Below are positions 1 through 64,000 of a DNA stretch of 64,000 nt, piece after piece. The notes beneath the pieces were generated by a model. That model did not search any database, was not told where the DNA came from, and was given only the letters and a program-made list of their open reading frames with translations. How positions within the stretch are numbered: the first letter of the stretch is position 1; every line of letters starts with the position of its first letter. The position numbers were made by a program, and so were the translations under genes. The DNA is taken from the NCBI RefSeq assembly GCF_021531815.1, contig NZ_JADYUM010000003.1, positions 1 to 64,000 of the forward strand. Reading direction: 5' to 3'. Source of the stretch: Pseudoflavonifractor phocaeensis. GTDB lineage: Bacteria; Bacillota; Clostridia; Oscillospirales; Oscillospiraceae.

Positions 1-196
1 CCCTCCCTTCGGTGCGGCCCCCAGCCCGCTGAAAGCCAAGGCGGCGGAGCCTGCTCCCGCGCCTGCGGCGGCCGCAGCCCCTGCCCAGGAGGACCCGGTG
101 GCCGTGCTGCAAAAGCTGAAGACCATGCTGGACGCGGGACTGATCCCTCAGGAGGTCTACGACAAGAAAATGCAGGAAGTGCTCAGCCGGATGTGA
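1..196 (+). CDS. SHOCT-domain protein, C-terminal part (partial)
   Basis: Only the last 64 codons are in the window; the reading frame is open from base 2 to the TGA at 194-196. After a linker rich in Ala and Pro comes a short helical pair (DPVAVLQKLKTMLDAGLI, then PQEVYDKKMQEVLSRM). That is the classic SHOCT pattern: a roughly 30-residue C-terminal oligomerisation module with a central GLI..EE/Y..KK core. SHOCT domains sit at the end of many bacterial membrane and zinc-ribbon proteins. It lies 15 bases before the next gene and opens the cluster that runs to 6344. The N-terminal domain, and so the function, is outside the window. Confidence 0.75.
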   Translation, partial: PPFGAAPSPLKAKAAEPAPAPAAAAAPAQEDPVAVLQKLKTMLDAGLIPQEVYDKKMQEVLSRM

Positions 197-211
197 GGAA
201 AGGAGCGGGAT

Positions 212-628
212 ATGGGATATAAGATTGGATTTTCCATCGGGTATGGGATCGTATTTCTGGCCTGCGAGGCCATTCTGTTTTTGCTGACAGGCTTCGCTCA
301 GCCGGGGGCGTGGCTGGGACTGATTTGCACGGTTCTGGTGCTGGGACTGTGTCTCGCCGCTGTGTGGAAGGACGCCTTCCGGGCCGGGATCGCCCATCTG
401 CCAATGGCCCTGGGTACGGTATTGACCATCTTTTTTGTGCTCCAGCTGGCGGCGGGTGTCATCGTCACCTTCCTGCCGCTCAAATGGGGCGCTATTGTGG
501 AGATCGTGCTGGTGGCGGCCTGTCTGCTCTGCGGCGGCGGGACGGTGCTGGGCGGCAGAATGATCGCGGAACGGGAGCGGGAAAACCGTGACAAGCGGGC
601 CGCGCGAAATGAGGAGGAAGAAGCATGA
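212..628 (+). CDS. small multi-pass membrane protein, unknown function
   Basis: 138 residues with about four hydrophobic segments (roughly 7-27, 33-50, 64-88 and 92-115) and a short, highly charged cytoplasmic tail ending NEEEEA. A GGAAAGGAG ribosome site lies just before the ATG. The stop overlaps the start of the next gene by four bases (ATGA), so the two are probably translationally coupled. I recognise no family. Its place between a SHOCT protein and zinc-ribbon proteins suggests a membrane part of the same cluster, which is inference from context only. Confidence 0.7.
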   Translation: MGYKIGFSIGYGIVFLACEAILFLLTGFAQPGAWLGLICTVLVLGLCLAAVWKDAFRAGIAHLPMALGTVLTIFFVLQLAAGVIVTFLPLKWGAIVEIVLVAACLLCGGGTVLGGRMIAERERENRDKRAARNEEEEA

Positions 629-1257
629 AGTGTAAAGCTTGCGGATACGAGGGAGAGACCTTTCCCCGTACCCCCATGGGAAAATACTGCTGCCCCCAAT
701 GCGGGGCAGGAAAAGAGGAGGCGGTCGGCCAGCCGGTGGACCAAAGCGTGGCGGATTACGCCGCCATGCTGGAAAAGCTGGCGACAGCGCCGGTGGAGGT
801 CACAAGATATGAGGACACCCAAGAGTTTGCCCGTCTGGATGCCTGGGGAAGGAAAAACGCGGCCTTTTTGAACCAGTTTAACGTGGAGGAGATCTCCGAA
901 GCCCTTTGGGCTGACAAAAAATACTACCGCCCGGAGGGATGGTCCGACCAGCTGTGGCGGCAGGACATCCTGCGCTGTATGCAAACACGGTACCAATACA
1001 GCGGTCCATACAACCTATACAGCCGCCAGGTGGACGAGAACGATCGGGGCTTTGAGGTTCTCTACGCCGCAGGGGGCGTGATGGAATTTCGCCTGAGAAT
1101 GAAAAATACGGGGTTTGGTTTAAACGATGGGCGCTGGCACACCTATTATGTGCCCTGCCGCTTTATCGACGGGGATGTGCGCCCCCTGATGGATGGCTGC
1201 AGGATGAAGCCCTCGGGCCTGCTGAAGACAGAGAAAATCTATCGGTTTAAGGGTTAA
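625..1257 (+). CDS. zinc-ribbon protein of the cluster at 1-6344
   Basis: 210 residues. An N-terminal zinc ribbon has two CxxC knuckles (MKCKACGYEG and YCCPQCGAG). A helical segment follows, then a C-terminal region that includes DGDVRPLMDGCRMKPSGL. The same phrase (GDIRPMMDGFTYKEKGL) occurs near the C-terminus of the protein at 2277-3245, so the two share a C-terminal domain as well as a zinc ribbon. No enzyme motif is visible. It overlaps the upstream membrane gene and is followed 14 bases later by a paralogous zinc-ribbon gene. Confidence 0.7.
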   Translation: MKCKACGYEGETFPRTPMGKYCCPQCGAGKEEAVGQPVDQSVADYAAMLEKLATAPVEVTRYEDTQEFARLDAWGRKNAAFLNQFNVEEISEALWADKKYYRPEGWSDQLWRQDILRCMQTRYQYSGPYNLYSRQVDENDRGFEVLYAAGGVMEFRLRMKNTGFGLNDGRWHTYYVPCRFIDGDVRPLMDGCRMKPSGLLKTEKIYRFKG

Positions 1258-1271
1258 AGGAGAGAGTGTAA

Positions 1272-2258
1272 ATGGAAAAATTACAGTGCAGTGTGTGCGG
1301 CGGCGCCCTGGTGATGAGCGATGACGGTGAAAAAGCCATCTGCGAAAGCTGCGGCATGAGCTTCAAAAAGGAAACTGTCAAGAAAATGATCATGGAGCTG
1401 TCCGGCCCGGTAAAGGTGGAGGGCATACAGAACAGCGACTCTCTGGCCGACCGGGCGGAGACCTTCCTGCGCATGGGAGAGACGGGAAAGGCCCAGGCCG
1501 CTTTCCGGCAGATGGCTGACGAGTATCCCGCCGATTACCGGGGCTGGTGGGGCCTGACCCGTACCATGGACTGGGAGAAACACTTCTACGATGGCGGACT
1601 GGACGAAGCGGCTATGCCGCAGGCGTGCCAGCGGGCGCTGGACTTCGCGCCGGAGGAAACAAAAGGGGAGATCCGGGCCTATTTCGAGGAGCGTGTGCGC
1701 ACCGTCAAGCCGGGGACGGATGAGAAACTGCGGCAGGAAGCCGCAGAGCGGGCGGAACAGGAGGCCGCAAAACGGGCAGAACAGGCACAGCAGGAGGCCA
1801 GGCAGCAGAAGATTGCCCTCTACCAGCAGGCAGTGAAGCAGGCCACCGCCCGGGAGGAAGAAGCCCGGCAGCGGGTGAATGATCTTTCCCACAGTATTTC
1901 GTATCTGCCAGGTCTGATCAAGGACGAGAAAAAACTGTTTGCCAACAATAAGCGAGACGGCGACCGCCGCCCTGTTACCATGGGCAACATCATCGCGCTG
2001 GTTTTCGGCGGTTGGCTCACCTTTGCCGCATGGATAGAGTTTCATCCCATCGGAACGCCTGTTGTTACGCTGTTGGGGCTTGGTCTGCCTCTGCTGTTCC
2101 TGTTTCGCCGTTTGAACCGGACAAAGAGCCATTTCGACCGCGCCGGGGAACTGGAGCGGCAGTTGAAGCAGGCGCAGCAGGAGCTGCCCGAAGCCCGGAA
2201 AGCGCTGGAAGAAGCCACAGCGGCCCGGCGGGCCGTTCAGGATGCCAGACCTGAGTGA
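1272..2258 (+). CDS. zinc-ribbon, coiled-coil membrane protein
   Basis: 328 residues. The N-terminal ribbon has two CxxC pairs (CSVCGGALV and CESCGMSF), the TFIIB-type layout, followed by KKETVKKMIMELSGPVKVEG. A TPR-like helical segment comes next, then a long Ala/Glu/Gln-rich coiled coil (about 145-205), a hydrophobic stretch near 237-275 that reads as one or two membrane segments, and a second coiled coil. The first 50 residues are nearly identical in pattern to the next gene's product, so the pair arose by duplication. Role unknown; probably a membrane-anchored partner of the ATPase at 3258-5867. Confidence 0.7.
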   Translation: MEKLQCSVCGGALVMSDDGEKAICESCGMSFKKETVKKMIMELSGPVKVEGIQNSDSLADRAETFLRMGETGKAQAAFRQMADEYPADYRGWWGLTRTMDWEKHFYDGGLDEAAMPQACQRALDFAPEETKGEIRAYFEERVRTVKPGTDEKLRQEAAERAEQEAAKRAEQAQQEARQQKIALYQQAVKQATAREEEARQRVNDLSHSISYLPGLIKDEKKLFANNKRDGDRRPVTMGNIIALVFGGWLTFAAWIEFHPIGTPVVTLLGLGLPLLFLFRRLNRTKSHFDRAGELERQLKQAQQELPEARKALEEATAARRAVQDARPE

Positions 2259-2276
2259 TAATGGAGGAAGATACAT

Positions 2277-3245
2277 ATGAAAAAATTACAATGTGAGATC
2301 TGCGGCGGAGCGCTGGTCATGCAGGACGGAATGGCCGTGTGCGAGAGCTGCGGCATGAAGTTTTCTAAAGAAGAAGTTAAGAAAATGGTGGTGGAGCTGT
2401 CCGGCCCCATCCAGATCGACGGCGAGGTCAAGGTCACCGGCATAGAGGACGCCGACGCTCTCTACCGGCGGGCCAAAGACTTCGAGCGCATTGGAGAATT
2501 AGAAGATGCGTATGATACCTACGAGGATGCCGCAGATAAATATCCCGGAGATGGCAGAATGTGGCTTGGTAAGGCAACTGTCCAGGTGAAGATCAACCTG
2601 GGAAAATGCGAAAAGGAACTTAAAGAAACTGATGATAATCATTATGATGATTATCGGCTCCGGTGGTCTTTTGAGAAATTGGAGTGGTGCGATGAAATAG
2701 AAAAATACTATGAGCGGGCACAATCTCTCGGGGGCGTTGACGATGAAGCGCAGCAGGGTCTGCTGTGGTTCCGGAATCAAAAGGAAACGATCATCCAGAA
2801 GTACAAGGACAAGAAAAGGAAGCGTGACATATATCGTGACACATTTGACTATTGGAAAAAAGCCAATGCAGAATTTCTGAATACCTTTCCCGGTTCTAAG
2901 GTTAAGGAGGAAATATTAGCCTTTCTCCTGAAGCAGGATGTGAGTGAGGTCTGCAAAGCGCTCAAGAAAACCTATTTGCATTACAGCAGTTACCATATTA
3001 AATCTTTTATAGATGCTCAGGGTCGTAGTATCTCGTTTAGATATTGGTATTATAATGACGTTTATAAATCTTACCCTACTATAGTTGGAAAGATTGATCT
3101 TCCGGAAGGCATGACCATTGAAGGCGATATCCGTCCCATGATGGACGGCTTCACCTATAAGGAAAAGGGCCTGTTCGGTGGTAAGAAGACATATTCTTAC
3201 GCCAACGACCCTGACAAGGACAAAGGCCCCACATTTGACGAGTAA
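2277..3245 (+). CDS. zinc-ribbon protein, paralogue of the preceding gene
   Basis: 322 residues. It begins KLQCEICGGALVMQDGM and CESCGMKFSKEEVKK, matching the N-terminus of the 1272-2258 product almost position for position. A tetratricopeptide-like middle follows (ADALYRRAKDFERIGELEDAY). The C-terminal region shares the GDIRPMMDGFTYKEKGLFG phrase with the 625-1257 protein. It thus looks like a mosaic of the two upstream genes without the membrane segments. Base composition falls noticeably in the middle (about 2500-3120), which may mark an exchanged segment. Function unknown. Confidence 0.7.
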   Translation: MKKLQCEICGGALVMQDGMAVCESCGMKFSKEEVKKMVVELSGPIQIDGEVKVTGIEDADALYRRAKDFERIGELEDAYDTYEDAADKYPGDGRMWLGKATVQVKINLGKCEKELKETDDNHYDDYRLRWSFEKLEWCDEIEKYYERAQSLGGVDDEAQQGLLWFRNQKETIIQKYKDKKRKRDIYRDTFDYWKKANAEFLNTFPGSKVKEEILAFLLKQDVSEVCKALKKTYLHYSSYHIKSFIDAQGRSISFRYWYYNDVYKSYPTIVGKIDLPEGMTIEGDIRPMMDGFTYKEKGLFGGKKTYSYANDPDKDKGPTFDE

Positions 3246-3257
3246 GGAGGCGGCGGT

Positions 3258-5867
3258 ATGCCCCTGTTTCAAGGAACCGAGCTGGAGGACGGCCGCTATC
3301 TGGGGCTGACCGTCCGGGAGGTGACGGCCCTGCCCCATGTGGATGTGTTCGGCCCGGACACCGGGCGGATGGGGGAGATCTTTGAAGGTCTGCTGGGGGA
3401 TCTGGCCCGGCTGTGCGGGGAGTCCGCGGCGCTGGAACTTCTCTGGCTGTCCCAGCCGGTGAGCGGCCAGAAGTTCCCCGCCCGGGCGCGGCTGTTCCTG
3501 CTGCTGCGGAAGCTGTCCGCCACGGCACAGCAGGCAGAGCGGGAGATGGACGCCTTCCTGTCCGCCATGGAGGCGGTGCTCACCCAGAAGGGCTGCTCCC
3601 TGTCCGGGGGAGAGCCGTTGACGGGTCTTCTGGAACAGGCGGAGGGACAGCTCCGCGCTCTTGTGCGGCAGGAGAAGGTGCCCATGAGCTTCTTCGCCCA
3701 GTTTCCCTATTACCACTATGACACCTGGCAGGGCTGCGCGGTGGACTTCGCATCCCTTCTGACGGCCCTGTGCGGCGCGCCGGGTGGGGCGCTGTCCGTG
3801 CAGGTCATCCCTGCGGCCCTGTCCCCGGAGGAACAGTTCGCCGCCGAGCAGATGCGCCAGATGCTTGCCCAGGCGGTCAGCGGAATGCCCGGGCAAACCC
3901 CCGCCATGGGGGACGACACCGCCCGCAGGCCGCTGGAAACCTACACCTATTACGCCCAGGACAGCGGCCCCCGGTTGCTGCTGAACCTGCTGGTGGGCGG
4001 GCCGCCCGCCGCCTGTGCCGCCCTGCTGGCCCGGGTCCAGAGCGCCCTGCGGGGGGTGTCCTTGACAGATACCGACCTGACGGGAGCCTTTTCCCTGGGG
4101 CGGGACCTGCTGTTCTCCCCCTGGAACATCAGCAGCGCTCTCATCTACCAGTACCGGGACGGGGCGCTGTGGCAGAATTTGCAGGGCATGGAGGCTCTCA
4201 TGCGGCTGCCGTACCTCTACACGGAGGGGGAGACGGCGAAGCTGCTGCAGATCCCCGTGGATGACGGCAGCCTGCCCGGCATCGTCAGTAACCGTGTGGA
4301 CCTGTCCGGGGCACTGTTTGACAAGGCGGTTCTGGCAGAGGACAATATCGTCTTCGGCCACCTGGCGGGAGATGAGCGGGTGCGCATCGGCGCGCCGTTG
4401 AAAGCCTTCACCCGCCACGGCCTCATCGTGGGCACCCCCGGCACCGGCAAGACCACCTTCTCCGTGGATATGCTTTTGCAGTTCTATGAGAAGGGCATCC
4501 CCTTCCTGGCCATCGAGCCGACGAAAACCGAGTACCGGGCCATGATCGACGCCATCCCGGATCTGCAGATCTTCACCCCCGGCAACAGCGGCGTGTCGCC
4601 CTTCCTCTGCAATCCCTTCCTGCCGCCCCGGAACATCACGGTGGAGAAGTACATCCCCAGTCTGGTCAGTGCTTTCCAGGCGGCGTTTTCCATGCCCTCG
4701 CCCCTGGATATGATCTTCCTGTCCGCCGTCCGGGCGGCCTATACGAAATACGGCTGGAAGAACAGCAGCAGGGCAGGGGACCCGGATGTACAGCCCTTCG
4801 GCCTATATGAGTTCATCCTCTGCTTCAAGGAGCTGGTGGCCAACTCCGGGTACAGCGGCGAGGTGCGGAGCAACCTCCAGTCCGGCGGCACCCTGCGGCT
4901 GATGAACCTGCTGGAGCAGAACGCCAGTATCTACGATACCATCCACACCATCCCGCTGGATGACCTGCTGTCCAAGCCCACGGTGCTGGAGCTGAACGCC
5001 ATCGAGAATCAGGAGCAGAAAGCGCTGCTCATGGCCCTGCTGCTGATCTCCGTCTGCACCCACACCAAGCAGAACCAAAAGGGCGACGGAGAGCTGAAAA
5101 ACATCATCCTCATCGACGAGGCCCATGTGCTGCTGGGGGGCAAGTCCCGCGCCGATGGGGCGGGCGGGCAGGACACCACGGTGCGGGCTCTGCAGAATAT
5201 GATCGCGGAGATCCGCTCCTACGGCACCGGCATCCTCATCGCCGACCAGTCTCCCACGGCGGTCAGCCGTCCCATTGTGGCCAATACGGACATCAAGGTG
5301 TCCTTCCGTCTGGTGCAGGGGGAGGAGAAGGCGGCTCTGGCGGACAGTACCGGCATGGAGGAGACCCAGCGGCAGCATCTGGGCCGTCTGGGCGTGGGCG
5401 AGGCCTTCGTCTACTACAGCCGCCTGGACGCGCCCCAGTTGGTGAAGACCACCGACAGCCGGGCGGCCAAGGGTATCCGCCTGTCTGTCCCCGACGGGGA
5501 GATCGCCGGACGCATGACCTATTGGACGAATCATGGGGATCTGCTCAAGCCCTGCCGGGAATGCGGCCTCTGCCCCCAGTGCGCCGGCGGCTGCGATCTT
5601 GTGCTCCGGGACCGGGCGGACTACTACGCCGCCCGGGTGCTGCAGGAAAACGGCGTCAAAATGAAGGACCGCAGCACCGCGGCACAGTATGCGATCCTGC
5701 TGCACAAGCCCCTGGCCCTCTGGGAGGGGACGCCGGGAGCGGACTTTGAAAGGCTGTGCTTCTGCGCCCGTCTGCGGCTGCTGCGAAAGATTGCATTGGA
5801 AAAAGCCTTTGTATTTACCCCGCGGGAGATGGAGACCATTCTGCTCCCTCGGGAGAAGGGAGAATAA
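3258..5867 (+). CDS. HerA/DUF87-type P-loop ATPase
   Basis: 869 residues. A long N-terminal region without a clear motif leads into a RecA-like motor: Walker A VGTPGTGKTTF near residue 392, the typical IEPTKTEYR stretch after it, Walker B NIILIDEAHVLLGG near 615, and a downstream GTGILIADQSPTAVSR motif. This order is that of HerA/VirB4/FtsK-family helicase-translocases (DUF87). A C-terminal cysteine cluster (CRECGLCPQCAGGC, near 765-778) is an extra zinc site. The start ATG follows GGAGGCGG. It is the only evident motor in the cluster and is followed within 3 bases by the acidic gene. Substrate unknown; DNA translocation is inferred from the family. Confidence 0.75.
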   Translation: MPLFQGTELEDGRYLGLTVREVTALPHVDVFGPDTGRMGEIFEGLLGDLARLCGESAALELLWLSQPVSGQKFPARARLFLLLRKLSATAQQAEREMDAFLSAMEAVLTQKGCSLSGGEPLTGLLEQAEGQLRALVRQEKVPMSFFAQFPYYHYDTWQGCAVDFASLLTALCGAPGGALSVQVIPAALSPEEQFAAEQMRQMLAQAVSGMPGQTPAMGDDTARRPLETYTYYAQDSGPRLLLNLLVGGPPAACAALLARVQSALRGVSLTDTDLTGAFSLGRDLLFSPWNISSALIYQYRDGALWQNLQGMEALMRLPYLYTEGETAKLLQIPVDDGSLPGIVSNRVDLSGALFDKAVLAEDNIVFGHLAGDERVRIGAPLKAFTRHGLIVGTPGTGKTTFSVDMLLQFYEKGIPFLAIEPTKTEYRAMIDAIPDLQIFTPGNSGVSPFLCNPFLPPRNITVEKYIPSLVSAFQAAFSMPSPLDMIFLSAVRAAYTKYGWKNSSRAGDPDVQPFGLYEFILCFKELVANSGYSGEVRSNLQSGGTLRLMNLLEQNASIYDTIHTIPLDDLLSKPTVLELNAIENQEQKALLMALLLISVCTHTKQNQKGDGELKNIILIDEAHVLLGGKSRADGAGGQDTTVRALQNMIAEIRSYGTGILIADQSPTAVSRPIVANTDIKVSFRLVQGEEKAALADSTGMEETQRQHLGRLGVGEAFVYYSRLDAPQLVKTTDSRAAKGIRLSVPDGEIAGRMTYWTNHGDLLKPCRECGLCPQCAGGCDLVLRDRADYYAARVLQENGVKMKDRSTAAQYAILLHKPLALWEGTPGADFERLCFCARLRLLRKIALEKAFVFTPREMETILLPREKGE

Positions 5868-5870
5868 CAT

Positions 5871-6344
5871 ATGTGTGACGAATTCGGAAGCAGCATGGAT
5901 GTCTCCGGCGATGTGAGCACAGACAATGATGTTTCCTGCGAGGAGAGCGGCATCGATTTTGAATCGGAGGGCATCTTCGACGCGCCCCAGGACGATATTC
6001 AGGCGGATATCTCCGACGGAGCTGAGGATGACGTGTATGAAGCCAGCAGTCTGGATAAGATCGAGATCTTAGAGGAGAACGGCGACACCCACACCGTTGC
6101 GGAGCGGATGGAGGAGCTGTACGGAGAGAACCCTGTGGAGGAGCTGACCCCCGCCCAGGAGGGCCTGCGGGAGTTTGAGGAGAGTACATCCGAACGGCTG
6201 GATGAGATCCAGGAGCATAAAGAGGCTCTGGAGGATCTGAAGACAGCCTTGCTGGCGGGCGACGCAAACGCTCTGGAGATGTTCGGCCTGGAAACACCGG
6301 ATACCTCCGAAGAGGAGGGGCACCAGAAGGTGCTGACCCGGTAA
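5871..6344 (+). CDS. small acidic protein, last gene of the cluster
   Basis: 157 residues, strongly acidic with long runs of Asp/Glu/Ser in the first 60 residues and a helical, coiled-coil-like second half (ERMEELYGENPVEELTPAQ; LREFEESTSERLDEIQEHK). No cysteines form a ribbon and no signal peptide is seen. It starts 3 bases after the ATPase stop and ends just before a strong terminator, so it closes the operon. No recognised family. Confidence 0.6.
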   Translation: MCDEFGSSMDVSGDVSTDNDVSCEESGIDFESEGIFDAPQDDIQADISDGAEDDVYEASSLDKIEILEENGDTHTVAERMEELYGENPVEELTPAQEGLREFEESTSERLDEIQEHKEALEDLKTALLAGDANALEMFGLETPDTSEEEGHQKVLTR

Positions 6345-6361
6345 GCAGAGATATTCACTAA

Positions 6362-6406
6362 AAAAGAGTTCTGGCCTTTGCAACACGCAAAGTTCAGAAC
6401 TCTTTT
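6362..6406. terminator. bidirectional terminator between the ATPase cluster and cotJC
   Basis: A 12-bp perfect outer stem (AAAAGAGTTCTG / CAGAACTCTTTT) encloses a second small stem (CTTTGC / GCAAAG). A T-run follows on each strand. It ends the plus-strand cluster and would also end minus-strand cotJC transcription. Confidence 0.8.
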
Positions 6407-6411
6407 CAATG

Positions 6412-6573
6412 TCAGCAGCTCTTGCTTGTCCCATTCCATCTTGTACGCTTTGTTTCGCCGAAGCGCTGGAAGTGGACGATCTCCCGCTCCCGCAGGAAGC
6501 GGATGACGTTGTTCACGTCCGGGTCGTCGGACAGGCGGAGGATATTGTCGTAGGTCTTTCGTGCCTTCTGTTC
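6412..6573 (-). pseudogene. cotJC: cotJC 3' part, separated from its 5' part by the island
   Basis: Read on the minus strand, codons from 6573 down give EQKARKTYDNILRLSDDPD and then FLREREIVHFQRFGE, the conserved C-terminal part of the CotJC/manganese-catalase family. There is no start codon of its own. The missing first 130-odd codons are at 35018-35443. After FGE the frame reads TKRTRWNGTSKSC, whereas the next frame reads KQSVQDGMG, closer to the family's usual tail (VQD.L). A small frameshift near 6455 is therefore possible in addition to the split. Confidence 0.85.
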
Positions 6574-6598
6574 TGCTGCGACCTTGTAAGGACAACAT
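6572..6598. other. attL: cotJC / island junction
   Basis: Bases 6572-6573 (TC; GA on the minus strand) are the apparent crossover dinucleotide. The island arm is 6574-6598. Its reverse complement matches the 25-base arm at 35009-35033 at 20 of 25 positions. The two arms plus GA rebuild a 52-bp imperfect palindrome of the size and form of a large-serine-recombinase attP. Outside lies cotJC sequence. Confidence 0.8.
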
Positions 6599-6718
6599 CT
6601 GATTTCTGGGCCGTATCTTTTCGATATGCTTGATTTTGTGCTATAATAATCCCAAAGCAAGAAGTTTGTCAATGAAGAACGACAGTTTGATCAATCTATC
6701 ATAAAGGAGGGTCTTATT

Positions 6719-6790
6719 ATGGGAGCTGCAGCGTACACAATCTGTCCGATAAGCTGCGGTGTGGCTCTCTGCGATATACCGAGGCTGTGA
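6719..6790 (+). CDS. possible 23-residue peptide
   Basis: An ATG 8 bases after a strong AAAGGAGG begins a 23-codon frame (MGAAAYTICPISCGVALCDI..) with three cysteines. An extended -10 (TGCTATAAT, ending at 6647) lies about 70 bases upstream. It may be a leader peptide or the start of a decayed gene, since a +1 frame continues open to about 6960. Only the ribosome site and the start support it. Confidence 0.35.
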   Translation: MGAAAYTICPISCGVALCDIPRL

Positions 6791-6843
6791 AGTCGCCTAT
6801 GTGCTGGATATGACATCGTGTGGCAGAAAAGGCGAGATTTACG

Positions 6844-6872
6844 TTGAGATTTTTGCAGCTGAATCGTATAAT
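6844..6872 (+). promoter_or_regulatory. sigma-A-type promoter of the 6908-10794 operon
   Basis: TTGAGA (6844-6849), 17-base spacer, TATAAT (6867-6872). An AAAAGGAGGA ribosome site for the 6908 gene follows about 20 bases later. Confidence 0.7.
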
Positions 6873-6907
6873 AGAAGAAACCAGAAATATAAAAGGAGGA
6901 TACAGCA

Positions 6908-7603
6908 ATGCCCATACAATACGATAAAAATACGGTTCTTGAAATGTGCGATGAAGCGATGAAAAATCCAGCTTTGTTCTATGCGCAGAATCTTGTCAAT
7001 TATCAGGGCATCTGTCCGGACGCGCAGGTTCCCTACACAGAGATCATCGCGAAGTATTTGATCGAGCATCTTGCGGAATTTACGGATGGGATTCCTAAAA
7101 TCCGGCGAAGCGCTTCCTATCGCACATCTACACACAAGGGAGAGTTCGATCCGAACTCTAATCGTATTGAGGAACTCACGGCAATGAAGATGTTTAACCT
7201 TTGCCAAACGGGTGAGCGATATGCGAAGGTTGGAAAAATTCTTGATTACCAAGTTCCACTGAAAAACAAGCAGAGCGATCAGGCTGGAAAGATCGATCTT
7301 CTTGCCTACGACGGCAGCATCCTGCGCGTTCTTGAATTGAAGAAGCCGGACACGCAGGAAACGATGCTCCGCTGCGTTTTGGAGGGTTATACCTATTTGC
7401 GCACAGTAGACACGGTGAAATTGACTGAGGATTTCAATATTCCGGCAAATACTCCCGTAAAGGCAAGCCCGTTTGTGTTTGAAAATAGCTTGCCCCATCA
7501 AGAATATCTGGATCAACGTCCGAACTTAAAAAAGCTGATGGGTCTGCTGGACAGCGAGCCGTTCTTTATCCGTGAAGTTTCGGGAGGATACGAAGTTTTT
7601 TAA
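6908..7603 (+). CDS. PD-(D/E)XK-type nuclease-like protein
   Basis: 231 residues. The core reads QAGKIDLLAYDG, about ten residues of strand, then VLELKKPDTQETMLRC. That is the D...(E/D)xK arrangement of PD-(D/E)XK phosphodiesterases, with likely catalytic D130, E143 and K145 and an upstream Glu at 88/89. The RCVLEGYTYL helix after the motif also fits this fold. It has its own promoter and a strong AAAAGGAGGA site. Many such proteins are DNA nucleases of defence systems, but some are inactive or act on RNA. It is the first gene of the candidate system and is separated by 74 bases from the rest, so it might be transcribed separately. Confidence 0.6.
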   Translation: MPIQYDKNTVLEMCDEAMKNPALFYAQNLVNYQGICPDAQVPYTEIIAKYLIEHLAEFTDGIPKIRRSASYRTSTHKGEFDPNSNRIEELTAMKMFNLCQTGERYAKVGKILDYQVPLKNKQSDQAGKIDLLAYDGSILRVLELKKPDTQETMLRCVLEGYTYLRTVDTVKLTEDFNIPANTPVKASPFVFENSLPHQEYLDQRPNLKKLMGLLDSEPFFIREVSGGYEVF

Positions 7604-7677
7604 TTTTCAAAATCAAACAACCACCCTGCTGTCGCGGCGGTTTGCTATACTGTCCTCAAAAACAGGAGGATGGTTTT

Positions 7678-8010
7678 ATGGCAGAAGAACAATTCACACA
7701 GGGCAAAACCGTTCTGACGGGGGACGATGTGACCTGTCCGAACTGTGGCAGTCACAATGTGTACTGCGTTCCGTATCCAAAAGTAGAGTTTGGTATCTGG
7801 TTTTTTCTGTGGCTGATCGTTGTGTTCGGCGGTTATATGCTCTCAGTGCTTGTTGCGATAGTGGGTGTTGTTTTCTGGAGCGTTGCACTGGTGATCCGGC
7901 TGAAGCAGAACAAGCTGGCAAAGCAGTATCTCCGGATGCGGTGTGTCACCTGCGGGACAAACTTTGACGTGGCAAGAAGCGAACTCACAAAGGGAGACGG
8001 CAACAAATGA
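7678..8010 (+). CDS. zinc-ribbon membrane protein
   Basis: 110 residues from an ATG that sits 8 bases after AGGAGG (7663-7668). An in-frame upstream ATG at 7642 lacks a ribosome site. An N-terminal knuckle (CPNCGSHNVYC) is followed by two membrane segments (about 39-58 and 62-80) and a C-terminal CVTCG knuckle. Both metal-binding ends should therefore lie on the same side of the membrane and could close one zinc site. The stop overlaps the next ATG by four bases, indicating coupling. Function unknown. Confidence 0.65.
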   Translation: MAEEQFTQGKTVLTGDDVTCPNCGSHNVYCVPYPKVEFGIWFFLWLIVVFGGYMLSVLVAIVGVVFWSVALVIRLKQNKLAKQYLRMRCVTCGTNFDVARSELTKGDGNK

Positions 8011-8615
8011 GTCGGGACTATCGTATCAATACCTTCGGTCTGACCGAAGAACAGAATGCACTCGTGGAAGATAATATCCCGACACGGGACTATGAGGTTT
8101 TTGACACCGATGCGCCGACCGACCTGATCGCAATCAACTGTGAGGTACTGATCATCTATGCCCCGGAGATGGACCAGGATTCCATCGGCATGATCTTCGA
8201 TTACTATTCGCAGGTCAACGGCTGCACTGACGAAACCGTTATCTGGCTTGGAGAGCCCAAACCTCCAAAAGAGCTGCAAAAGTTTTTCAAATGCTACGAT
8301 TCCTTTGATGCGATCACGGACAAGCTCAAATATCTGCTGCTCACGGCACACAGCAAGAGTAAAAAGGCGCACGAATACAGTGAAAAGCTGGTAAACGGGC
8401 TGAAAATCCTCGCCTTGATCCGGAGTCATCCTGGCATCTCTACGCAGAAACTGGCTGAGCTGACCGAACTGCCGATGCGCAGTGTGCAGCGCTATATCGC
8501 GGCTTTGCAGGCAGCGGGGGAGTGGATCGAATATGACCGGATAATCAAAGGATGGAAGCTGTTTCACGGCATTTCTGCTCTGTTCGGAGAGGTTTGGGAC
8601 GGTGAATGGGATTGA
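8007..8615 (+). CDS. winged-helix regulator with a sensor-like N-terminal module
   Basis: 202 residues. The C-terminal part (about 131-190) is a helix-turn-helix with a wing: HPGISTQKLAELTELPMRSV, QRYIAALQAAGEW, then a basic hairpin. The first 120 residues form an alpha/beta module (GLTEEQNAL.., then FDTDAP.., CEVLIIYAPEMD.., ETVIWLGE) with the strand pattern of a receiver domain but no obvious phospho-acceptor site. The same module opens the protein encoded at 9793-10794. It overlaps the genes on both sides by 4 and 10 bases, so it is probably co-translated with the RNase J-like gene. Likely a DNA-binding controller of this operon. Confidence 0.6.
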   Translation: MSRDYRINTFGLTEEQNALVEDNIPTRDYEVFDTDAPTDLIAINCEVLIIYAPEMDQDSIGMIFDYYSQVNGCTDETVIWLGEPKPPKELQKFFKCYDSFDAITDKLKYLLLTAHSKSKKAHEYSEKLVNGLKILALIRSHPGISTQKLAELTELPMRSVQRYIAALQAAGEWIEYDRIIKGWKLFHGISALFGEVWDGEWD

Positions 8616-9796
8616 AAATCTGCATTTACAGAGGTACGCATCAGATCGGTGGCATCGCCGCAGAAATTTCCACGGAGAAAACGCGTATCCTTATTGACAT
8701 GGGCGATGAGTTGTCAGTTGATCCTGATTTTGTTCCTGCACCGTTGAATATCCCTGGTGTCACGGATACAAACGGGCACTGCGATGCGGTGCTGTTCACA
8801 CACTATCACGGCGACCATATCGGGCAGATGGCGCGCATCCGGCCAGAGATCCCGCTTTATGCCGGAGCGTTGGCAAGGGACATCATGCTCCTGTCTGCAC
8901 AGCACAGCAACCGGACAGACGAACCGCTTTTTCGCCGTATGGATAGCATCCGCACCTTTTCGCCCGGTGAAGCTTTCTCTGTCGGCGATATTCGAATCAC
9001 GCCCTATTCTATCGACCATTCCGCCTGCGACAGCTATATGTTCCTGCTGGAGGCAGATGGAAAGCGCATCCTCTATACCGGCGATTTCCGGCTGCATGGT
9101 GTTCGCGGCAAGGCAATGCCCAGGATACTGGATAAGCTGGTGGGCAAGGTAGATGCCATCATTACGGAGGGAACATCGGTTTCCCGGCCCAGCGGTGCAG
9201 TTCCACGGGAGTGGGACTTACAGGCGCAGATCAAGGACTATCTGAAAAAATATAAATACGTCTTCGTCTTATGTGCAAGTACCAATCTTGACCGGATTTT
9301 TGCCTTTGCAAGGGTTGTACCAAGGGGGAAATATTGCATCTGTGACAAATATCAGTATACCCTTGCAGAGACTGTTTCCCGTCATTGGAAGCGTTATTCT
9401 TCTTTTTATGAAATACCGAAGCTGACTTGGTTTCAATACAAGCCCGCTGCTGGTTTTCAGGAACGCGGCGGTCTGATGTTCGTCCGGGCAAACCGGCAGT
9501 TTGAAACCATCATCCGGCAGTTTGATCCGACGCAAAGTATTCTGCTCTACTCCATGTGGGACGGCTACCGTACCAAACCCGGCAGTAATCTCCCGGCGTT
9601 TCTTGCACTGACCGGCACATGGGAAGCGCTGCATACCAGCGGCCATGCGTTGCCGGAAGATATTCGGCTTATAATCGACAAGGCAGACCCGGAACTGGTG
9701 ATTCCAATGCACACGGACGCCCCGCAGCAGATGCAGAATATTTGCCCAAATCGTAAGGTTGTGCTTTTAAACGACGGAGAGGAGCTGAGACTGTGA
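8606..9796 (+). CDS. RNase J-like MBL/beta-CASP hydrolase
   Basis: 396 residues. The metallo-beta-lactamase core is complete: H66, H68, D70 and H71 in FTHYHGDHIGQ, H138 in YSIDHSACD and D160 in YTGDFRLHG. A beta-CASP region follows, with the HTSGHA motif (344-349) and the closing VIPMHT (H369). This order is that of RNase J, CPSF-73 and related RNases/DNases. At 396 residues it is shorter than housekeeping RNase J (about 550), because the C-terminal domain is missing. All visible metal ligands are present, so I expect an active nuclease. It overlaps its neighbours by 10 and 4 bases. Endo- versus exonuclease activity and RNA versus DNA cannot be told from the sequence. Confidence 0.75.
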   Translation: MGLKICIYRGTHQIGGIAAEISTEKTRILIDMGDELSVDPDFVPAPLNIPGVTDTNGHCDAVLFTHYHGDHIGQMARIRPEIPLYAGALARDIMLLSAQHSNRTDEPLFRRMDSIRTFSPGEAFSVGDIRITPYSIDHSACDSYMFLLEADGKRILYTGDFRLHGVRGKAMPRILDKLVGKVDAIITEGTSVSRPSGAVPREWDLQAQIKDYLKKYKYVFVLCASTNLDRIFAFARVVPRGKYCICDKYQYTLAETVSRHWKRYSSFYEIPKLTWFQYKPAAGFQERGGLMFVRANRQFETIIRQFDPTQSILLYSMWDGYRTKPGSNLPAFLALTGTWEALHTSGHALPEDIRLIIDKADPELVIPMHTDAPQQMQNICPNRKVVLLNDGEELRL

Positions 9797-10794
9797 CGAA
9801 CGATGTATATACCATAGGCCTCACACGTACAGAGCATCAGACATTGAAAGTTCTGCTTCCGATCACATTTCCCGTTATCCCATATGACACAGAGCAGCTC
9901 AACGAAACTGAGATCAAAAGAATCACTGGACAGGCACGCTGCATCGTGCTGAATCCCAAGCATCTTGATGCGGCGATTCTTGCGGAGTTTTTTTACGATC
10001 AGGACTACCTGTGCAATCACGGCCAACCGGTTCCGGTGATACTGCTGTCTGACCATCTGACCCGCGAGCAGCAGCACACAGTCCCCGCTCCAGAGTATCT
10101 TTCGGTAATCGACCTCCATAAACGAATTGACCGTAACAGAAGTTTTGCAGTCAAAACATTGCGCGAAGCGTCACTTCCGTGCTGGCAGAACCGGGTGGCA
10201 ATGCGCAGTAATATGTTCAATGACGGATGGTATCTCATCGACATTGAAACCACTGGTGTTGAAGTCTGGGAGGACAGCATCATCTGTATCCGCCTTGCAT
10301 ATATGGCAAATTATAAAATTGTAGGCCAGCCGCAAACAATTTATATTCGCCAATCAAAGCCGCTGCCGGACGGAATTTCAAGAATAACCGGCATCATCGA
10401 TGAAATGCTGGCGCAGGGCATATCGCTGGAAGAGGCAGTGGGACAGCTTGAAGGGCTTTCGCACAGCAATACACCTTTTGTCTTTACATCAGAGGAGTTC
10501 ACAGCAGGTTTCCTGAAAGCGGCTTTCCTGCGCTGCGGCAAATCTTTCATACGCCCATATATCGCCATTGATAAGCTGGCGGCCATTCCATTCGGCTACC
10601 TGATGCAGCGTCGTGCGCTGAATATTCCATCGCTGATAGATCCCAGCCCATCCAGCAATCTGTTTTTTGACGATCAGCTTCAGGAACTTTATGAATTGAC
10701 AAAGTGTGTCTTTGAAAACCTTGGTATCCGGTATGACGTTCGTTGTCCCGGGCAGTTTGATAAGCTGTATGCGGCAGAACTCTGCGAAGTCTGA
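9793..10794 (+). CDS. DnaQ-like (DEDD) protein with the shared sensor-like module
   Basis: 333 residues. Residues 1-120 resemble the N-terminus of the 8007-8615 product: GLTRTEHQTL against GLTEEQNAL, CIVLNPKHLDAA against CEVLIIYAPEMDQD, and FFYDQD against FDYYSQ. The C-terminal half is DEDD-exonuclease-like: WYLIDIETTG (D150, E152), ITGI at 198-201 and YIAIDKLAAI near 256. The usual Asp of motif II is not evident around FTSEEFTAGF, and the motif III His appears replaced (N289...D294). It may therefore be a weak or inactive exonuclease. It starts by a four-base overlap with the MBL gene and ends the operon at a strong terminator. Confidence 0.65.
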   Translation: MTNDVYTIGLTRTEHQTLKVLLPITFPVIPYDTEQLNETEIKRITGQARCIVLNPKHLDAAILAEFFYDQDYLCNHGQPVPVILLSDHLTREQQHTVPAPEYLSVIDLHKRIDRNRSFAVKTLREASLPCWQNRVAMRSNMFNDGWYLIDIETTGVEVWEDSIICIRLAYMANYKIVGQPQTIYIRQSKPLPDGISRITGIIDEMLAQGISLEEAVGQLEGLSHSNTPFVFTSEEFTAGFLKAAFLRCGKSFIRPYIAIDKLAAIPFGYLMQRRALNIPSLIDPSPSSNLFFDDQLQELYELTKCVFENLGIRYDVRCPGQFDKLYAAELCEV

Positions 10795-10805
10795 CACGTG
10801 AAAGC

Positions 10806-10843
10806 AAAGAAGGAAGCAAGCTTTTTCGCTTGCTTCCTTCTTT
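10806..10843. terminator. bidirectional terminator
   Basis: A perfect 16-bp stem (10806-10821 / 10828-10843) with a six-base loop ends in A- and T-rich tracts. It separates the convergent nuclease operon and serine recombinase gene. Confidence 0.85.
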
Positions 10844-10848
10844 CTGTA

Positions 10849-12405
10849 TCAGAAGTTCCAGTGAATCTCAATAGGTACCTCATGGGTTCCAGGAATTCGT
10901 TTCCCGACACTTATGTAGTCGATCAGGATTTCCACCATCTCACGGGTCAGATGCTCCACGTTGGTGTAGCGCTGAATCAGTTCCTTGCGCTGATCACCGG
11001 CCAGCATCTGCGCCTCTAACTCTTCCAGCCGGTGGTCCGCCTCTTTGATCTGCTGTTCCATGCGCTCACGGTCTGCTGCAAAGCTATCTGCCATAGAGAT
11101 ATAATCCTCTTCGCTGACGATGCCTTTGACCTTATCCATATACAGGGTGCGCAGGTAAGCCCGGTTATCTTCAAGCTGCTTCTGTAGCTTAGCCTTGGAT
11201 TCTATCCAATTTGCTTTTTGCTGCTCCAGGTTCTGACTGAATTGGACATTGCGCTCCAGCTCATCCTGATCCAAATAGGTGCGGGAGAGGGCGTTCAACT
11301 CCTGAATCACCATTTTCTCCAGTTTCTCCACGGGGATGAAGGCACCGATGCAGGCGTCCTTTGACACATGACGGTTCGAACAGATCAAGTAGTGTCTTCC
11401 ATGATTTTTCGAAGACCTCATCGTATATCCGCAGTTTGCGCAACGCGCCTTCCGGGCAAAAAGCCCAATGCTGCCCACATCAAACGGTTTGGCGCGGGAT
11501 GCCACCATTGCCTGTACCCGATCCCATAGGTCACGTTCAATGATCGGCTCATGGGTTCCCTCAACACGATACCACGTTTCCTTGGGGCGGGGCTTATTCT
11601 GCTTGGTTTTATAAGAAATGCTGCCGTATTTGCCCTGGACCATGTTGCCGATATAAATCTCATTGACCAGCATATCCGAGATGGCAGAATACTTCCAGAG
11701 AGTACTGTTTTTTCGTTTCGGCTGCTGATAGCGCAGACCGTGTAATCGCTTGTACTCGGTCGGATTCGGAACGCCTCGGTCGTTGAGCGTCCGGGCAATG
11801 GCGGTTTTTCCATAGCCCTGAGAGAAGAGCGTAAATACCTCCCGGACAACGGCGGCGGCCTCTTCGTCAATAATCAGGTGGCCCTTTTGCTCCGGGTCCT
11901 TCTTGTATCCGTATAGGGCGAAGGCACCGATGTGAAATCCATTTTTCCGCCGGTTGGTCAGGACGCTGCGGATGTTTTCCGACATGTCCTCCAGATACCA
12001 CTCATTGACCAGGCCGTTGATCTGCCGGGACTTTTTGTTGCCCTTGTTGGCCGTATCCGCATTATCAACCAAGCTGACAAAGCGGATGCCCCAGATAGGG
12101 AAGAGGCCGTTGATGTATCGTTCCACCAGTTCCAGCTCACGGGTGAAGCGGGACTGGCTCTTGCATAGAATGATGTCAAACTTGCGGGCTTCGGCATCCT
12201 GCAAAAGGCGTACAAACTCAGGACGGTTTCGGTCAGAACCCGTGTAATTATCATCGCTGTAAATGTTATATACTTCCCAGCCATGCTCTATGGAATATTC
12301 CAAAAGCATGGCCTTTTGATTCTGGATGCTGTTGCTGTCATCCGTTTCGAATTTCTTATTGCGGTCCTCTTCAGACAGACGGCAATAGATCGCAACTTTT
12401 TCCAT
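10849..12405 (-). CDS. large serine recombinase (integrase)
   Basis: 518 residues. The N-terminal resolvase-type catalytic domain (YCRLSEEDRN, nucleophile S11; later CKSQSRFTRE and the NEWYLEDMSENIRSV hinge) is followed by the recombinase domain (YGKTAIARTLNDRGVPNPTE). Next come a zinc ribbon (CANCGYTMRSS...CSNRHVSKDAC) and a coiled coil (about 405-470). This is the full large-serine-integrase layout. It is the best candidate for the enzyme that inserted the island into cotJC, because the ends at 6573 and 35034 have the matching att form. The minus-strand ribosome site is AGGAGGC. Excision would need a directionality factor, perhaps the 16722-16940 product. Confidence 0.9.
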   Translation of the reverse strand: MEKVAIYCRLSEEDRNKKFETDDSNSIQNQKAMLLEYSIEHGWEVYNIYSDDNYTGSDRNRPEFVRLLQDAEARKFDIILCKSQSRFTRELELVERYINGLFPIWGIRFVSLVDNADTANKGNKKSRQINGLVNEWYLEDMSENIRSVLTNRRKNGFHIGAFALYGYKKDPEQKGHLIIDEEAAAVVREVFTLFSQGYGKTAIARTLNDRGVPNPTEYKRLHGLRYQQPKRKNSTLWKYSAISDMLVNEIYIGNMVQGKYGSISYKTKQNKPRPKETWYRVEGTHEPIIERDLWDRVQAMVASRAKPFDVGSIGLFARKARCANCGYTMRSSKNHGRHYLICSNRHVSKDACIGAFIPVEKLEKMVIQELNALSRTYLDQDELERNVQFSQNLEQQKANWIESKAKLQKQLEDNRAYLRTLYMDKVKGIVSEEDYISMADSFAADRERMEQQIKEADHRLEELEAQMLAGDQRKELIQRYTNVEHLTREMVEILIDYISVGKRIPGTHEVPIEIHWNF

Positions 12406-12431
12406 TCGGATTGCCTCCTATCTATAAAAAC

Positions 12432-12470
12432 ACCCGCTTTCATCACAGCTTGAGCGTGATGAAAGCGGGT
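12432..12470 (-). terminator. terminator/attenuator upstream of the recombinase
   Basis: A perfect 15-bp stem (12432-12446 / 12456-12470) is followed on the minus strand by a T-run (GTTTTTATAG). It lies between the 45-residue ORF and the recombinase start, so it should limit read-through into the recombinase. Confidence 0.7.
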
Positions 12471-12493
12471 CATGTATTGCACCGATATTCAGT

Positions 12494-12631
12494 TTATCGA
12501 GCGCCGGACAGGATCGCCTTGGAGCGTTCCAATTGATTGATCAGCTGGATCCAGACGCTTGTATAAGCCTGTACGGTTGTGCAGGTCTCACCGCTTTTAA
12601 AATAGCTCTTGCAGAGAACAGAGTCATTCAT
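12494..12631 (-). CDS. 45-residue protein upstream of the recombinase
   Basis: The minus-strand ATG at 12631 follows a strong AAGGAGG. The frame MNDSVLCKSYFKSGETCTTV..TSVWIQLINQLERSKAILSG ends 24 bases before the terminator. Two cysteines and an amphipathic helix are visible. Small proteins of this type often precede serine recombinases in Clostridia mobile elements, so it could be a regulator or directionality factor. That is inference. Confidence 0.55.
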   Translation of the reverse strand: MNDSVLCKSYFKSGETCTTVQAYTSVWIQLINQLERSKAILSGAR

Positions 12632-12727
12632 AAATCAATTCCTCCTTACTCAAATTTATGCTGGTATCCGGCAGGGCAGAAGTAAAATGAAGCGCCCTTT
12701 ATCGGGTGATTCTGCCGGTACGAAAAT

Positions 12728-13774
12728 TTACTCAGCGGGATCATCCGCAGGCGGAACAAATCCAATTGAAACCAACTGGGGAAGAGAGGGGAGGTAGGAA
12801 ATGCCCGCTCTGGCCTCGATGGTCACAGGGTTGATACCGATGCTGCGCAGCTGCTTGAGCCGCTTCTTGCCGTTTTTGAATTGGAGAATACTGTTCGTAT
12901 CCACTTTGGCGTGCCGGTTGATTTTTTCGAGGAACTCAATGAGCTTCCATTTTTTCGATGAAGAGAAGTCGGTATCCCTAAGGATCCGCTCCTTTGCCTT
13001 GGCCAGCGTATAGTACGGTGCATCAGGTACCAACCGCTGAAAAAGCCGCAGCATAATTTCTTCGCCGTGGCAGCACAAAGCATCCATCAGGAGATACCAG
13101 GGGCGGTACCGATCCAGAGAAAACTGCTGCAGCTGCTGGTCGATTCCCTGGGAAAACAAGGATGCCTCCAGCCGCAGAAGCGAAAAGGGATTATCCCAGG
13201 ATGTAGACAGGAGCTGATCGGTGATCTGATAGAGCTTGTCATAGACCGTCACCTGATACCGGTCATTCGCTCGCCGGAACGAATGGCTGGCGCGATGATC
13301 GGGGTAAGTCTCCGGCTTCCAACCTGTACAAGAGGCTCCTTTTTCCAGCAATCGGATGTACTCCAGGAGCACGGCATTATCCACAGGCGTATTTTTACAT
13401 AAATCCAAGCGGTTCAATTTGAAATCGTGGATCGTCTGGCTGATCGGCATTTCCTGGACAATCGCATCCAGGGCCTGTACAAGAGCTTCCATATTGCTGC
13501 TTGTCGGGGCGAATATCGCGATTGCTTCCATATTCCCCAGCAGCCTCGAGGGGTTCACGCGCAGGAGCATTTTTCTGCAATAACCGTTCGTGTGCTTCTG
13601 GATCGAGACCTGGACCCCATGCTCAGACCAGCGGTTATAGTAAAGAATACCGGTCGTTTTATTTTTGTAGCAATAATGATTTTGCCCGGCGGCAGAAAGG
13701 TAGAATGCATTTCTGCATGCGCGGGTCTCTTCGGGAGAAATGTTCACATAGATCTCAAAAGTATGCACGTTCAT
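12728..13774 (-). CDS. replication-initiator-like protein
   Basis: 348 residues. Features recalling rolling-circle or phage-type initiators are an IHDFKLNRLDLCKN strand pair, RYQVTVYDKLYQI, and LLRLEASLF (the R-(V/L)-E strand seen in Rep_trans/gene II-type proteins). No single catalytic Tyr can be assigned with confidence. A 570-base gene-free AT-rich stretch lies directly upstream, as expected for an origin. The ATG follows a GAGGTG site. It could instead be an unrelated island protein; I rate the Rep assignment as tentative. Confidence 0.4.
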   Translation of the reverse strand: MNVHTFEIYVNISPEETRACRNAFYLSAAGQNHYCYKNKTTGILYYNRWSEHGVQVSIQKHTNGYCRKMLLRVNPSRLLGNMEAIAIFAPTSSNMEALVQALDAIVQEMPISQTIHDFKLNRLDLCKNTPVDNAVLLEYIRLLEKGASCTGWKPETYPDHRASHSFRRANDRYQVTVYDKLYQITDQLLSTSWDNPFSLLRLEASLFSQGIDQQLQQFSLDRYRPWYLLMDALCCHGEEIMLRLFQRLVPDAPYYTLAKAKERILRDTDFSSSKKWKLIEFLEKINRHAKVDTNSILQFKNGKKRLKQLRSIGINPVTIEARAGISYLPSLPQLVSIGFVPPADDPAE

Positions 13775-14344
13775 AAAAACACCTCATTATTCAGAATGTT
13801 GGTCAGTGTATTTTTTTAGAATTCCGTACTGACCTTTCATGAAATTACCATCATGTTGGGGTGTAAATTTTTTTAAAACGGTTTTATATATGGTAATTTA
13901 TGTAAGTGCTATTTTTTCTGTATCATGTCTGTATTCATGATAAATCCATCCAATCATCTTGAAATAATTGGAACCTTATGCATATACTTAAATAGATGCT
14001 GCTGCCGCAATATCACACTAAAATAATATTACGTAGAAATTTCGGACGATCCGGAAAATGATCTTCGCACAGCGGAGCAGCTGAGGCTGACAGCCTGCAA
14101 GCATTTCTTTTCTATAGAGCTGTTGGCAGCGATATAAAAATAAAAACAGTGTTCGGCCAGGGGAACATACAGGCGGAAACCGACGGAAAAGAGCGGTTCA
14201 GGTGCCTGTCCCGGAGTCAGAAAGACGCCTCCAGAAGGATCTTCTGGAGGCTGTTTTTTTTAATCCCGGAAACAAAAGTTTAGCGTTTGCATATTGATTT
14301 ATTTTAATTAAAGTGGTATTTAGTGTATAAGGGGGTGCGGCTGT
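13775..14344. other. gene-free AT-rich region, possible origin
   Basis: About 570 bases with no convincing ORF on either strand. It has A/T-rich tracts near 13860-13930 and 14020-14040 and ends in the terminator at 14227-14259. It sits between the divergent Rep-like gene and the 791-residue gene, so it must hold both promoters and, if the Rep call is right, an origin. I see no iteron array by eye. Confidence 0.35.
14227..14259 (+). terminator. rho-independent terminator
   Basis: An 11-bp perfect stem (GCCTCCAGAAG / CTTCTGGAGGC) with a three-base loop is followed by TGTTTTTTTT. There is no gene immediately upstream on this strand. It may end a small untranslated RNA transcribed through 13900-14220. 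Confidence 0.7.
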
Positions 14345-16720
14345 ATGAGGACTTTTCTGGATCGGGAGCAGGTCGTCGATCTGATCTGTGAGCAGCAGGA
14401 ACGGCTGTATTCGGTGATGGATGCGCGTCTGGATGACCGCGCACAGGAGACGCTTTTTCAGCAGAGCTTCCGGTGTTCGCTGGCGCCGGTTGAGAAGGGA
14501 CGGATCGAAATTCATCTGCTTTTTCTGCGCTGTGTATTCGTTCCGGATGAATTGCCTGATCCGAAGCGGTTCCGGTTCTCGGTCCTTGATGTATCCTGGA
14601 TGGCCAGCCAGAACATTCGTTTCCTAAAGAAAATCGAGCAGCAAGGGGAGATGCAAACGAGTCCTGAAGCTGACGCGATCTCCTTCCGGACGATCATCAA
14701 ACGCGATGCACAGGCAAAGAAAAATTTCAAGAAATGGAGCGGCAGCATCCGCAAAATGATTCAGAAAGTGGTTCGGAGCAAACTGATAGAAAACCCGCAA
14801 CGGATTGCGGAAATCATCACAAGAGATGCTTTCTGGGACTGCATCATCTCCCAAACCGGCCTTCATCCGGCCTACAATGATCAGGGCTATATGGACCAGG
14901 AGCTTGTTGCCCAGGAGCTTTTGGTGGATTGGCAGGGGAAAGTGGTGGGCAGAGATGTGCCGCGCCATCCGTTGGGGTGGGATCTGCGAAAACTCTGCCA
15001 GGGCTTTTCCAGATATCTGGTGCTTCCCCAGCTGCGGGAACGGTTTATGTGGCAGTTCATTCCCGAGGGAGAACGGCAAAAGCTGAACCACATGGCGACC
15101 GCTCCCTGGCATATTGGCTGGTATGAGCTGAACGGGATTCCGGTCATGTCCGGTATCCGCTCCGCGGAGACACGGCCTTCCGGCTACGGAAGCGCATTGC
15201 TGCGGGATTTATCCCAGCCCAACCGGTTGGAAGACTTATTGTCGGTGGCTCCCTATGAGATCACGGTCCCTCTTTTGTGCTATGGGATATTCTCCGTCAT
15301 CAAACCGTTTCTGCCGGATTACCCAGCCAGAATTTCGGTGAATGATTCTTTTTCCAGCGTCATGAAACGACAGAAGGAAATGATATTCCTGTCACTCACC
15401 GGCCCTCATTCCCAAGCCCTCGCTAATTTGTTTTATGGTGCTTTTGTGGACTACGGAGAAGGGGAGAGAGCGGGCGAAAAGGAAGCGAAGAAAAGACTTC
15501 GCCAGCTCCAGAGCAGGGTACATGATGGCGTTGTCATCCTGGATGAGGAGTTTAAAAATTTACAGACATTCCGGAACCGGGCAATGCTCCGGGACGCCTG
15601 TATCGTGCTGACCAATTCCGCCTTTGAAGAAAACCAGTTTGAGATCCGTCTCAGTTCCGATGCATTTGACCCGCAGTGTTGCTCACCGGCCATGCAGCAG
15701 GTATTCCCAAGGGTTCTGATCGCGTTCGTTGATTGGTTCTGGGAGGAATATGTATGGCGACGGGAAGAAAAGGTTCAGGAAGCCCTGGGTTGTATCGCGG
15801 GCCAGGCCCATAAGCTCTATCAACGCTGGCGGCAATTATTTGCCGGAGAGAAAGAGTCCCAGATACCGAATAAACTGCGCAGACTTTCTGACAGTCCGGC
15901 AGGGAACTGGAGCGAATTAAACGATGTAATCAAGCTTTACACCGATCAACTGGAAGAAATTATTGAAAAAGATGCAGGTGATCAGCGTTGTAATACACGC
16001 AAAAAAGAAGCGGCATTGAAGTGGGTCTCCGATTTTTCCAAACAGGCAAGGGAGGAGGCAAAGGAGTACCGGCTGACAGCCGATACGTCCTTTGCAAATG
16101 ATTTTTTCCACTTTAGCAGCATCCGAAAGCAATATTCCCGAAAATGGGCCAACCTGCAAATCGCCCTCTGCGTGTTCCTGAAATTCAGGGAAACCCATTC
16201 GGAATACGCCCGGATCTCGCTTCCGGAACCGTGGGAGGCGTATTTGCAGGAAGGATCAAAAGTATCGGAGAAGACGTATGAACAACTCTTTTTTGGTTAT
16301 TTATCTCAGGAATTGGAAGCGGGACGGGTAATCTCATTCCGCACATACCGTACTGCTGACTGCTCGGGCTGGTATGACGGAGCAAAAGAGTTGTTCTATC
16401 TACCATATCCCGATTACTACAGTGACTTCCGGAACTGGGCCACGGAGCAGGGCTGGATGGACTTGCCCAGTCAGCGCGTTTTTCAGAAACAATTGGCAGA
16501 GAAAGGATTTCTGCTGCTTGCGGACAACCACAGCAAAAGCGGCTACAAGCGGGCCGATCACCGAATGGTCGTAGATCCTTATTCGGATACCAAACCGAAG
16601 GTCAGTGTGATCAAAGTCCGGCCCGATCTTACGGAGCTAAGTGTAGCGGCGCAGTCGATCATACAGAAATTAGGAGCTCAAAAGGTTCCGCGCCGCCGGG
16701 ATGCTCTGAAGGAGAAATAG
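14345..16720 (+). CDS. large island protein, unknown function
   Basis: 791 residues starting after a GGGGG-type ribosome site. No signal peptide, P-loop or zinc ribbon is visible. The middle carries charged helical stretches (for example YGEGERAGEKEAKKRLRQLQ). The last 150 residues look like a winged or DNA-binding end (YYSDFRNWATEQGWMDLPSQ, RVFQKQLAEKGFLL), a pattern seen at the C-terminus of phage and plasmid replication proteins. It lies beside the Rep-like gene and overlaps nothing. A replication or partition role is plausible but unproven. Confidence 0.55.
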   Translation: MRTFLDREQVVDLICEQQERLYSVMDARLDDRAQETLFQQSFRCSLAPVEKGRIEIHLLFLRCVFVPDELPDPKRFRFSVLDVSWMASQNIRFLKKIEQQGEMQTSPEADAISFRTIIKRDAQAKKNFKKWSGSIRKMIQKVVRSKLIENPQRIAEIITRDAFWDCIISQTGLHPAYNDQGYMDQELVAQELLVDWQGKVVGRDVPRHPLGWDLRKLCQGFSRYLVLPQLRERFMWQFIPEGERQKLNHMATAPWHIGWYELNGIPVMSGIRSAETRPSGYGSALLRDLSQPNRLEDLLSVAPYEITVPLLCYGIFSVIKPFLPDYPARISVNDSFSSVMKRQKEMIFLSLTGPHSQALANLFYGAFVDYGEGERAGEKEAKKRLRQLQSRVHDGVVILDEEFKNLQTFRNRAMLRDACIVLTNSAFEENQFEIRLSSDAFDPQCCSPAMQQVFPRVLIAFVDWFWEEYVWRREEKVQEALGCIAGQAHKLYQRWRQLFAGEKESQIPNKLRRLSDSPAGNWSELNDVIKLYTDQLEEIIEKDAGDQRCNTRKKEAALKWVSDFSKQAREEAKEYRLTADTSFANDFFHFSSIRKQYSRKWANLQIALCVFLKFRETHSEYARISLPEPWEAYLQEGSKVSEKTYEQLFFGYLSQELEAGRVISFRTYRTADCSGWYDGAKELFYLPYPDYYSDFRNWATEQGWMDLPSQRVFQKQLAEKGFLLLADNHSKSGYKRADHRMVVDPYSDTKPKVSVIKVRPDLTELSVAAQSIIQKLGAQKVPRRRDALKEK

Positions 16721-16721
16721 C

Positions 16722-16940
16722 TCAGAGTTCTTCCAGACGATCCCGCCGGACCCGCCACTGCCGCCCGATTCGGAACGCTGGCAGCTGCCCGGACTGGACC
16801 ATCTTGTAGAACGTGTTTTTCCCAATGGCCAGCAGCTCCATGACCTCCCGGGGCGTCAGGAATTCATTGATCTGTTCCTCATAGTCATCGTCATCCCGCT
16901 CATAGCCAAATTCATCATATCGTTCATCAAATCTCATCAT
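16722..16940 (-). CDS. excisionase-family DNA-binding protein
   Basis: 72 residues from the minus-strand ATG at 16940, which is 5 bases after GAAGGGAG; an in-frame TTG 15 bases upstream sits on that site and is less likely. After an acidic N-terminus comes a MerR-like winged helix: FLTPREVMELLAIGKNTFY, KMVQSGQLPAFRIGRQWRVR, RDRLEEL. This is the typical HTH_17/excisionase form. In an integrative element it is a candidate recombination directionality factor or regulator. It is convergent with the 791-residue gene, 1 base away. Confidence 0.75.
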   Translation of the reverse strand: MMRFDERYDEFGYERDDDDYEEQINEFLTPREVMELLAIGKNTFYKMVQSGQLPAFRIGRQWRVRRDRLEEL

Positions 16941-17186
16941 AAAATCTCCCTTCAATTTTTTGGCGTTGTGCCTTACATAGTTGTTATCCCTTCTGATCCC
17001 ATTTTGCGTTATTCCGTCCCGGTCAACCGTATATTATTAACATGATAAAGAGTCAGAACCCGTAATTTTTCGACGATTGCGGACTCTGGCTCTTTTCCTG
17101 TTTTGCAGAGAAAACGGCGGTATTTTGACTCTGTAAACTGCAAATTTGGACGGAAATGATAAAAATCAGGAAGGGAGAGAAACCAT

Positions 17187-17270
17187 ATGCTGATCCATTT
17201 GCTGCGTCTTATCCGCACTGTTTTAGCAGAAGTCGTAGGCCTTCTGCTACGCAAAACTGTTCTCGCGTAA
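17187..17270 (+). CDS. possible 27-residue peptide
   Basis: The ATG follows GGAAGGGAG by 6 bases and encodes a short hydrophobic, basic peptide (MLIHLLRLIRTVLAEVVG..). An inverted repeat (AGCAGAAG / CCTTCTGCT) lies inside the ORF. It could be a leader or a small membrane peptide. Support is limited to the ribosome site. Confidence 0.3.
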   Translation: MLIHLLRLIRTVLAEVVGLLLRKTVLA

Positions 17271-17312
17271 CTGCCGCGAGGGAAAAGAAGGGACGAGATA
17301 ACCAATGACAAA

Positions 17313-17420
17313 TTGAACCTGGATTCCAAGGACATCTTTGGAATCCTGCTGGCTGCTGCCGCCGCGCTGGTATGTGCGGCAATTGACTATTTTATCAAGG
17401 AGAATGACGATGATGACTGA
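17313..17420 (+). CDS. possible 35-residue single-span membrane peptide
   Basis: From a TTG, the frame reads LNLDSKDIFGILLAAAAALV, then CAAIDYFIKENDDDD and a stop. It is an acidic N-terminus, one perfect hydrophobic span and an acidic tail. It overlaps the amidoligase start by 11 bases in another frame. The coding pattern is convincing but the start is not: there is no ATG, and the GAAGGGA upstream is 15 bases or more away. Confidence 0.4.
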   Translation: MNLDSKDIFGILLAAAAALVCAAIDYFIKENDDDD

Positions 17421-18522
17421 AACTTTTACCTGCTGTCACTGTGGACAGGATCACCCACTGGAGAACCGCATCATGGTGGGTGACGATGCGCTTTGCGAAC
17501 GCTGTGCCAATGAGGAGACTGTGATCTGCTCCCGCTGTGGAGAGCGTGTTTACCAGGATGATAATGCCGGGGATGAAAACACTCCCCTCTGCCAGCCTTG
17601 CTATGATCGGCACTATACCAGCTGTGCGCGCTGCGGGCGTATCATCCATCTTGATGATGCCTACTATGAGGATGACGATGAAGATTGCCCGCTCTGCTAT
17701 AACTGCCATACCCACGCACGTCGGAATAAAATGATTGAGGACTATTATTACAAGCCGGAGCCTCTGTTCCGTGGCGATGGCCCCCGCTATTTCGGTGTGG
17801 AGCTGGAAATCGATGAGGCCGGCGAGAATGACAAAAATGCACGGGAAGTCATGGAAATCGCCAACGGAAACGGCGTGGAGAACCTGTACTGCAAGCATGA
17901 CGGTTCCCTGGATGACGGCTTCGAGATGGTGACGCATCCCATGACACTGGAGTATCACATGAAAGAAATGCCATGGGCTAAAATCCTCCAGGAAGCGATC
18001 CGCTTGGGCTATACCAGCCATCAGGCCAGAACATGTGGCCTCCACGTCCATGTGAACCGGAATACCTTTGGCGACACGGAGGAAGATCAGGATGCGGTGA
18101 TTGCCCGTATCCTCTATTTCTTTGAAAAGAACTGGGAGGAGCTTCTGAAATTCAGCCGCAGAACACCCCGGCAGCTGGAACGCTGGGCCGCCCGGTACGG
18201 CTATAAGGAGCAGCCCAGGGACATTCTGGACCACGCCAAGAAAGGGTATGGGGCTGGTCGGTACACCTGCGTCAACCTGACCAACACGGACACCATCGAA
18301 TTCCGCATCTTCCGGGGAACTCTCAAATACAACACCCTCATCGCCACGTTGCAGCTTCTTGACCGAATCTGTGATGTGGCGACTTGTTTGACCGATGACC
18401 AGATCAAGGCCATGTCCTGGACCACCTTTGCCTCTGGTTGCACACAGCCGGAGCTGGTGCGGTACTTAAAGGAACGGCGGCTGTATGTCAATGAGCCGGT
18501 GGAAAGCGAGGAGGAAGTCTGA
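17410..18522 (+). CDS. amidoligase-family protein with zinc ribbons
   Basis: 370 residues from the ATG at 17410, 7 bases after AAGGAGA; upstream in-frame codons lack a ribosome site. Three N-terminal cysteine knuckle pairs (CCHCGQ, CERC, CSRCGE, CQPC, CARCG, CYNC) precede the amidoligase core: YFGVELEIDEAGEND, KHDGSLDDGFEMVTHPM, TCGLHVHVNR and NTDTIEFRIFRGTL. These are the glutamine-synthetase-like amidoligase motifs described for phage and mobile-element proteins. The family is predicted to join amino groups to carboxylates. The next gene overlaps its stop and encodes a glutamine amidotransferase, the usual partner. Confidence 0.8.
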   Translation: MMTETFTCCHCGQDHPLENRIMVGDDALCERCANEETVICSRCGERVYQDDNAGDENTPLCQPCYDRHYTSCARCGRIIHLDDAYYEDDDEDCPLCYNCHTHARRNKMIEDYYYKPEPLFRGDGPRYFGVELEIDEAGENDKNAREVMEIANGNGVENLYCKHDGSLDDGFEMVTHPMTLEYHMKEMPWAKILQEAIRLGYTSHQARTCGLHVHVNRNTFGDTEEDQDAVIARILYFFEKNWEELLKFSRRTPRQLERWAARYGYKEQPRDILDHAKKGYGAGRYTCVNLTNTDTIEFRIFRGTLKYNTLIATLQLLDRICDVATCLTDDQIKAMSWTTFASGCTQPELVRYLKERRLYVNEPVESEEEV

Positions 18523-19454
18523 TGTGCTGTCTATTTGGGATGATCGACTGCCATGGACGATTCAGCGCCAGAGAAAAGGCTCATATTCTCTCTGTACTGG
18601 CAACAGAATGCGAAGAGAGGGGAACCGATGCCACCGGGATCGCTTACTATACCCATAACCACCTGAGCATCTATAAACGCCCTCTGGAGGCCCACAGGCT
18701 GCGTTTTCGCATTCCGGAGGATAGCAGGACTATCATGGGCCATACACGAATGACCACCCAGGGAAAGGCCAGCAGAAACCGAAACAACCATCCGTTTCTG
18801 GGAAATGCGGCTGGAGAGATATTTGCGCTGGCTCACAACGGTATACTATACAATGATCAGCTTCTGCGCCGAACCAACCGCCTGCCGAAAACCAAAATTG
18901 AAACCGACAGCTATATCGCGGTACAGCTGATCGAGCAGAAAAAAGCCCTCGACTTCTCCAGCCTGAAATACATGGCGGAGCAAGTCGAGGGCACTTTCAC
19001 ATTCACGGTGCTGGATCAGCAGGAAAACCTCTATTTCGTGAAGGGGGACAATCCGCTCTGTCTTTACCACTATCCCCGCTATGGTGTGTATCTGTATGCT
19101 TCTACAGAGGCCATTCTGACAAGAGCGTTGAATCTCCTGAGACTGCCTCTCGGAAAGCCGGAGCGCATCGAGTTGGACTGCGGAGATATTTTGAAGATCA
19201 CTGCATCCGGCCAGCAGGCAACAGCATCTTTTAACACCTCACATCTTGTACAGCATTGGGGATATTGGCCCATGTGGACACCGGAGGTGAGGCGGACTGG
19301 CAAGGCCCGAACAGTAGAGCAGGAGTATCTGGACGAACTGAAATCCGTGGCCTGCTGCTATGGGTTTTCTCCGGAATCGGTGGACAGGCTGCTGGAATCC
19401 GGGTTTTCCACGGATGATATTGAAGAATTCTTATACGAAGGAGCAATGTACTGA
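18522..19454 (+). CDS. class II glutamine amidotransferase
   Basis: 310 residues. MCCLFG places a Cys at position 2 as N-terminal nucleophile after Met removal. RGTDATGIAYY, GHTRMTTQGKAS and ALAHNGILYN are the GATase_6 substrate and oxyanion motifs, and NNHPF fits too. It should release ammonia from glutamine, presumably for the amidoligase encoded just upstream (1-base overlap). The C-terminal 60 residues are a helical tail (SPESVDRLLESGFSTDDIEE). The product of the pair is unknown; peptide or cell-wall amidation has been proposed for the family. Confidence 0.8.
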   Translation: MCCLFGMIDCHGRFSAREKAHILSVLATECEERGTDATGIAYYTHNHLSIYKRPLEAHRLRFRIPEDSRTIMGHTRMTTQGKASRNRNNHPFLGNAAGEIFALAHNGILYNDQLLRRTNRLPKTKIETDSYIAVQLIEQKKALDFSSLKYMAEQVEGTFTFTVLDQQENLYFVKGDNPLCLYHYPRYGVYLYASTEAILTRALNLLRLPLGKPERIELDCGDILKITASGQQATASFNTSHLVQHWGYWPMWTPEVRRTGKARTVEQEYLDELKSVACCYGFSPESVDRLLESGFSTDDIEEFLYEGAMY

Positions 19455-19729
19455 TGGGTATTTACGAAATTGATGCCAAGGTAAAGGAACTGCGGGAACT
19501 ACGCAACATGGAGGCTGAGGTGAAATCGGCCATTACCGCCATTGAGGATTCCCTAAAGGCAGAGATGTTGGCCAAAAATACAGATGTGCTGTCTGGGAAG
19601 GACTACACCATCACCTGGAAGACCGTTATCACCAACCGCTTTGACAGTGCGGCTTTCAAACTGACCCACGCGGATTTGTTCGCCCAGTTCAGCCGGAGCA
19701 GTACTTCCCGGCGGTTTGTCATTGCGTGA
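19454..19729 (+). CDS. small helical island protein
   Basis: 91 residues. The N-terminal half is a coiled coil (VKELRELRNMEAEVKSAITA) followed by a beta-rich end (DYTITWKTVITNRFDSAAFK). It starts by a 1-base overlap with the amidotransferase stop, so it belongs to that operon. The layout recalls small phage-type proteins (Gp157 or nuclease-inhibitor-like), but I cannot name a family with confidence. Confidence 0.6.
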   Translation: MGIYEIDAKVKELRELRNMEAEVKSAITAIEDSLKAEMLAKNTDVLSGKDYTITWKTVITNRFDSAAFKLTHADLFAQFSRSSTSRRFVIA

Positions 19730-19741
19730 GGGGGATAGGTC

Positions 19742-20110
19742 ATGCAAGTAATTGTCGTAGAGCCAAAGAAAAAGCCGATGGTGCAGGACATCGGTTCTGA
19801 CTTGGACTCCATGCAAAAAATCGTGGGTGGCCCCATTGAGGCGGTCTACCCCTTTGACGCTCCTGTGGCCCTGATTGCCAATGAGGAGGGCAAACTGCTG
19901 AATCTGCCGCTGAACCGGGCGTTGCGGGATGATGAGGGAAATGTCTATGACATCATTTCAGGCACGTTCTTTCTCTGCGCCGCACCGCCGGACAGCGAGC
20001 ATTTTGAAAGCCTCACAGACCAGCAGGCGAAAACGTACATGGAGCGCTTTGCCATGCCGGAGATGTTCCTGAACGTGGGCGGCAGTTTGTTCGTCCTGCC
20101 ATACCTGTAA
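19742..20110 (+). CDS. DUF3846-type protein
   Basis: 122 residues: VDSMQKIVGGPIEAVYPF-like opening (here SDLDSMQKIVGGPIEAVYPF), IANEEGKLLNLPLNRAL and DIISGTFFLCAAPPDSEHF. These are hallmarks of the DUF3846 proteins found next to amidoligase genes in Clostridia elements. Function unknown. It ends 3 bases before the res-like region at 20114. Confidence 0.7.
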   Translation: MQVIVVEPKKKPMVQDIGSDLDSMQKIVGGPIEAVYPFDAPVALIANEEGKLLNLPLNRALRDDEGNVYDIISGTFFLCAAPPDSEHFESLTDQQAKTYMERFAMPEMFLNVGGSLFVLPYL

Positions 20111-20113
20111 TCT

Positions 20114-20216
20114 GTACCGTTAGGGTGTACCCTATCGGCACAGGCAAAAAGCGTCCCATTAGGGTCGGTCTCCGCATTTTGGCATGTGCCATCTGTGGAA
20201 GCCACCCTAATGGGAC
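20114..20216. other. res-like recombination region upstream of the resolvase
   Basis: A 28-bp imperfect palindrome (20114-20141: 13-base arms GTACCGTTAGGGT / ACCCTATCGGCAC around central GT) is followed by two more arms of the same sequence family in perfect inverted orientation (20153-20165 and 20204-20216). A 12-bp palindrome (TGGCATGTGCCA) lies between them. A 28-bp crossover site with a 2-bp centre plus accessory arms, directly before a resolvase gene, is the layout of a res site. Confidence 0.65.
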
Positions 20217-20242
20217 ATTTCGTTTGGAAAGGAGTCTTTTTC

Positions 20243-20791
20243 TTGAAAATCGGATACATTCGTGTCAGCACCCAGGAACAGAATACCATGCGCCAGGAAG
20301 CTCTCATGGAAGCCCTGGGTGTGGATGAGGTTTATATCGACCGTATGAGCGGAAAAAACGCCAACCGTCCGGAGCTGCAAAGGATGATGGAATATGTCCG
20401 CAGAGGCGATACCGTCATCGTGGAGTCCATCAGCCGGTTTGCCAGGAACACCCGTGACCTTCTGGAGCTGGTGGAGCAGTTGGCCGCGAAAGGCGTGGAA
20501 TTTGTCAGCAAGAAGGAAGCCATCGACACCACCACACCCACCGGAAAATTCATGCTGACGGTGTTCGGAGCCGTGGCGGAGTTGGAACGGGAGTACATTC
20601 TGCAGCGCCAGCGGGAGGGCATTTCCATTGCGAAGGAGCAGGGAAAGTACAAGGGAAGAAAGCCCATCCAAACGCCAGAGTTTGAACAGATCGTAGCCAA
20701 ATGGAGAAGTGGAACTATCACAGCGGCGGAGGCCATGCGGACGTTGCACATGACAAAAACAACCTTTTACCGCAAGGTCAAGCAGACTTGA
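20243..20791 (+). CDS. small serine recombinase (resolvase/invertase family)
   Basis: 182 residues from TTG at 20243, 8 bases after AAAGGAG; the earlier in-frame ATG at 20186 would add 19 residues that do not belong to the family. MKIGYIRVSTQEQNT contains the catalytic Ser. RMSGKNANRPELQRMMEYV, ESISRFARNTRDLLELV and GKFMLTVFGAVAELERE follow, ending in a C-terminal HTH (SGTITAAEAMRTLHMTKTTF). The gene lies directly after its likely res site. It probably resolves or inverts DNA within the island rather than integrating it. Confidence 0.9.
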   Translation: MKIGYIRVSTQEQNTMRQEALMEALGVDEVYIDRMSGKNANRPELQRMMEYVRRGDTVIVESISRFARNTRDLLELVEQLAAKGVEFVSKKEAIDTTTPTGKFMLTVFGAVAELEREYILQRQREGISIAKEQGKYKGRKPIQTPEFEQIVAKWRSGTITAAEAMRTLHMTKTTFYRKVKQT

Positions 20792-20854
20792 AGGAAAAAG
20801 ATACTCCAAAAAGTCACGAAATATGTTACAATGGCCCTGCGAGGTGAGAAAACG

Positions 20855-22291
20855 ATGCTGATGGAAGTGACGGAACTGCACCGCTCGGAAAAGAGTATTG
20901 TCACGCTGGTTATTGACCCGGATACTGGCATCCGCTATGTGCGTAAAGAGCTGAAAAGCTCGCACCCGGTCTATGAACAGCTGCAATCCTTACATCATCC
21001 CTACCTGCCCAAAATTGTGCAGTTGGAGCAGAAGCAAGACGGCGTAACATTCCTGGAGGAGTACATTGACGGTGCGAATCTGGCGGAGATCTCCCTGCCG
21101 GAGAAGCAAGTCGTTACTCTCATGGAAGAACTGTGCGAAGTACTGATAGTTCTGCATCAACACGGAATTATCCATCGGGACATCAAGCCTTCAAACCTGC
21201 TATTAGCTCCGGACGGACACATTCGGCTCATCGATTTTGATGCGGCCCGTGAGGAAAAATCTAAAGGTGACAGCGATACTCGTTTGCTGGGGACCAAAGG
21301 CTATGCGCCGCCGGAACAGTATGGCTTTGCCCAGACCGATGCCAGAGCAGATATTTACTCTGTGGGCGTCACGATGCAACAGCTTTTAAGGAAACAAGCC
21401 GAAAAGCGCCCCTACCGACATATCATTCAAAAATGCACCGAGTTCGCTCCGAAACAGCGCTATGCCACGGCAAAGGCATTGCTGCGGGCAATAAAAACCC
21501 GAACGCTCCAGCTCTGGCTACCGTGGATCATTACCGCTGCGTTGCTCATAAGTGCAGGCAGCTTTATATGGTGGTATCATATCAATCAGGCGGAAATCAC
21601 TGAGACCCGCTATCCGGATGAGCCATTGCTGTTTTATGCCGCATCCGGAGAGTATCTGATTGCCCACATCGGTGATCTGCGGTACAGCGGACAGGCATCA
21701 TCTATGAGCATTGACTTGGATGGCGACAGCTTGAAGGAAAACATCGAACTATACGGAATTCCGGAAACAGGCAGCGTTTATGGCAATCTGATAGTAGGCA
21801 CTGAGGACGGAAACTGGATAGATCTGGTTGCTTGGGCTATGGCGGATACCGCGGCTTGGGAACGGCTGAGTAGTGAGCCTTATACACCAGAAAACCTGCC
21901 GGACGATTTCTATGTTCAGATTACCTGTCTTGACCTGAATCCCAGTGATCGAGACGGACAAGAGATTGTAGTCTCCCTTGGAGATTTGACAAGCGAATCT
22001 ATTTCCGCCGTGTACCACTATACCGGAGCTGTTTATGCAGACGAAAACAGTCCCAATCCGGCAGACTATATGGGACGGCTGTGGGGCGGTGCCAGTTTTA
22101 AGGTCGATGCCAATTGGAATATCACAAGCGACCTGTTGGAGAACCCCTATCAGACACAGAATGGTTATCGCTATACATCAATGGGCGTGGAAAGTGACTG
22201 GCAGGGTGAGGCGGATTATGATAAATACCGCTATGCCATAGAGGATCATTTAAGTTTGGAAGAATGGCACAATTCCTTTGCTACATGGTAG
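20855..22291 (+). CDS. membrane Ser/Thr protein kinase
   Basis: 478 residues from ATG 20855, after GCGAGGTGAG. The kinase domain has VRKELK (Lys), HQHGIIHRDIKPSNLLL (catalytic Asp near 109), LIDFDAAREEK (DFD instead of DFG) and GTKGYAPPEQYGF. One membrane span (about 220-240) leads to an outside domain of about 235 residues with beta-rich, Asp-rich character. The DFD form and the PPEQYGF signature are common in Firmicutes Hanks-type kinases. It is convergent with an HTH gene that may be its regulator. Substrate unknown. Confidence 0.85.
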   Translation: MLMEVTELHRSEKSIVTLVIDPDTGIRYVRKELKSSHPVYEQLQSLHHPYLPKIVQLEQKQDGVTFLEEYIDGANLAEISLPEKQVVTLMEELCEVLIVLHQHGIIHRDIKPSNLLLAPDGHIRLIDFDAAREEKSKGDSDTRLLGTKGYAPPEQYGFAQTDARADIYSVGVTMQQLLRKQAEKRPYRHIIQKCTEFAPKQRYATAKALLRAIKTRTLQLWLPWIITAALLISAGSFIWWYHINQAEITETRYPDEPLLFYAASGEYLIAHIGDLRYSGQASSMSIDLDGDSLKENIELYGIPETGSVYGNLIVGTEDGNWIDLVAWAMADTAAWERLSSEPYTPENLPDDFYVQITCLDLNPSDRDGQEIVVSLGDLTSESISAVYHYTGAVYADENSPNPADYMGRLWGGASFKVDANWNITSDLLENPYQTQNGYRYTSMGVESDWQGEADYDKYRYAIEDHLSLEEWHNSFATW

Positions 22292-22298
22292 AAACAAG

Positions 22299-22329
22299 AA
22301 GCCGCTGGCCTATAAACGGTCAGCGGCTT
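22299..22329. terminator. terminator between kinase and HTH gene
   Basis: The 9-bp stem AAGCCGCTG / CAGCGGCTT has a 13-base loop and T-rich ends on both strands. It lies between convergent genes. Confidence 0.7.
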
Positions 22330-22332
22330 TCC

Positions 22333-22752
22333 CTATTCCAGCACTTCGATATTGTGGTCATATAGAAGTTCGTTTGCATTGATGATGCTCTGATGATGGC
22401 CAATGGCGTAAAGCAGCAATGCGTCCCGGGGGTCTCTGGGATACAGCTCCCGGTATCCGGCCTGCTTCAGCAAGACCTGTACTTCCTTTTCGTCCAGCTC
22501 CAATCCAAAGGCAAGAGCAATTATTTTATCCCGTGACGGGTATTTCTTACCCAGGAAAATCTGATACACATAGGCTTTGTTCAGGTTGGATTTCCGAACT
22601 ACATCTGCTTTGGAGCAGTTCTTTTGTTTCAGCCATCTGTCCAAATATTCCGGCAGACTGTCCAACTGCATTTCACTGCGATTTTCAGCAAAGTAGTCCA
22701 GAATGTTGTCTGATTGGCTGATCTCATGGGCTAGCTCGTCTGTTGTTTTCAT
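22333..22752 (-). CDS. helix-turn-helix regulator paired with the kinase
   Basis: 139 residues from the minus-strand ATG at 22752, which follows GGAGGTG; an upstream in-frame start at 22797 lies across the promoter. The HTH is CSKADVVRKSNLNKAYVYQI, FLGKKYPSRDKIIAL, then LDEKEVQVLLKQAGYRELYP. This XRE-like layout is common beside Ser/Thr kinase genes in Clostridia. Its promoter carries an extended -10 (TGCTATAAT) and a large palindrome over the -35 region, suggesting autoregulation. Confidence 0.75.
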   Translation of the reverse strand: MKTTDELAHEISQSDNILDYFAENRSEMQLDSLPEYLDRWLKQKNCSKADVVRKSNLNKAYVYQIFLGKKYPSRDKIIALAFGLELDEKEVQVLLKQAGYRELYPRDPRDALLLYAIGHHQSIINANELLYDHNIEVLE

Positions 22753-22796
22753 GTGGTTTTCACCTCCAACCACGATACTACGCCCATTATAGCACA

Positions 22797-22823
22797 AAAA
22801 GGTTAGCTGCCAGCTAACCTTTT
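22797..22823. promoter_or_regulatory. 27-bp palindrome over the HTH promoter, likely operator
   Basis: Thirteen-base arms (AAAAGGTTAGCTG / CAGCTAACCTTTT) are perfect around one central base. On the minus strand the palindrome covers the -35 region of the HTH gene, whose -10 TATAAT is at 22786-22791. No plus-strand gene ends here, so a terminator role is less likely. Confidence 0.6.
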
Positions 22824-22886
22824 CTTACGTTATCTCTGCTACTATACAACAGAGCCCAAAATAAAAGAAAGAGTGAGGGAATAGAA

Positions 22887-23042
22887 ATGATTTCTGCCGT
22901 ACTTTCCATCGTCATCGTTAATATCGCCTACAAGCTCTACGCTAGGTTGATTGGTGCGGATGTGATGTTCTTCAGCGGGAAAAAGAAGTTGGCGGCATAT
23001 GTTGTGCTGTGGGCGCTTCTCTTTGCTACGACTGGAATCTAA
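22887..23042 (+). CDS. 51-residue membrane protein
   Basis: The ATG follows GTGAGGGA. The product has two hydrophobic helices (MISAVLSIVIVNIAYKLYA and AYVVLWALLFATTGI) joined by a short polar loop with GKKK. It lies divergently from the HTH gene, across the palindrome. Size and form recall small membrane peptides or toxins, but there is no partner to prove that. Confidence 0.5.
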   Translation: MISAVLSIVIVNIAYKLYARLIGADVMFFSGKKKLAAYVVLWALLFATTGI

Positions 23043-23077
23043 AGCACTGCGGCGGAGTTTTCTTCGCCGCAGTTATC

Positions 23078-23404
23078 TTAATCCGCTTTCATCAAGAACA
23101 GTTTCAACACATCCTCGGCCAGTTTCAATTCTCTGTCTGTGCAACGGGAAAGCAACTCTTGTACACCGGATGTGTCCCCCGGTTTATAACCGGAACCGTG
23201 AATAATATATTCCATTGGAAGGTGCATGGATTGAGACAGCTTAATGAGTGTGTCGATGGACATTTGCGATGTACCGACTTCAAGCTGACCGTAATACCCT
23301 GTTCCAATGTCCGCCAGCTCGGCCATCTTTTCGCGAGTCAGTCCTAATTCCTGCCTCCGCTGCCGCAAACGCTGGCCTATTTTAATCAGCTGTTACTTTT
23401 CCAT
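23078..23404 (-). pseudogene. XRE-family regulator with an in-frame stop at codon 4
   Basis: On the minus strand, ATG at 23404 follows a strong GAGGAGGTGAG and reads ATG GAA AAG TAA. The same frame then continues QLIKIGQRLRQRRQELGLTR, EKMAELADIGTGYYGQLEVG and so on to 23078, a typical XRE HTH. The stop at 23393-23395 therefore interrupts an otherwise well-formed gene. Translation could restart at the TTG at 23368, giving 96 residues, but that start has no clear ribosome site. It could also be a sequencing error. Confidence 0.65.
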
Positions 23405-23512
23405 TACGTCTCACCTCCTCTTTTTCGTCATTGTAATATGAGAAAAAAGGCGGTAAAATATGGTATGATATATCTCAAAATAATACTTATGCAGGTGGAT
23501 AGGGTGAATAAT

Positions 23513-25486
23513 ATGAGTTACATATGTAAAAAATGCGGAAACGAACTGACGGATGATGCTTTGTTTTGCAGCAGATGTGGGGAGCGGGCCTCGAAACCTG
23601 AAACAGATAATCCTGCTGCTGATGGACAACAAGAACAGGTGTTGCAGGAAGAAGTGGAGGTGCCAGTTGAAGAATGTGTGCCACCGACAACCGATGCTGA
23701 AGAGTCAGCAGAATCCAAGGTATCTGTAAAAAAGAAAATAACGGTTGGAAAAATCCTGAAAGGACTGGCTCCATGGGTGTTTTGGATAATCGTTGTCCTA
23801 CTTGCATCAAATTACCTGAAAGATCAGCAAATCAAAGAATTGAATGTCGTGATTCAGGAGGCAGCAGAGGAGGCTCTAAAACCACTGGAGCAAGTGGGCG
23901 TTTCCTATTCGACAGTTATACCGGATTATAAGCTTCCAAAAGTTGTAAAACGGTCTTGGGAGGAAGCGTTGCAGGCTGATGATATGGCGTCTCTGTACTA
24001 TGGCATTGGCGGCGCTTTCGGAATAGCTGAGGACATAAAAAAGGGAAAGCCAGTGAAATACTATCTTTATCAACTGCCCGTGGAAGTCTATGCTAATCTC
24101 AATGATTCTGGCACTGAAACACTTATCGGAAAAGTTGTTATAGATGTAACTGCGGCTTTTCAGGGGTGGCAGTATTTCGCAGATGTGAGAATATGGACAG
24201 ATACTCAACTGGACTCCAATTTGCAGGCATTCATAACCAACGCAGAAGCTGCAAGAGAAGCCGCCTGTGTAACAATTGATAACGTATGGTTTGATGAACA
24301 CAATGGAAAAGAGACCATTGTCATTGCCTACACTTGGACAAATACAACCAATTCAGAAACCTGCGCCATCTACAATGTAGCAATTCATGCATATCAGAAC
24401 AACATTGAACTTGAAAATGCCTATTTTGCGAATGCTAACAATGAACTATTGCAAAGAAATGTAAAACCTGGCATATCGGTCGAATTGGAAGAAGTGTTTT
24501 ATCTGGATAATCCGAATGCTGATGTTTTGGTAGAGGCAACACCATGGATTACAATGAATGACAAGGTCTATATTAGTAAAACGTACACCAAAAGCACGGC
24601 ACAGACAAGTGAAAGCGGCAATGATCGGTCATCATGGGAATATGACGATTATGTTCGTTACTACGGCGTTGATCCAGCTGACTATGGATACATGTGGTAT
24701 AACGAAATCCGCAGCGGCCCTCTGGACGAGTTCTTCGATTGGGCGATTGAAGGTATTTCTACACAGACGAATGGTTCACATCTGTATGAAATCACCGATC
24801 CATGGGAAGCCGATTTGACCCCAGACGATTTTATTGGAACATGGCAAACGGAAGGGGGCATTCTGTTTACCATCAAAAATATGGATGGCCAATATGTAAT
24901 CGACCTGTCAGAAAACGAAGGCCTTGGGATTCTTGGCGGCAGGTTATCCCAAAATCTCTATAATATCGAGGGGGATTTTGGCGGTATGGCAGGAGAATAT
25001 GGTGTAACATCGTTCTCTGTTTTCTATGAATACGGAAGTGATTATCCGCTGAACACATGGCTTTCGCTCAGTTTGACAACCAGTGACGGCACGCAAATAT
25101 GGGATGTTGTTCCGCTTATCAGTAAGTATGATGAGCCTGACTCTCCGTATTATGAAACGTCAATAGATGTGAACTTGAGCTCTGAAGGTTCTAATTATTT
25201 CGCTGGCTTTGATGGAAGGACAGACTATAACTCTTCAAATAAACGAGACTGCCCAGCAATTGTACAGGAATATATTAATAGTGGGTATGATGTTTATAAG
25301 ATTAATCAGCGAGGTGCAAGTGGATACTATTATGCAGAGTACGACAGTACGCATCAATTTAAGACCTATTATTTGATAGTGCAAGCAAATAATTCCACAA
25401 ATCTCCATCCTCAACAGATTCTTTACAGCAAATATGGAAGCCCCGAATACAATATGCAGAATTGTTCTTTTGATGATAATTGGTGA
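23513..25486 (+). CDS. zinc-ribbon membrane protein with large C-terminal domain
   Basis: 657 residues from ATG 23513, after ATAGGGTG; the frame is open 75 bases further upstream without a good site. An N-terminal zinc ribbon (C5KKC8 ... C19SRC22) is followed by an acidic linker, a membrane span near 85-103 (WVFWIIVVLLASNYL) and a long, beta-rich, Asn/Tyr-rich outside region. The ribbon-linker-span design is common in Firmicutes surface or sensory proteins. Low GC and few neighbours suggest transfer. Function unknown. Confidence 0.7.
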   Translation: MSYICKKCGNELTDDALFCSRCGERASKPETDNPAADGQQEQVLQEEVEVPVEECVPPTTDAEESAESKVSVKKKITVGKILKGLAPWVFWIIVVLLASNYLKDQQIKELNVVIQEAAEEALKPLEQVGVSYSTVIPDYKLPKVVKRSWEEALQADDMASLYYGIGGAFGIAEDIKKGKPVKYYLYQLPVEVYANLNDSGTETLIGKVVIDVTAAFQGWQYFADVRIWTDTQLDSNLQAFITNAEAAREAACVTIDNVWFDEHNGKETIVIAYTWTNTTNSETCAIYNVAIHAYQNNIELENAYFANANNELLQRNVKPGISVELEEVFYLDNPNADVLVEATPWITMNDKVYISKTYTKSTAQTSESGNDRSSWEYDDYVRYYGVDPADYGYMWYNEIRSGPLDEFFDWAIEGISTQTNGSHLYEITDPWEADLTPDDFIGTWQTEGGILFTIKNMDGQYVIDLSENEGLGILGGRLSQNLYNIEGDFGGMAGEYGVTSFSVFYEYGSDYPLNTWLSLSLTTSDGTQIWDVVPLISKYDEPDSPYYETSIDVNLSSEGSNYFAGFDGRTDYNSSNKRDCPAIVQEYINSGYDVYKINQRGASGYYYAEYDSTHQFKTYYLIVQANNSTNLHPQQILYSKYGSPEYNMQNCSFDDNW

Positions 25487-25543
25487 TAATTTCAATAAGC
25501 ACTTTGGTGCTACATCATAATTAACCGTAGCTAAATACACTAA

Positions 25544-25581
25544 ACAGCACCCTAGGTTATGCTTAGAACCTAGGGTGCTGT
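25544..25581. terminator. strong terminator hairpin
   Basis: A perfect 15-bp stem ACAGCACCCTAGGTT / AACCTAGGGTGCTGT is followed by CTTTGGTT. It ends the 23513-25486 gene. Confidence 0.8.
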
Positions 25582-25757
25582 CTTTGGTTAAACCATCAAA
25601 TATAGGGAGATTCTATTTCCTTCAGTCTTTGATGGCGGACTGTGTAACGATAGATAAGGAGCAACATAAAAACTCTCTTATGGTTCCATTGGTCGGCTGC
25701 CAACATTTTTGAAAACAAGCGCAGGAACTATCTGGAAGATTCCTAAAAAGTAAAAAG

Positions 25758-25788
25758 CCCGCCCCGATTCGAAATGAGTCGGGGCGGG
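25758..25788 (-). terminator. terminator of the helicase gene
   Basis: Ten-bp stem CCCGCCCCGA / TCGGGGCGGG. On the minus strand it is followed by CTTTTTACTTTTT. The rest of the 25582-25885 gap holds only this hairpin and the short repeat at 25826-25855. Confidence 0.8.
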
Positions 25789-25825
25789 ATCATTAATGCC
25801 TATATTCCAAGGGGCTTTTAATTCC

Positions 25826-25855
25826 TCGGATTTTTGATAGCGGCCTGAGCGGCTA
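25826..25855. repeat. partial copy of the island right-end sequence
   Basis: GGATTTTTGATAGCGGCCTG resembles GGATTTTTAATAGCAGCCTG at about 29440-29459 and a similar stretch near 34964-34983. On the minus strand all three encode a short frame with the ending AQ(A/T)AIK(N/E).. stop. It may be a decayed third copy of an island end. Confidence 0.45.
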
Positions 25856-25885
25856 CCGATATTGCGAGGAAATAGAATTCTATTA

Positions 25886-28800
25886 TCATTCTTCTGATTT
25901 AATGATAACAAGAGAAGAGAGTGCGCGAGTCATAGCGACATATTGTTCGTTTTCGGTCATGTCTTCCAAAATTACATTGACCGATTCGAACTCCAGCCCT
26001 TTTGCTTGCTGTACATGTAATACATTTATGACACCGGTTTTAATTCCGCAATCGGTTTTGTCCCAAAAATAAAAGGTAGGATGCCCGCGGAATACATTAT
26101 AACGTTCAAGTAAGGACTCATTGCTGTAAATAATGGCGAGTCTATCATCTGAAGCCAGATCGTTTTGAGAAAAAGAGACCCTATCACTGAAAAATACCTG
26201 TCCGGGAATTCCGATTGCCAACATGTTCATGTCAAAAGTTTTATTTATATACTCTGTAATTTCCAGTGCATTTCGGTAGTTCTCTGAAATCCTATGGCGT
26301 TCAATGTTGTGCATACATGTTGGTAAAGCATCTTCTGCGCCAATTCCTTTTGGATTGATGCACTGCAAAAAATCGCCATAATAATTGAATACTCCGTTAG
26401 GGAATAGTTGAGAGAACAAGGACAGCTCAGTTGGGTTGTAGTCTTGGAATTCGTCAATAAAGAAGAATTTTTCAGAGTACTCCAAAGCACCTATATGAGA
26501 AAAGAGGGTATATGCTTTTGCAAAAAGTTCGAAGTGGTAGCGGTAATCGGGATCTAGCCCATATTGTTCCTTCTCCCTTTTTACTGCATATTCGAACGCT
26601 TGATTTAGGTAGAATGCCTTGTCACCACCTTTTTGGAATTTGAAAAAGGCGTTTAAATTTTGTTTTATCTCGCACAGCATTTCGAAAGAAGAAAATGTCT
26701 TTTTACTGGCACACTCTTCGATTGCTAATTGCCCAGAGGTGTTATAACTATGAAACACATCAAAAAAGGAATACAAAGCTGCGAAATCGACAGTTTTGAT
26801 GCTGCCGGTCAGAAGATCCGCTTCGACAAGTTGAGTGAGCCGGTTCTTCTTTTGAGCCGCAGCACTACGCAAAGCATCTAGACTTAGTTTGAGTTGAATA
26901 GGCTTTTGCTTATGTGCATTACGCTCTCGCTCCAAACGTTCAAGTCTAGTTTTTGTTTTGTTTACGCGGCCTTGCTTCGTGAGTAGTTCTTCTTCGTAGA
27001 TCGTTTCAACATCCTGAGATTTGCGTTTCTGGCTTATACTTTTCTGGCTTCTCAAGTTAGTTACAATACTACCGATATTTCCGGTTTTATTATAAACCTC
27101 CTTTTCTTGTTTGAAGTCAGCCAATTCCCCTTCTTCATTTGAAAGTCTTTTTTGTAAATCAAGTATCTCATCGGTCATTTTTTGGAGCTGCTCGGAAAAT
27201 GATGAGTTGCATTCGCTTAAGTGTTCCTCTGCAACTTGAATTTCTTTATCTATGTGCCTAAGTTCATTTAGAATCGCTTCGGGCGATGCTAGCTTAAGGA
27301 TTTTATTTGCATCTTGAAATAGTTTTAAAAGACGTGAAAATTGTATGTCGGTTGTAATATCTTCTAGGTTTTCCGCGTTTGCATTGACGAAAAACACCTT
27401 CAGAAGGCCAACATAGTCATCGATAGAATCTAATACGAAGCGTTCGTAAACGCTGTTGTTTCTATCCAGAATTTTAAATGTTGTATTTGCTAAACCGTCC
27501 AAGAAGCGAGAGGAATAGAATTCTTTTATCAAATCCGATGAGAAATCGTCGGGGATGGTTGAACTGGGAGAGATATCCTTTGTTAAATAATAGCAGCCTA
27601 CCTTTTCTAAGTAATCTTCGATAATTTTTTTATAAAAAGACAAAGTGGAGAATCTTTTTATGCCGTCTAAGTGCAACGTTTCTGTGAGAATATCACTCTC
27701 TATATTTAAGGTTCCTGTGGGTGAGATAATGGTGATATTTTCGGGTTTGATTGAGGTGTCATTCCGCAGGATATAACGGATCCGATGATATAGAATCATT
27801 GTTTTTCCGCTTCCGGCGCAACCGACCACAAGCGTATTAGATCGGAAAGGATTTGTTATGATTCGATACTGATTGGATTGAATTGAACGAATAATATCAT
27901 GAATTTTTTTGGTGTTTCGACCCAATTGCAGAACTTTTAGTAGATAAGGATCCGCAATTGTGCTACCCGTGTTGCCTTCAGAATCTGTGTCGGATGCCTT
28001 TGAAAATTCTTTGGGTGCTGACTCAACATATAAATCTGAAATGGCGGATAGTTCCTGATTGGAAATCTCGTAGTTTCTAACCAGAGATAATCCGCAAGAT
28101 TCATCTTTGATATATAGCTGATAATCATAGTATAAGGCAGCACGTTCGTCAGTCCAATCAATGACATGGTTTGCAATCTCGTTTTTGCCGATGTAAACTC
28201 CGTTTTCCTGATTGTAATCCAAACGGGCAAAAAATGGCTCGTCAAGTTGATCATTGATTAACTTGCGAGTACGAAAAAAATCATTGTCGCCTCTGCTCGC
28301 AAAAAACTCTGCTTTTGCTAGAGAACCATTTCCGTGCTGATTAATTGCTTCATGCAGTGATTCCTGGAGTATTTTTTTGATCTTGGTGAAGTGTTCCTTT
28401 TCATAAGGGAGATCGGTGGGGACAGGGGTTTTCGAAAACTTTATTTTACGGCTGCTCTTGTCCCACTCGTTGAAGTATGGAATATAGCGCTCATCTTTTC
28501 TTAATAATGGTTTTTGTTTACTAATGTCATCCAGACTGAGAAAAATATCGCGACCAACCTGATAAAATTGATAAATCTCAGCAAAGCGAGTGCCGTCTAC
28601 ACCAGGGCGAAGGGCGACAAAAGACTTGGTTTGTTTGGAGTTAATAATATCGTGAATTTTTAATGGAGTGCCTTCTCTATTGAATAAGGTTCTTCCAACG
28701 TATAGATAGCCGCGATCTAGTGGAGGAGTGTGATCATTGAACTGTGTGGAGGAAGTGGTAGGCGCTGTGTGCTTAGCCGGTACAGGTTCCGATTTAAGGT

Positions 28801-29095
28801 TCTTTGAGGTTGCAGCGTTTTTCGCGAGACCAGTAGAATCGAGTTTTTTTGTTTCGACTTTATGATTTGGCTGCGAATACGAACACTTATCTTGCAGGAT
28901 GTCGATAGGAACTTGTGATGTAGATTCAATATTTGACTCACAAAGAAACAATTCGATTCCAATTGCGCTTTTTCGAAAACGCCGTAGCTTTGATCCTTGT
29001 CGGACAAAGATGAATTCCTGGACGATTTTTTCTACTTTGACCTGTTCGCCTTGAGCGGTCTTTAAAATTTGACCAGAATAGATGTCATGTTTCAT
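25886..29095 (-). CDS. UvrD/HelD-like superfamily 1 helicase
   Basis: 1069 residues from ATG 29095, 8 bases after GGAGAGAG; the frame runs 90 bases further up with an ATG at 29113 as second choice. Residues 1-400 have no clear enzyme motif. Walker A VVGCAGSGKTMIL lies near 422, motif II FFFIDEFQDYNPTEL near 880, QQAKGLEFESVNVI near 1027 and QYVAMTRALSSLVII at the end. A long coiled coil (about 640-780) splits the two ATPase motifs, as in HelD-type helicases. Housekeeping HelD is smaller and lacks the long N-terminus. A defence or DNA-repair role is possible; the sequence does not decide it. Confidence 0.8.
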   Translation of the reverse strand: MKHDIYSGQILKTAQGEQVKVEKIVQEFIFVRQGSKLRRFRKSAIGIELFLCESNIESTSQVPIDILQDKCSYSQPNHKVETKKLDSTGLAKNAATSKNLKSEPVPAKHTAPTTSSTQFNDHTPPLDRGYLYVGRTLFNREGTPLKIHDIINSKQTKSFVALRPGVDGTRFAEIYQFYQVGRDIFLSLDDISKQKPLLRKDERYIPYFNEWDKSSRKIKFSKTPVPTDLPYEKEHFTKIKKILQESLHEAINQHGNGSLAKAEFFASRGDNDFFRTRKLINDQLDEPFFARLDYNQENGVYIGKNEIANHVIDWTDERAALYYDYQLYIKDESCGLSLVRNYEISNQELSAISDLYVESAPKEFSKASDTDSEGNTGSTIADPYLLKVLQLGRNTKKIHDIIRSIQSNQYRIITNPFRSNTLVVGCAGSGKTMILYHRIRYILRNDTSIKPENITIISPTGTLNIESDILTETLHLDGIKRFSTLSFYKKIIEDYLEKVGCYYLTKDISPSSTIPDDFSSDLIKEFYSSRFLDGLANTTFKILDRNNSVYERFVLDSIDDYVGLLKVFFVNANAENLEDITTDIQFSRLLKLFQDANKILKLASPEAILNELRHIDKEIQVAEEHLSECNSSFSEQLQKMTDEILDLQKRLSNEEGELADFKQEKEVYNKTGNIGSIVTNLRSQKSISQKRKSQDVETIYEEELLTKQGRVNKTKTRLERLERERNAHKQKPIQLKLSLDALRSAAAQKKNRLTQLVEADLLTGSIKTVDFAALYSFFDVFHSYNTSGQLAIEECASKKTFSSFEMLCEIKQNLNAFFKFQKGGDKAFYLNQAFEYAVKREKEQYGLDPDYRYHFELFAKAYTLFSHIGALEYSEKFFFIDEFQDYNPTELSLFSQLFPNGVFNYYGDFLQCINPKGIGAEDALPTCMHNIERHRISENYRNALEITEYINKTFDMNMLAIGIPGQVFFSDRVSFSQNDLASDDRLAIIYSNESLLERYNVFRGHPTFYFWDKTDCGIKTGVINVLHVQQAKGLEFESVNVILEDMTENEQYVAMTRALSSLVIIKSEE

Positions 29096-29175
29096 ATATT
29101 CTCTCTCCAGCATTACTTCGTCAATTACAAGAAAAGGAGATGCTACACTTAGTACAACTATACCATATTGCAAAA

Positions 29176-29343
29176 ATGTCCGCAATCAATTTCAAATGTT
29201 ACAGTTTCAAACAGAGGAAAGCATTTGAGGGTAAATATTTGGGCAGTGTGGCAGCGTGGGAAATAGTTGATGACAGATCTGTAATCCTGCACAGGCGATG
29301 TTTGCGAGTAAATATTGAACACTTATCGAGAAATCGAAATTAG
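29176..29343 (+). CDS. possible 55-residue protein or remnant
   Basis: The frame MSAINFKCYSFKQRKAFEGK, then YLGSVAAWEIVDDRSVILHR, ends 15 bases before a strong terminator, which fits a real gene end. There is no good ribosome site at the ATG, so it is more likely the tail of a lost longer gene than a complete gene. Confidence 0.3.
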   Translation: MSAINFKCYSFKQRKAFEGKYLGSVAAWEIVDDRSVILHRRCLRVNIEHLSRNRN

Positions 29344-29358
29344 TCGAACGTAGAAAAA

Positions 29359-29388
29359 AGCACTCGATTCCAAATGGAATCGAGTGCT
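29359..29388. terminator. bidirectional terminator
   Basis: Perfect 13-bp stem AGCACTCGATTCC / GGAATCGAGTGCT, four-base loop, T-rich on both strands. Confidence 0.8.
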
Positions 29389-29436
29389 TAATTATTGTGA
29401 TTCGAGTAATCAATTACGACAAGCTGTGCTTACTTG

Positions 29437-29523
29437 CGGGGATTTTTAATAGCAGCCTGGGCGGAAGCCAGACGGGTAATGATCAATGTTGTCCTTACAC
29501 CATCGCAGCATCTGCTGCCAGGC
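29437..29523. repeat. internal attR-like copy of the island right end
   Basis: Bases 29486-29510 match the right-end att arm (35009-35033) at 23 of 25 positions. TC and TGCTGCCAGG follow, resembling the cotJC side of attR (TC CGCGGCCAGG). The preceding 50 bases also match those before attR. This is therefore a second, diverged attR with its inner flank, placed directly before the CRISPR locus. Confidence 0.7.
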
Positions 29524-29532
29524 TTAAAAAAC

Positions 29533-29560
29533 GTGCCATTAGGGTAGACCCTATTGGCAC
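29533..29560. other. 28-bp res-like crossover site
   Basis: The arms GTGCCATTAGGGT and ACCCTATTGGCAC pair at 12 of 13 positions around central AG. It belongs to the same sequence family as the site at 20114-20141. The central dinucleotide differs (AG here, GT there). Confidence 0.55.
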
Positions 29561-29610
29561 AGATAAAAGAGTCACAATTTGCGCAAACAAAGATTCCCTA
29601 TGCCGTTGCA

Positions 29611-29639
29611 TTGACATTTTTTGTATGCTATGATATATT
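29611..29639 (+). promoter_or_regulatory. tracrRNA promoter
   Basis: A perfect TTGACA (29611-29616), a 17-base spacer and TATATT (29634-29639). The predicted start near 29646 falls just before the anti-repeat. Confidence 0.8.
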
Positions 29640-29645
29640 TTAATT

Positions 29646-29738
29646 ACCCTTATACCACTACAAGGGAAAATCGTGTTACTACGATAAGGTAGAACACCTC
29701 GAAGCTCCACCCCGGCCCTATCGGCTGGGGTGTCTTCG
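29646..29738 (+). ncRNA. tracrRNA of the type II-C system
   Basis: The 5' part is an anti-repeat. TTATACCACTACAAG (29650-29664) and ACTACGA (29678-29684) pair with both ends of the crRNA repeat, leaving an internal bulge. The typical post-duplex ATAAGG nexus follows, then a hairpin GAAG..CACCCC..GGCC / GGC..GGGGTG..CTTC (29701-29737). The design matches type II-C tracrRNAs such as those of Neisseria and Geobacillus. The final hairpin has only a weak T tract, so the 3' end is approximate. The cas9 ribosome site follows within 10 bases, and some transcripts may continue into cas9. Confidence 0.85.
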
Positions 29739-29762
29739 TATCTGAGAAAGGAGTTCTCTCAA

Positions 29763-32700
29763 ATGTCGGAATTTCATTACGCATTGGGGTTGGATATCGG
29801 AATTGGTTCCGTCGGTTGGGCAGTCCTCCAAAATAACTTGAATGGAGAACCAATCCGCATTCGGGATCTCGGAGTCCGTATTTTTGACAAGGCAGAACAA
29901 CCAAAGACGGGTGAGAGTCTGGCTGCGCCCCGTCGGGATGCCCGCAGTACCCGAAGACGTCTGCGTCGTCATCGTCATCGTTTGGAACGGATCAGATATT
30001 TGCTCGAGCAAACAAACATCATGACGTGTCAGGAAATCAAAGAGATTTACGAAAGGGGCGGCTTTACCGTCTCTCCATATCAGCTTCGGGCAGAATCTTT
30101 GGACCGCCTGTTAACAAAAGAGGAAATCGTAAGGGTGCTGATTCATCTGGCGCAGCGCCGAGGATACAAGTCCAACAGCACGGCAGAAGCAGCAGCGAAC
30201 AAAGAGAACGGCCTTGTAAAAGCAGCCATCAAAGAAAACCAGGACTGCATGGTGAAGAATGGCTACCGCACAGTGGGCGAGATGATGTATCGGGACCAAA
30301 GGTTCTGGCAGACAAATCCCGACGGGACCCGGTATCACCAGACCCGAAACAAGGCAGACGACTACCGGTTTACAGTGGATCGTATTTCGGTGGTAGATGA
30401 AATCCATCAAATTTTTGCAGCTCAACGACGCCTTGGCAGTGCATGGATGTCAGAGACGTTGGAGCAGGTGTATCTCTCTATTTTTGAGAGTCAGCGCAGT
30501 TTTGATGAAGGGCCGGGAGGAAACAGTCCTTTCCGCGGTGGCGTTGCTGAAAAAGTTGGCAGCTGTACATTTGAAACGGCAGAGCCACGGGCTGCCAAGG
30601 CAACCTATACTTTTGAATATTTTAAGCTGTTGCAGGACCTGAACCATATGAGATTGACCGGAAAAGGGCTTCCGTCCCGCCCCTTGGATCAGTCCCAGCG
30701 GGAGCTTCTGATTGCTGCGGCCATGCAGTCACCCTCTCTGAATTACGGACAGATCCGCAAAAAATTGGCGCTGGATGAAAATACCTATTTCAACGATCTC
30801 TCCTATGGTGATAGAAGTCAGGAGGAGGCAGAAAAGAAAAAGTGGCCTCAGATGCAGTCCTACCACAAACTGCGGACCGCGCTGAACAAGGTCAGCAAAA
30901 ATGCCATACAGACGCTGAGTATACAGCAGCTTAATGAGATTGGGTCCATCCTGACGCTCTATAAAAGCGACGCTAACCGAATGGCTGCACTGCGGAAGGC
31001 AAATGTCCCTGAAATTTATGATCAGGAACTATTGCCGCTGTCTTTCAGTAAATTTGGGAATCTTTCTATAAAGGCCATGGAGAGATTGATTCCTCTTCTG
31101 GAATGCGGGCAGCGATATGATGAGGCATGTTCCTTCATTTACGGCGACCACCGCGGCAGACAGCCGGAAGGGCGGAAAAACCGATTGTCTCTCAATGATA
31201 TCGAGGAGATTACCAACCCAGTGGTGCGTCGAGCTGTGTCGCAGACAATTAAAGTAGTCAACGCTGTGGTATGGACCTACGGGCCGCCGGATGTGATCCG
31301 CGTTGAACTTGCGCGTGAAATGAGCCGCAGCTTTGATGAACGCCGTAAAATTGAGAAGCGTCAGGAGGAGAATCGGGCTGCGAATGACCGGGCCAAGGAG
31401 CAAATCGCGGAATACAAAGGTGACCATGCCACAGGCCTGGATATTGTAAAGTTCCGCCTTTTCAAGGAGCAGGACGGCGTCTGCCTGTATTCGGGAAAAA
31501 ATCTGGATATCTCCCGCCTGTTTGAACCGGGTTATGCGGATGTGGATCATATCATCCCATACAGCCGCTGTTTTGATGACAGTTATCAGAATAAAGTCTT
31601 GGTACTGGCCAGTGAAAACCGCCAGAAGGGAAACCGGATCCCATATGAATATTTCGGGCAGGACGAAGATCGCTGGCATAGCTACGAAGTCCGGACAGAA
31701 AATCTGATCCGCAGCTACCGGAAGCGGCAGAAATTGTTGAGAAAAGGACTTACCGACGAAGAAAGCCAGGGCTTTATTGAGCGAAATCTCAAAGATACCC
31801 AGTATATTACCAAGGCGGTTTACCATCTTCTGCGGGATCATATGCTCTTTGCCGAGTCCCGCTATGAAAAGAGTCCTGTGCAGCCAGTCAACGGTGCTGT
31901 CACTTCCATGCTTCGGGGACGCTGGGGCATTCAGAAGATTCGGGAGGACGGAGACCTGCATCACTGCCTGGACGCGGCGGTGGTGGCATCTACCAGCCCA
32001 GGAATGATACAGCAGCTGACCGTATACAACCGGCAGAGGGAATCTCTGGAAAAAACTCCCGGAGTATATGTAGATTTATCTACCGGGGAACTGGTGGAAC
32101 GGGAAAACTGTGATACCAGGCGCTGCCCGCAGTTTCCTCAGCCCTGGCCGCATTTCCGCCAGGAACTGGAGGCGCGTCTGGACCCGGTGGATCCCCGGCA
32201 CGCCATTGATCTCTTGAAGCTGAACACCTACGAGAGCAATGAGGAGATCAGACCGGTTTTTGTCTCCCGAATGCCAAATCATAAGGTTACTGGTTCGGCA
32301 CACGCCGAGACCATCCGCAGCAAAAAAATGGGCGATGGATATACAGTGACAAAAACAGCACTGGCAGATCTGAAACTTAATAAATTTGGCGAAATTGAGG
32401 GCTACTACAATCCGCAGAGCGATACGCTGCTGTATGATGCGCTGCTGACACGGCTGAAAGAATTCGGTGGTGATGGAAAGAAAGCGTTTGCGGAGCCGTT
32501 TTACAAACCGAAGCGGGATGGAACGCCCGGCCCCCGCGTGAATAAGGTAAAAATTTTCGAGAAGTCCACGCTGAATCTTATGGTTCGAGAAGGCGTTGCA
32601 GCCAATGGCAACACAGTCCGTATTGATGTGTTCCAGGTACCGGATGACGGATACTACTTCATACCGGTTTATGTGGCGGATACCAAGAAAGCAATGCTGC

Positions 32701-33068
32701 CCAGTAAAGCCGTTGTAGCACACAAGCCCTACGACCAGTGGAAAGAGATGTCGGGTCAGCATTTTATTTTCTCCCTTTATCCCGGAGACCTGATACGCAT
32801 TCGAAGCCGAAAGGGCATAAAACTGAAGCTGGCAAAGGGCGGCACGGGAGAAAGTGAAATCAGCCGGCAGGATGGACTGTATTACTATCGGGGAGGGGAT
32901 ATATCTACGGGGGCAATTTCCATCTCTACGCATGATCGGAGGTACGAGAGCCGAGGCATCGGCATCAAGACACTGCAATCCATTGAGAAGTATCAGGTGG
33001 ATGTCCTGGGCAATTATCATAAAGTAAATCTCCCTGAAAAACGGATCCCGTTTACAAAGGAGGGCTGA
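29763..33068 (+). CDS. cas9: Cas9, compact type II-C
   Basis: 1101 residues from ATG 29763, 9 bases after AAAGGAG; an in-frame GTG at 29730 lies inside the tracrRNA hairpin and is rejected. RuvC-I is LGLDIGIGSVGWAV (D11); the Arg-rich bridge helix is RRDARSTRRRLRRHRHRLER; RuvC-II is VIRVELAREMS (E515). HNH reads DVDHIIPYSRCFDD...NKVLVLASEN (D595, H596, N619) and RuvC-III is LHHCLDAAVVAS (H734, D737). All catalytic residues are present. Size and order of motifs are very close to Geobacillus Cas9. The C-terminal PAM-reading domain ends near YQVDVLGNYHKV. An RNA-guided DNA endonuclease is expected. Confidence 0.97.
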   Translation: MSEFHYALGLDIGIGSVGWAVLQNNLNGEPIRIRDLGVRIFDKAEQPKTGESLAAPRRDARSTRRRLRRHRHRLERIRYLLEQTNIMTCQEIKEIYERGGFTVSPYQLRAESLDRLLTKEEIVRVLIHLAQRRGYKSNSTAEAAANKENGLVKAAIKENQDCMVKNGYRTVGEMMYRDQRFWQTNPDGTRYHQTRNKADDYRFTVDRISVVDEIHQIFAAQRRLGSAWMSETLEQVYLSIFESQRSFDEGPGGNSPFRGGVAEKVGSCTFETAEPRAAKATYTFEYFKLLQDLNHMRLTGKGLPSRPLDQSQRELLIAAAMQSPSLNYGQIRKKLALDENTYFNDLSYGDRSQEEAEKKKWPQMQSYHKLRTALNKVSKNAIQTLSIQQLNEIGSILTLYKSDANRMAALRKANVPEIYDQELLPLSFSKFGNLSIKAMERLIPLLECGQRYDEACSFIYGDHRGRQPEGRKNRLSLNDIEEITNPVVRRAVSQTIKVVNAVVWTYGPPDVIRVELAREMSRSFDERRKIEKRQEENRAANDRAKEQIAEYKGDHATGLDIVKFRLFKEQDGVCLYSGKNLDISRLFEPGYADVDHIIPYSRCFDDSYQNKVLVLASENRQKGNRIPYEYFGQDEDRWHSYEVRTENLIRSYRKRQKLLRKGLTDEESQGFIERNLKDTQYITKAVYHLLRDHMLFAESRYEKSPVQPVNGAVTSMLRGRWGIQKIREDGDLHHCLDAAVVASTSPGMIQQLTVYNRQRESLEKTPGVYVDLSTGELVERENCDTRRCPQFPQPWPHFRQELEARLDPVDPRHAIDLLKLNTYESNEEIRPVFVSRMPNHKVTGSAHAETIRSKKMGDGYTVTKTALADLKLNKFGEIEGYYNPQSDTLLYDALLTRLKEFGGDGKKAFAEPFYKPKRDGTPGPRVNKVKIFEKSTLNLMVREGVAANGNTVRIDVFQVPDDGYYFIPVYVADTKKAMLPSKAVVAHKPYDQWKEMSGQHFIFSLYPGDLIRIRSRKGIKLKLAKGGTGESEISRQDGLYYYRGGDISTGAISISTHDRRYESRGIGIKTLQSIEKYQVDVLGNYHKVNLPEKRIPFTKEG

Positions 33069-33069
33069 A

Positions 33070-33969
33070 ATGGAATATCGGAATATCTTTTTGGCAAATC
33101 CCGCACGAGTCAGTGTACAGCGCGAACAGTTGGTCATTGAACAGGCGGAGAAGTACATGGTCCCGCTGGAAGATATCTCCGCTATTCTCATCGAATCCCG
33201 TCAGGTAACACTGACGTCGTACGCTGTTGCATCTTTGGCGGGGCACGGTATCACAGTTTTCCTTTGCGATGACAGGCATCTGCCGAGCTGCCAGATATTA
33301 CCCATCAACCAGTATTGCCGCCAGAGAAAGCTGTTGATGGCGCAGTGCGAAATTGGAAAACCTCTACAAAAACAACTCTGGCAGCAGATCGTGATCCGGA
33401 AGCTGCAAAACCAGGCAAAGTGTCTGGAACTCATGCACCACGAAGAATGTGAAAAATTATATCAGATGGCGCACAGTGTCCTTTCCAATGACCATGATAA
33501 TCGTGAGGCTGCGGCTGCTGCGATTTATTTCCCGGCATTGTTTGGCCGGGGCTTTTCCAGAGGCTCTGACGATCCCCGCAATGCTGCACTGAATTATGGT
33601 TATGCCATTCTGCGGGGTGGAATCGCACGGAATCTGGTAATCCATGGGCTGGAACCTTGTATTGGCATCCATCATCGCAATGAATTGAATCAGTTTAATC
33701 TTGCGGATGACTTGATAGAACCATTCCGCCCGGTCGTTGATCTCTATGTGGCAACTAATTTCTGTGAGGACGATGATGTGCTGACAGCGGAGCAAAAAGC
33801 GGGCCTGTTCAATCTGACAAATCACATGGTTCAGCAGGCGGGAAAGCGGTACAGGATTATGACCGCCATCGGTCGCGCCTCGGTGGCATTAGCAAACTCC
33901 ATCGTGGATGAAGATGCAAAACTGGAATTGCCGCACCTGATTCCGTTGGAGCTGCACCGATATGAATAG
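33070..33969 (+). CDS. cas1: Cas1 integrase
   Basis: 299 residues, type II Cas1 form. The metal ligands are recognisable: Glu in REAAAAAIYFPALFG (about 146), His in GIHHRNELNQFN (about 201) and Asp in LADDLIEPFRPVVD (about 213). The start is one base after the cas9 stop, with AAAGGAGG inside the end of cas9. With Cas2 it inserts new spacers. No cas4 or csn2 is present, which fits subtype II-C. Confidence 0.97.
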   Translation: MEYRNIFLANPARVSVQREQLVIEQAEKYMVPLEDISAILIESRQVTLTSYAVASLAGHGITVFLCDDRHLPSCQILPINQYCRQRKLLMAQCEIGKPLQKQLWQQIVIRKLQNQAKCLELMHHEECEKLYQMAHSVLSNDHDNREAAAAAIYFPALFGRGFSRGSDDPRNAALNYGYAILRGGIARNLVIHGLEPCIGIHHRNELNQFNLADDLIEPFRPVVDLYVATNFCEDDDVLTAEQKAGLFNLTNHMVQQAGKRYRIMTAIGRASVALANSIVDEDAKLELPHLIPLELHRYE

Positions 33970-34282
33970 GCTTATGAGAATACTGGTGATGTTTGATCTG
34001 CCAGTCAAAACAAAAGCACAGCGCCGAAGCGCCGCGCAATTTCGTAAGTTCCTTGTAGAGGACGGGTACCACATGGTGCAGTATTCTGTTTATGCACGGG
34101 TGTGTAACGGGCGTGATTCTGTGGAAGCCCACAGAAGACGAATCCAGCTGGCTTTGCCGCCCACGGGATCTGTGCGGATGCTGGTGATCACAGAGAAGCA
34201 ATACAACGCAATCGAATTGCTGGTTGGTAAGCCGACGCCATATGACAAGCCGCAGCAATTTGAGCAGCTCATGATTTTTTGA
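33962..34282 (+). CDS. cas2: Cas2
   Basis: 106 residues: ILVMFDLPV with the conserved Asp (D12), KAQRRSAAQFRKFLVEDGY and YSVYARVCNGRDSVEAHRR. It overlaps the cas1 stop by 8 bases. It forms the Cas1-Cas2 spacer-acquisition complex. A bidirectional terminator follows at once. Confidence 0.95.
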   Translation: MNRLMRILVMFDLPVKTKAQRRSAAQFRKFLVEDGYHMVQYSVYARVCNGRDSVEAHRRRIQLALPPTGSVRMLVITEKQYNAIELLVGKPTPYDKPQQFEQLMIF

Positions 34283-34323
34283 AAAAAGCAGAACGTTTTC
34301 CTTGCGAAATCGTTCTGCTTTTT
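34283..34323. terminator. bidirectional terminator between cas2 and the array
   Basis: A perfect 13-bp stem AAAAAGCAGAACG / CGTTCTGCTTTTT. It ends the cas operon and would also end minus-strand crRNA transcripts. The 70 bases from here to the first repeat are the cas-side flank of the array. Confidence 0.8.
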
Positions 34324-34393
34324 CCTGTTTTCTTGGGATTTCCGGACAAATCGCAAGGAAAGAGTGGCAATTTTTTGTTTCCCATTTTCGCCT

Positions 34394-34959
34394 ATTATAC
34401 CACTACAAGAGAAAAAGGGGAACTACGACGAGAATCATCATGAGTTGTAAATCTGCTTTATTATACCACTACAAGAGAAAAAGGGGAACTACGACGCGCA
34501 GTTCAGAGGCTCGGCAACCTCCAGCATTATACCACTACAAGAGAAAAAGGGGAACTACGACATAACTGATAGTCTATGAGCTTCCCGAACTTATTATACC
34601 ACTACAAGAGAAAAAGGGGAACTACGACTGCGGTGTTTGCCGCCTGTACCTACCTGGAATTATACCACTACAAGAGAAAAAGGGGAACTACGACGCTCTC
34701 CAGAATGGTGGTGCCGGTAACCGCAATTATACCACTACAAGAGAAAAAGGGGAACTACGACCTCTGTGATCTGGACGGCGGAGGCCGGGTTATTATACCA
34801 CTACAAGAGAAAAAGGGGAACTACGACCACCCGGTCGGCCACATTCTCGGCGTTGAGGATTATACCACTACAAGAGAAAATGGGGAACTACGACGCAGTT
34901 GGGGCAGTAGTCATATGCCACAGTATTTACCACTACAAGAGAAAATGGGGAAGTCTTAC
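34394..34959 (-). CRISPR. type II-C CRISPR array, 9 repeats and 8 spacers
   Basis: The 36-base repeats start at 34394, 34460, 34526, 34593, 34659, 34726, 34792, 34859 and 34924; spacers are 29-31 bases. The first seven repeats are identical, the eighth has one change, and the ninth is degenerate at both ends. In the minus-strand (crRNA) direction the repeat begins GTCGTAGTTCCCC and ends GTGGTATAAT, as II-C repeats do. That ending is an extended -10 promoter (TGGTATAAT), so each spacer can be transcribed separately. Pairing to the plus-strand tracrRNA fixes the crRNA strand as minus. The repeats weaken at the cas-distal end, so the newest spacers are probably next to cas2. Confidence 0.95.
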
Positions 34960-35035
34960 TTGGACTCCTTGATAGCGGTCTGCGCGGAAACCAGCCAGGC
35001 AATAATCAATGTTGTTCTTACACCATTGCAGCATC
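34960..35035. other. attR and right end of the island
   Basis: The att arm is 35009-35033, TC (35034-35035) is the crossover dinucleotide, and cotJC sequence (CGCGGCCAGG..) lies outside. The inner 50 bases match the internal copy at 29437-29486. Confidence 0.8.
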
Positions 35036-35443
35036 CGCGGCCAGGTCCTCGGTCAGGTCGGCGATCACGTCGCCGGTGGACTGGATGGAGGCGGCAGTCC
35101 AGGGGAAGCCGGAGGCGGCGGTGGGGTAGACGCCGGTGGTGTGGTCCACAAAGTAGGCGGCGAAGCCGGGGTTGGCCCGGACCTCCTCGTCGGTCAGGTT
35201 CCGGGTCAGCTGGTGGACGATGGCGGCGACCATCTCCATGTGGCCCAGTTCCTCGGTGCCGATGTCGGTCAGCACCCCCTTGGCCTCGGGGTAGGGCATG
35301 GCATAGCGCTGGGACAGGTAGCGCATGGAGGCGCCCAGCTCGCCGTCGGGTCCGCCGTACTGGCTGATGATATAGGCGGCCAGCTTGGGGTTGGGGTTGG
35401 CGATCTTCACCGGGAACTGGAGCTTTTTTTCATAAATAAACAT
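35018..35443 (-). pseudogene. cotJC: cotJC 5' part, truncated by the island
   Basis: 141 residues, of which about 135 are CotJC (manganese-catalase-like spore coat protein): MFIYEKKLQFPVKIANPNPK, YGGPDGELGASMRYLSQRYA, DIGTEELGHMEM and VIADLTEDLAA. The last five codons (DAAMV) and the stop come from the island arm. The Glu/His metal ligands of the first half (GTEELGHMEM) are present; those of the second half are at 6412-6573. It starts one base after cotJA-cotJB. As it stands the product would lack the last quarter of the fold. Confidence 0.9.
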
Positions 35444-35444
35444 C

Positions 35445-35909
35445 TCATTTCACCTCATTCTGCTGATAGTTCCAGGGCCAGGGGTCCTGGAGCCAGCGGT
35501 ATCGGTCGCCGGAGGCGGCGGAGGACTTCATCAGGGGGCCGAACCGGGACTCGTAAGCTGCCCGGGCGGCCTTCTCCATGGCCGCGTACTGCTTGAACAG
35601 GGCGAAGGCCTCGGCGTCGTCGGGATGGGTGTCCAGATAGATGCCCAGCTCCAGCACCACAAATTCCAGGGCCTGGAGCTCCACCAGGGGGGTGGAAGGC
35701 AGGTCGCTGCCCTCCACCTTCAGATGGAAGGGCAGGTTCAGGCCGGGGAACAGGGTGCCATTGCTCAGGGCCTCGGCCTGGTCGTACTTTTGGGGATCGT
35801 CCTGCTGAAAGGGGACGTAGGGAACTGCCAGGCCGGCGCAGGGCGGCAGGGTGCCGCTGTGGTCGGGGCAGCCGGGCCGCTGGCAGGAGCCGCCGTTTTC
35901 GATATTCAA
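35445..35909 (-). CDS. CotJA-CotJB fusion, spore coat protein
   Basis: 154 residues from a TTG at 35909 that follows GAGGAGGGAA. Residues about 22-65 are CotJA-like (LAVPYVPFQQDDPQKYD, QAEALSNGTLFPGLNLPF). Residues about 75-150 are CotJB-like (LQALEFVVLELGIYLDTHPD, YESRFGPL, WLQDPWPWNYQQ). In Bacillus these are two genes, cotJA and cotJB, followed by cotJC. Here one frame carries both, with no internal stop or second start evident. They make up part of the inner spore coat. Transcription by a mother-cell sigma factor is expected from the family. Confidence 0.85.
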   Translation of the reverse strand: MNIENGGSCQRPGCPDHSGTLPPCAGLAVPYVPFQQDDPQKYDQAEALSNGTLFPGLNLPFHLKVEGSDLPSTPLVELQALEFVVLELGIYLDTHPDDAEAFALFKQYAAMEKAARAAYESRFGPLMKSSAASGDRYRWLQDPWPWNYQQNEVK

Positions 35910-36043
35910 GGGAAATTCCCTCCTCTGGTCAGATTGTGGGGGCAGCGCCCCCTCAGGTCATTCTATGCCGTACGCCGCCCTTTGCCCGTTCCAGGCATAC
36001 CGCCCGCCGCCGCCGCCATAAGATAGGGGTGAGGTGGTGTGGA

Positions 36044-36760
36044 TTGAAAGGATTGTACAGGTCCGCGGCGGTTCTGGCGCTGGCGGCGGTGGGGCTGACC
36101 GCGGCCCTGGGGTACTTCTGGGGCCGGAGCCTGCCGGCGGCAGCATCCTCCGGCCCCGGTGCGGCACAGATGCTGGTGCTGGACGCGGGACACGGGGGAG
36201 AGGACGGAGGCGCGGTCTCGGTGACGGGGGTGCCGGAGAGCCAGATCAACCTGGCGGTGGTCCTGAAGATGGACGATATCCTGGGGCTGTACGGAGCGCC
36301 CCACACCCTGCTGCGCCGGGAGGACGTCTCCCTCCACGATCCCGGCGCGGACACCCTGCGGCAGAAAAAGGTGTCCGACCTGAAAAACCGGGTGGCGGCC
36401 ATTGAGGGGACGGAGAACGCCGTTTTGCTGAGCATCCACCAGAACTCCTACCCCAATGGCCGCTACCACGGGGCCCAGGTGTTTTACGCCCCCACAGACG
36501 GCTCCCATGAGCTGGCCCGGCACATCCAGAACGCCATCCGGGCCGTCCTCCAGCCGGACAACAGCCGGGAGTGCAAGCAGATCCCGGACACCGTCTACCT
36601 CATGAATCACGTCTCCTGTCCGGCGGTGCTGGTGGAGTGCGGCTTTCTCACCAACGGGGAGGAGGAGGCTATGCTGCGGGATGACGGGTACCAGCGGAAG
36701 CTGGCGGCGGTCCTGTCCGCCGCCTGGCTCACCGCCTCCGCCGGGGCGGACCAGGCGTGA
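36044..36760 (+). CDS. cwlD: N-acetylmuramoyl-L-alanine amidase, CwlD type
   Basis: 238 residues from TTG 36044, after GGTGAGGTGGTG. An N-terminal membrane anchor or signal (LYRSAAVLALAAVGLTAALG) precedes the Amidase_3 fold: VLDAGHGGEDGGAV (zinc His), LLRREDVSLHD, AVLLSIHQNSYPN (second His) and PAVLVECGFLTNGEEE (catalytic Glu). CwlD helps make muramic-delta-lactam in the spore cortex. Its place next to the cotJ cluster supports a sporulation role. The frame is open upstream of the TTG, but that part has no ribosome site. Confidence 0.85.
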   Translation: MKGLYRSAAVLALAAVGLTAALGYFWGRSLPAAASSGPGAAQMLVLDAGHGGEDGGAVSVTGVPESQINLAVVLKMDDILGLYGAPHTLLRREDVSLHDPGADTLRQKKVSDLKNRVAAIEGTENAVLLSIHQNSYPNGRYHGAQVFYAPTDGSHELARHIQNAIRAVLQPDNSRECKQIPDTVYLMNHVSCPAVLVECGFLTNGEEEAMLRDDGYQRKLAAVLSAAWLTASAGADQA

Positions 36761-36941
36761 GGGGGAAGCCGCCCTGCCGGAGGGCTGGGAACGCGGCGCG
36801 CCGGGGGACACCGAAAGCTGTGTTCCCCCGGCCCGGGGCGGCGGGAAAAAACTGGGTGGGGCAAAATCAGGGCTTGTGTTTCTGGCTGAAAGAAGGTACA
36901 ATAAACAATACGCCTTATTACAAATGACCGGGAGGATCAAC

Positions 36942-38780
36942 ATGAACCGGACACTGGAACACATCCTGCCAAAGGTACAAAAACCCGCCCGCTACACCGG
37001 CGGAGAATATAACGCCGTGGTCAAGGACAAGCAGTCTGTGGACGTGCGCTTTGCCCTGTGCTTCCCCGACACCTACGAGATCGGCATGTCCAACCTGGGC
37101 TGCCGCATCCTGTACGGCCTGATGAACGAACAGGACCACATCTGGTGCGAGCGCTGTTTCGCCCCCTGGGGGGACATGGAGGAGGAGATGCGCCGGGAGG
37201 GCCTGCTCCTCTATGGGCTGGAGAGCGGCGACCCCATCGCCGACTTCGACTTTATCGGCTTCTCCCTGGGCTATGAGATGGCCTACTCCAACGTGCTGAA
37301 CATGCTGGACCTGGCGGAGGTGCCCCTGCGCTCCGCCGACCGGCCCGACCTGACCCCCCTGGTGGTGGCGGGGGGGACCTGCTGCTACAACCCGGAGCCC
37401 CTGGCCCCCTTCATCGACTTTTTCTCCCTGGGCGAGGGGGAGGAGGTCACCCTGGAGTACATCGATCTCTACCGCCAGGCCAAGGAGGAGGGCTGGTCCA
37501 AGGAGGAATACCTGCGGGAGGTGGCCAAGATCCCGGGGATCTACGTGCCCTCCCTCTACGACGTGACCTACCACGAGGACGGCACCGTGGCCGCCATCAC
37601 CCCCAAGGACGGCGCCCCCGCCACCGTGACCAAGCGGATCGTTCAGGACATGGACAAGTCCTATTTCCCCGTCAAGACCATCATCCCCTCCACCGAGATC
37701 GTCCACGACCGGGTGATGCTGGAGCTGTTCCGGGGCTGCATCCGGGGCTGCCGGTTCTGTCAGGCGGGGTACGCCTACCGGCCCGTCCGGAACCGGGACC
37801 CCAAGCTTCTGGCCCAGTACGGCAAGGCGGCCTGCGAGGACTCGGGCTATCAGGAGATGACCCTGTCCAGCCTGTCCTCCACCGACTACCCCTGCCTCAT
37901 GGAGCTGTGTGACGACCTGCTGGACTACTGCGCTGCCCGGGACATCGGCCTGTCCCTGCCCTCCCTCCGGGCGGACACCTTCTCCATGAGCCTGATGGAG
38001 CGGCTCCAGCGGGTGCGCAAGGGGGGCCTGACCTTCGCCCCTGAGGCGGGGACCCAGCGCCTCCGGGACGCCATCAACAAGAACCTGCGGGAGGAGGACC
38101 TGCTCCAGTCGGTCCGCACCGCCTTCTCCGGGGGCTGGAGCGGCGTGAAGCTGTACTTCATGCTGGGCCTGCCCACCGAGACCGACGAGGACGTGCTGGG
38201 CATCGCGGACCTGGCCCGGAAGGTGTACTTCGCCTGGCGGGAGTGCACCCCCAACAAGGCCCGGGGCGTCCGGATCACCGTGTCCACTTCCTGGTTCGTC
38301 CCCAAGCCCCACACCGCCTTCCAGTGGGAGGCCCAGATCCCCGTGGAGGAGTACCAGCGGCGGGTGGACCTGCTGCGGGACGCCTTCAAGCGGGACAAGT
38401 CCATCACCTACAACTGGCACGATCCCCAGACCAGCTATCTGGAAGCCATCTTCTCCCGGGGGGACCGCCGTCTGGCCGACGTGCTGGAGTGGGCCTGGGC
38501 CCACGGGGCCAAAATGGACTCTTGGAGCGAGTATTTCGACTACCAGCGCTGGATGGACGCCCTGGCCGCCTGCGGCCTCAGCGGCGACTTCTACGCCCAC
38601 CGGGTCCGGGAGAAGGACGAGGTCTTCCCCTGGTCCGTCCCCAGCGTGGGGGTGAGCCGGGAATTTCTCTGGCATGAGCGGGAGCTGTGTTACCAGTCCC
38701 AGACCACCCCGGACTGCCGGACCCGCTGCTCCGGCTGCGGGGCAAACAAGCTGCTGACAGGAGGTGGCCGCTGTGGCTGA
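36942..38780 (+). CDS. radical SAM protein of the TIGR03960 family
   Basis: 612 residues from ATG 36942, after GGGAGGA. A B12-binding-like N-terminal domain (FPDTYEIGMSNLGCRILYGL) leads to the radical-SAM core with RGCIRGCRFCQAGY (CxxxCxxC near residue 267). It is usually paired with the DUF2344 protein encoded next and sits near ribosomal or RNase genes in Firmicutes. The reaction is not known. The two genes overlap by 8 bases. Confidence 0.85.
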   Translation: MNRTLEHILPKVQKPARYTGGEYNAVVKDKQSVDVRFALCFPDTYEIGMSNLGCRILYGLMNEQDHIWCERCFAPWGDMEEEMRREGLLLYGLESGDPIADFDFIGFSLGYEMAYSNVLNMLDLAEVPLRSADRPDLTPLVVAGGTCCYNPEPLAPFIDFFSLGEGEEVTLEYIDLYRQAKEEGWSKEEYLREVAKIPGIYVPSLYDVTYHEDGTVAAITPKDGAPATVTKRIVQDMDKSYFPVKTIIPSTEIVHDRVMLELFRGCIRGCRFCQAGYAYRPVRNRDPKLLAQYGKAACEDSGYQEMTLSSLSSTDYPCLMELCDDLLDYCAARDIGLSLPSLRADTFSMSLMERLQRVRKGGLTFAPEAGTQRLRDAINKNLREEDLLQSVRTAFSGGWSGVKLYFMLGLPTETDEDVLGIADLARKVYFAWRECTPNKARGVRITVSTSWFVPKPHTAFQWEAQIPVEEYQRRVDLLRDAFKRDKSITYNWHDPQTSYLEAIFSRGDRRLADVLEWAWAHGAKMDSWSEYFDYQRWMDALAACGLSGDFYAHRVREKDEVFPWSVPSVGVSREFLWHERELCYQSQTTPDCRTRCSGCGANKLLTGGGRCG

Positions 38781-39438
38781 CCGGCTGCTCTTTTCCAAAA
38801 CAGGCAGGGCCAAGTACATCTCCCACCTGGACCTGATGCGTACCTTCCAGCGTGCCTTCGCCCGGGCCAAAATCCCCATCAAGCACACCGAGGGCTTCAA
38901 TCCCCACCCCTTCGTCTCCATCGCCCTGCCCCTGTCAGTGGGCTACTCCAGCCAGTGCGAGATCCTGGAGTTCACCCTGCTGGAGGGGACCGGCTATGAG
39001 GAGGTGCCGGAGCGCCTCACTGCCGCCATGCCCGAGGGCATCGTGGTCCACCAGTGCTACCCGGCCCAGCGGAAGCTGAAGGAGCTGGCCTACCTCAACT
39101 ACATCATGAACTTCGAGTACCCCGAGGGCCGTCCTCAGGCGGCGGAGCCCGCCATGCGGGAGCTGCTGGGCCGGGACAGCCTGGTGGTCCAGAAGAAGTC
39201 CAACAAGTCCAAGAAGGGGTACACCGAGGTGGACCTGATCTCCCTGATCCGGAGCTGGAACCTGGAGTGCCAGAGCGACACCATGACCCTGGACGCGGTG
39301 CTGTTTGCCCAGAATCCCGGGCTGAACCCGGAGCTGATCCGGGCCGCCTTCTGCGAAGCCTACCCCCAGTTCGCCCCCGATTTCGTCACCTTCCACCGCC
39401 GGGAGGTGCTGGACGGGGAGGGGAAGCCCTTCCGGTAA
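38773..39438 (+). CDS. TIGR03936/DUF2344 radical-SAM-linked protein
   Basis: 221 residues from GTG 38773, 8 bases after AGGAGG; a GTG at 38764 overlaps that site. LLFSKTGRAKYISHLDLMRT, KHTEGFNPHPFVSIALPLSV and the SLVVQKKSNKSKKGYTEVDL stretch are typical. It is the standing partner of the preceding radical-SAM gene and may present its substrate. Function unproven. Confidence 0.85.
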   Translation: MADRLLFSKTGRAKYISHLDLMRTFQRAFARAKIPIKHTEGFNPHPFVSIALPLSVGYSSQCEILEFTLLEGTGYEEVPERLTAAMPEGIVVHQCYPAQRKLKELAYLNYIMNFEYPEGRPQAAEPAMRELLGRDSLVVQKKSNKSKKGYTEVDLISLIRSWNLECQSDTMTLDAVLFAQNPGLNPELIRAAFCEAYPQFAPDFVTFHRREVLDGEGKPFR

Positions 39439-39483
39439 CCCGCGCCACAAATGGAAACAAAGATAAAAAGGAGGACACCAATT

Positions 39484-39855
39484 ATGGATAAGCCCACCCA
39501 ATACACCCTGACCTGGGAGGTCACCGACGATATGACCGCCAAGCGCATCGGCACCGCCGGCGCCAAGATCCTGTCCACCCCCAACATGCTGGCTCTGATG
39601 GAGGCCGCCGCCCTGGAGCTGGCCAAGGCCTATCTGGACGAGGGGATGACCACCGTGGGCGCCGAGGCCCACGTCCGCCACCTGGCTCCCACCCCCGTGG
39701 GCATGAAGGTGTCCGCCACTGCCACCCTCCGGTCCATCGAGCGGCGGAAGATGTGGTTCGACATCGAGGTGAACGACGAGAAGGGCAAGTGCGGCGAGGG
39801 CTCCCACCTGCGCATCATGGTGCCCAACAAGGACCGCAGCAAGGAAAACGGCTGA
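39484..39855 (+). CDS. hot-dog thioesterase, FlK-like
   Basis: 123 residues from ATG 39484, after AAAGGAGG. TPNMLALMEAAALELAKAYL and TVGAEAHVRHLAPTPVGMKV form the hot-dog helix and strand of fluoroacetyl-CoA-thioesterase-like proteins (with the His and Glu positions seen in FlK). VNDEKGKCGEGSHLR follows. The substrate is probably an acyl-CoA, unknown here. Confidence 0.75.
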   Translation: MDKPTQYTLTWEVTDDMTAKRIGTAGAKILSTPNMLALMEAAALELAKAYLDEGMTTVGAEAHVRHLAPTPVGMKVSATATLRSIERRKMWFDIEVNDEKGKCGEGSHLRIMVPNKDRSKENG

Positions 39856-39889
39856 TTTTCCTCCCACAAAGCGGGGAAAATGACCATAA

Positions 39890-39934
39890 TTTCTCCATGA
39901 CAGGCTTGTCAATGGAGAAATTCGGTGGTATAAT
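39890..39934 (+). promoter_or_regulatory. yebC promoter with overlapping inverted repeat
   Basis: TTGTCA (39906-39911), a 17-base spacer and TATAAT (39929-39934). TTTCTCCAT(G)ACA / TTGTCAATGGAGAAA (about 39891-39920) form an inverted repeat over the -35, a possible repressor site. Confidence 0.7.
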
Positions 39935-39977
39935 ATTTGCGCTTTTGAACTGATTACACAGAAGGGAACGATACTTC

Positions 39978-40706
39978 ATGTCCGGACATTCCAAGTGGCA
40001 CAACATACAAAAGACCAAGGGCGCGGCTGACGCCAAGCGCTCCCAGATCTTCACCAAGATCGCCCGCGAGATGATCGTGGCCGTCAAGACCGGCGGCAGC
40101 GGCGACCCCGCCAACAACTCCCGCCTGGCCGCCGTCATCGCCAAGGCCAAGGCCGCCAACATGCCCAACGACAACATCAAGCGCACCATCGACAAGGCTC
40201 TGGGCGCCGGAAACACCGACAGCTTCGAGTCCGTGGTGTACGAGGGCTACGGCCCCAACGGCGTGGCCGTCATCGTGGACGCCCTCACCGATAACCGCAA
40301 CCGCACCGCCCCCGAGGTCCGCCACCTGCTGGACAAGTACGGCAAGGGCCTGGGCGCCACCGGCTGCGTGTCCTGGTCCTTCGACAAGAAGGGCGTCATC
40401 GTCATGGATGCCGAGGACCTGGACGAGGACACCGTCATGATGGACGCCCTGGAGGCCGGTGCCGACGACATGCAGGCCGACGAGGACGTGTTCGAGATCA
40501 CCACCGATCCCGACGCCTTCAACGACGTGGTGGCCGGCCTGGAGGCCAAGGGCTACACCTTCCTGGAGGCGGAGGTCCGCATGGTGCCCCAGAATTATGT
40601 CACCCTGACCAATGAGGAAGACATCAAGAACATGGAAAAGCTCATTGAGATGCTGGAGGACAACGACGACGTGCAGAACGTCTACCACAACTGGGATCAG
40701 GACTGA
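39978..40706 (+). CDS. YebC/PmpR-family regulator or translation factor
   Basis: 242 residues, family length. It begins MSGHSKWHNIQKTKGAADAK and RSQIFTKIAREM, with NNSRLAAVIAKAKAANMPND and YEGYGPNGVAVIVDALTDN, all diagnostic of the family. YebC proteins are described as transcription regulators, and some act on ribosomes stalled at prolines. It has its own promoter and terminator. Confidence 0.9.
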   Translation: MSGHSKWHNIQKTKGAADAKRSQIFTKIAREMIVAVKTGGSGDPANNSRLAAVIAKAKAANMPNDNIKRTIDKALGAGNTDSFESVVYEGYGPNGVAVIVDALTDNRNRTAPEVRHLLDKYGKGLGATGCVSWSFDKKGVIVMDAEDLDEDTVMMDALEAGADDMQADEDVFEITTDPDAFNDVVAGLEAKGYTFLEAEVRMVPQNYVTLTNEEDIKNMEKLIEMLEDNDDVQNVYHNWDQD

Positions 40707-40717
40707 GACCAGTCATG

Positions 40718-40745
40718 AAAAGCGGCGCCGCCCGGCGCCGCTTTT
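40718..40745 (+). terminator. yebC terminator
   Basis: A perfect 13-bp GC-rich stem (AAAAGCGGCGCCG / CGGCGCCGCTTTT) with a two-base loop ends in TTTT. Confidence 0.85.
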
Positions 40746-40939
40746 GTCATAGGTGACGGTTCTGCCGGAGCAATGCCGGGAAAAGAACGGATAGGAGCCG
40801 GTCTCCCTCCGCCGTGGAGCCGCGGCCCTTTCCCGTTTCCGGCCTCCGCGGGATGGATGCGGACCGCCCCCACGGAATGTCTTCCCAGCTGTTTGCTCCG
40901 GCCCTTTGAGAAAGAAAAACGATTTGGAGGGAATACCGC

Positions 40940-42358
40940 ATGGTATTCAGCAGTCTGACCTTTCTGCTCTTTTTCCTGCCCGCCCTGCTCCTGTGCTATT
41001 TTCTGGTCCCGGCCCGCTACCGGGGCGTCAGGAACTGCGTGCTGCTGCTGTTCAGCCTGTTCTTTTACCGCTGCGGCGGGGCCGACTACCTGCCTCTGCT
41101 GCTGGTGTCCATCGGGATCAACTACCTGGGGGGCCTGCTGGCCGCGCCCGGACGCCCCCTGTGGGTCCGCCGCCTGGGGCTGTGGGGGGCGGTGGCCGGG
41201 GGATTGGGCCTGCTGGGCTGGTTCAAGTACGCCGGGTTCCTGGCCTCCAACTTGAAGGCTCTGGGCCTGCCCGTCTCCGTGCCCCAAATCGTGCTGCCCA
41301 TCGGCATTTCCTTCTTCACCTTCCAGGGGCTGAGCTATGTCATCGACGTGTACCGGGGGGATGCAGACTGTCAACGAAATCCCCTTTACGTAGCTCTCTA
41401 TGTGGCGCTTTTTCCCCAACTGGTGGCGGGTCCCATCGTCCGGTACACCACGGTGGAGGAGGAGATCTCCCGCCGGAGGGAGTCCCTGGAGGAGTTTTCC
41501 CAAGGGGTGGTCCGGTTCTGCTTCGGCTTGGGCAAAAAAATGCTGTTGGCCAACGCCATGGGGGAGGTGGCGGACGGCATCTTCGGCCAACCCGCGGCCT
41601 CCCTGGCCACCCTGACCGCCTGGGTGGGGGCCGCGGCCTATACCCTCCAAATCTACTTTGATTTCTCCGCCTACTCCGACATGGCCATCGGCCTGGGGCG
41701 GATGTTCGGCTTCCACTTTCTGGAGAACTTCGACTACCCCTACATCGCCGCCTCGGTGAAGGAGTTCTGGCGGCGGTGGCACATCTCCCTGTCCACCTGG
41801 TTCCGGGACTATGTGTACATCCCCCTGGGCGGCAGCCGCTGTTCCCGGGGGCGCAATCTGCTGAACCTGCTGGCGGTGTGGCTGCTGACCGGCCTATGGC
41901 ACGGGGCCAACTGGACCTTTGTGCTGTGGGGGCTCTGGTTCTATGTGCTGCTGACCGGGGAGCGGTATGTGTGGGGCGGCGCCCTGGACAAGCTTCCCTG
42001 TATGGTAAAACACCTTTACACCATGCTGGCTGTCATAGTCAGCTGGGTCCTGTTCCGCGCCCCGGACCTGGGGTGTGCCGTGGGTTATTTGAAGGCCATG
42101 TGCGGGGGCGGCTGGGGACTTCCGGTCCGGCAGGGGGTCTATTACCTGCTGGAGTTCTGGCCGGAGTGGGTGCTGGGGGTGCTGGCCGTCTTTCCCTGGA
42201 AGCACTGGGCCGCCCGGCGGCTGGAGGCCAGACAGGGGAGAGGGGCCGCGCTGGTGCGGTCCTGGGGGCCTGTGTTCCTGGCCCTAGGCCTGCTGGCCCT
42301 GTCCTACGTCAAGCTGGTCTCGGGGAGCTTCAACCCCTTCATCTACTTTCAATTCTGA
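40940..42358 (+). CDS. MBOAT-family O-acyltransferase (AlgI-like)
   Basis: 472 residues from ATG 40940, after GGAGGGA. About ten membrane helices. MBOAT signatures are FFTFQGLSYVIDVYRGD, FDYPYIAASVKEFWRRWHIS, LSTWFRDYVYIPLGGS and TGLWHGANWTFVLWG with the catalytic His. It moves acetyl groups across the membrane to a polysaccharide or cell-wall polymer. The AlgJ-like gene 12 bases downstream is the usual partner. Confidence 0.9.
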   Translation: MVFSSLTFLLFFLPALLLCYFLVPARYRGVRNCVLLLFSLFFYRCGGADYLPLLLVSIGINYLGGLLAAPGRPLWVRRLGLWGAVAGGLGLLGWFKYAGFLASNLKALGLPVSVPQIVLPIGISFFTFQGLSYVIDVYRGDADCQRNPLYVALYVALFPQLVAGPIVRYTTVEEEISRRRESLEEFSQGVVRFCFGLGKKMLLANAMGEVADGIFGQPAASLATLTAWVGAAAYTLQIYFDFSAYSDMAIGLGRMFGFHFLENFDYPYIAASVKEFWRRWHISLSTWFRDYVYIPLGGSRCSRGRNLLNLLAVWLLTGLWHGANWTFVLWGLWFYVLLTGERYVWGGALDKLPCMVKHLYTMLAVIVSWVLFRAPDLGCAVGYLKAMCGGGWGLPVRQGVYYLLEFWPEWVLGVLAVFPWKHWAARRLEARQGRGAALVRSWGPVFLALGLLALSYVKLVSGSFNPFIYFQF

Positions 42359-42370
42359 GGAGGGACGGAG

Positions 42371-43549
42371 ATGAGTCGAAATGCCCAGCGGTTGGTGACA
42401 GCCGCCTTTCTGCTCTTTCTGGGGCTGGCCCTGGCCGCCACCCTGCTCCGGGAGGAGGAGACCTACTCCTTTTTTGAAAACCGGACCCTGGCCCCAAAGC
42501 CAGTTTACTCCGCCCAGGCCGACGGGGACGGCAGCTATTTCAGCGGCTGGGAGCGGTATCTCTCCGACCACGCGGCGGGGCGGAACACCCTGCTGCGGCT
42601 CAAGACCCAGCTGGACCTGGCCCTGGGCCGTCCGGTGGTCAACGACGTGGTGGTGACGGAGGAGGCCCTGCTGCCCTATCTCCCCGAACGTCCGGTGGAC
42701 CGGGGAGCGGTGTCCCGGCAGGCCGGCGCCATGGCGGACCGGCTGGCGGAGATCCAGGCGGCTGTGGAGGGCTATGGGGGGTACTACTGCTATGTGGGGG
42801 TGCCCTGCCAATACGCCTGCCGGGAGGAGGACTACCCCTGGTACCTGAACAACCGGGCGGACCTGAGCGCCTGGTCGGTCCAGGAGCTGTCCCGGGCGGC
42901 GGCGGAGCGGGGGGTGAATTTCCTGGACATGGGGCCGGTGTTCCGCACCCAGCCCGACCCGGACCGCCTCACCTCGGCGGTGGACAACCACTACAGCATC
43001 CAGGGGGCCTACCTGACCTACCGGACCATTCTGGAGCGGATCAACGCCCAAGCGGAGCTGGAGGTGCCCGTCCTGGGGGAGGAGGACGTGACCATCTCCC
43101 AGGTCCCCAACCGCTATCTGGGCTCCCGGACCCGGAAACTGCTGGCCCAGGAGTGGCGTGAGGACGCCCTGTACCGCCTGGACCCGGTGGAGGCGGTGCC
43201 CTTCACCCGGTACAACTACGGCAAGGAGACCTACTCCAGCCTCTACGCCCTGCCGGAGCACCCGTGGGAGGACGTGACCTATAACCTGTACATGGGAGGG
43301 GACCTGGCCGAGACCCTCATCGATACCGGCAGGGAGGAGCTGCCCTCCGTCCTGGTCTACGGGGACAGCTTCACCAACGCCCTGGAGTGCGTCATGTACC
43401 TGAGCTTCGACAAGATGTACTCCCTGGATCTGCGGCATTACAAAGACATGTCCCTGGAGGACTATATCGCCGGGACACGCCCCCAGGTGGTGGTCTGTAT
43501 CCGGGATTATGAGTCCCTGCTGGACCTGGGGGCCAACGGCGGGGGCTGA
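42371..43549 (+). CDS. AlgJ/DHHW-like SGNH protein
   Basis: 392 residues with an N-terminal membrane anchor (LVTAAFLLFLGLALAATLL). FENRTLAPKP, a possible SGNH Ser in LVYGDSFTNALECVMY and VDNHYSIQGAYLTYRTI match the AlgJ/DHHW family. It likely completes O-acetylation outside the cell with the MBOAT protein. The polymer is not indicated by neighbours. Confidence 0.8.
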   Translation: MSRNAQRLVTAAFLLFLGLALAATLLREEETYSFFENRTLAPKPVYSAQADGDGSYFSGWERYLSDHAAGRNTLLRLKTQLDLALGRPVVNDVVVTEEALLPYLPERPVDRGAVSRQAGAMADRLAEIQAAVEGYGGYYCYVGVPCQYACREEDYPWYLNNRADLSAWSVQELSRAAAERGVNFLDMGPVFRTQPDPDRLTSAVDNHYSIQGAYLTYRTILERINAQAELEVPVLGEEDVTISQVPNRYLGSRTRKLLAQEWREDALYRLDPVEAVPFTRYNYGKETYSSLYALPEHPWEDVTYNLYMGGDLAETLIDTGREELPSVLVYGDSFTNALECVMYLSFDKMYSLDLRHYKDMSLEDYIAGTRPQVVVCIRDYESLLDLGANGGG

Positions 43550-43772
43550 GCGGCCTTCCGCCCCGGCGTTTCTCCCGCCGCAAAATTTTTCTCTCCCCGC
43601 TCCGGGCCCCGCCGAGCCCACTCTTACTCTGACAGATAACCATTACATTTTCTCTTTCTGTCACTGTGACTGTTTCAGTTACTCTCACTATTACTATTAC
43701 GTACCCTCTTTTTGTACCAAAAGATACACCAAATCCCTCCTTTTCCCCTATGGGTGTAAGGAGGGATTCTTT

Positions 43773-44183
43773 TTGGAAAACGAAAAGAAAAGTTTTTTAT
43801 TCTACTTTGACAACTACCCCATGATCCAGGCCCTGCCCCCGGAGCAGCGGGGATGGCTGCTGTCCGCCCTGTGCGTCTACGCCGACGGGGTGTGGCGGGA
43901 CGAGACCCTGACCATGGAGCAGGTCCTGGAGGGCTTTCCCCGGATGGACCGGGAGACCCGGGTGGCCTGTGCCTTCCTGGGCGGGACCATTCTCCGGGAC
44001 ACCAAGCGGTGGCTGAACCAGCGGCGGAACCGTCAGGCCTGGAAGGAGGAGGCGGGCCATACCCGGTCCCGGCAGGCGCCCCGGCCCCCCTCAGAGGAGG
44101 ACGAGGAAAAGGCCCGGGAGGACATGGAGCGGATGCGGCGGCTGGTGGAGCGGATGAAGCTGGCGGAAGGGGAGGAGGGATGA
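43773..44183 (+). CDS. small DUF6291-like protein
   Basis: 136 residues from TTG 43773, 6 bases after AAGGAGGG. KKSFLFYFDNYPMIQALPPE and GWLLSALCVYADGVWRDE resemble a family of short Firmicutes proteins that also occurs in phages; the C-terminus is a charged helix. The 220-base stretch before it is low-complexity (TTACTNTNAC-like) with no gene. Function unknown. Confidence 0.6.
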   Translation: MENEKKSFLFYFDNYPMIQALPPEQRGWLLSALCVYADGVWRDETLTMEQVLEGFPRMDRETRVACAFLGGTILRDTKRWLNQRRNRQAWKEEAGHTRSRQAPRPPSEEDEEKAREDMERMRRLVERMKLAEGEEG

Positions 44184-44220
44184 AAAAACGGCGAAGACGG
44201 GGCGGACCCTGTCTTCACCG
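44183..44220 (-). terminator. rnpB terminator
   Basis: The stem CGGCGAAGAC / GTCTTCACCG (one G-U pair) is followed on the minus strand by TTTTTT. Confidence 0.75.
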
Positions 44221-44229
44221 TATACCTTT

Positions 44230-44588
44230 GGTGCAAGTAAGCCTGTAAGCCGGGTTCTGTCTTTTAAGACAGCCATCTATCTCGACGCACCGTTGCCGGT
44301 ACGCTCAAGCCGCCTCCCCGGGACGGCCGGGCCGGCCATATGTCCCTCCACGGCGTTGCTCCGGATAGAGTTTACAGCGTCACGATGTTCCCATGTGACG
44401 GGTGAGCTCTTACCTCGCCTTTCCACCCTTGCTGTCCCGGCAAAACCGGAACAGCGGTATCTCTCTGTTGCACTTTTCCTAGGGTCGCCCCCGGCGGGTG
44501 TTACCCGTTATCCTTGCCCTTCGGAGCCCGGACTTTCCTCACAGGCGGGCCTTTCGCCCCGTCCGCGCGGCTGTCCAGCTTGCTTGCC
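44230..44588 (-). ncRNA. rnpB: RNase P RNA, class A
   Basis: On the minus strand the RNA starts with GGGCAAGCAAGC, which pairs with GCTTACTTGC near the 3' end to form P1. GAGGAAAGTCCGGGC (CR I) and ACAGAACCCGGCTTA (CR V) are the universal landmarks. It is the catalytic RNA that trims tRNA 5' ends. It has its own promoter and terminator; ends are accurate to about 5 bases. Confidence 0.93.
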
Positions 44589-44593
44589 CGACT

Positions 44594-44622
44594 ATCATAC
44601 CGGAAAACGGGCGGGTTGTCAA
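44594..44622 (-). promoter_or_regulatory. rnpB promoter
   Basis: On the minus strand TTGACA (44622-44617), a 17-base spacer and TATGAT (44599-44594). It overlaps the last codon of the upstream channel gene. Confidence 0.85.
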
Positions 44623-45278
44623 ATGGTTTTCTCCTCCTCCGGGACCTGGACCCGGGGCAGGTTCCAGCGGTAGTGCCAGGCCAGCAGCCGCAGGGCCACG
44701 GTGACCACCACCCCCGCCAGGGCGGCCAGGGTGCCGTCCAGCCCCGTCCGGATGAGAACGTAGAAGACCAGCCCCCCGGCGATGGCGGCCACGGCGTAGA
44801 TGTGCTTGCGCAGGACGAAGGGGATGTCGCCGCACATGATGTCCCGGAGGATGCCGCCCCCCACGCCGGTGGTCATGCCCAGAAAGATGCACAGGAAGGG
44901 GTTGTCTCCATAGCCCGCGGCCAGCCCCGCCTCGGTGCCGATGACAGCGAAGATGCCCAGGCCCAGGGCGTCGCTGAACACGAACAGAGCGTCCATCAGG
45001 CTCTGGAACCGCCCGAAAATGCCCCGGGACCGCCGGGCGGCCAGGAAGGTGATCAGCGCCGCTGCCGCCGCCAGGGCCAGGTACTGGTAGCTGTAAAACA
45101 TCTTGGGGGGCGTGATGCCCAGCAGCAGGTCCCGGATGGTGCCGCCCCCCAGGGCGGTGACGATGCTCAGCAGCAGGATGCCGAAGATGTCCAGCCGCTT
45201 CTCGATGGCCAGCAGGGCGCCGGAGAGGGCGAAGGCGATGGTCCCCACCAGCTCCGCGCATTGCAGCATAAATTCCAT
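44619..45278 (-). CDS. TRIC/YadS-type membrane channel protein
   Basis: 219 residues from minus-strand ATG 45278, after GGAGGAGC; the frame runs further up without a site. Two repeats of three helices each carry the glycine-rich motif (TALGGGTIRDLLLG and TGVGGGILRDIMCGD), the signature of the UPF0126/TRIC cation channels. Seven membrane segments are likely. It lies directly upstream of rnpB. Confidence 0.85.
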   Translation of the reverse strand: MEFMLQCAELVGTIAFALSGALLAIEKRLDIFGILLLSIVTALGGGTIRDLLLGITPPKMFYSYQYLALAAAAALITFLAARRSRGIFGRFQSLMDALFVFSDALGLGIFAVIGTEAGLAAGYGDNPFLCIFLGMTTGVGGGILRDIMCGDIPFVLRKHIYAVAAIAGGLVFYVLIRTGLDGTLAALAGVVVTVALRLLAWHYRWNLPRVQVPEEEKTI

Positions 45279-45453
45279 AGGTGCTCCTCCGTATACAACC
45301 GCCCGGAGGCGGAGCAGATGAACCGGTAGTATGTTCTCCGGTCCAAGTCTAGCATACCGGAAAGGCTTTTTCAACCACCGCAGGCCCTGGGGAGGATTTT
45401 CCATCGGGGAAAGCAGTAAATTTTTTCACTGACCATGCCATGTGCGCAGGTCC

Positions 45454-45482
45454 TTGACAAAGGGAAAAAACTGTGATAAAGT
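45454..45482 (+). promoter_or_regulatory. promoter of the T-box operon
   Basis: TTGACA (45454-45459), a 17-base spacer and TAAAGT (45477-45482). Confidence 0.7.
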
Positions 45483-45488
45483 TGGCAC

Positions 45489-45750
45489 ACTGCGAGGAAA
45501 AGGACCAGTAGCAGCGCACGCCCTGCCCAGAGAGCCCCCGGTTTTGGTGGAACGGGGGAGAGGGACCTCTGCGAATACCCCTTGGAGCAGCCGCCCGAAC
45601 CGCTTGGCGCAGTAGGGGACAGGCCGGGCCGCGCCCGTTACCGCGCCGGAGTCACGCACTCCATGAGGCCCCCTCCGCGAGGGGCGGGGCGAACCAGAGG
45701 TGGTACCGCATGTTTGCCCTCTGTCCGGATGGCCGGACAGGGGGCTTTTT
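45489..45750 (+). promoter_or_regulatory. T-box leader, probably tyrosine-specific
   Basis: GAGGAAAAGGACCAGTAGCA opens stem I. The conserved AACCAGAGGTGGTACCGC T-box is at 45692-45709, followed by the terminator GCCCTCTGTCCGG / CCGGACAGGGGGC and TTTTT (45716-45750). In the specifier loop GCGAATACCCCTTGGAG, UAC (Tyr) is in the usual place, which fits tyrS downstream; ACC (Thr) is the alternative. Uncharged tRNA should prevent termination and raise expression of the EamA transporter and tyrS. Confidence 0.85.
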
Positions 45751-45782
45751 GCCGTCCGCTTTAGGAAAACGGGAGGGATATT

Positions 45783-46631
45783 ATGGACCAGAGCCGGCGC
45801 GGCACGCTGTTTGTAGCGGCCGCCGCGGTCTTATACAGTATCGGTGGACTGTGCATCAAGGTGATCCCCTGGAACGGCATGTCCATCAACGGCGGGCGCA
45901 CCGCCATCGCCCTGCTGGTCATCGGGGGCTACATGGCCCTCTCCCGGCAGAGGCTGAAATGCAACCGCTGGGTATTTCTGGGCGCCCTGTCCGTCTTCGC
46001 CACCAACGCCCTGTTCTCTGTGGCCAACAAGCTGACCACCGCCGCCAACGCCATCGTCCTCCAGTTCACCGTCCCGATCTTCGTCATGCTGTTCTCGGCC
46101 CTGTTCTTCCGGAAAAAACCGGGGAAGCTGGACCTGGCCGCCTGCGCCGTCATCTTCGGGGGCGTGCTGTGCTTTTTCCTGGACAGCCTGTCCATGGGCG
46201 GCGGGTTGGGCAACCTGCTGGCCCTGCTGTCCGGGGTGTCCTACGCCGGGGTGTTCCTGATAAACGACACCCCCGGGGGCGACGCCATCTCCTCGGTGTT
46301 CTGGGGGGACGTGCTGTCCGCCCTGGCGGGGCTGCCGTTTCTCCTCCGGGAGACCCAGTTTACTACCGTGGCCCTGATCAGCCTGGTGGTGCTGGGGATC
46401 TTCCAGGTGGGGGCGGCCTACGTCTGCCTGTGCATCGGCCTGAAGACCACGCCCCCCGTCACCGCCAGCCTGATCTCCGGCATTGAGCCGGTGCTCAATC
46501 CCATCCTGGTGGCCCTGTTTTATGGGGAGCAGGTGGGAGGCTTCGCCCTCCTAGGCGCCGGGGTGGTCATCGTGGGCGTGGTGGGCTACAACGTGCTCAA
46601 GGGACGGCGGAGCCAGACCTCCGTCCAATAA
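45783..46631 (+). CDS. EamA/DMT-family transporter
   Basis: 282 residues, about ten helices in two EamA repeats (PWNGMSINGGRTAIALLVIG; YVCLCIGLKTTPPVTASLIS; EPVLNPILVALFYGE). The ATG follows GGGAGGGATATT. It is the first gene behind the T-box, 45 bases before tyrS, so it probably carries the same amino acid, or a precursor or aromatic relative of it. The direction of transport is unknown. Confidence 0.85.
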   Translation: MDQSRRGTLFVAAAAVLYSIGGLCIKVIPWNGMSINGGRTAIALLVIGGYMALSRQRLKCNRWVFLGALSVFATNALFSVANKLTTAANAIVLQFTVPIFVMLFSALFFRKKPGKLDLAACAVIFGGVLCFFLDSLSMGGGLGNLLALLSGVSYAGVFLINDTPGGDAISSVFWGDVLSALAGLPFLLRETQFTTVALISLVVLGIFQVGAAYVCLCIGLKTTPPVTASLISGIEPVLNPILVALFYGEQVGGFALLGAGVVIVGVVGYNVLKGRRSQTSVQ

Positions 46632-46676
46632 AAACATCACATAATGGGGAATATGATAAAAAAGGAGAAAACAGAA

Positions 46677-47900
46677 ATGACTTGCTACGAGGAACTGAAG
46701 GCCCGGGGCCTGATCGCCCAGGTCACCAACGAGGAGGAGATCTCCAAAATGATCAACGAGGGCAAGGCCGTGTTCTACATCGGCTTTGACCCCACCGCCG
46801 ACTCCCTCCACGTGGGCCACTTCATGGCCCTGTGCCTGATGAAGCGGCTGCAGCAGGCTGGCAACAAGCCCATCGCACTCATCGGCGGCGGCACCGCTAT
46901 GATTGGCGACCCCTCCGGCCGCACCGACATGCGCCAGATGATGACCCCCGAGACCATCCAGCATAACTGCGACTGCTTCAAAAAGCAGATGTCCCGGTTC
47001 ATTGACTTCGGGGAGGGCAAGGCCCGGATGGTGAACAACGCCGACTGGCTGCTGGACCTGAACTATGTGGACGTGCTGCGGGAGGTGGGCGCCTGCTTCT
47101 CCGTCAACAACATGCTCCGGGCCGAGTGCTACAAGCAGCGCATGGAGAAGGGCCTCAGCTTCCTGGAGTTCAACTATATGATCATGCAGTCCTACGACTT
47201 CTACCACCTGTTCCAGCACTACGGCTGCAACATGCAGTTCGGCGGCGACGACCAGTGGTCCAACATGCTGGGCGGCACCGAGCTCATCCGCCGCAAGCTG
47301 GGTAAGGACGCCCACGCCATGACCATCACCCTGCTGCTCAATTCCGAGGGCAAGAAGATGGGCAAGACCCAGAAGGGCGCCGTGTGGCTGGACCCCGAGA
47401 AGACCAGCCCCTACGAGTTCTACCAGTACTGGCGCAACGTGGGCGACGCCGACGTGCTCAAGTGCCTGCGGATGCTCACCTTCCTGCCCCTGGAACAGAT
47501 CGACGAGATGGACAAGTGGGAGGGCAGCCAGCTGAACACCGCCAAGGAGATCCTGGCCTTCGAGCTGACCAAGCTGGTCCATGGTGAAGAGGAGGCCCAG
47601 AAGGCCCAGGAGGCCGCCAAGGCCCTGTTTGTGGGGGGCGGCGACATGAGCAACGTGCCCGCCACCACTCTGACCGCTGACGACCTGACCGGCGGCGCCA
47701 TCGGCGTGCTGGACCTGATGGTCAAGTGCAAGCTGGCCCCCTCCAAGAAGGAGGCCCGCCGCCTGGTGGAGCAGGGCGGCGTGGAGGTCAACGGCGAGAA
47801 GGTGGCCGCCGCCACCGTCAGCTACACCGCCGCCGACCTGGCCGGGGACGGCCTGATGATCAAGAAGGGCAAGAAGGTCTTCCACCGCGCCCAGATGTAA
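46677..47900 (+). CDS. tyrS: tyrosyl-tRNA synthetase
   Basis: 407 residues from ATG 46677, after AAAGGAG. Class I motifs are DSLHVGHF (HIGH) and KKMGKT (KMSKS). [16 protein letters not shown] and GGDDQWSNM bind tyrosine. A C-terminal S4 domain ([20 protein letters not shown]) is present. It charges tRNA-Tyr. Control by the upstream T-box is expected. Confidence 0.95.
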
Positions 47901-47907
47901 TTGCAGC

Positions 47908-47937
47908 GGTCCGGGCAGTCTGTTGGCTGCCCGGACC
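47908..47937 (+). terminator. hairpin after tyrS
   Basis: Perfect 11-bp stem GGTCCGGGCAG / CTGCCCGGACC. Only a weak T tract (AGATTTC) follows, so some read-through into the aminotransferase is likely. Confidence 0.55.
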
Positions 47938-47960
47938 AGATTTCAGAGGGAGGATTCTTT

Positions 47961-49121
47961 ATGAAACCGCTGTCTGCCCGGACCGCCGGCTTTACCGATT
48001 CCGTCATTCGCCGCATGACCCGGATCTGCAACCAGTATGGGGCGGTCAACCTGTCCCAGGGCTTCCCGGACTTCGACCCGCCCCATGTCCTGCTGGACCG
48101 GCTGGCCCAGGTCAGCCGGGAGGGGCCCCACCAGTACGCCGTCACCTGGGGGGCGGAAAACTTCCGCCGGGCCCTGGCCGCCAAGCAGTCCAAATACATG
48201 GGCCTGCCCATCGACCCGGACAGCCAGGTGCTGGTGACCTGCGGCTCCACCGAGGCCATGATGTGCGCCATGATGACGGTGGTGGATCCGGGGGACAAGG
48301 TGGCGGTGTTCTCCCCCTTCTATGAGAACTACGGGGCGGACGCCATTTTGTCCGGGGCCCAGCCCATCTATGTGCCACTGAAGCCCCCGGCCTATCAGTT
48401 TGACCCCGAGGAGCTGGAGGACGCCTTCCGCCAGGGGGCCAAGGCATTGATTCTGTGCAACCCCTCCAATCCTTGCGGAAAGGTGTTCACCCGGGGGGAG
48501 CTGGAGACCATCGCCTGCCTGGTCCGGAAGTACGACGCCTATGTGATCACCGACGAGGTGTATGAGCACATCGTCTACGCCCCCCACGTCCACACCTACT
48601 TCGCCAGCCTGCCCGGGATGTTTCAGCGGACCATCTCTTGCAGCTCCCTGTCCAAGACCTATTCCATCACTGGGTGGCGGCTGGGCTACATCATCGCCTC
48701 GCCGGAGATCATCGACGTGGCAAAGAAGGTCCACGACTTCCTGACGGTGGGCGCGGCCGCACCTCTCCAGGAGGCGGCCATCCCGGGGCTGGAGATGGGG
48801 GAGGACTACTACCGCCAGCTCCGGCAGATCTATACCGAAAAACGGGACTTTTTCCTGAAGGGGCTGGACGACCTGGGGATCGCCCACAACGTGCCCCAGG
48901 GGGCCTACTACGTGCTGCTGGACATCTCGGAATACGGCTACGCCAGCGACCTGGAGTTCTGCGAGGCAATGGCCGCAAAAGTGGGGGTGGGGGCAGTCCC
49001 CGGCTCCAGCTTCTTCCGGGAGGATGTGAACCACCTGGTCCGGCTCCATTTCGCCAAAAAGGAGTCCACCCTCCAGGGGGCTCTGGAGCGGCTGGCCAAC
49101 CTGAACAAGCTGAAAAAATAA
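47961..49121 (+). CDS. class I/II PLP-dependent aminotransferase
   Basis: 386 residues from ATG 47961, after GGGAGGATT. NLSQGFPDFDPP, CNPSNPCGKVFTRGELE, the Schiff-base Lys in SSLSKTYSITGWRLGY and the C-terminal Arg in HLVRLHFAKK place it in the aspartate/aromatic aminotransferase fold. Downstream of tyrS it may act on aromatic amino acids, but the substrate cannot be read from sequence. Confidence 0.85.
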   Translation: MKPLSARTAGFTDSVIRRMTRICNQYGAVNLSQGFPDFDPPHVLLDRLAQVSREGPHQYAVTWGAENFRRALAAKQSKYMGLPIDPDSQVLVTCGSTEAMMCAMMTVVDPGDKVAVFSPFYENYGADAILSGAQPIYVPLKPPAYQFDPEELEDAFRQGAKALILCNPSNPCGKVFTRGELETIACLVRKYDAYVITDEVYEHIVYAPHVHTYFASLPGMFQRTISCSSLSKTYSITGWRLGYIIASPEIIDVAKKVHDFLTVGAAAPLQEAAIPGLEMGEDYYRQLRQIYTEKRDFFLKGLDDLGIAHNVPQGAYYVLLDISEYGYASDLEFCEAMAAKVGVGAVPGSSFFREDVNHLVRLHFAKKESTLQGALERLANLNKLKK

Positions 49122-49125
49122 AGGA

Positions 49126-49147
49126 AAGCCCGCCGTAAGGCGGGCTT
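49126..49147. terminator. terminator between convergent genes
   Basis: Stem AAGCCCGCC / GGCGGGCTT with a GTAA loop, followed by GCTTT. Confidence 0.75.
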
Positions 49148-49167
49148 GCTTTACAACTAAAATCAAA

Positions 49168-49911
49168 CTAAAACTGACCCAGGTCCCGGACCACCGCCGA
49201 GGCCAGCACCAGGCCGGCGGCGGCGGGGACAAAGGAGATGGACCCCGGGGTGGCCCGCCGGGCAGTGGAGCCGGGGCGGGTGCCGGAACCCGCCGGGACC
49301 TCCGTCTCAATGGGCTGGGCGGGGGAGAGGGGCTCCTCCTGGGAGTAGACCACTTTCAGGTGGTGGATGCCCCGCTTGCGGAGCTCCTTACGCATGACCC
49401 GGGCCAGGGGACAGCCCTGGGTCTTGGAGATGTCGGTGACCGTGAAGGCGGTGGGGTCCAGCTTGTTGCCCGAGCCCATGGCGCTGATGATTTTTACCTG
49501 TAAAGCAGTGCACCTTGACACCAATTCCAGCTTGGCGGCCACCGTGTCGATACAGTCCACCACATAGTCGTACAGGCTCAGATCCACCTGATCCGCGTTC
49601 TGGGGCAGGTAGAACATCCGGATGGCCTCTACCTTACAGTCCGGGTTGATGTCCCTGACCCGTGCCGCCATGACCACCGCCTTGGACTGGCCGATGGTAG
49701 ACCGGAGGGCGGCGATCTGCCGGTTCAGATTGCTCTCGGAGACGGTATCGTCGTCATAGAGGTGTAAAGTACCTACGCCTGCCCGTGCCAGGGCCTCCAC
49801 GCAGAAACCGCCCACGCCCCCCACGCCGAAGACGGCCACCCTGGCGGCGGCCAGCCGGTCCAGGGGTTCGTCCCCAATGAGCAGGCGGGTGCGGATGAAT
49901 GGATCGGACAT
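49168..49911 (-). CDS. tcdA: tRNA threonylcarbamoyladenosine dehydratase
   Basis: 247 residues from minus-strand ATG 49911, after AAGGAGCTG. E1-like fold: RTRLLIGDEPLDRLAAARVA, VFGVGGVGGFCVEALARAGV (nucleotide loop), DDTVSESNLNRQI and DYVVDCIDTVAAKLELV. A conserved Cys (GCPLARVMRKELRKRGI) follows. It cyclises t6A37 to ct6A in tRNAs that read ANN codons. Related MoeB/ThiF enzymes are less likely given the NLNRQI-AAL pattern and length. Confidence 0.88.
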   Translation of the reverse strand: MSDPFIRTRLLIGDEPLDRLAAARVAVFGVGGVGGFCVEALARAGVGTLHLYDDDTVSESNLNRQIAALRSTIGQSKAVVMAARVRDINPDCKVEAIRMFYLPQNADQVDLSLYDYVVDCIDTVAAKLELVSRCTALQVKIISAMGSGNKLDPTAFTVTDISKTQGCPLARVMRKELRKRGIHHLKVVYSQEEPLSPAQPIETEVPAGSGTRPGSTARRATPGSISFVPAAAGLVLASAVVRDLGQF

Positions 49912-50001
49912 AACAATGCAGCTCCTTCGACTCATTCTGTGACTTGTCAGGTAAGAAGTATTCTTTCTTTTATTCTACCACAGATGCGCTCCCTTGCAAA
50001 G

Positions 50002-50037
50002 AAAAACAGCCTCTCACTTCCGTAAGAGGCTGTTTTT
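50002..50037. terminator. terminator after dapB
   Basis: Perfect 13-bp stem AAAAACAGCCTCT / AGAGGCTGTTTTT, active on either strand. Confidence 0.85.
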
Positions 50038-50043
50038 AACAAC

Positions 50044-50799
50044 TCATTTCACCAGCATGCTCATGTCGTACATGCCGGGGGCGGTGACGGCGGCCATGAA
50101 CTTGGCGGCCTCCAGGGCGCCCTGGGCGAAGATTTCCCGGGAAAGGGCGGTGTGTTTGATCTCCATGACCTCGTCGTGGCCGGCGAAGATGATCTCGTGC
50201 TCGCCCACGATGGTGCCGCCCCGGACGGCGGAAATGCCGATCTCCTTCTTGTCCCGGGGGTGGCGGACGGAGTGGCGCTCAAAGACGTACTCCGTCTCGT
50301 GGCCGCAGGCGGAAGCAGCGGCGTCGGCGATCATCAGGGCGGTGCCGCTGGGGGCGTCCACCTTCCGGCGGTGGTGCCGCTCCACGATCTCGATGTCATA
50401 GCTGTCCCCCAGGATGGAGGCGGCCTTCTTCACCAATTCCAGCAGCACGTTGATGCCCAGGGACATGTTGGCGGACCGGAAAATGGGCACCTCCAGGGCG
50501 GCGGCGCCCACCTGGGCCACCTGCTCAGGGGAGTAGCCGGTGGTGGCCAGCACCAGGGGAGTCTTGGTGGCCTTGCCGAAGGCCAGCAGGCCGTCCAGGG
50601 CGGCGGGGGAGGAGAAGTCGATCACGGCGTCGGCCTGGCCCTTGAACTGGTCGGGAGAGGAGAAGACGGGGAACTCCCGGTCAGTGGAACCCATGACGTC
50701 GAAGCCCGCCACAACCTCCACCTGGGGATCGGCGGCGCACAGGTCAGCCACCACCCGGCCCATATGGCCGTTGCAGCCGGAAATGATTATCTTCAGCAT
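50044..50799 (-). CDS. dapB: 4-hydroxy-tetrahydrodipicolinate reductase
   Basis: 251 residues. IIISGCNGHMGRVVADLCAA is the nucleotide loop. EIVERHHRRKVDAPSGTALM is the diagnostic substrate motif, with the catalytic His and Lys. The reaction is step 4 of lysine and diaminopimelate synthesis, using NAD(P)H. It is the last gene of asd-dapA-dapB, behind a lysine riboswitch. Confidence 0.95.
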   Translation of the reverse strand: MLKIIISGCNGHMGRVVADLCAADPQVEVVAGFDVMGSTDREFPVFSSPDQFKGQADAVIDFSSPAALDGLLAFGKATKTPLVLATTGYSPEQVAQVGAAALEVPIFRSANMSLGINVLLELVKKAASILGDSYDIEIVERHHRRKVDAPSGTALMIADAAASACGHETEYVFERHSVRHPRDKKEIGISAVRGGTIVGEHEIIFAGHDEVMEIKHTALSREIFAQGALEAAKFMAAVTAPGMYDMSMLVK

Positions 50800-50815
50800 A
50801 AAAAGACCTCCAGTT

Positions 50816-50846
50816 CAGAAAAGCCTCCAGTTCGGAGGCTTTTCTG
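50816..50846 (-). promoter_or_regulatory. hairpin between dapA and dapB
   Basis: Perfect 13-bp stem CAGAAAAGCCTCC / GGAGGCTTTTCTG. The minus-strand end has only TTTTCTGAA, so it is a weak terminator or an RNA-processing or stability element. It would lower dapB relative to dapA. Confidence 0.5.
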
Positions 50847-50848
50847 TC

Positions 50849-51739
50849 TTACTTCAACAGTCCCATCCGCTCCATGGAGGCGCGCAGGACAGCCAGGTTC
50901 TTGTCGGAGATGTCGCACAGGGGCAGGCGCAGGGGGCCGGCCTCCATGCCCATCAGGTTCATGGCTGCCTTGACGGGGATGGGGTTGACCTCACAGAACA
51001 GAGCGTCGATCAGGTCCATGTACTGGATCTGGAGCTTGGAGGCCTCCTCAAAGTTGCCCTCCAGGCACAGGTGGCTCATCTTCACCATCACCTCGGGGGC
51101 GATGTTGGACACCACGGAGATGACGCCCTTGGCGCCCAGGGACATCATGGGCACCACCTGGTCGTCGTTGCCGGACCAGATGTAGAAGTCCTCGGGGCAG
51201 ATGCAGCGGGTGTGGGCCAGGAGGGAGAAGTTGCCGCTGGCCTCCTTGACGCCGTTGATCTTGGGGTTCTCGGAGAGCACCTTGTAGGTGTCGGCGGTGA
51301 AGGAGACGCCGGTGCGGCTGGGCACGTTGTACAGGATGATGGGCAGCTCGGTGCGCTCGGCGATGTACTCATAGTGCTTGATAAGGCCGGTCTGGCTAGC
51401 CTTGTTGTAGTAGGGGGTGACCAGCAGGGCGGCGTCGGCGCCGGAGTCCTGGGCGTGCTGGGTCAGGTAGACGGCGGCGGAGGTGTCGTTGCTGCCGGAG
51501 CCGGCGATGACCTTCACCCGGTGGTCCACCCGCTTGACGCAGAAGTCCACGGCGGCGATGTGCTCCCGGATGGACATGGTGGCGGACTCGCCGGTGGTGC
51601 CGCAGACACAGACCGCGTCCACGCCGGCGGCGATCTGGGCGTCGATCAGGCGGCCGAAGGCGTCGTAGTTGATATTGCCGTTCTGGTCAAAGGGGGTGGC
51701 CAGAGCGGGGCAGGAGCCGGTAAATACGGGGTTTCTCAT
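50849..51739 (-). CDS. dapA: 4-hydroxy-tetrahydrodipicolinate synthase
   Basis: 296 residues. VCGTTGESATMSIREH, GSGSNDTSAAVYLTQ, YNVPSRTGVSF (Tyr) and INGVKEASGNFSLL (Schiff-base Lys) are the family motifs. It condenses pyruvate with aspartate semialdehyde at the branch to lysine and diaminopimelate. It begins 38 bases after asd. Confidence 0.95.
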   Translation of the reverse strand: MRNPVFTGSCPALATPFDQNGNINYDAFGRLIDAQIAAGVDAVCVCGTTGESATMSIREHIAAVDFCVKRVDHRVKVIAGSGSNDTSAAVYLTQHAQDSGADAALLVTPYYNKASQTGLIKHYEYIAERTELPIILYNVPSRTGVSFTADTYKVLSENPKINGVKEASGNFSLLAHTRCICPEDFYIWSGNDDQVVPMMSLGAKGVISVVSNIAPEVMVKMSHLCLEGNFEEASKLQIQYMDLIDALFCEVNPIPVKAAMNLMGMEAGPLRLPLCDISDKNLAVLRASMERMGLLK

Positions 51740-51777
51740 GGAACATGCACCCTTTCTTCAAATTAGATCAAAACCAA

Positions 51778-52866
51778 TCACTTGTGGTCGATGTAGCCCT
51801 CGGCGCACAGCAGCTCGGCCAGCAGGACGGCGCCGCCGGCGGCTCCCCGGAGGGTGTTGTGGGCCAGACCCACGAACTTGTAGTCATACTGGGTGTCGGG
51901 ACGCAGGCGGCCCATGGAGACGGCCATGCCGCCCTCCAGCTCCCGGTCCAGCTTGGCCTGGGGACGGTCAGGCTCCTCAAAGTAGTGGATGAACTGCTTG
52001 GGGGCGGAGGGCAGCTCTAGCTCCTGGGCGCGGCCCTTGAAGTTGGCCCACTCCTCCTTGATGGTCTCCATGGAGGGGGCCTCCCCCTTGAAGGAGACAA
52101 AGACGGCGGCGGTGTGGCCGTCGGACACGGGGACGCGGAGGCACTGGGCGGTGATGGCGGGGCCCTCGGCCTTGACGATCTTGCCGTCCTCCACATGGCC
52201 CCAGACCTTCAGGGGCTCCTGCTCGCTCTTCTCCTCCTCGCCGCCGATATAGGGGATCAGGTTGTCGATCATCTCGGGCCAGCGCTCAAAGGTCTTGCCG
52301 GCGCCGGAGATGGCCTGGTAGGTGCACACCAGCACCTTGTCCACCCCGTACTTCAGCAGGGGATGGATGGCGGGGGCGTAGGCCTGGATGGAGCAGTTGG
52401 ACTTGACGGCGATGAAGCCCCGCTTGGTGCCCAGGCGCTTGCGCTGGGCGGGGATGACATCCAGGTGCTGGGGGTTCATCTCGGGCACCACCATGGGCAC
52501 GTCCTCGGTCCAGCGGTGGGCGGAGTTGTTGGACACCACGGGGCACTCGGCCTTGGCGTACTTCTCCTCCAGGGCGCGGATCTCGTCCTTCTTCATGTCC
52601 ACGGCGCAGAACACGAAGTCCACCAGAGAAGCGATCTTCTCCACGTCGGCCTGGGCGTCCATGACCACGATGCCCTTGGCCTCCTCAGGGATGGGCTTGG
52701 TCATGGCCCAGCGGCCGGAGACGGCCTCTTCATAGGTCTTGCCGGCGCTGCGGGGGCTGGCGGCAATGACGGTGAGCTGGAACCAGGGATGGTTCTCCAT
52801 CAAGGTAACGAACCGCTGTCCCACCATGCCGGTCCCGCCGATCACGCCTACTTTATACTTTTCCAT
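51778..52866 (-). CDS. asd: aspartate-semialdehyde dehydrogenase
   Basis: 362 residues. VGVIGGTGMVGQRFVTLMEN (NADP site), VVSNNSAHRW, AVKSNCSIQAYAPAI (catalytic Cys) and RVPVSDGHTAAVF (His) are clear. The SNCSIQ form and length match the fungal/archaeal-like branch also found in Clostridia. It is the first gene of the operon behind the lysine riboswitch. Confidence 0.93.
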   Translation of the reverse strand: MEKYKVGVIGGTGMVGQRFVTLMENHPWFQLTVIAASPRSAGKTYEEAVSGRWAMTKPIPEEAKGIVVMDAQADVEKIASLVDFVFCAVDMKKDEIRALEEKYAKAECPVVSNNSAHRWTEDVPMVVPEMNPQHLDVIPAQRKRLGTKRGFIAVKSNCSIQAYAPAIHPLLKYGVDKVLVCTYQAISGAGKTFERWPEMIDNLIPYIGGEEEKSEQEPLKVWGHVEDGKIVKAEGPAITAQCLRVPVSDGHTAAVFVSFKGEAPSMETIKEEWANFKGRAQELELPSAPKQFIHYFEEPDRPQAKLDRELEGGMAVSMGRLRPDTQYDYKFVGLAHNTLRGAAGGAVLLAELLCAEGYIDHK

Positions 52867-53024
52867 TTTTACTTACCTCCAATTGGTGTTCATAGTCAAA
52901 AGCACGCGGTCCGCGGCGGCGGACAGGGACCCGCCCCGGTAAGGGAACCAGCTCTTTTTGACTATATGACCTGACTAAAAATTTCATGTGTCCGCCTCGC
53001 GGACATGGGGCAAAGGGAAAAAAT

Positions 53025-53054
53025 AAATCAGCGGCTTTTCAAGCGGCTGATTTT
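53025..53054 (-). terminator. riboswitch terminator
   Basis: On the minus strand AAATCAGCC(G)CTT / AAG(C)CGCTGATTT, with one internal mismatch, is followed by ATTTTTT. It is the expression platform of the lysine riboswitch. Confidence 0.75.
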
Positions 53055-53059
53055 GTACT

Positions 53060-53290
53060 ATAATGTCGACTGAGGGCTTTCCGGGGCAGCCGGCAAAATA
53101 TTCACAAAAGCAGACAGCGCTCCATCAGGCGGCCCCCTGATGACAGTCGCATGGCTCTTAACCAGACGACCAGAGCCTTCTCCACCGGCGGAGGGACCCT
53201 TCGGCGGCTTTCCCTTTCCACATGGCTGACGCGGGGACCGGTCCCCTGGCCATGCTTACTGATGTAAGCCGCGACCTCTATCCTGCATAG
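53060..53290 (-). promoter_or_regulatory. lysine riboswitch (L box)
   Basis: On the minus strand the element contains GGATAGAGGTCGCGGCTTAC.., then CATCAGTAA, GGGAAAGCCGCCGAAGG and GGTGGAGAAGGCTCTGGTCG, the conserved core of L-box aptamers. Lysine binding should favour the downstream terminator and switch off asd-dapA-dapB. Confidence 0.88.
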
Positions 53291-53299
53291 TTTGAATTA

Positions 53300-53328
53300 A
53301 TCCTATCATTTTTCAGATAAGGTGTCAA
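53300..53328 (-). promoter_or_regulatory. promoter of the asd-dapA-dapB operon
   Basis: On the minus strand TTGACA (53328-53323), a 17-base spacer and TAGGAT (53305-53300), just ahead of the riboswitch. Confidence 0.8.
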
Positions 53329-53368
53329 TAGAGCAAAACTGTGCGAAACGTAAGAAATGGAGTTGACC

Positions 53369-55168
53369 ATGAGAAAAAGATTTATGCAGCTTGCCGCTGT
53401 CCTCCTTGCGGCCACATTGTCCATCCCTACTGTCTGGGCAGGACGCACAAACGACAGGGGAGAGACCATGATCCGGGTGGGTCTGGCCTCCTCCAGCAGC
53501 CACAATTCCACGGGGGAGCTTGCCTGCGCCCAACTGCAGAACAACACGGGATACGGCGAGGGCTTCCGTTTCGGTTACTATGACAGTGATATGAATTTTG
53601 TGGAGCTGGGCCGCACCGGGCGGGAAGTCACCCAGGTGGCGGTGCTCAAGACCCAGAACATGTATTACGGATACGACTCCTCCGCGGGGAAATACACGTA
53701 TTTCGATTCCGACACCGGCGGCCTTTCGGTGGGCTGCTACCACATCCAGATCCCCGGCTCTTACATGACCTATGAGGACGCGGCGGCGGACGCGGAGATC
53801 TACGGCGGCTTCGTGGCCTGGATCGGCGGGGAATACCAGGTCCGGGTGGGGGCCTACCTGAGCAAGGAGGGGGCGGAGGGCGCCCTGGCCTCCATGTCCC
53901 AGGGGACCATCGTAGGCACCAGCTCCTACGGCGTCAGCGTGGTGGAGACGGGCACCGACCGCATCCTGTTCCAGTTTGACGGGGGCAAGGACCAGGCCCT
54001 GGGCATTCTCCCCGACGTGACGGAGGCGGAGGACGCGCGCACCTGGTTCTCCGGCTTCAAATACCGGGGCGGCTTTACTTACCAGCGCCTCACCGGCGGA
54101 AACCTGACGGTGGTCAACGTGGTGGAGCTGGAGGACTATGTGAAGGGTGTGGTCTGCTATGAGATGGGCCGGGAGTGGCCCCTGGAGGCCCTGAAGGCCC
54201 AGGCCATCTGCGCCCGGACCTACGCCCTGAGGCGGCTGAACTACCACGGCAGCCTGGGCTTTGACGTGTGCAACACCGACTACTGCCAGGTGTACCGGGG
54301 GGTGGGCAGCGGCCGCACCGACTACGGCCCCAGCGACATCAGCGACCAGGCGGTGGAGGAGACGGCGGGGGAGGTCCTCTGGTATCGGGACACCCTGGCG
54401 GACACCTTCTTCTCCTCCAGCCACGGGGGCGCCAGTGAGAGCGCCTATTATATCTGGGGCACCAACATGGAAAACTATCCCTACCTCTGCGGCGTGGAGG
54501 ACCCCTATGAGGAGACGGTGGCGGACAAGAACAGCTACTCCTCCTGGACGGTGAAGTACACCGCGTCGGAGCTGAGCAAACGGCTCCAGGGCTACGGCTA
54601 CGGCACCAACACCTCCATCGACCGCCTGGAGCTGACCTACTCGGAGCTTGGCAATGTGATCCAGGTGAAGGTCTGCTACACCAACGGTCAGAGCAACACC
54701 TTCACTCCCCGGACCAAGGTGGGAATCCGCTCGGCCTTTGGGGTGAACTCCATCCGCTTTACCGTCAACGGCCAGACGGTCCAGGCGGGGGGCGGAAGTT
54801 CGTCCTCCTCCACCGGCGGCGGCTACGCCATCAACGGCTCCGGCTCCCTTGCCAGCCTGGAGGGGCTGTACACCATCTCCGGCAGCGGGACCACGGAACA
54901 GGCGGGGGAGGAGCTGTACGTCATCTCTGGAACGGGACAGACCTCCAAGGCGGAGGAGAGTTCCGGTTCCGGCGAAACCACCGGCGGCACCAACCAGGGG
55001 GGCGGCACCGTCACCGTCTCCGGCAGCTCTTACGTGTTCAACGGCTCCGGCTGGGGCCACCAGGTGGGCATGAGCCAGTACGGCGCCAACGCCATGGCCC
55101 GGCTGGGCTTCTCTTACGACGAGATCGTGGAGTTTTATTTCCCCGGCACCCAGGTGGGGGACTACTGA
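53369..55168 (+). CDS. secreted SpoIID/LytB-domain protein
   Basis: 599 residues from ATG 53369, after TGGAG; an in-frame ATG 12 bases earlier is less well placed. A signal peptide (FMQLAAVLLAATLSIPTVWA) leads to a SPOR-like region. The SpoIID domain is about 245-370 (VVELEDYVKGVVCYEMGREW, ALKAQAICARTYALR). After a Gly/Ser/Thr-rich linker (about 475-550) comes GWGHQVGMSQYGANAMARLG, the end of the SpoIID fold. It is thus one SpoIID domain interrupted by a long low-complexity insert. SpoIID cuts denuded glycan strands during engulfment; this one may act on the cell wall generally. Confidence 0.85.
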   Translation: MRKRFMQLAAVLLAATLSIPTVWAGRTNDRGETMIRVGLASSSSHNSTGELACAQLQNNTGYGEGFRFGYYDSDMNFVELGRTGREVTQVAVLKTQNMYYGYDSSAGKYTYFDSDTGGLSVGCYHIQIPGSYMTYEDAAADAEIYGGFVAWIGGEYQVRVGAYLSKEGAEGALASMSQGTIVGTSSYGVSVVETGTDRILFQFDGGKDQALGILPDVTEAEDARTWFSGFKYRGGFTYQRLTGGNLTVVNVVELEDYVKGVVCYEMGREWPLEALKAQAICARTYALRRLNYHGSLGFDVCNTDYCQVYRGVGSGRTDYGPSDISDQAVEETAGEVLWYRDTLADTFFSSSHGGASESAYYIWGTNMENYPYLCGVEDPYEETVADKNSYSSWTVKYTASELSKRLQGYGYGTNTSIDRLELTYSELGNVIQVKVCYTNGQSNTFTPRTKVGIRSAFGVNSIRFTVNGQTVQAGGGSSSSSTGGGYAINGSGSLASLEGLYTISGSGTTEQAGEELYVISGTGQTSKAEESSGSGETTGGTNQGGGTVTVSGSSYVFNGSGWGHQVGMSQYGANAMARLGFSYDEIVEFYFPGTQVGDY

Positions 55169-55198
55169 TATATCACGGCAAGAAAGGCGTAATGAACA

Positions 55199-56248
55199 TT
55201 GAAGACCTCTGATTTTGACTTTTACCTCCCCGAGGAGCTGATCGCCCAGACCCCGCTGGAGCGGCGGGACGCCTCCCGGCTGCTCACCCTGGACAAGACC
55301 ACCGGCGCGGTGGGCCACCACCACTTCTACGACCTGCCCCAATTCCTGCGTCCGGGGGACTGTCTGGTGATGAACGACTCCCGGGTGCTCCCCGCACGGC
55401 TCATCGGCCACCGGCCCACCGGCGGGGCCTGCGAGGTCCTGCTCCTGGTGGACAAGGGGGAGGGCCTGTGGGAGTGCCTGGTCCGCCCGGGGCGAAAGCT
55501 GAAGCCCGGCGCCCAGGTCATCTTCGGGGAGGGCCAGCTCACCGCCACCATCGAAGCGGAGGTGGAGGACGGCAAGCGGCTGGTCCGGTTCCACTACCAG
55601 GGCATTTTCCTGGAGATCCTGGAGCAGCTGGGCAAGATGCCCCTGCCGCCCTATATCAAGGCGGAGCTCCAGGACCAGGAGCGCTACCAGACCGTCTACT
55701 CCAAGGTGGTGGGCTCCGCCGCCGCCCCCACCGCCGGACTCCATTTCACCCCGGAGCTGCTGCGTCAGATCCGGGAGATGGGTGTAAAGGAGTGTTACGT
55801 TACACTCCATGTGGGCCTTGGCACCTTCCGCCCGGTGAAGGCGGAGGACATTCAGGACCACGAGATGCACTCAGAGTTCTGCCAGATCAGCCAGGAGACG
55901 GCGGACATCATCAACGAGACGAAGCGGAACGGAGGAAGGGTCATCTGCGTGGGCACCACCTCCTGCCGCACCATCGAGTCCTTCGCCGCCGAGGACGGCA
56001 CCATGACCGCCCGTTCCGGCTGGACCAACATCTTCATCTACCCGGGCTACAAATTCAAGGTGCTGGACGCCCTGGTCACCAATTTCCACCTGCCCCAGTC
56101 CACCCTGATCATGCTGGTATCTGCCCTGGCGGGGCGGGAGCATGTGCTGGCCGCCTATGAGGAGGCGGTGCGGGAGCGGTACCGCTTTTTCTCCTTCGGC
56201 GACGCCATGTTCATCGCCGACGGCCTGGAAAAGGAGGCGCGGCCATGA
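55199..56248 (+). CDS. queA: tRNA ribosyltransferase-isomerase QueA
   Basis: 349 residues from TTG 55199, after [59 protein letters not shown] and [20 protein letters not shown] are family hallmarks. It transfers and rearranges ribose from S-adenosylmethionine to make epoxyqueuosine in tRNA. It is clustered with tgt. Confidence 0.95.
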
Positions 56249-56517
56249 GCGAGCTGACCGGCCTGCCCAACATCGGCCCGGAGCTGGCCCGCCTGCTGGA
56301 GGAGGCGGACATCCACGACCCGGAGACCCTGCGGGCGGTTGGGACGGAGGGGGCCTTTCTGCGGCTGAAGGCCCGGGACCCCTCCGCCTGCTTCCACAAG
56401 CTCACCGCCCTGGAGGGGGCGGTCCAGGGGGTGCGGAAGACCCAGCTGGATCCGGAGCGCAAAGAGGAACTGCGCCGGTTTTTCCGGGACTGTTCCGGGA
56501 AAAAATCGAGGGAATAA
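56245..56517 (+). CDS. TfoX C-terminal-domain-like protein
   Basis: 90 residues, starting by a 4-base overlap with que[21 protein letters not shown], then [20 protein letters not shown], is the helix-hairpin-helix form of the TfoX C-terminal domain. Small proteins of this type are common and mostly uncharacterised. A link to queuosine synthesis is only positional. Confidence 0.75.
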
Positions 56518-56529
56518 GGAGAACTGTCT

Positions 56530-57672
56530 GTGTTTGAAGTGATCAAAACCGAGGGAAAGGCCCGCCGGGGCGTGTTCACCTGCCCCCATGGCACCGCCCA
56601 GACCCCGGTGTTTATGAACGTGGGCACCCAGGGGGCCATCAAGGGGGCGGTGTCCGCCCACGACCTGAAGGACATCGGCTGTCAGATCGAGCTGTCCAAC
56701 ACCTATCATCTCCACCTGCGCCCCGGAGACGGGGTGGTGCGCCAGATGGGCGGCCTCCACAAGTTCATGGACTGGGACGGCCCCATGCTCACCGACAGCG
56801 GCGGCTTCCAGGTGTTCTCCCTGTCCGGCCTGCGGAAGATCAAGGAGGAGGGGGTCACCTTCGCCTCCCACATCGACGGCCGCCGCATCTTCATGGGACC
56901 CGAGGAGTCCATGCAGATCCAGTCCAACCTGGGCAGCGACATCGCCATGGCCTTCGACGAGTGCGTGGAGAACCCCTCGCCCCGGGAGTACGTCCAGCAG
57001 TCCTGCGAGCGGACCGTCCGCTGGCTGGAGCGGTGCATCGCGGAGCATGAACGGCTCAACGCCCAGCCCGGCTGTGTCAATCCCGGCCAGATGCTCTTCG
57101 GCATCAACCAGGGCGGGACCTACCCGGACATCCGGGTGTGGCACATGGAGGAGATCGCCAAGCTGAACTGCGACGGCTACGCCATCGGCGGTCTGGCGGT
57201 GGGGGAGCCCACCCAGGTGATGTACGACATTATCGACGCAGTGGAGCCCCACATGCCCCAGGACAAACCCCGCTACCTCATGGGCGTGGGCACTCCGTCC
57301 AATATCATCGAGGCGGTGGCCCGGGGCGTGGACTTCTTCGACTGCGTCATGCCCGCCCGGAACGCCCGCCACGGCAAGCTGTACACTTGGGAGGGCACCA
57401 TCAACCTGAAAAACGAGAAGTACAAGCTGGATCCCCGGCCCATCGACCCCACCTGCACCTGTCCCGCCTGCGCCTCTTTCTCCCGGGCCTACCTGCGCCA
57501 CCTGTTCACGGCGGGGGAGATGCTGGCCATGCGCCTGGCGGTGCTCCACAACCTGCACTTTTATAACGAGCTCATGGCCCGCATCCGGGAGGCTCTGGAC
57601 CAGGGCACCTTTGAAGACTTCCGCCGCCGGTATTCCGGGGTGCTGGACCGGCCCGTCCAGGAAGCAAAATGA
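56530..57672 (+). CDS. tgt: tRNA-guanine transglycosylase
   Basis: 380 residues from GTG 56530, after AAGGAG. MLTDSGGFQVFSLSGL (with the active-site Asp), YAIGGLAVGEP, GVDFFDCVMPARNARHG (nucleophile Asp) and the zinc ligands CTCPACASF with a later His are complete. It swaps guanine 34 for preQ1 in tRNAs with GUN anticodons, before QueA acts. Confidence 0.95.
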   Translation: MFEVIKTEGKARRGVFTCPHGTAQTPVFMNVGTQGAIKGAVSAHDLKDIGCQIELSNTYHLHLRPGDGVVRQMGGLHKFMDWDGPMLTDSGGFQVFSLSGLRKIKEEGVTFASHIDGRRIFMGPEESMQIQSNLGSDIAMAFDECVENPSPREYVQQSCERTVRWLERCIAEHERLNAQPGCVNPGQMLFGINQGGTYPDIRVWHMEEIAKLNCDGYAIGGLAVGEPTQVMYDIIDAVEPHMPQDKPRYLMGVGTPSNIIEAVARGVDFFDCVMPARNARHGKLYTWEGTINLKNEKYKLDPRPIDPTCTCPACASFSRAYLRHLFTAGEMLAMRLAVLHNLHFYNELMARIREALDQGTFEDFRRRYSGVLDRPVQEAK

Positions 57673-57783
57673 AAAGAGACGGGGGAATTTGACAAAAAGG
57701 CTTGTCAAGAAACCCTATAACCGCTATAATAGTAGAAACGCGTCCAGCAAAATGCTGACAGACGACTTTTGGAGGGAACTACT

Positions 57784-58059
57784 TTGGAATCTATTATTTT
57801 GCTTGTCCTTATGTTCGCCATGCTCTACTTCTTCATGATCCGCCCCGAGAATAAGCGGAAGAAGGAAGCGGAGAACCTGCGCAACTCCCTGGTCGTGGGT
57901 GATGAGATCACCAGCATCGGCGGCATCACCGGCACCGTCTGCGCCGTGAAGGAGAACACCATCGTCATCGAGACCGGCGCCGACCGCGTCCGTATCGAGC
58001 TGACCAAGTGGGCTGTCTCCAGCAAGAACGCCAAGGCCGGCGAGCAGGCAAGTAAGTAA
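57784..58059 (+). CDS. yajC: YajC, Sec translocon accessory protein
   Basis: 91 residues from TTG 57784; an earlier TTG lies in the ribosome site TTGGAGGG. One N-terminal span (IILLVLMFAMLYFFMIRPE) with the typical MIRPENKRKKE, then VVGDEITSIGGITGTV. It associates with SecDF-YidC. It follows tgt, the common bacterial order. Confidence 0.92.
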   Translation: MESIILLVLMFAMLYFFMIRPENKRKKEAENLRNSLVVGDEITSIGGITGTVCAVKENTIVIETGADRVRIELTKWAVSSKNAKAGEQASK

Positions 58060-58076
58060 AAAACAGGACATGAAAC

Positions 58077-58122
58077 ATACCCTCCCCGCATAGGTTTTGA
58101 CAGAAGCCATGGGGGAGGGTAT
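58077..58122 (+). promoter_or_regulatory. hairpin covering the ribosome site of the next gene
   Basis: ATACCCTCCCC (58077-58087) pairs perfectly with GGGGAGGGTAT (58112-58122), which contains the GGGAGGG ribosome site for ATG 58127. It could limit translation or act as a terminator (TATTGTT follows). Confidence 0.6.
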
Positions 58123-58126
58123 TGTT

Positions 58127-58555
58127 ATGAAAAAACGGGACAGACGTCCGGAGGAGACGGGCGGACAGTGGATCGACGCCCTGTGTGACCTGCTGAAGGG
58201 GGGCGCGCTGGCCGGGCTGGCGGCTATCCTGTCCCTGCTCCTGTGCGCGGTTCTGGTGTCCGCCGGGCTGCTGCGGGAGCGGTGGATGGAGGGGGCGGTG
58301 CTGGCGGTCTGCGTTCTGGGGGCTATGACCGGCGGCCTGTACGCGGCCCGGCGGATCGGCCGCAGGACCCTGCTGGTGGGCCTGGGGGTGGGCGCCGTGC
58401 TGTTCCTGCTGCTGCTGACGGCGGGGCTGCTGGCCTATGACACCGCCTCGGTGGACCAGGGCGGGGCGGGGCTGCTGTGCGCCTGCCTGTGCGGCGGAGG
58501 CATCGCGGGACTGCTGGGCAGCGGCGGCGCCTCCAAGAAAAAACGCAGAAGATGA
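58127..58555 (+). CDS. TIGR04086-type membrane protein
   Basis: 142 residues from ATG 58127. Four helices (about 22-42, 50-70, 80-100 and 112-130) with a basic N-terminus and a KKKRRR tail. In Clostridia a protein of this size regularly lies between yajC and the SCIFF genes. Function unknown. Confidence 0.75.
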   Translation: MKKRDRRPEETGGQWIDALCDLLKGGALAGLAAILSLLLCAVLVSAGLLRERWMEGAVLAVCVLGAMTGGLYAARRIGRRTLLVGLGVGAVLFLLLLTAGLLAYDTASVDQGGAGLLCACLCGGGIAGLLGSGGASKKKRRR

Positions 58556-58637
58556 TTGAAATGGAAAAAGTTCTGTGTTATAATAGTTATAATCTATGCG
58601 GGGCCCGCGCTCCGCGATCAATCAGGAGGAGATACCA

Positions 58638-58778
58638 ATGAAGCATATCCAGACTCTCAATGGCGCCACTCTGAAGGCCAGCGCCGCCAAGGGCGGCTGC
58701 GGCGAGTGCCAGACCTCTTGCCAGTCCGCCTGCAAGACTTCCTGCACCGTTGCCAACCAGAAGTGCGAGAACCAGTAA
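58638..58778 (+). CDS. scfA: SCIFF precursor peptide
   Basis: 46 residues from ATG 58638, after AGGAGGAG. The C-terminal half has six cysteines (CGECQTSCQSACKTSCTV, then KCEN) in the 'six cysteines in forty-five' pattern. It is the substrate of the radical-SAM enzyme encoded 82 bases downstream, which forms a Cys-to-Thr thioether. SCIFF is near-universal in Clostridia; its role is unknown. Confidence 0.95.
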   Translation: MKHIQTLNGATLKASAAKGGCGECQTSCQSACKTSCTVANQKCENQ

Positions 58779-58794
58779 TATAAATCAGCGCTTA

Positions 58795-58822
58795 AAAAGG
58801 GTAGGCGTCAGCCTGCCCTTTT
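58795..58822 (+). terminator. attenuating hairpin between scfA and scfB
   Basis: AAAAGGGTAGGC / GCCTGCCCTTTT (one G-U) ends in TTTTCC. It should keep the peptide in excess of the enzyme. Confidence 0.7.
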
Positions 58823-58860
58823 CCTATGTCAGATAGACGCAACGGAAAGGACGTTTCAAG

Positions 58861-60282
58861 ATGGTACATACCTTTACCGCCCTGGGCCAATACCTGGCGG
58901 CGGATGTGAACAGCGGCGCGGTCCATGTGCTGGACAAGCTGAGCTATGACCTGCTCTCCCAGGTGGAAGGCCCCATGGGGGAGGCGCTTCCCGGGGAGCT
59001 GGCCGCCCGGCTGCCCCAGTATAGCCCGGCCGATCTTGCCGAGGCTTGGGAGGAGCTGCGCGCCCTCCAGGACCAGGGGCTGCTCTTTACCGATGACGAG
59101 TACGTGGACCGGGACAAGGCCATGGAGCTGCCCCGCCAGGCGGTGGTCAAGGCACTTTGCCTTCACGTGTCCCACGACTGCAACCTGCGGTGCAAGTACT
59201 GCTTCGCCTCCACCGGCGACTTCGGCACCGGCCACCGCATGACCATGGACTTTGAGACCGCCAAGCGGGCCATCGACTGGGTGGTGTCCAAGTCCGGCAA
59301 GCGGCGGAACATCGAGGTGGACTTCTTCGGCGGCGAGCCCCTCATGGCCATGGACACCGTGAAGAAGACGGTGGAGTACGCCCGTTCCCTGGAAAAAGAA
59401 CATGACAAGTGTTTCCGCTTTACGATCACCACCAACGGCATCCTCCTCAACGACGAGAACATCGATTATATCAACCGGGAGATGTCCAATGTGGTCCTCT
59501 CCCTGGACGGCCGGAAGGACGTCAACGACAACATGCGCCCCACGGTCAACGGAAAGGGGAGCTATGAGATCATCACCCCCAAGTTCCAGAAGCTGGTGGC
59601 AGGCCGGGGTACCAAGGACTACTATGTCCGGGGCACCTTCACCCGCCAGAACCTGGACTTTGCCCAGGACGTGCTCCACATGGGAGACCTGGGCTTCCGC
59701 CATGTGTCGGTGGAGCCGGCCAGCGGCCCCCTGGATGACCCCTTCGCCATCAAGGAGGGGGACCTACCCCAGGTGGAGGCAGAATACGAAAAGCTGGCCA
59801 AGCTGCTGATGGACCGGAAGGACATCAATTTCTTCCACTTTAATGTGGATCTGGCCCAGGGCCCCTGCGTCATCAAGCGGCTCCGGGGCTGCGGCGCGGG
59901 CTGTGAGTACGTGGCCATCACCCCCGACGGCGACATCTACCCCTGCCACCAGTTCGTGGGGAAGGAGGAGTACCGGATGGGCAACGTGTTCGACGGCTCC
60001 TTCGACATGGAGATCTCCCGGACCTTTGCCGACCAGAACATCTACACCCGGCCCGCCTGCCGGGAGTGCTGGGCCCGGTTCTACTGCAGCGGCGGCTGTT
60101 CCGCCTCCAACCTGCTTGTCAACGGCGACATAACAAAGTCCAACGAGGTGGCCTGCGCCATGGAGCGTAAGCGCCTGGAATGCGCCATCGCCCTGAACGC
60201 CATCGCCGCCGGCATGGGGGAGCAGGGGGATACAAAATGTGATAATACATCTTGTAATCAGTGTGATCAGTGCGGCGAATGA
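58861..60282 (+). CDS. scfB: SCIFF maturase, radical SAM/SPASM enzyme
   Basis: 473 residues. The N-terminal part is a peptide-recognition domain (RRE). The radical-SAM cluster is HDCNLRCKYCFA (Cys near 106, 110 and 113). SPASM cysteines are CGAGCEYVAITPDGDIYPC and CRECWARFYCSGGCSASN. A Cys-rich tail follows (CDNTSCNQCDQCGE). It makes the thioether link in SCIFF. Confidence 0.93.
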   Translation: MVHTFTALGQYLAADVNSGAVHVLDKLSYDLLSQVEGPMGEALPGELAARLPQYSPADLAEAWEELRALQDQGLLFTDDEYVDRDKAMELPRQAVVKALCLHVSHDCNLRCKYCFASTGDFGTGHRMTMDFETAKRAIDWVVSKSGKRRNIEVDFFGGEPLMAMDTVKKTVEYARSLEKEHDKCFRFTITTNGILLNDENIDYINREMSNVVLSLDGRKDVNDNMRPTVNGKGSYEIITPKFQKLVAGRGTKDYYVRGTFTRQNLDFAQDVLHMGDLGFRHVSVEPASGPLDDPFAIKEGDLPQVEAEYEKLAKLLMDRKDINFFHFNVDLAQGPCVIKRLRGCGAGCEYVAITPDGDIYPCHQFVGKEEYRMGNVFDGSFDMEISRTFADQNIYTRPACRECWARFYCSGGCSASNLLVNGDITKSNEVACAMERKRLECAIALNAIAAGMGEQGDTKCDNTSCNQCDQCGE

Positions 60283-60334
60283 CCGAAAATCCCAAGATAT
60301 AGCATAACAAGGCGAAAAATCATCCATATTTGGT

Positions 60335-60366
60335 AAAGGAGGCCCCGCTCAGGCGGGGTCTCCTTT
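60335..60366 (+). terminator. scfB terminator
   Basis: AAAGGAGGCCCCGC / GCGGGGTCTCCTTT (one mismatch) with a TCAG loop and CTTT. The next 190 bases to 60557 are AT-rich and hold no gene. Confidence 0.85.
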
Positions 60367-60557
60367 CTTTCCACTTTACCAAATTTACATAACGCAATTT
60401 ACATAACAAGTTTTAAAAATAGAAAAAATTGAAAAATCCGGGAAAAGGACTTGCGAAAAATGGTGGAAAAGGCTATATTAATTATATCGCCACAGTTGTC
60501 CGCCGTTCTCCGTCTATTTCCCGCCGCCGCCTCATACCCTGTATGGAGGTGAGGGCA

Positions 60558-61178
60558 ATGGGAAAACGGGAGCAAAGGAAATGGGACTTGCCATGGGGAC
60601 AGGGCGCGGTTCTGGTGCTGCTGTGCCTGCTGTTTTTGGCGGGGGGTATGGCCGGATGCCTGTTTGCCGGGTTGGGAGACCGGTCAGGCGCCCAGGAGCT
60701 GCGGGACTATCTGGTGGACTATCTCAGTTTGGTCCTGGAGGGACAGGCCGCTTACCCCTTCTGGCCGGCGGTTTGGAAAGAGTTGTGCCTCCTGCTTCCT
60801 GTCCTGCTGCTGGGGTTGGCTGCGGCCGGCGTTGTGGTGATCCCCCTGGTCCTGGCGGTCCGGGGATTTTTCTTCGCGTTTTCCGTGGGCTGCTTCTGCC
60901 GGGTCTTCGGGGCGGCGGGACTGGTCCCGGGGCTGGTCCTTTTCGGTCTGCCCGCCTTGCTGTGGGGGCCCGCTCTCTTTTTAGCCGCGTTTCAGAGCAT
61001 GACCAGTTCCCAGGCCTTGATGCGGCGGGTCATGGGAGATTCCCGCTGCACGCTGCCTTTTACCCCGCGGTATTGGCTGTGGGCATGGCTGTGCGTCCTG
61101 CTGGTCCTGGCCTGTGCCGGGGCGGAATACGCGGTGGTGCCGGTACTGCTCCGGGCGGCCGCCCGTGTTGTGTTGTAA
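60558..61178 (+). CDS. spoIIM: stage II sporulation protein M
   Basis: 206 residues from ATG 60558, after GGAGGTGAG; the open frame upstream has no site. Five hydrophobic helices. The pattern AGGMAGCLFAGL, VVVIPLVLAVRGFFFAFSVG and LFGLPALLWGPALFLAAFQS fits the SpoIIM/DUF95 family. With SpoIID and SpoIIP it drives engulfment. The xerD gene directly downstream supports the call, as the same order is common in Firmicutes. Confidence 0.8.
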   Translation: MGKREQRKWDLPWGQGAVLVLLCLLFLAGGMAGCLFAGLGDRSGAQELRDYLVDYLSLVLEGQAAYPFWPAVWKELCLLLPVLLLGLAAAGVVVIPLVLAVRGFFFAFSVGCFCRVFGAAGLVPGLVLFGLPALLWGPALFLAAFQSMTSSQALMRRVMGDSRCTLPFTPRYWLWAWLCVLLVLACAGAEYAVVPVLLRAAARVVL

Positions 61179-61201
61179 TTTTGTGTTGGGAGAGTTGACT
61201 T

Positions 61202-62083
61202 GTGACTGATTGGTTATCTGTCTACGAGGACTATTTGAAAAATGAAAAACAGGCCTCGGCGAACACGGTCAGCTCTTATCTGCGGGACGTGCGGCAGTTC
61301 GCCAAAGAGATGGAGGAACGGGAGATCCCCTTGACCGAGGTGCTGTCCCAGGATGTGGAGGAGTACGCCCACGGCCTGACCCGGAAGGGAAAGTCCCCCG
61401 CCACGGTGACCCGTTCCGTGGCCTCCATCAAGTCCTTTTATAACTGCCTCATCAGCCGGGGCGGGATCGACCGGAACCCGGCCAAGAGCGTGGTCCCCGC
61501 CAAGGTGGAGCGTAAGCTTCCCCAGGTGCTGACAGGGAAAGAGGTGGAGCTGTTCCTGGAGCAGCCCGAGTGCACCGACCTGAAGGGCTACCGGGACCGG
61601 GCCATGCTGGAGCTGCTCTACGCCACCGGCATCCGGGTCAGCGAGCTCATCGCCCTGGACGTGGATGACCTCAACCTACCCGGCGGCGTGCTCAAGTGCT
61701 TCAGCAAGGGGAAGGAGCGGATCATCCCCCTGTATCCGGCGGCTATCCGCGCCCTGAACGAATATGTACATAACGTCCGGCCACAGTTGGTGGACTCCCT
61801 GGACGAGACGGCCCTCTTTGTCAACATGAACGGAGAGCGGATGAGCCGCCAAGGCTTCTGGAAGCTCATCAAATACTACCAGGAAAAGGCGGGCATCAAA
61901 AAGGACATCACGCCCCATACCCTGCGCCACTCCTTCGCCGCCCATCTGCTGGAAAATGGAGCGGACCTGCGGTCCATTCAGGAGATGCTGGGACACGCCG
62001 ACATATCGTCCACCCAGATCTATTCCCGGCTGCTGAACCAGAAGATCAAGGACGTCTATTTAAAAGCCCATCCCAGGGCATGA
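61202..62083 (+). CDS. xerD: tyrosine recombinase XerD
   Basis: 293 residues. An N-terminal SAM-like domain (DYLKNEKQASANTVSSYLRD) precedes the catalytic set: Arg in ATGIRVSELIAL, Lys in CFSKGKERIIPL, HTLRHSFAAHLL, LGHADISSTQIYS with the Tyr nucleophile. It resolves chromosome dimers at dif with a partner. Starts with GTG/TTG-type codon near 61202 after GGGAGAG. Confidence 0.9.
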   Translation: MTDWLSVYEDYLKNEKQASANTVSSYLRDVRQFAKEMEEREIPLTEVLSQDVEEYAHGLTRKGKSPATVTRSVASIKSFYNCLISRGGIDRNPAKSVVPAKVERKLPQVLTGKEVELFLEQPECTDLKGYRDRAMLELLYATGIRVSELIALDVDDLNLPGGVLKCFSKGKERIIPLYPAAIRALNEYVHNVRPQLVDSLDETALFVNMNGERMSRQGFWKLIKYYQEKAGIKKDITPHTLRHSFAAHLLENGADLRSIQEMLGHADISSTQIYSRLLNQKIKDVYLKAHPRA

Positions 62084-62116
62084 AAACGCGGCAGGAGGGA
62101 GGCCTCCTGCCGTTTT
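62083..62116 (+). terminator. xerD terminator
   Basis: GGCAGGAGG / CCTCCTGCC flanked by AAAAC and GTTTTG. Confidence 0.8.
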
Positions 62117-62183
62117 GCGTTTACAAGTTTACCGCAGCCTGCTATAATGAAAAAAAGTTTTGTTGACCAAAGAGGAGTTTTTC

Positions 62184-63557
62184 ATGAAGGCAAAGACCTT
62201 GTTTTATTGTACCGAGTGCGGCAATGAGACTCCCAAGTGGGCGGGAAAATGCCCTGCCTGCGGCGCCTGGAACACCGTAGTGGAGCGCCCGGCGGAGAAG
62301 CCGGCGAAAAAGGCCGGTCCGGCCGCCTCACGGGGGTCTGCCATCGGGGTGGCGGTCCGCCGCCCCAAGCCCATGACCGAGGTGGAGACCACCGACGAGC
62401 TGCGCTTTCTCACCGGAATGGGGGAACTGGACCGGGTGCTGGGGGGAGGGGCGGTAAAGGGCTCCCTGGTGCTGGTGGGCGGCGCCCCCGGCATCGGGAA
62501 GTCCACCCTGATGCTCCAGATCTGCGACAATCTCTGCCGGTTCGCCACCGTTTTATACGTGTCCGGTGAGGAATCGGAGCGGCAGATCAAGCTCCGGGCG
62601 GAGCGTCTGAAGGTGCGGGGAGATGGGCTTTATCTGCTGTCGGAGACAAACCTGGAAAATCTGGTGGACGCTGTGCACCAGCTCCAGCCCGATGTCCTCA
62701 TCGTGGACTCCATCCAGACCATGTACAACGGGGATGTAAACTCCGCTCCCGGCAGCATCACCCAGGTGAAAGAGTGCACCATGACCCTGATGCAGCTGGC
62801 AAAAGGGGAGGGGCTCACCGTCTTCGTGATCGGTCATGTGAACAAGGAGGGTTCCATTGCCGGTCCCAAGGTGCTGGAGCACATGGTGGACTGCGTGCTT
62901 TACTTCGAAGGGGAGCGCCATATGGCCTACCGCATCCTGCGCGCGGCCAAAAACCGCTTCGGCGCCACCAATGAGATCGGCGTCTTCGAGATGGAGGACG
63001 GCGGTCTGACGGAGGTGCCCAATCCCTCGGAAGCCATGCTGGCGGGCCGCCCGTCCGGGGCCCCCGGCACCTGTGTCACCTGCGTCATGGAGGGTGTGCG
63101 CCCGGTGCTGGCGGAGATCCAGGCCCTGGTGGTGCCCAGCAGCCTGGGAAACCCCCGCCGGGTAAGCAACGGGTTTGATTATAACCGCGGGATGCTGCTG
63201 CTGGCGGTGCTGGAGAAGCGGGGCGGACTGTTGGTGGGCAATTGCGACGCCTATGTGAACGTCATCGGCGGCCTGTACCTGGATGAGCCGGCCGCCGATC
63301 TGGCCGCGATCCTGGCCCTGGCTTCCAGCTTTCGGGACCGCCCAGTGCCCCACGATCTGACCGCCATCGGAGAGGTGGGATTGACTGGGGAGCTCCGGTC
63401 AGTCAGCGCCCTGGGACAACGGCTGGCTGAGGTCCGGCGTCTGGGCTTCACCAAGTGCCTGATCCCCAAGCGGGTCCAGGGAAAGCTGGTTGTCCCGGAG
63501 GGCCTGGAGTTGATCCGGGTGGCCAATATCCGGGAGGCTCTGGCCGCGCTGCTGTAA
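62184..63557 (+). CDS. radA: DNA repair protein RadA
   Basis: 457 residues from ATG 62184, after AGAGGAG. Zinc finger CTECGNETPKWAGKCPACG, Walker A VGGAPGIGKSTL, the RadA-specific KNRFGATNEIGVFEM and a Lon-like C-terminal domain (DLTAIGEVGLTGELRSVS). It acts in branch migration during recombination. Confidence 0.95.
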   Translation: MKAKTLFYCTECGNETPKWAGKCPACGAWNTVVERPAEKPAKKAGPAASRGSAIGVAVRRPKPMTEVETTDELRFLTGMGELDRVLGGGAVKGSLVLVGGAPGIGKSTLMLQICDNLCRFATVLYVSGEESERQIKLRAERLKVRGDGLYLLSETNLENLVDAVHQLQPDVLIVDSIQTMYNGDVNSAPGSITQVKECTMTLMQLAKGEGLTVFVIGHVNKEGSIAGPKVLEHMVDCVLYFEGERHMAYRILRAAKNRFGATNEIGVFEMEDGGLTEVPNPSEAMLAGRPSGAPGTCVTCVMEGVRPVLAEIQALVVPSSLGNPRRVSNGFDYNRGMLLLAVLEKRGGLLVGNCDAYVNVIGGLYLDEPAADLAAILALASSFRDRPVPHDLTAIGEVGLTGELRSVSALGQRLAEVRRLGFTKCLIPKRVQGKLVVPEGLELIRVANIREALAALL

Positions 63558-63790
63558 AGCCGCGGACGGGTGCCTGGGGATAAAGTTCACACAGCCGCCG
63601 CTGGAAGGGATCCCGGAAGACAGCGCCCGTGACAAGGAACACCGGCCGTCTTTCTGATAAACGCAGGGATCGGTGCAGGCAATAAGACTCACGCAGATCC
63701 ACCTCGATTCCATCCGGCATCTTTGTCTTAGCATCTCCAAAAGACTTTTTCATATACCGACGAAAGGAGGGACGTTAAAGGCCCTCTAAA
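63558..63790. other. gap without a supported gene
   Basis: About 230 bases. A minus-strand frame starting at 63753 begins plausibly (MKKSFGDAKTKMPDG) but then runs into the radA antisense. A good AAAGGAGGG lies at 63764-63772 with no start codon within its range; the next in-frame codon is a stop. Confidence 0.4.
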
Positions 63791-64000
63791 ATGGGTAGAG
63801 TCTCAGGTCAACAAAATAAAAATTTTGTTGACCTGAGTGGAGGCGAAAAGCCTGATCCACCCCGTTTGAAGGCTTTTAGCAGGCATACGGACTACCGAAC
63901 TGAAGCTCCGCCGCTGCTGCGGGATTTTCTGGTTTACCATGAAACGATCCAGGGACATTCCAGGCAGACGGTTGACGAATACTTTTTAGACCTGCGGAAT
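63791..64000 (+). CDS. tyrosine recombinase, N-terminal part (partial)
   Basis: From ATG 63791 the frame is open to the window edge: MGRVSGQQNKNFVDLSGGEK, later PPLLRDFLVYHETIQGHSRQ and TVDEYFLDLRN, the SAM-like N-terminal domain of Xer/phage-type integrases. The first 20 residues are coded by a 36-bp palindrome and may not be translated; the ribosome site at 63764 is 18 bases from the ATG. A later start or a recent insertion at the 5' end is possible. Confidence 0.65.
   Translation, partial: MGRVSGQQNKNFVDLSGGEKPDPPRLKAFSRHTDYRTEAPPLLRDFLVYHETIQGHSRQTVDEYFLDLRN
63802..63837. repeat. 36-bp perfect inverted repeat
   Basis: The 16-base arms CTCAGGTCAACAAAAT / ATTTTGTTGACCTGAG are separated by AAAA. 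It lies at the start of the partial recombinase gene. It could be an operator, a recombination site or a strong mRNA hairpin. Confidence 0.65.

Follow-up and report, generated by a model that had tools for sequence, protein, structure and literature searches.

The window, by which we mean the whole 64,000-nt stretch of DNA that was analyzed, carries five ORFs at 6908-10794, here called P1 to P5 (Table 1). P2 to P5 are tightly packed: the junctions P2/P3, P3/P4, and P4/P5 overlap by 4, 10, and 4 nt, as described in an earlier note on this DNA, which reported four genes overlapping by 4-10 bases. We take the ATG at 7678 as the start of P2, the longest ORF beginning with a TTG at 7642. The same note gave P1 its own promoter. 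A well-matched site does precede the gene, but the scan overall returned seven sites against 5.1 expected, which is not above chance, so by itself it does not count as evidence of a promoter. The strong terminator also described there is borne out by a perfect hairpin 3′ of P5: the 58-nt stretch containing it has a folding energy of -27.7 kcal/mol (z = -5.3), and 0 of 200 shuffles were as stable. This hairpin is absent from the output of a simple terminator scan. A serine recombinase gene adjoins the unit (10849-12405; phrog_95, 2.2e-102), and the stretch 7621-17781 aligns to a contig of Oscillibacter valericigenes at 92% identity, the similarity breaking off abruptly at 7621; both agree with the mobile island proposed earlier. 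Of Cas genes, only Cas9 and Cas1 were seen in the window, and they lie ∼19 kb from P1-P5.

Table 1. Features of the P1-P5 locus, in window coordinates
Feature	Positions	Strand	Length	Remarks
Promoter-like site TTGAGA-17-TATAAT	6844..6872	+		11/12 matches; 35 nt 5′ of P1
P1, PD-(D/E)XK-type partner protein	6908..7603	+	231 aa	Replaceable cassette
P2, Zn-ribbon protein with hydrophobic (TM-like) hairpin	7678..8010	+	110 aa	Accessory
P3, degenerate receiver-like domain and winged-helix HTH	8007..8615	+	202 aa	
P4, EF2904-type MBL/beta-CASP protein	8606..9796	+	396 aa	
P5, N-terminal region of unknown relationship and degenerate PolC-type DEDDh domain	9793..10794	+		
Terminator-like 16-bp hairpin	10806..10843	+		Ends the unit; folding versus shuffles

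In P4, at the positions that we take to be those of MBL motifs 1-4 and beta-CASP motifs A-C, all motifs are kept across 20 sequences, and D31, H66, H68, D70, H71, H138, D160, E188, H347, and H369 are invariant in the alignment. The nearest solved structure is EF2904 (PDB 2AZ4; E = 6.8e-35), and the match spans profile positions 3-374 of 392; on this near-full-length similarity we class P4 as EF2904-type. RNase J chains are the next-best solved relatives (7pcr, 4.4e-26), and RNase J is the closest family of known function. P4 as an RNase J proper was dropped: the match to TIGR00649 (2.7e-17) scores 62.4 bits against a curated cut-off of 400, and the protein is shorter than the 546-position model. 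A PADLOC LmuA model matches residues 21-77 (1.5e-4). Relatives of EF2904 go by no name other than "MBL fold metallo-hydrolase" in public records.

P1 itself matched no Pfam model; a relative in locus L063 matched PDDEXK_9 at 1.6e-4, under the family cut-off. Its residues D130, E143, and K145 make up the D-(x)n-ExK core of the PD-(D/E)XK superfamily and, together with E159, are invariant in 10 aligned sequences. The AF2 model (pLDDT 85.5) gave no Foldseek match at E ≤ 0.001; the best was Can2 (0.015), and Card1, FokI, McrBC, and cap-snatching endonucleases appear among the matches alongside unrelated folds. The predicted model thus lends weak support to a PD-(D/E)XK fold, and the earlier assignment of P1 to this type holds by its motif residues, with weak fold matches only.

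The P4 family was collected as 53 MBL loci among 60 loci searched in total. From the genome search, seven match genomes were taken up (E ≤ 1.7e-13), weaker ones being assumed RNase J-like, and the set is without the plasmid matches H10 and H14. In 44 of the 53 loci, the MBL gene has a gene of a partner family no more than about 1 kb away in the same orientation (40 at ≤700 nt or fused, four at 958-1010 nt), a count for which most partner profiles were made from loci that they were then used to score, nine matched loci being independent of profile building: L024 (weakly), L025, L108, and L110-L115. With profiles built without the plasmid loci, the partner was found beside the MBL gene in seven of eight plasmid loci, and of 263 control ORFs these profiles matched one, P1 of the window itself. 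In L025 both parts make up a single protein, the MBL profile matching residues 4-431 (1.9e-90) and the partner profile residues 466-729 with EVK kept (3e-23, 1675-ORF search). The pairing is also seen from the other side: when the P1 family was searched first, five of six non-self matches adjoined an MBL gene. There are exceptions. L044 and L109 have the MBL gene and no partner recognized by the profiles, in L077 (found via P3, not counted in the 53) there are two MBL pieces without a partner, and L124 has a P1-like gene without the MBL. In L073 a PD-(D/E)XK gene is visible by eye beside P3, and no partner profile matches it. A loose motif count was positive in 28 of 31 loci (35/76 operon genes vs. 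24/230 others); since it carries ∼10% false positives, the profiles were preferred.

The partner is not constant. On an MBL tree of 31 rows, 10 or more changes of its label are needed, against a minimum possible of four, and P1 itself is a cassette swapped at 95% MBL identity. With L025 labeled, shuffles were as low in 11 of 200 cases (8 of 500 for family A alone); with L025 set to "none" and a near-copy kept, there were 13 changes, matched in 28 of 200 shuffles (family A, 2 of 500). Partner labels are thus somewhat clustered on the tree, and family A is clustered. Judged by gene neighborhood, the MBL/beta-CASP protein is genetically tied to a predicted PD-(D/E)XK-type protein that is exchanged between families.

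The recurrent core, by the same sequence comparisons, is this putative nuclease pair and not the four overlapping genes. The earlier note took those four as the set, with P1 placed before it. P2-P5 do recur together, in two Oscillibacter contigs (L029 and L031), but nowhere else in the 60 loci, and were ruled out as the unit; P1 stands apart in the window, as stated, but belongs to the core. Taken as a whole, the outcome that the earlier note said would refute its reading did not arise, although one lineage has the pair at a constant chromosomal position. P2 relatives occur in L029, L031, and L045, and its Zn-ribbon and hydrophobic hairpin fit the zinc-ribbon membrane protein described before.

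Strong P3 relatives are present in 11 of the 53 MBL loci, among them L047, a locus that was itself found with P3. Its predicted model combines a receiver-like fold with a DNA-binding domain in the layout of a response regulator, and all six PDB matches with E ≤ 0.001 are response regulators (best 3e-4, TM 0.41). P3 and its relatives (17 sequences) have no conserved phospho-acceptor Asp at the end of beta-3 and no acidic pair, at the positions that we presume to be required, and a role as a two-component regulator was dropped for want of that Asp. A PADLOC WYL model matches the HTH (1.7e-5). On the predicted model, P3 is a pseudo-receiver wHTH protein: the winged helix of the earlier wHTH regulator stands, with a degenerate receiver-like fold added to it. 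For P3 and P5, a common sensor-like module, as claimed in the earlier note, is not supported (hhalign probability 1.6; hmmsearch E = 3.7 among 970 proteins). A visible resemblance between the two remains, unproven.

P5 (PADLOC DEDDh, 7e-10) and its relatives in L024 and L095 resemble the PolC-type exonuclease, so the earlier DnaQ-like/DEDD assignment is sound as to the domain but not as to a complete site. Of the four acidic residues and His of a DEDDh exonuclease, P5 has Thr for the motif II Asp and has lost the aligned motif III His. Catalytic residues are lost in six of six aligned copies; P5 as an active exonuclease was dropped on these losses, and it is probably not a nuclease. A tblastn search of plasmids gave seven records, none reaching 80% of P5 and annotated, where at all, as generic exonuclease. 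In L041, L092, and L047 the operon contains a PolC-like protein or has one close by, and two of the three keep what we take to be the polymerase Asp triad. PolC-type exonuclease domains would here be reused in catalytically dead form.

The system is rare, occurring in nine of 398 and 14 of 391 genomes (2-4%, own genome included), and the MBL family is found on 10 plasmid records. None of 50,697 phage records matched, and a close link to phage genomes was dropped on that basis; viral contig scans gave nothing for P4 and P5 and one contig for P3. Defence-type neighbors were noticed, with no background count: a CRISPR array, a SIR2-nSTAND protein, a methyltransferase, a DUF262 pair, and an Eco57I-type methylase with a GIY-YIG nuclease. 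Islands and plasmids also bear non-defence cargo. PADLOC-DB 2023, which predates later systems, gave partial or generic matches only and no model set of a named anti-phage system, in keeping with the earlier view that this is not a named system; the open-licence literature yielded no description of an MBL and PD-(D/E)XK pairing, an absence that is weak evidence. Taken together, the sequence data support a nuclease module that recurs, apparently has no name as yet, and is here carried by a mobile island.

We consider the chances about even that the locus encodes a two-part nuclease, with a constant beta-CASP subunit and an exchangeable PD-(D/E)XK partner, likely serving defence against phages or competing elements; phage defence is plausible. 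P4 and its partner would form one complex, in which the PD-(D/E)XK subunit recognizes foreign or aberrant nucleic acid and/or makes the first cut, with degradation from the ends left to the beta-CASP subunit. Since recognition would lie with the partner, its exchange would re-aim the constant degrading subunit. P3 may regulate locally by binding DNA, its receiver-like domain reading a signal with no phosphorylation step; P2 may tether or sense at the membrane; and P5, as a dead PolC-type exonuclease, may be a non-cutting binder of 3′ ends or of the replisome. The most likely purpose would be protection of the cell, or of its own mobile element.

Of the other explanations, a resident DNA-repair or replication module fares best, though we think it unlikely: an SNM1/Artemis-like beta-CASP protein would act on DNA ends, the PD-(D/E)XK protein would incise damage, and the PolC-like proteins would mark forks. 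By eye, six of the seven Elusimicrobiales loci occupy one position, following a MutY-like gene, and this fixed place is suggestive of vertical descent and a resident function; the PolC-like neighbors and the PolC resemblance of P5 point the same way. However, rarity, repeated partner change, and carriage on plasmids and islands are unusual for repair genes, and the exonuclease is degenerate in every aligned copy. Less likely again is an accessory to RNA processing or turnover, in which P4, a short RNase J-like enzyme, would mature or degrade particular cellular RNAs with its partner as specificity factor. RNase J is indeed the closest known-function family, but the score and length shortfalls tell against this, the genome has a separate 555-aa RNase J-like gene (G000:C2), 12 weaker MBL loci that are RNase J-like by length had no partner-family match (∼1-kb flank, nine neighbor ORFs), and partner change is hard to account for. 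A toxin-antitoxin pair, with one protein a toxic nuclease that its companion holds in check and P3 as autorepressor, kept to stabilize mobile elements, is improbable: it would suit the short, often overlapping genes, the presence of an HTH regulator at 11 of the 53 loci, and the plasmid records, but catalytic motifs are kept in both proteins, a fused toxin and antitoxin (L025) would be odd, and the place in Elusimicrobiales is chromosomal and fixed.

If the two-part nuclease is a defence system, its design would be of a plug-in kind, the recognition nuclease being swapped while the degrading one stays constant. More tentatively, and on balance doubtfully, it may represent a bipartite class of nuclease immunity that is rare yet phylogenetically wide: exchangeable PD-(D/E)XK subunits would direct one constant EF2904-type beta-CASP subunit that does the degrading, a pseudo-receiver regulator would gate it, and PolC-derived proteins with dead exonuclease sites would, in certain lineages, connect it to replication. 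Relatives of an orphan structure are tied to a recurring nuclease-type partner, and their function thereby becomes testable.

Several known systems are close to parts of this one. Like P4, Cas14 of type VII CRISPR is a beta-CASP effector, but P4 matches its NCBIfam model with only 16 bits (E = 0.0026) against a cut-off of 800. Can2 and Card1, CRISPR ancillary nucleases, are among the top if weak structural matches of P1, in which, unlike them, no CARF-type domain is seen. Response regulators such as StyR (1YIO) share the receiver-like and HTH layout of P3 but not its lack of a conserved phospho-acceptor Asp and acidic pair. RNase J has the same MBL and beta-CASP motifs as P4 and differs in score, length, and gene partners. 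In Hachiman, AVAST, Lamassu, and DRT, an MBL-type nuclease goes with a second gene and moves between systems, and its partner is a trypsin-like protease that activates it (PMC12799240). No protease family (Pfam) was matched by P1-P5, so such a partner was not found; here, the second gene encodes a PD-(D/E)XK-type protein instead. The closest counterpart of P4 is EF2904 of Enterococcus faecalis, a beta-CASP protein of unknown function which combines MBL and beta-CASP domains and lacks distinct RNA-binding modules (PMC3095777), the same composition that we see in P4.

Loci encoding relatives of the MBL/beta-CASP protein P4 (the MBL) were fetched from other genomes, contigs or plasmids (L numbers, each with its own coordinates): from related genomes, of which seven of those matching were used, a genome-contig scan, phylum and class samples, eight of 10 plasmid records, and one viral contig found by the P3 search. 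With the duplicates L057 and L091 removed and near-copies retained, 53 loci were counted. Using partner profiles that were trained on many of these same loci, we find a same-strand gene for the partner (the PD-(D/E)XK-type protein encoded beside the MBL; P1 in the window) no more than 700 nt from the MBL gene, or fused to it, in 40 of 53, and at 958-1010 nt, with other genes between, in L029, L031, L045, and L064 (total, 44 of 53). L023 has a partner-type gene 2.5 kb away on the opposite strand. Eight loci show no match to the partner profiles: Four have broken MBL frames (L026, L027, L094, and L095), L099 and L103 are truncated by the contig end, and the other two are L044 and L109. L077, found via P3 and outside the 53, holds two MBL pieces and no partner match.

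The profiles match 46 of 1675 ORFs, 45 of them either fused to the MBL or no more than about 1 kb from its gene on the same strand. In a held-out test on the eight plasmid loci, 7 of 200 ORFs match, one each in seven loci and all beside the MBL; the 263 control ORFs, drawn from the window and from 12 weaker MBL loci of RNase J-like type, yield one match, P1 of the window, which was among the training sequences. A reverse search of two genome samples (245 and 358) with the P1-family profile A3, built from MBL-neighboring genes, found six non-self genes, none of them in A3: An MBL adjoins five (L059, L061, L062, L063, and L118), and L124 has no adjoining MBL. A physical complex is most strongly indicated by L025, where MBL and partner are fused in a single 772-aa chain. 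It is very probable that P4 and its partner act together.

All MBL and beta-CASP motif residues, at what we take to be the motif positions, are kept in P4 (20 aligned sequences). Its best solved relative is the Enterococcus faecalis beta-CASP protein EF2904 (PDB 2AZ4; E = 6.8e-35); RNase J is less close, its model scoring P4 at 62 bits, far under the cut-off of 400. In PMC3095777, EF2904 is given as a hypothetical protein of solved structure. No Pfam family matches P1, and 10 aligned P1-type sequences have an invariant D...E-x-K core in common. The predicted model of P1 is confident (pLDDT 85.5), with weak fold matches (best E = 0.015) to the PD-(D/E)XK enzymes Can2, Card1, FokI, and McrBC and to unrelated folds.

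BLAST clustering of 43 proteins, including four that are not MBL neighbors (L023div, L073, L075, and L076), gave groups of 19, 12, 5, 2, and 2 plus three singletons, with faint between-group profile links (e.g., the 12-member profile against P1, 9.4e-5). A maximum-likelihood tree of the MBL (31 rows) requires at least 10 changes of partner label (least possible, four); shuffled labels average 12.2 changes, and 11 of 200 shuffles are as low as observed. One label, family A, is clustered when taken alone (7 changes vs. 10.5; 8 of 500 as low). With L025 unlabelled, the figures are 13 changes (28 of 200) and, for family A, 2 of 500. Because of the shuffle result and the clustering of family A, we conclude that partner type follows the MBL tree only in part. 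The window and L029, an Oscillibacter valericigenes contig, encode MBL proteins that are 95% identical and different-family partners in the same slot, with corresponding sequence on both sides (window 6455-6673 and from 7621 on); L045 has a third partner family there.

The earlier note's coordinates and overlaps for the five genes were reproduced when the window's ORFs were re-read, and the terminator it saw at the unit's end is a 16-bp hairpin (z = -5.3). Of the promoter it gave to P1, a promoter-like site 35 nt upstream stands, but the number of such sites in the region is not above chance. The operon does appear to lie in a mobile island, as had been claimed: A large serine recombinase adjoins it on the opposite strand, and window 7621-17781 is 92% identical to L029, the match breaking off sharply at 7621. 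In Elusimicrobiales the pair lies downstream from a MutY-like gene (by eye) in six of seven loci, a fixed place that counts against mobility.

Features of the window and of MBL-family and related loci
Locus	Position	Strand	Feature
Window	625-5867		Three small proteins (weak Zn-ribbon or TPR matches), then 869-aa HerA/CedD-like ATPase, the latter not found in 60 related loci
Window	6412-6672	minus	Resembles end of CotJC-type manganese catalase gene; a portion of this flank is 75-80% identical in L029 and L045
Window	6908-7603		P1, partner
Window	7678-8010		P2
Window	8007-8615		P3
Window	8606-9796		P4, the MBL
Window	9793-10794		P5
Window	17338-19454		Amidoligase-like protein adjoining class II glutamine amidotransferase-like protein
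Window	20831-22291		Protein kinase-like; matches PD-T4-6 and MkoA models
Window	25886-29185	minus	1099-aa SF1 (UvrD-like) helicase-related protein
Window	29730-33969		Cas9 and Cas1 (type II CRISPR system); distance to operon about 19 kb
L034, L036, L037, L038, L040, L043			MutY-like gene upstream of pair; in L040, methyltransferase and another gene between, other strand
L022; L097; L098	1270-1965; 6571-7248; 8602-9279		Hydrophobic-N-terminus protein (by eye), 225-231 aa, between partner and MBL
L112; L114; L115	4519-4995; 4558-4953; 6256-6630		Small MBL-adjacent proteins with common GIFW motif
L109; L113	6455-7024; 6227-6871		Metallophosphatase genes overlapping MBL stop by 4 nt
L075; L076	7258-13713; 7618-12365		P3-like receiver domain alone, beside PHP/PolC-like and WYL-like proteins (by eye); no MBL-profile match
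L041; L092; L047	8332-10830; 4225-6495; 1703-4075		Short PolC-like proteins (PHP and pol III alpha parts)

Few genomes carry the MBL family (with the window's own genome counted, 9 of 398 sampled from the phylum and 14 of 391 from the class); its 10 plasmid records come from Bacillota, Bacteroidota, and Pseudomonadota, and phage records gave no match at E = 1e-15. Neighbors of defense type, noticed without a count against background, include a 57-repeat CRISPR array (L061), a SIR2-nSTAND protein (L042), a DNA methyltransferase (L040), two DUF262 proteins (L109), and, in L112, a GIY-YIG nuclease together with an Eco57I-type methylase. The 225-231-aa proteins are possibly another membrane part. 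The GIFW proteins are encoded on alphaproteobacterial plasmids, and phosphatase-like genes (by eye) also occur near the MBL in L024, L025, and L092.

P2, a small Zn-ribbon protein whose sequence includes a hydrophobic hairpin, has relatives only in L029, L031, and L045 among 60 loci. P3 is predicted to comprise a receiver-like domain and then a winged HTH; six PDB matches to the model have E up to 0.001, all response regulators, from which P3 differs in lacking the conserved phospho-acceptor at the position where we assume it should lie. Strong-scoring P3 relatives occur at 11 of the 53 MBL loci, and L023 and L024 have weak HTH matches only. P3 occurs without an intact MBL in L074, next to a shortened cluster-A partner (4.8e-13), and in L073 and L077, there also without a profile-supported partner.

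P5, earlier noted as DnaQ-like, has a PolC-type exonuclease domain as its C-terminal half, in which Thr replaces the motif II Asp and no His aligns at motif III. Aligned against the genome's real PolC, all six accessory copies show loss at these two positions (the window and the five loci, among 60, with P5 relatives: L029, L031, L024, L095, and L047). Outside this count, an opposite-strand gene annotated as an exonuclease near the MBL of L109 appears intact by eye. The operon includes a PolC-like protein in L041 and L092, and in L047 one lies nearby; what we take to be the polymerase Asp triad is damaged in L041, where Asp residues are lost, and kept in the other two.

Comparison shows that the catalytic residues are kept, that the two genes are tightly linked and in one case fused, that the partner changes, and that the exonuclease is degenerate. 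We suggest that partner and beta-CASP subunit would form one complex, the partner aiming and the beta-CASP subunit degrading, while P3 would regulate, P2 may provide anchoring, and P5 may bind ends or the replisome. The role of the whole would be defense; we put the full defensive reading at even chances. The set had earlier not been recognized as a named system, and the models of anti-phage systems in PADLOC-DB 2023 give partial or generic matches only. No published description of the MBL and PD-(D/E)XK pairing was found in the literature searched. The closest analogy in print is offered by the MBL nuclease-protease pairs of PMC12799240, which have a protease as partner, unlike the PD-(D/E)XK-type protein here.
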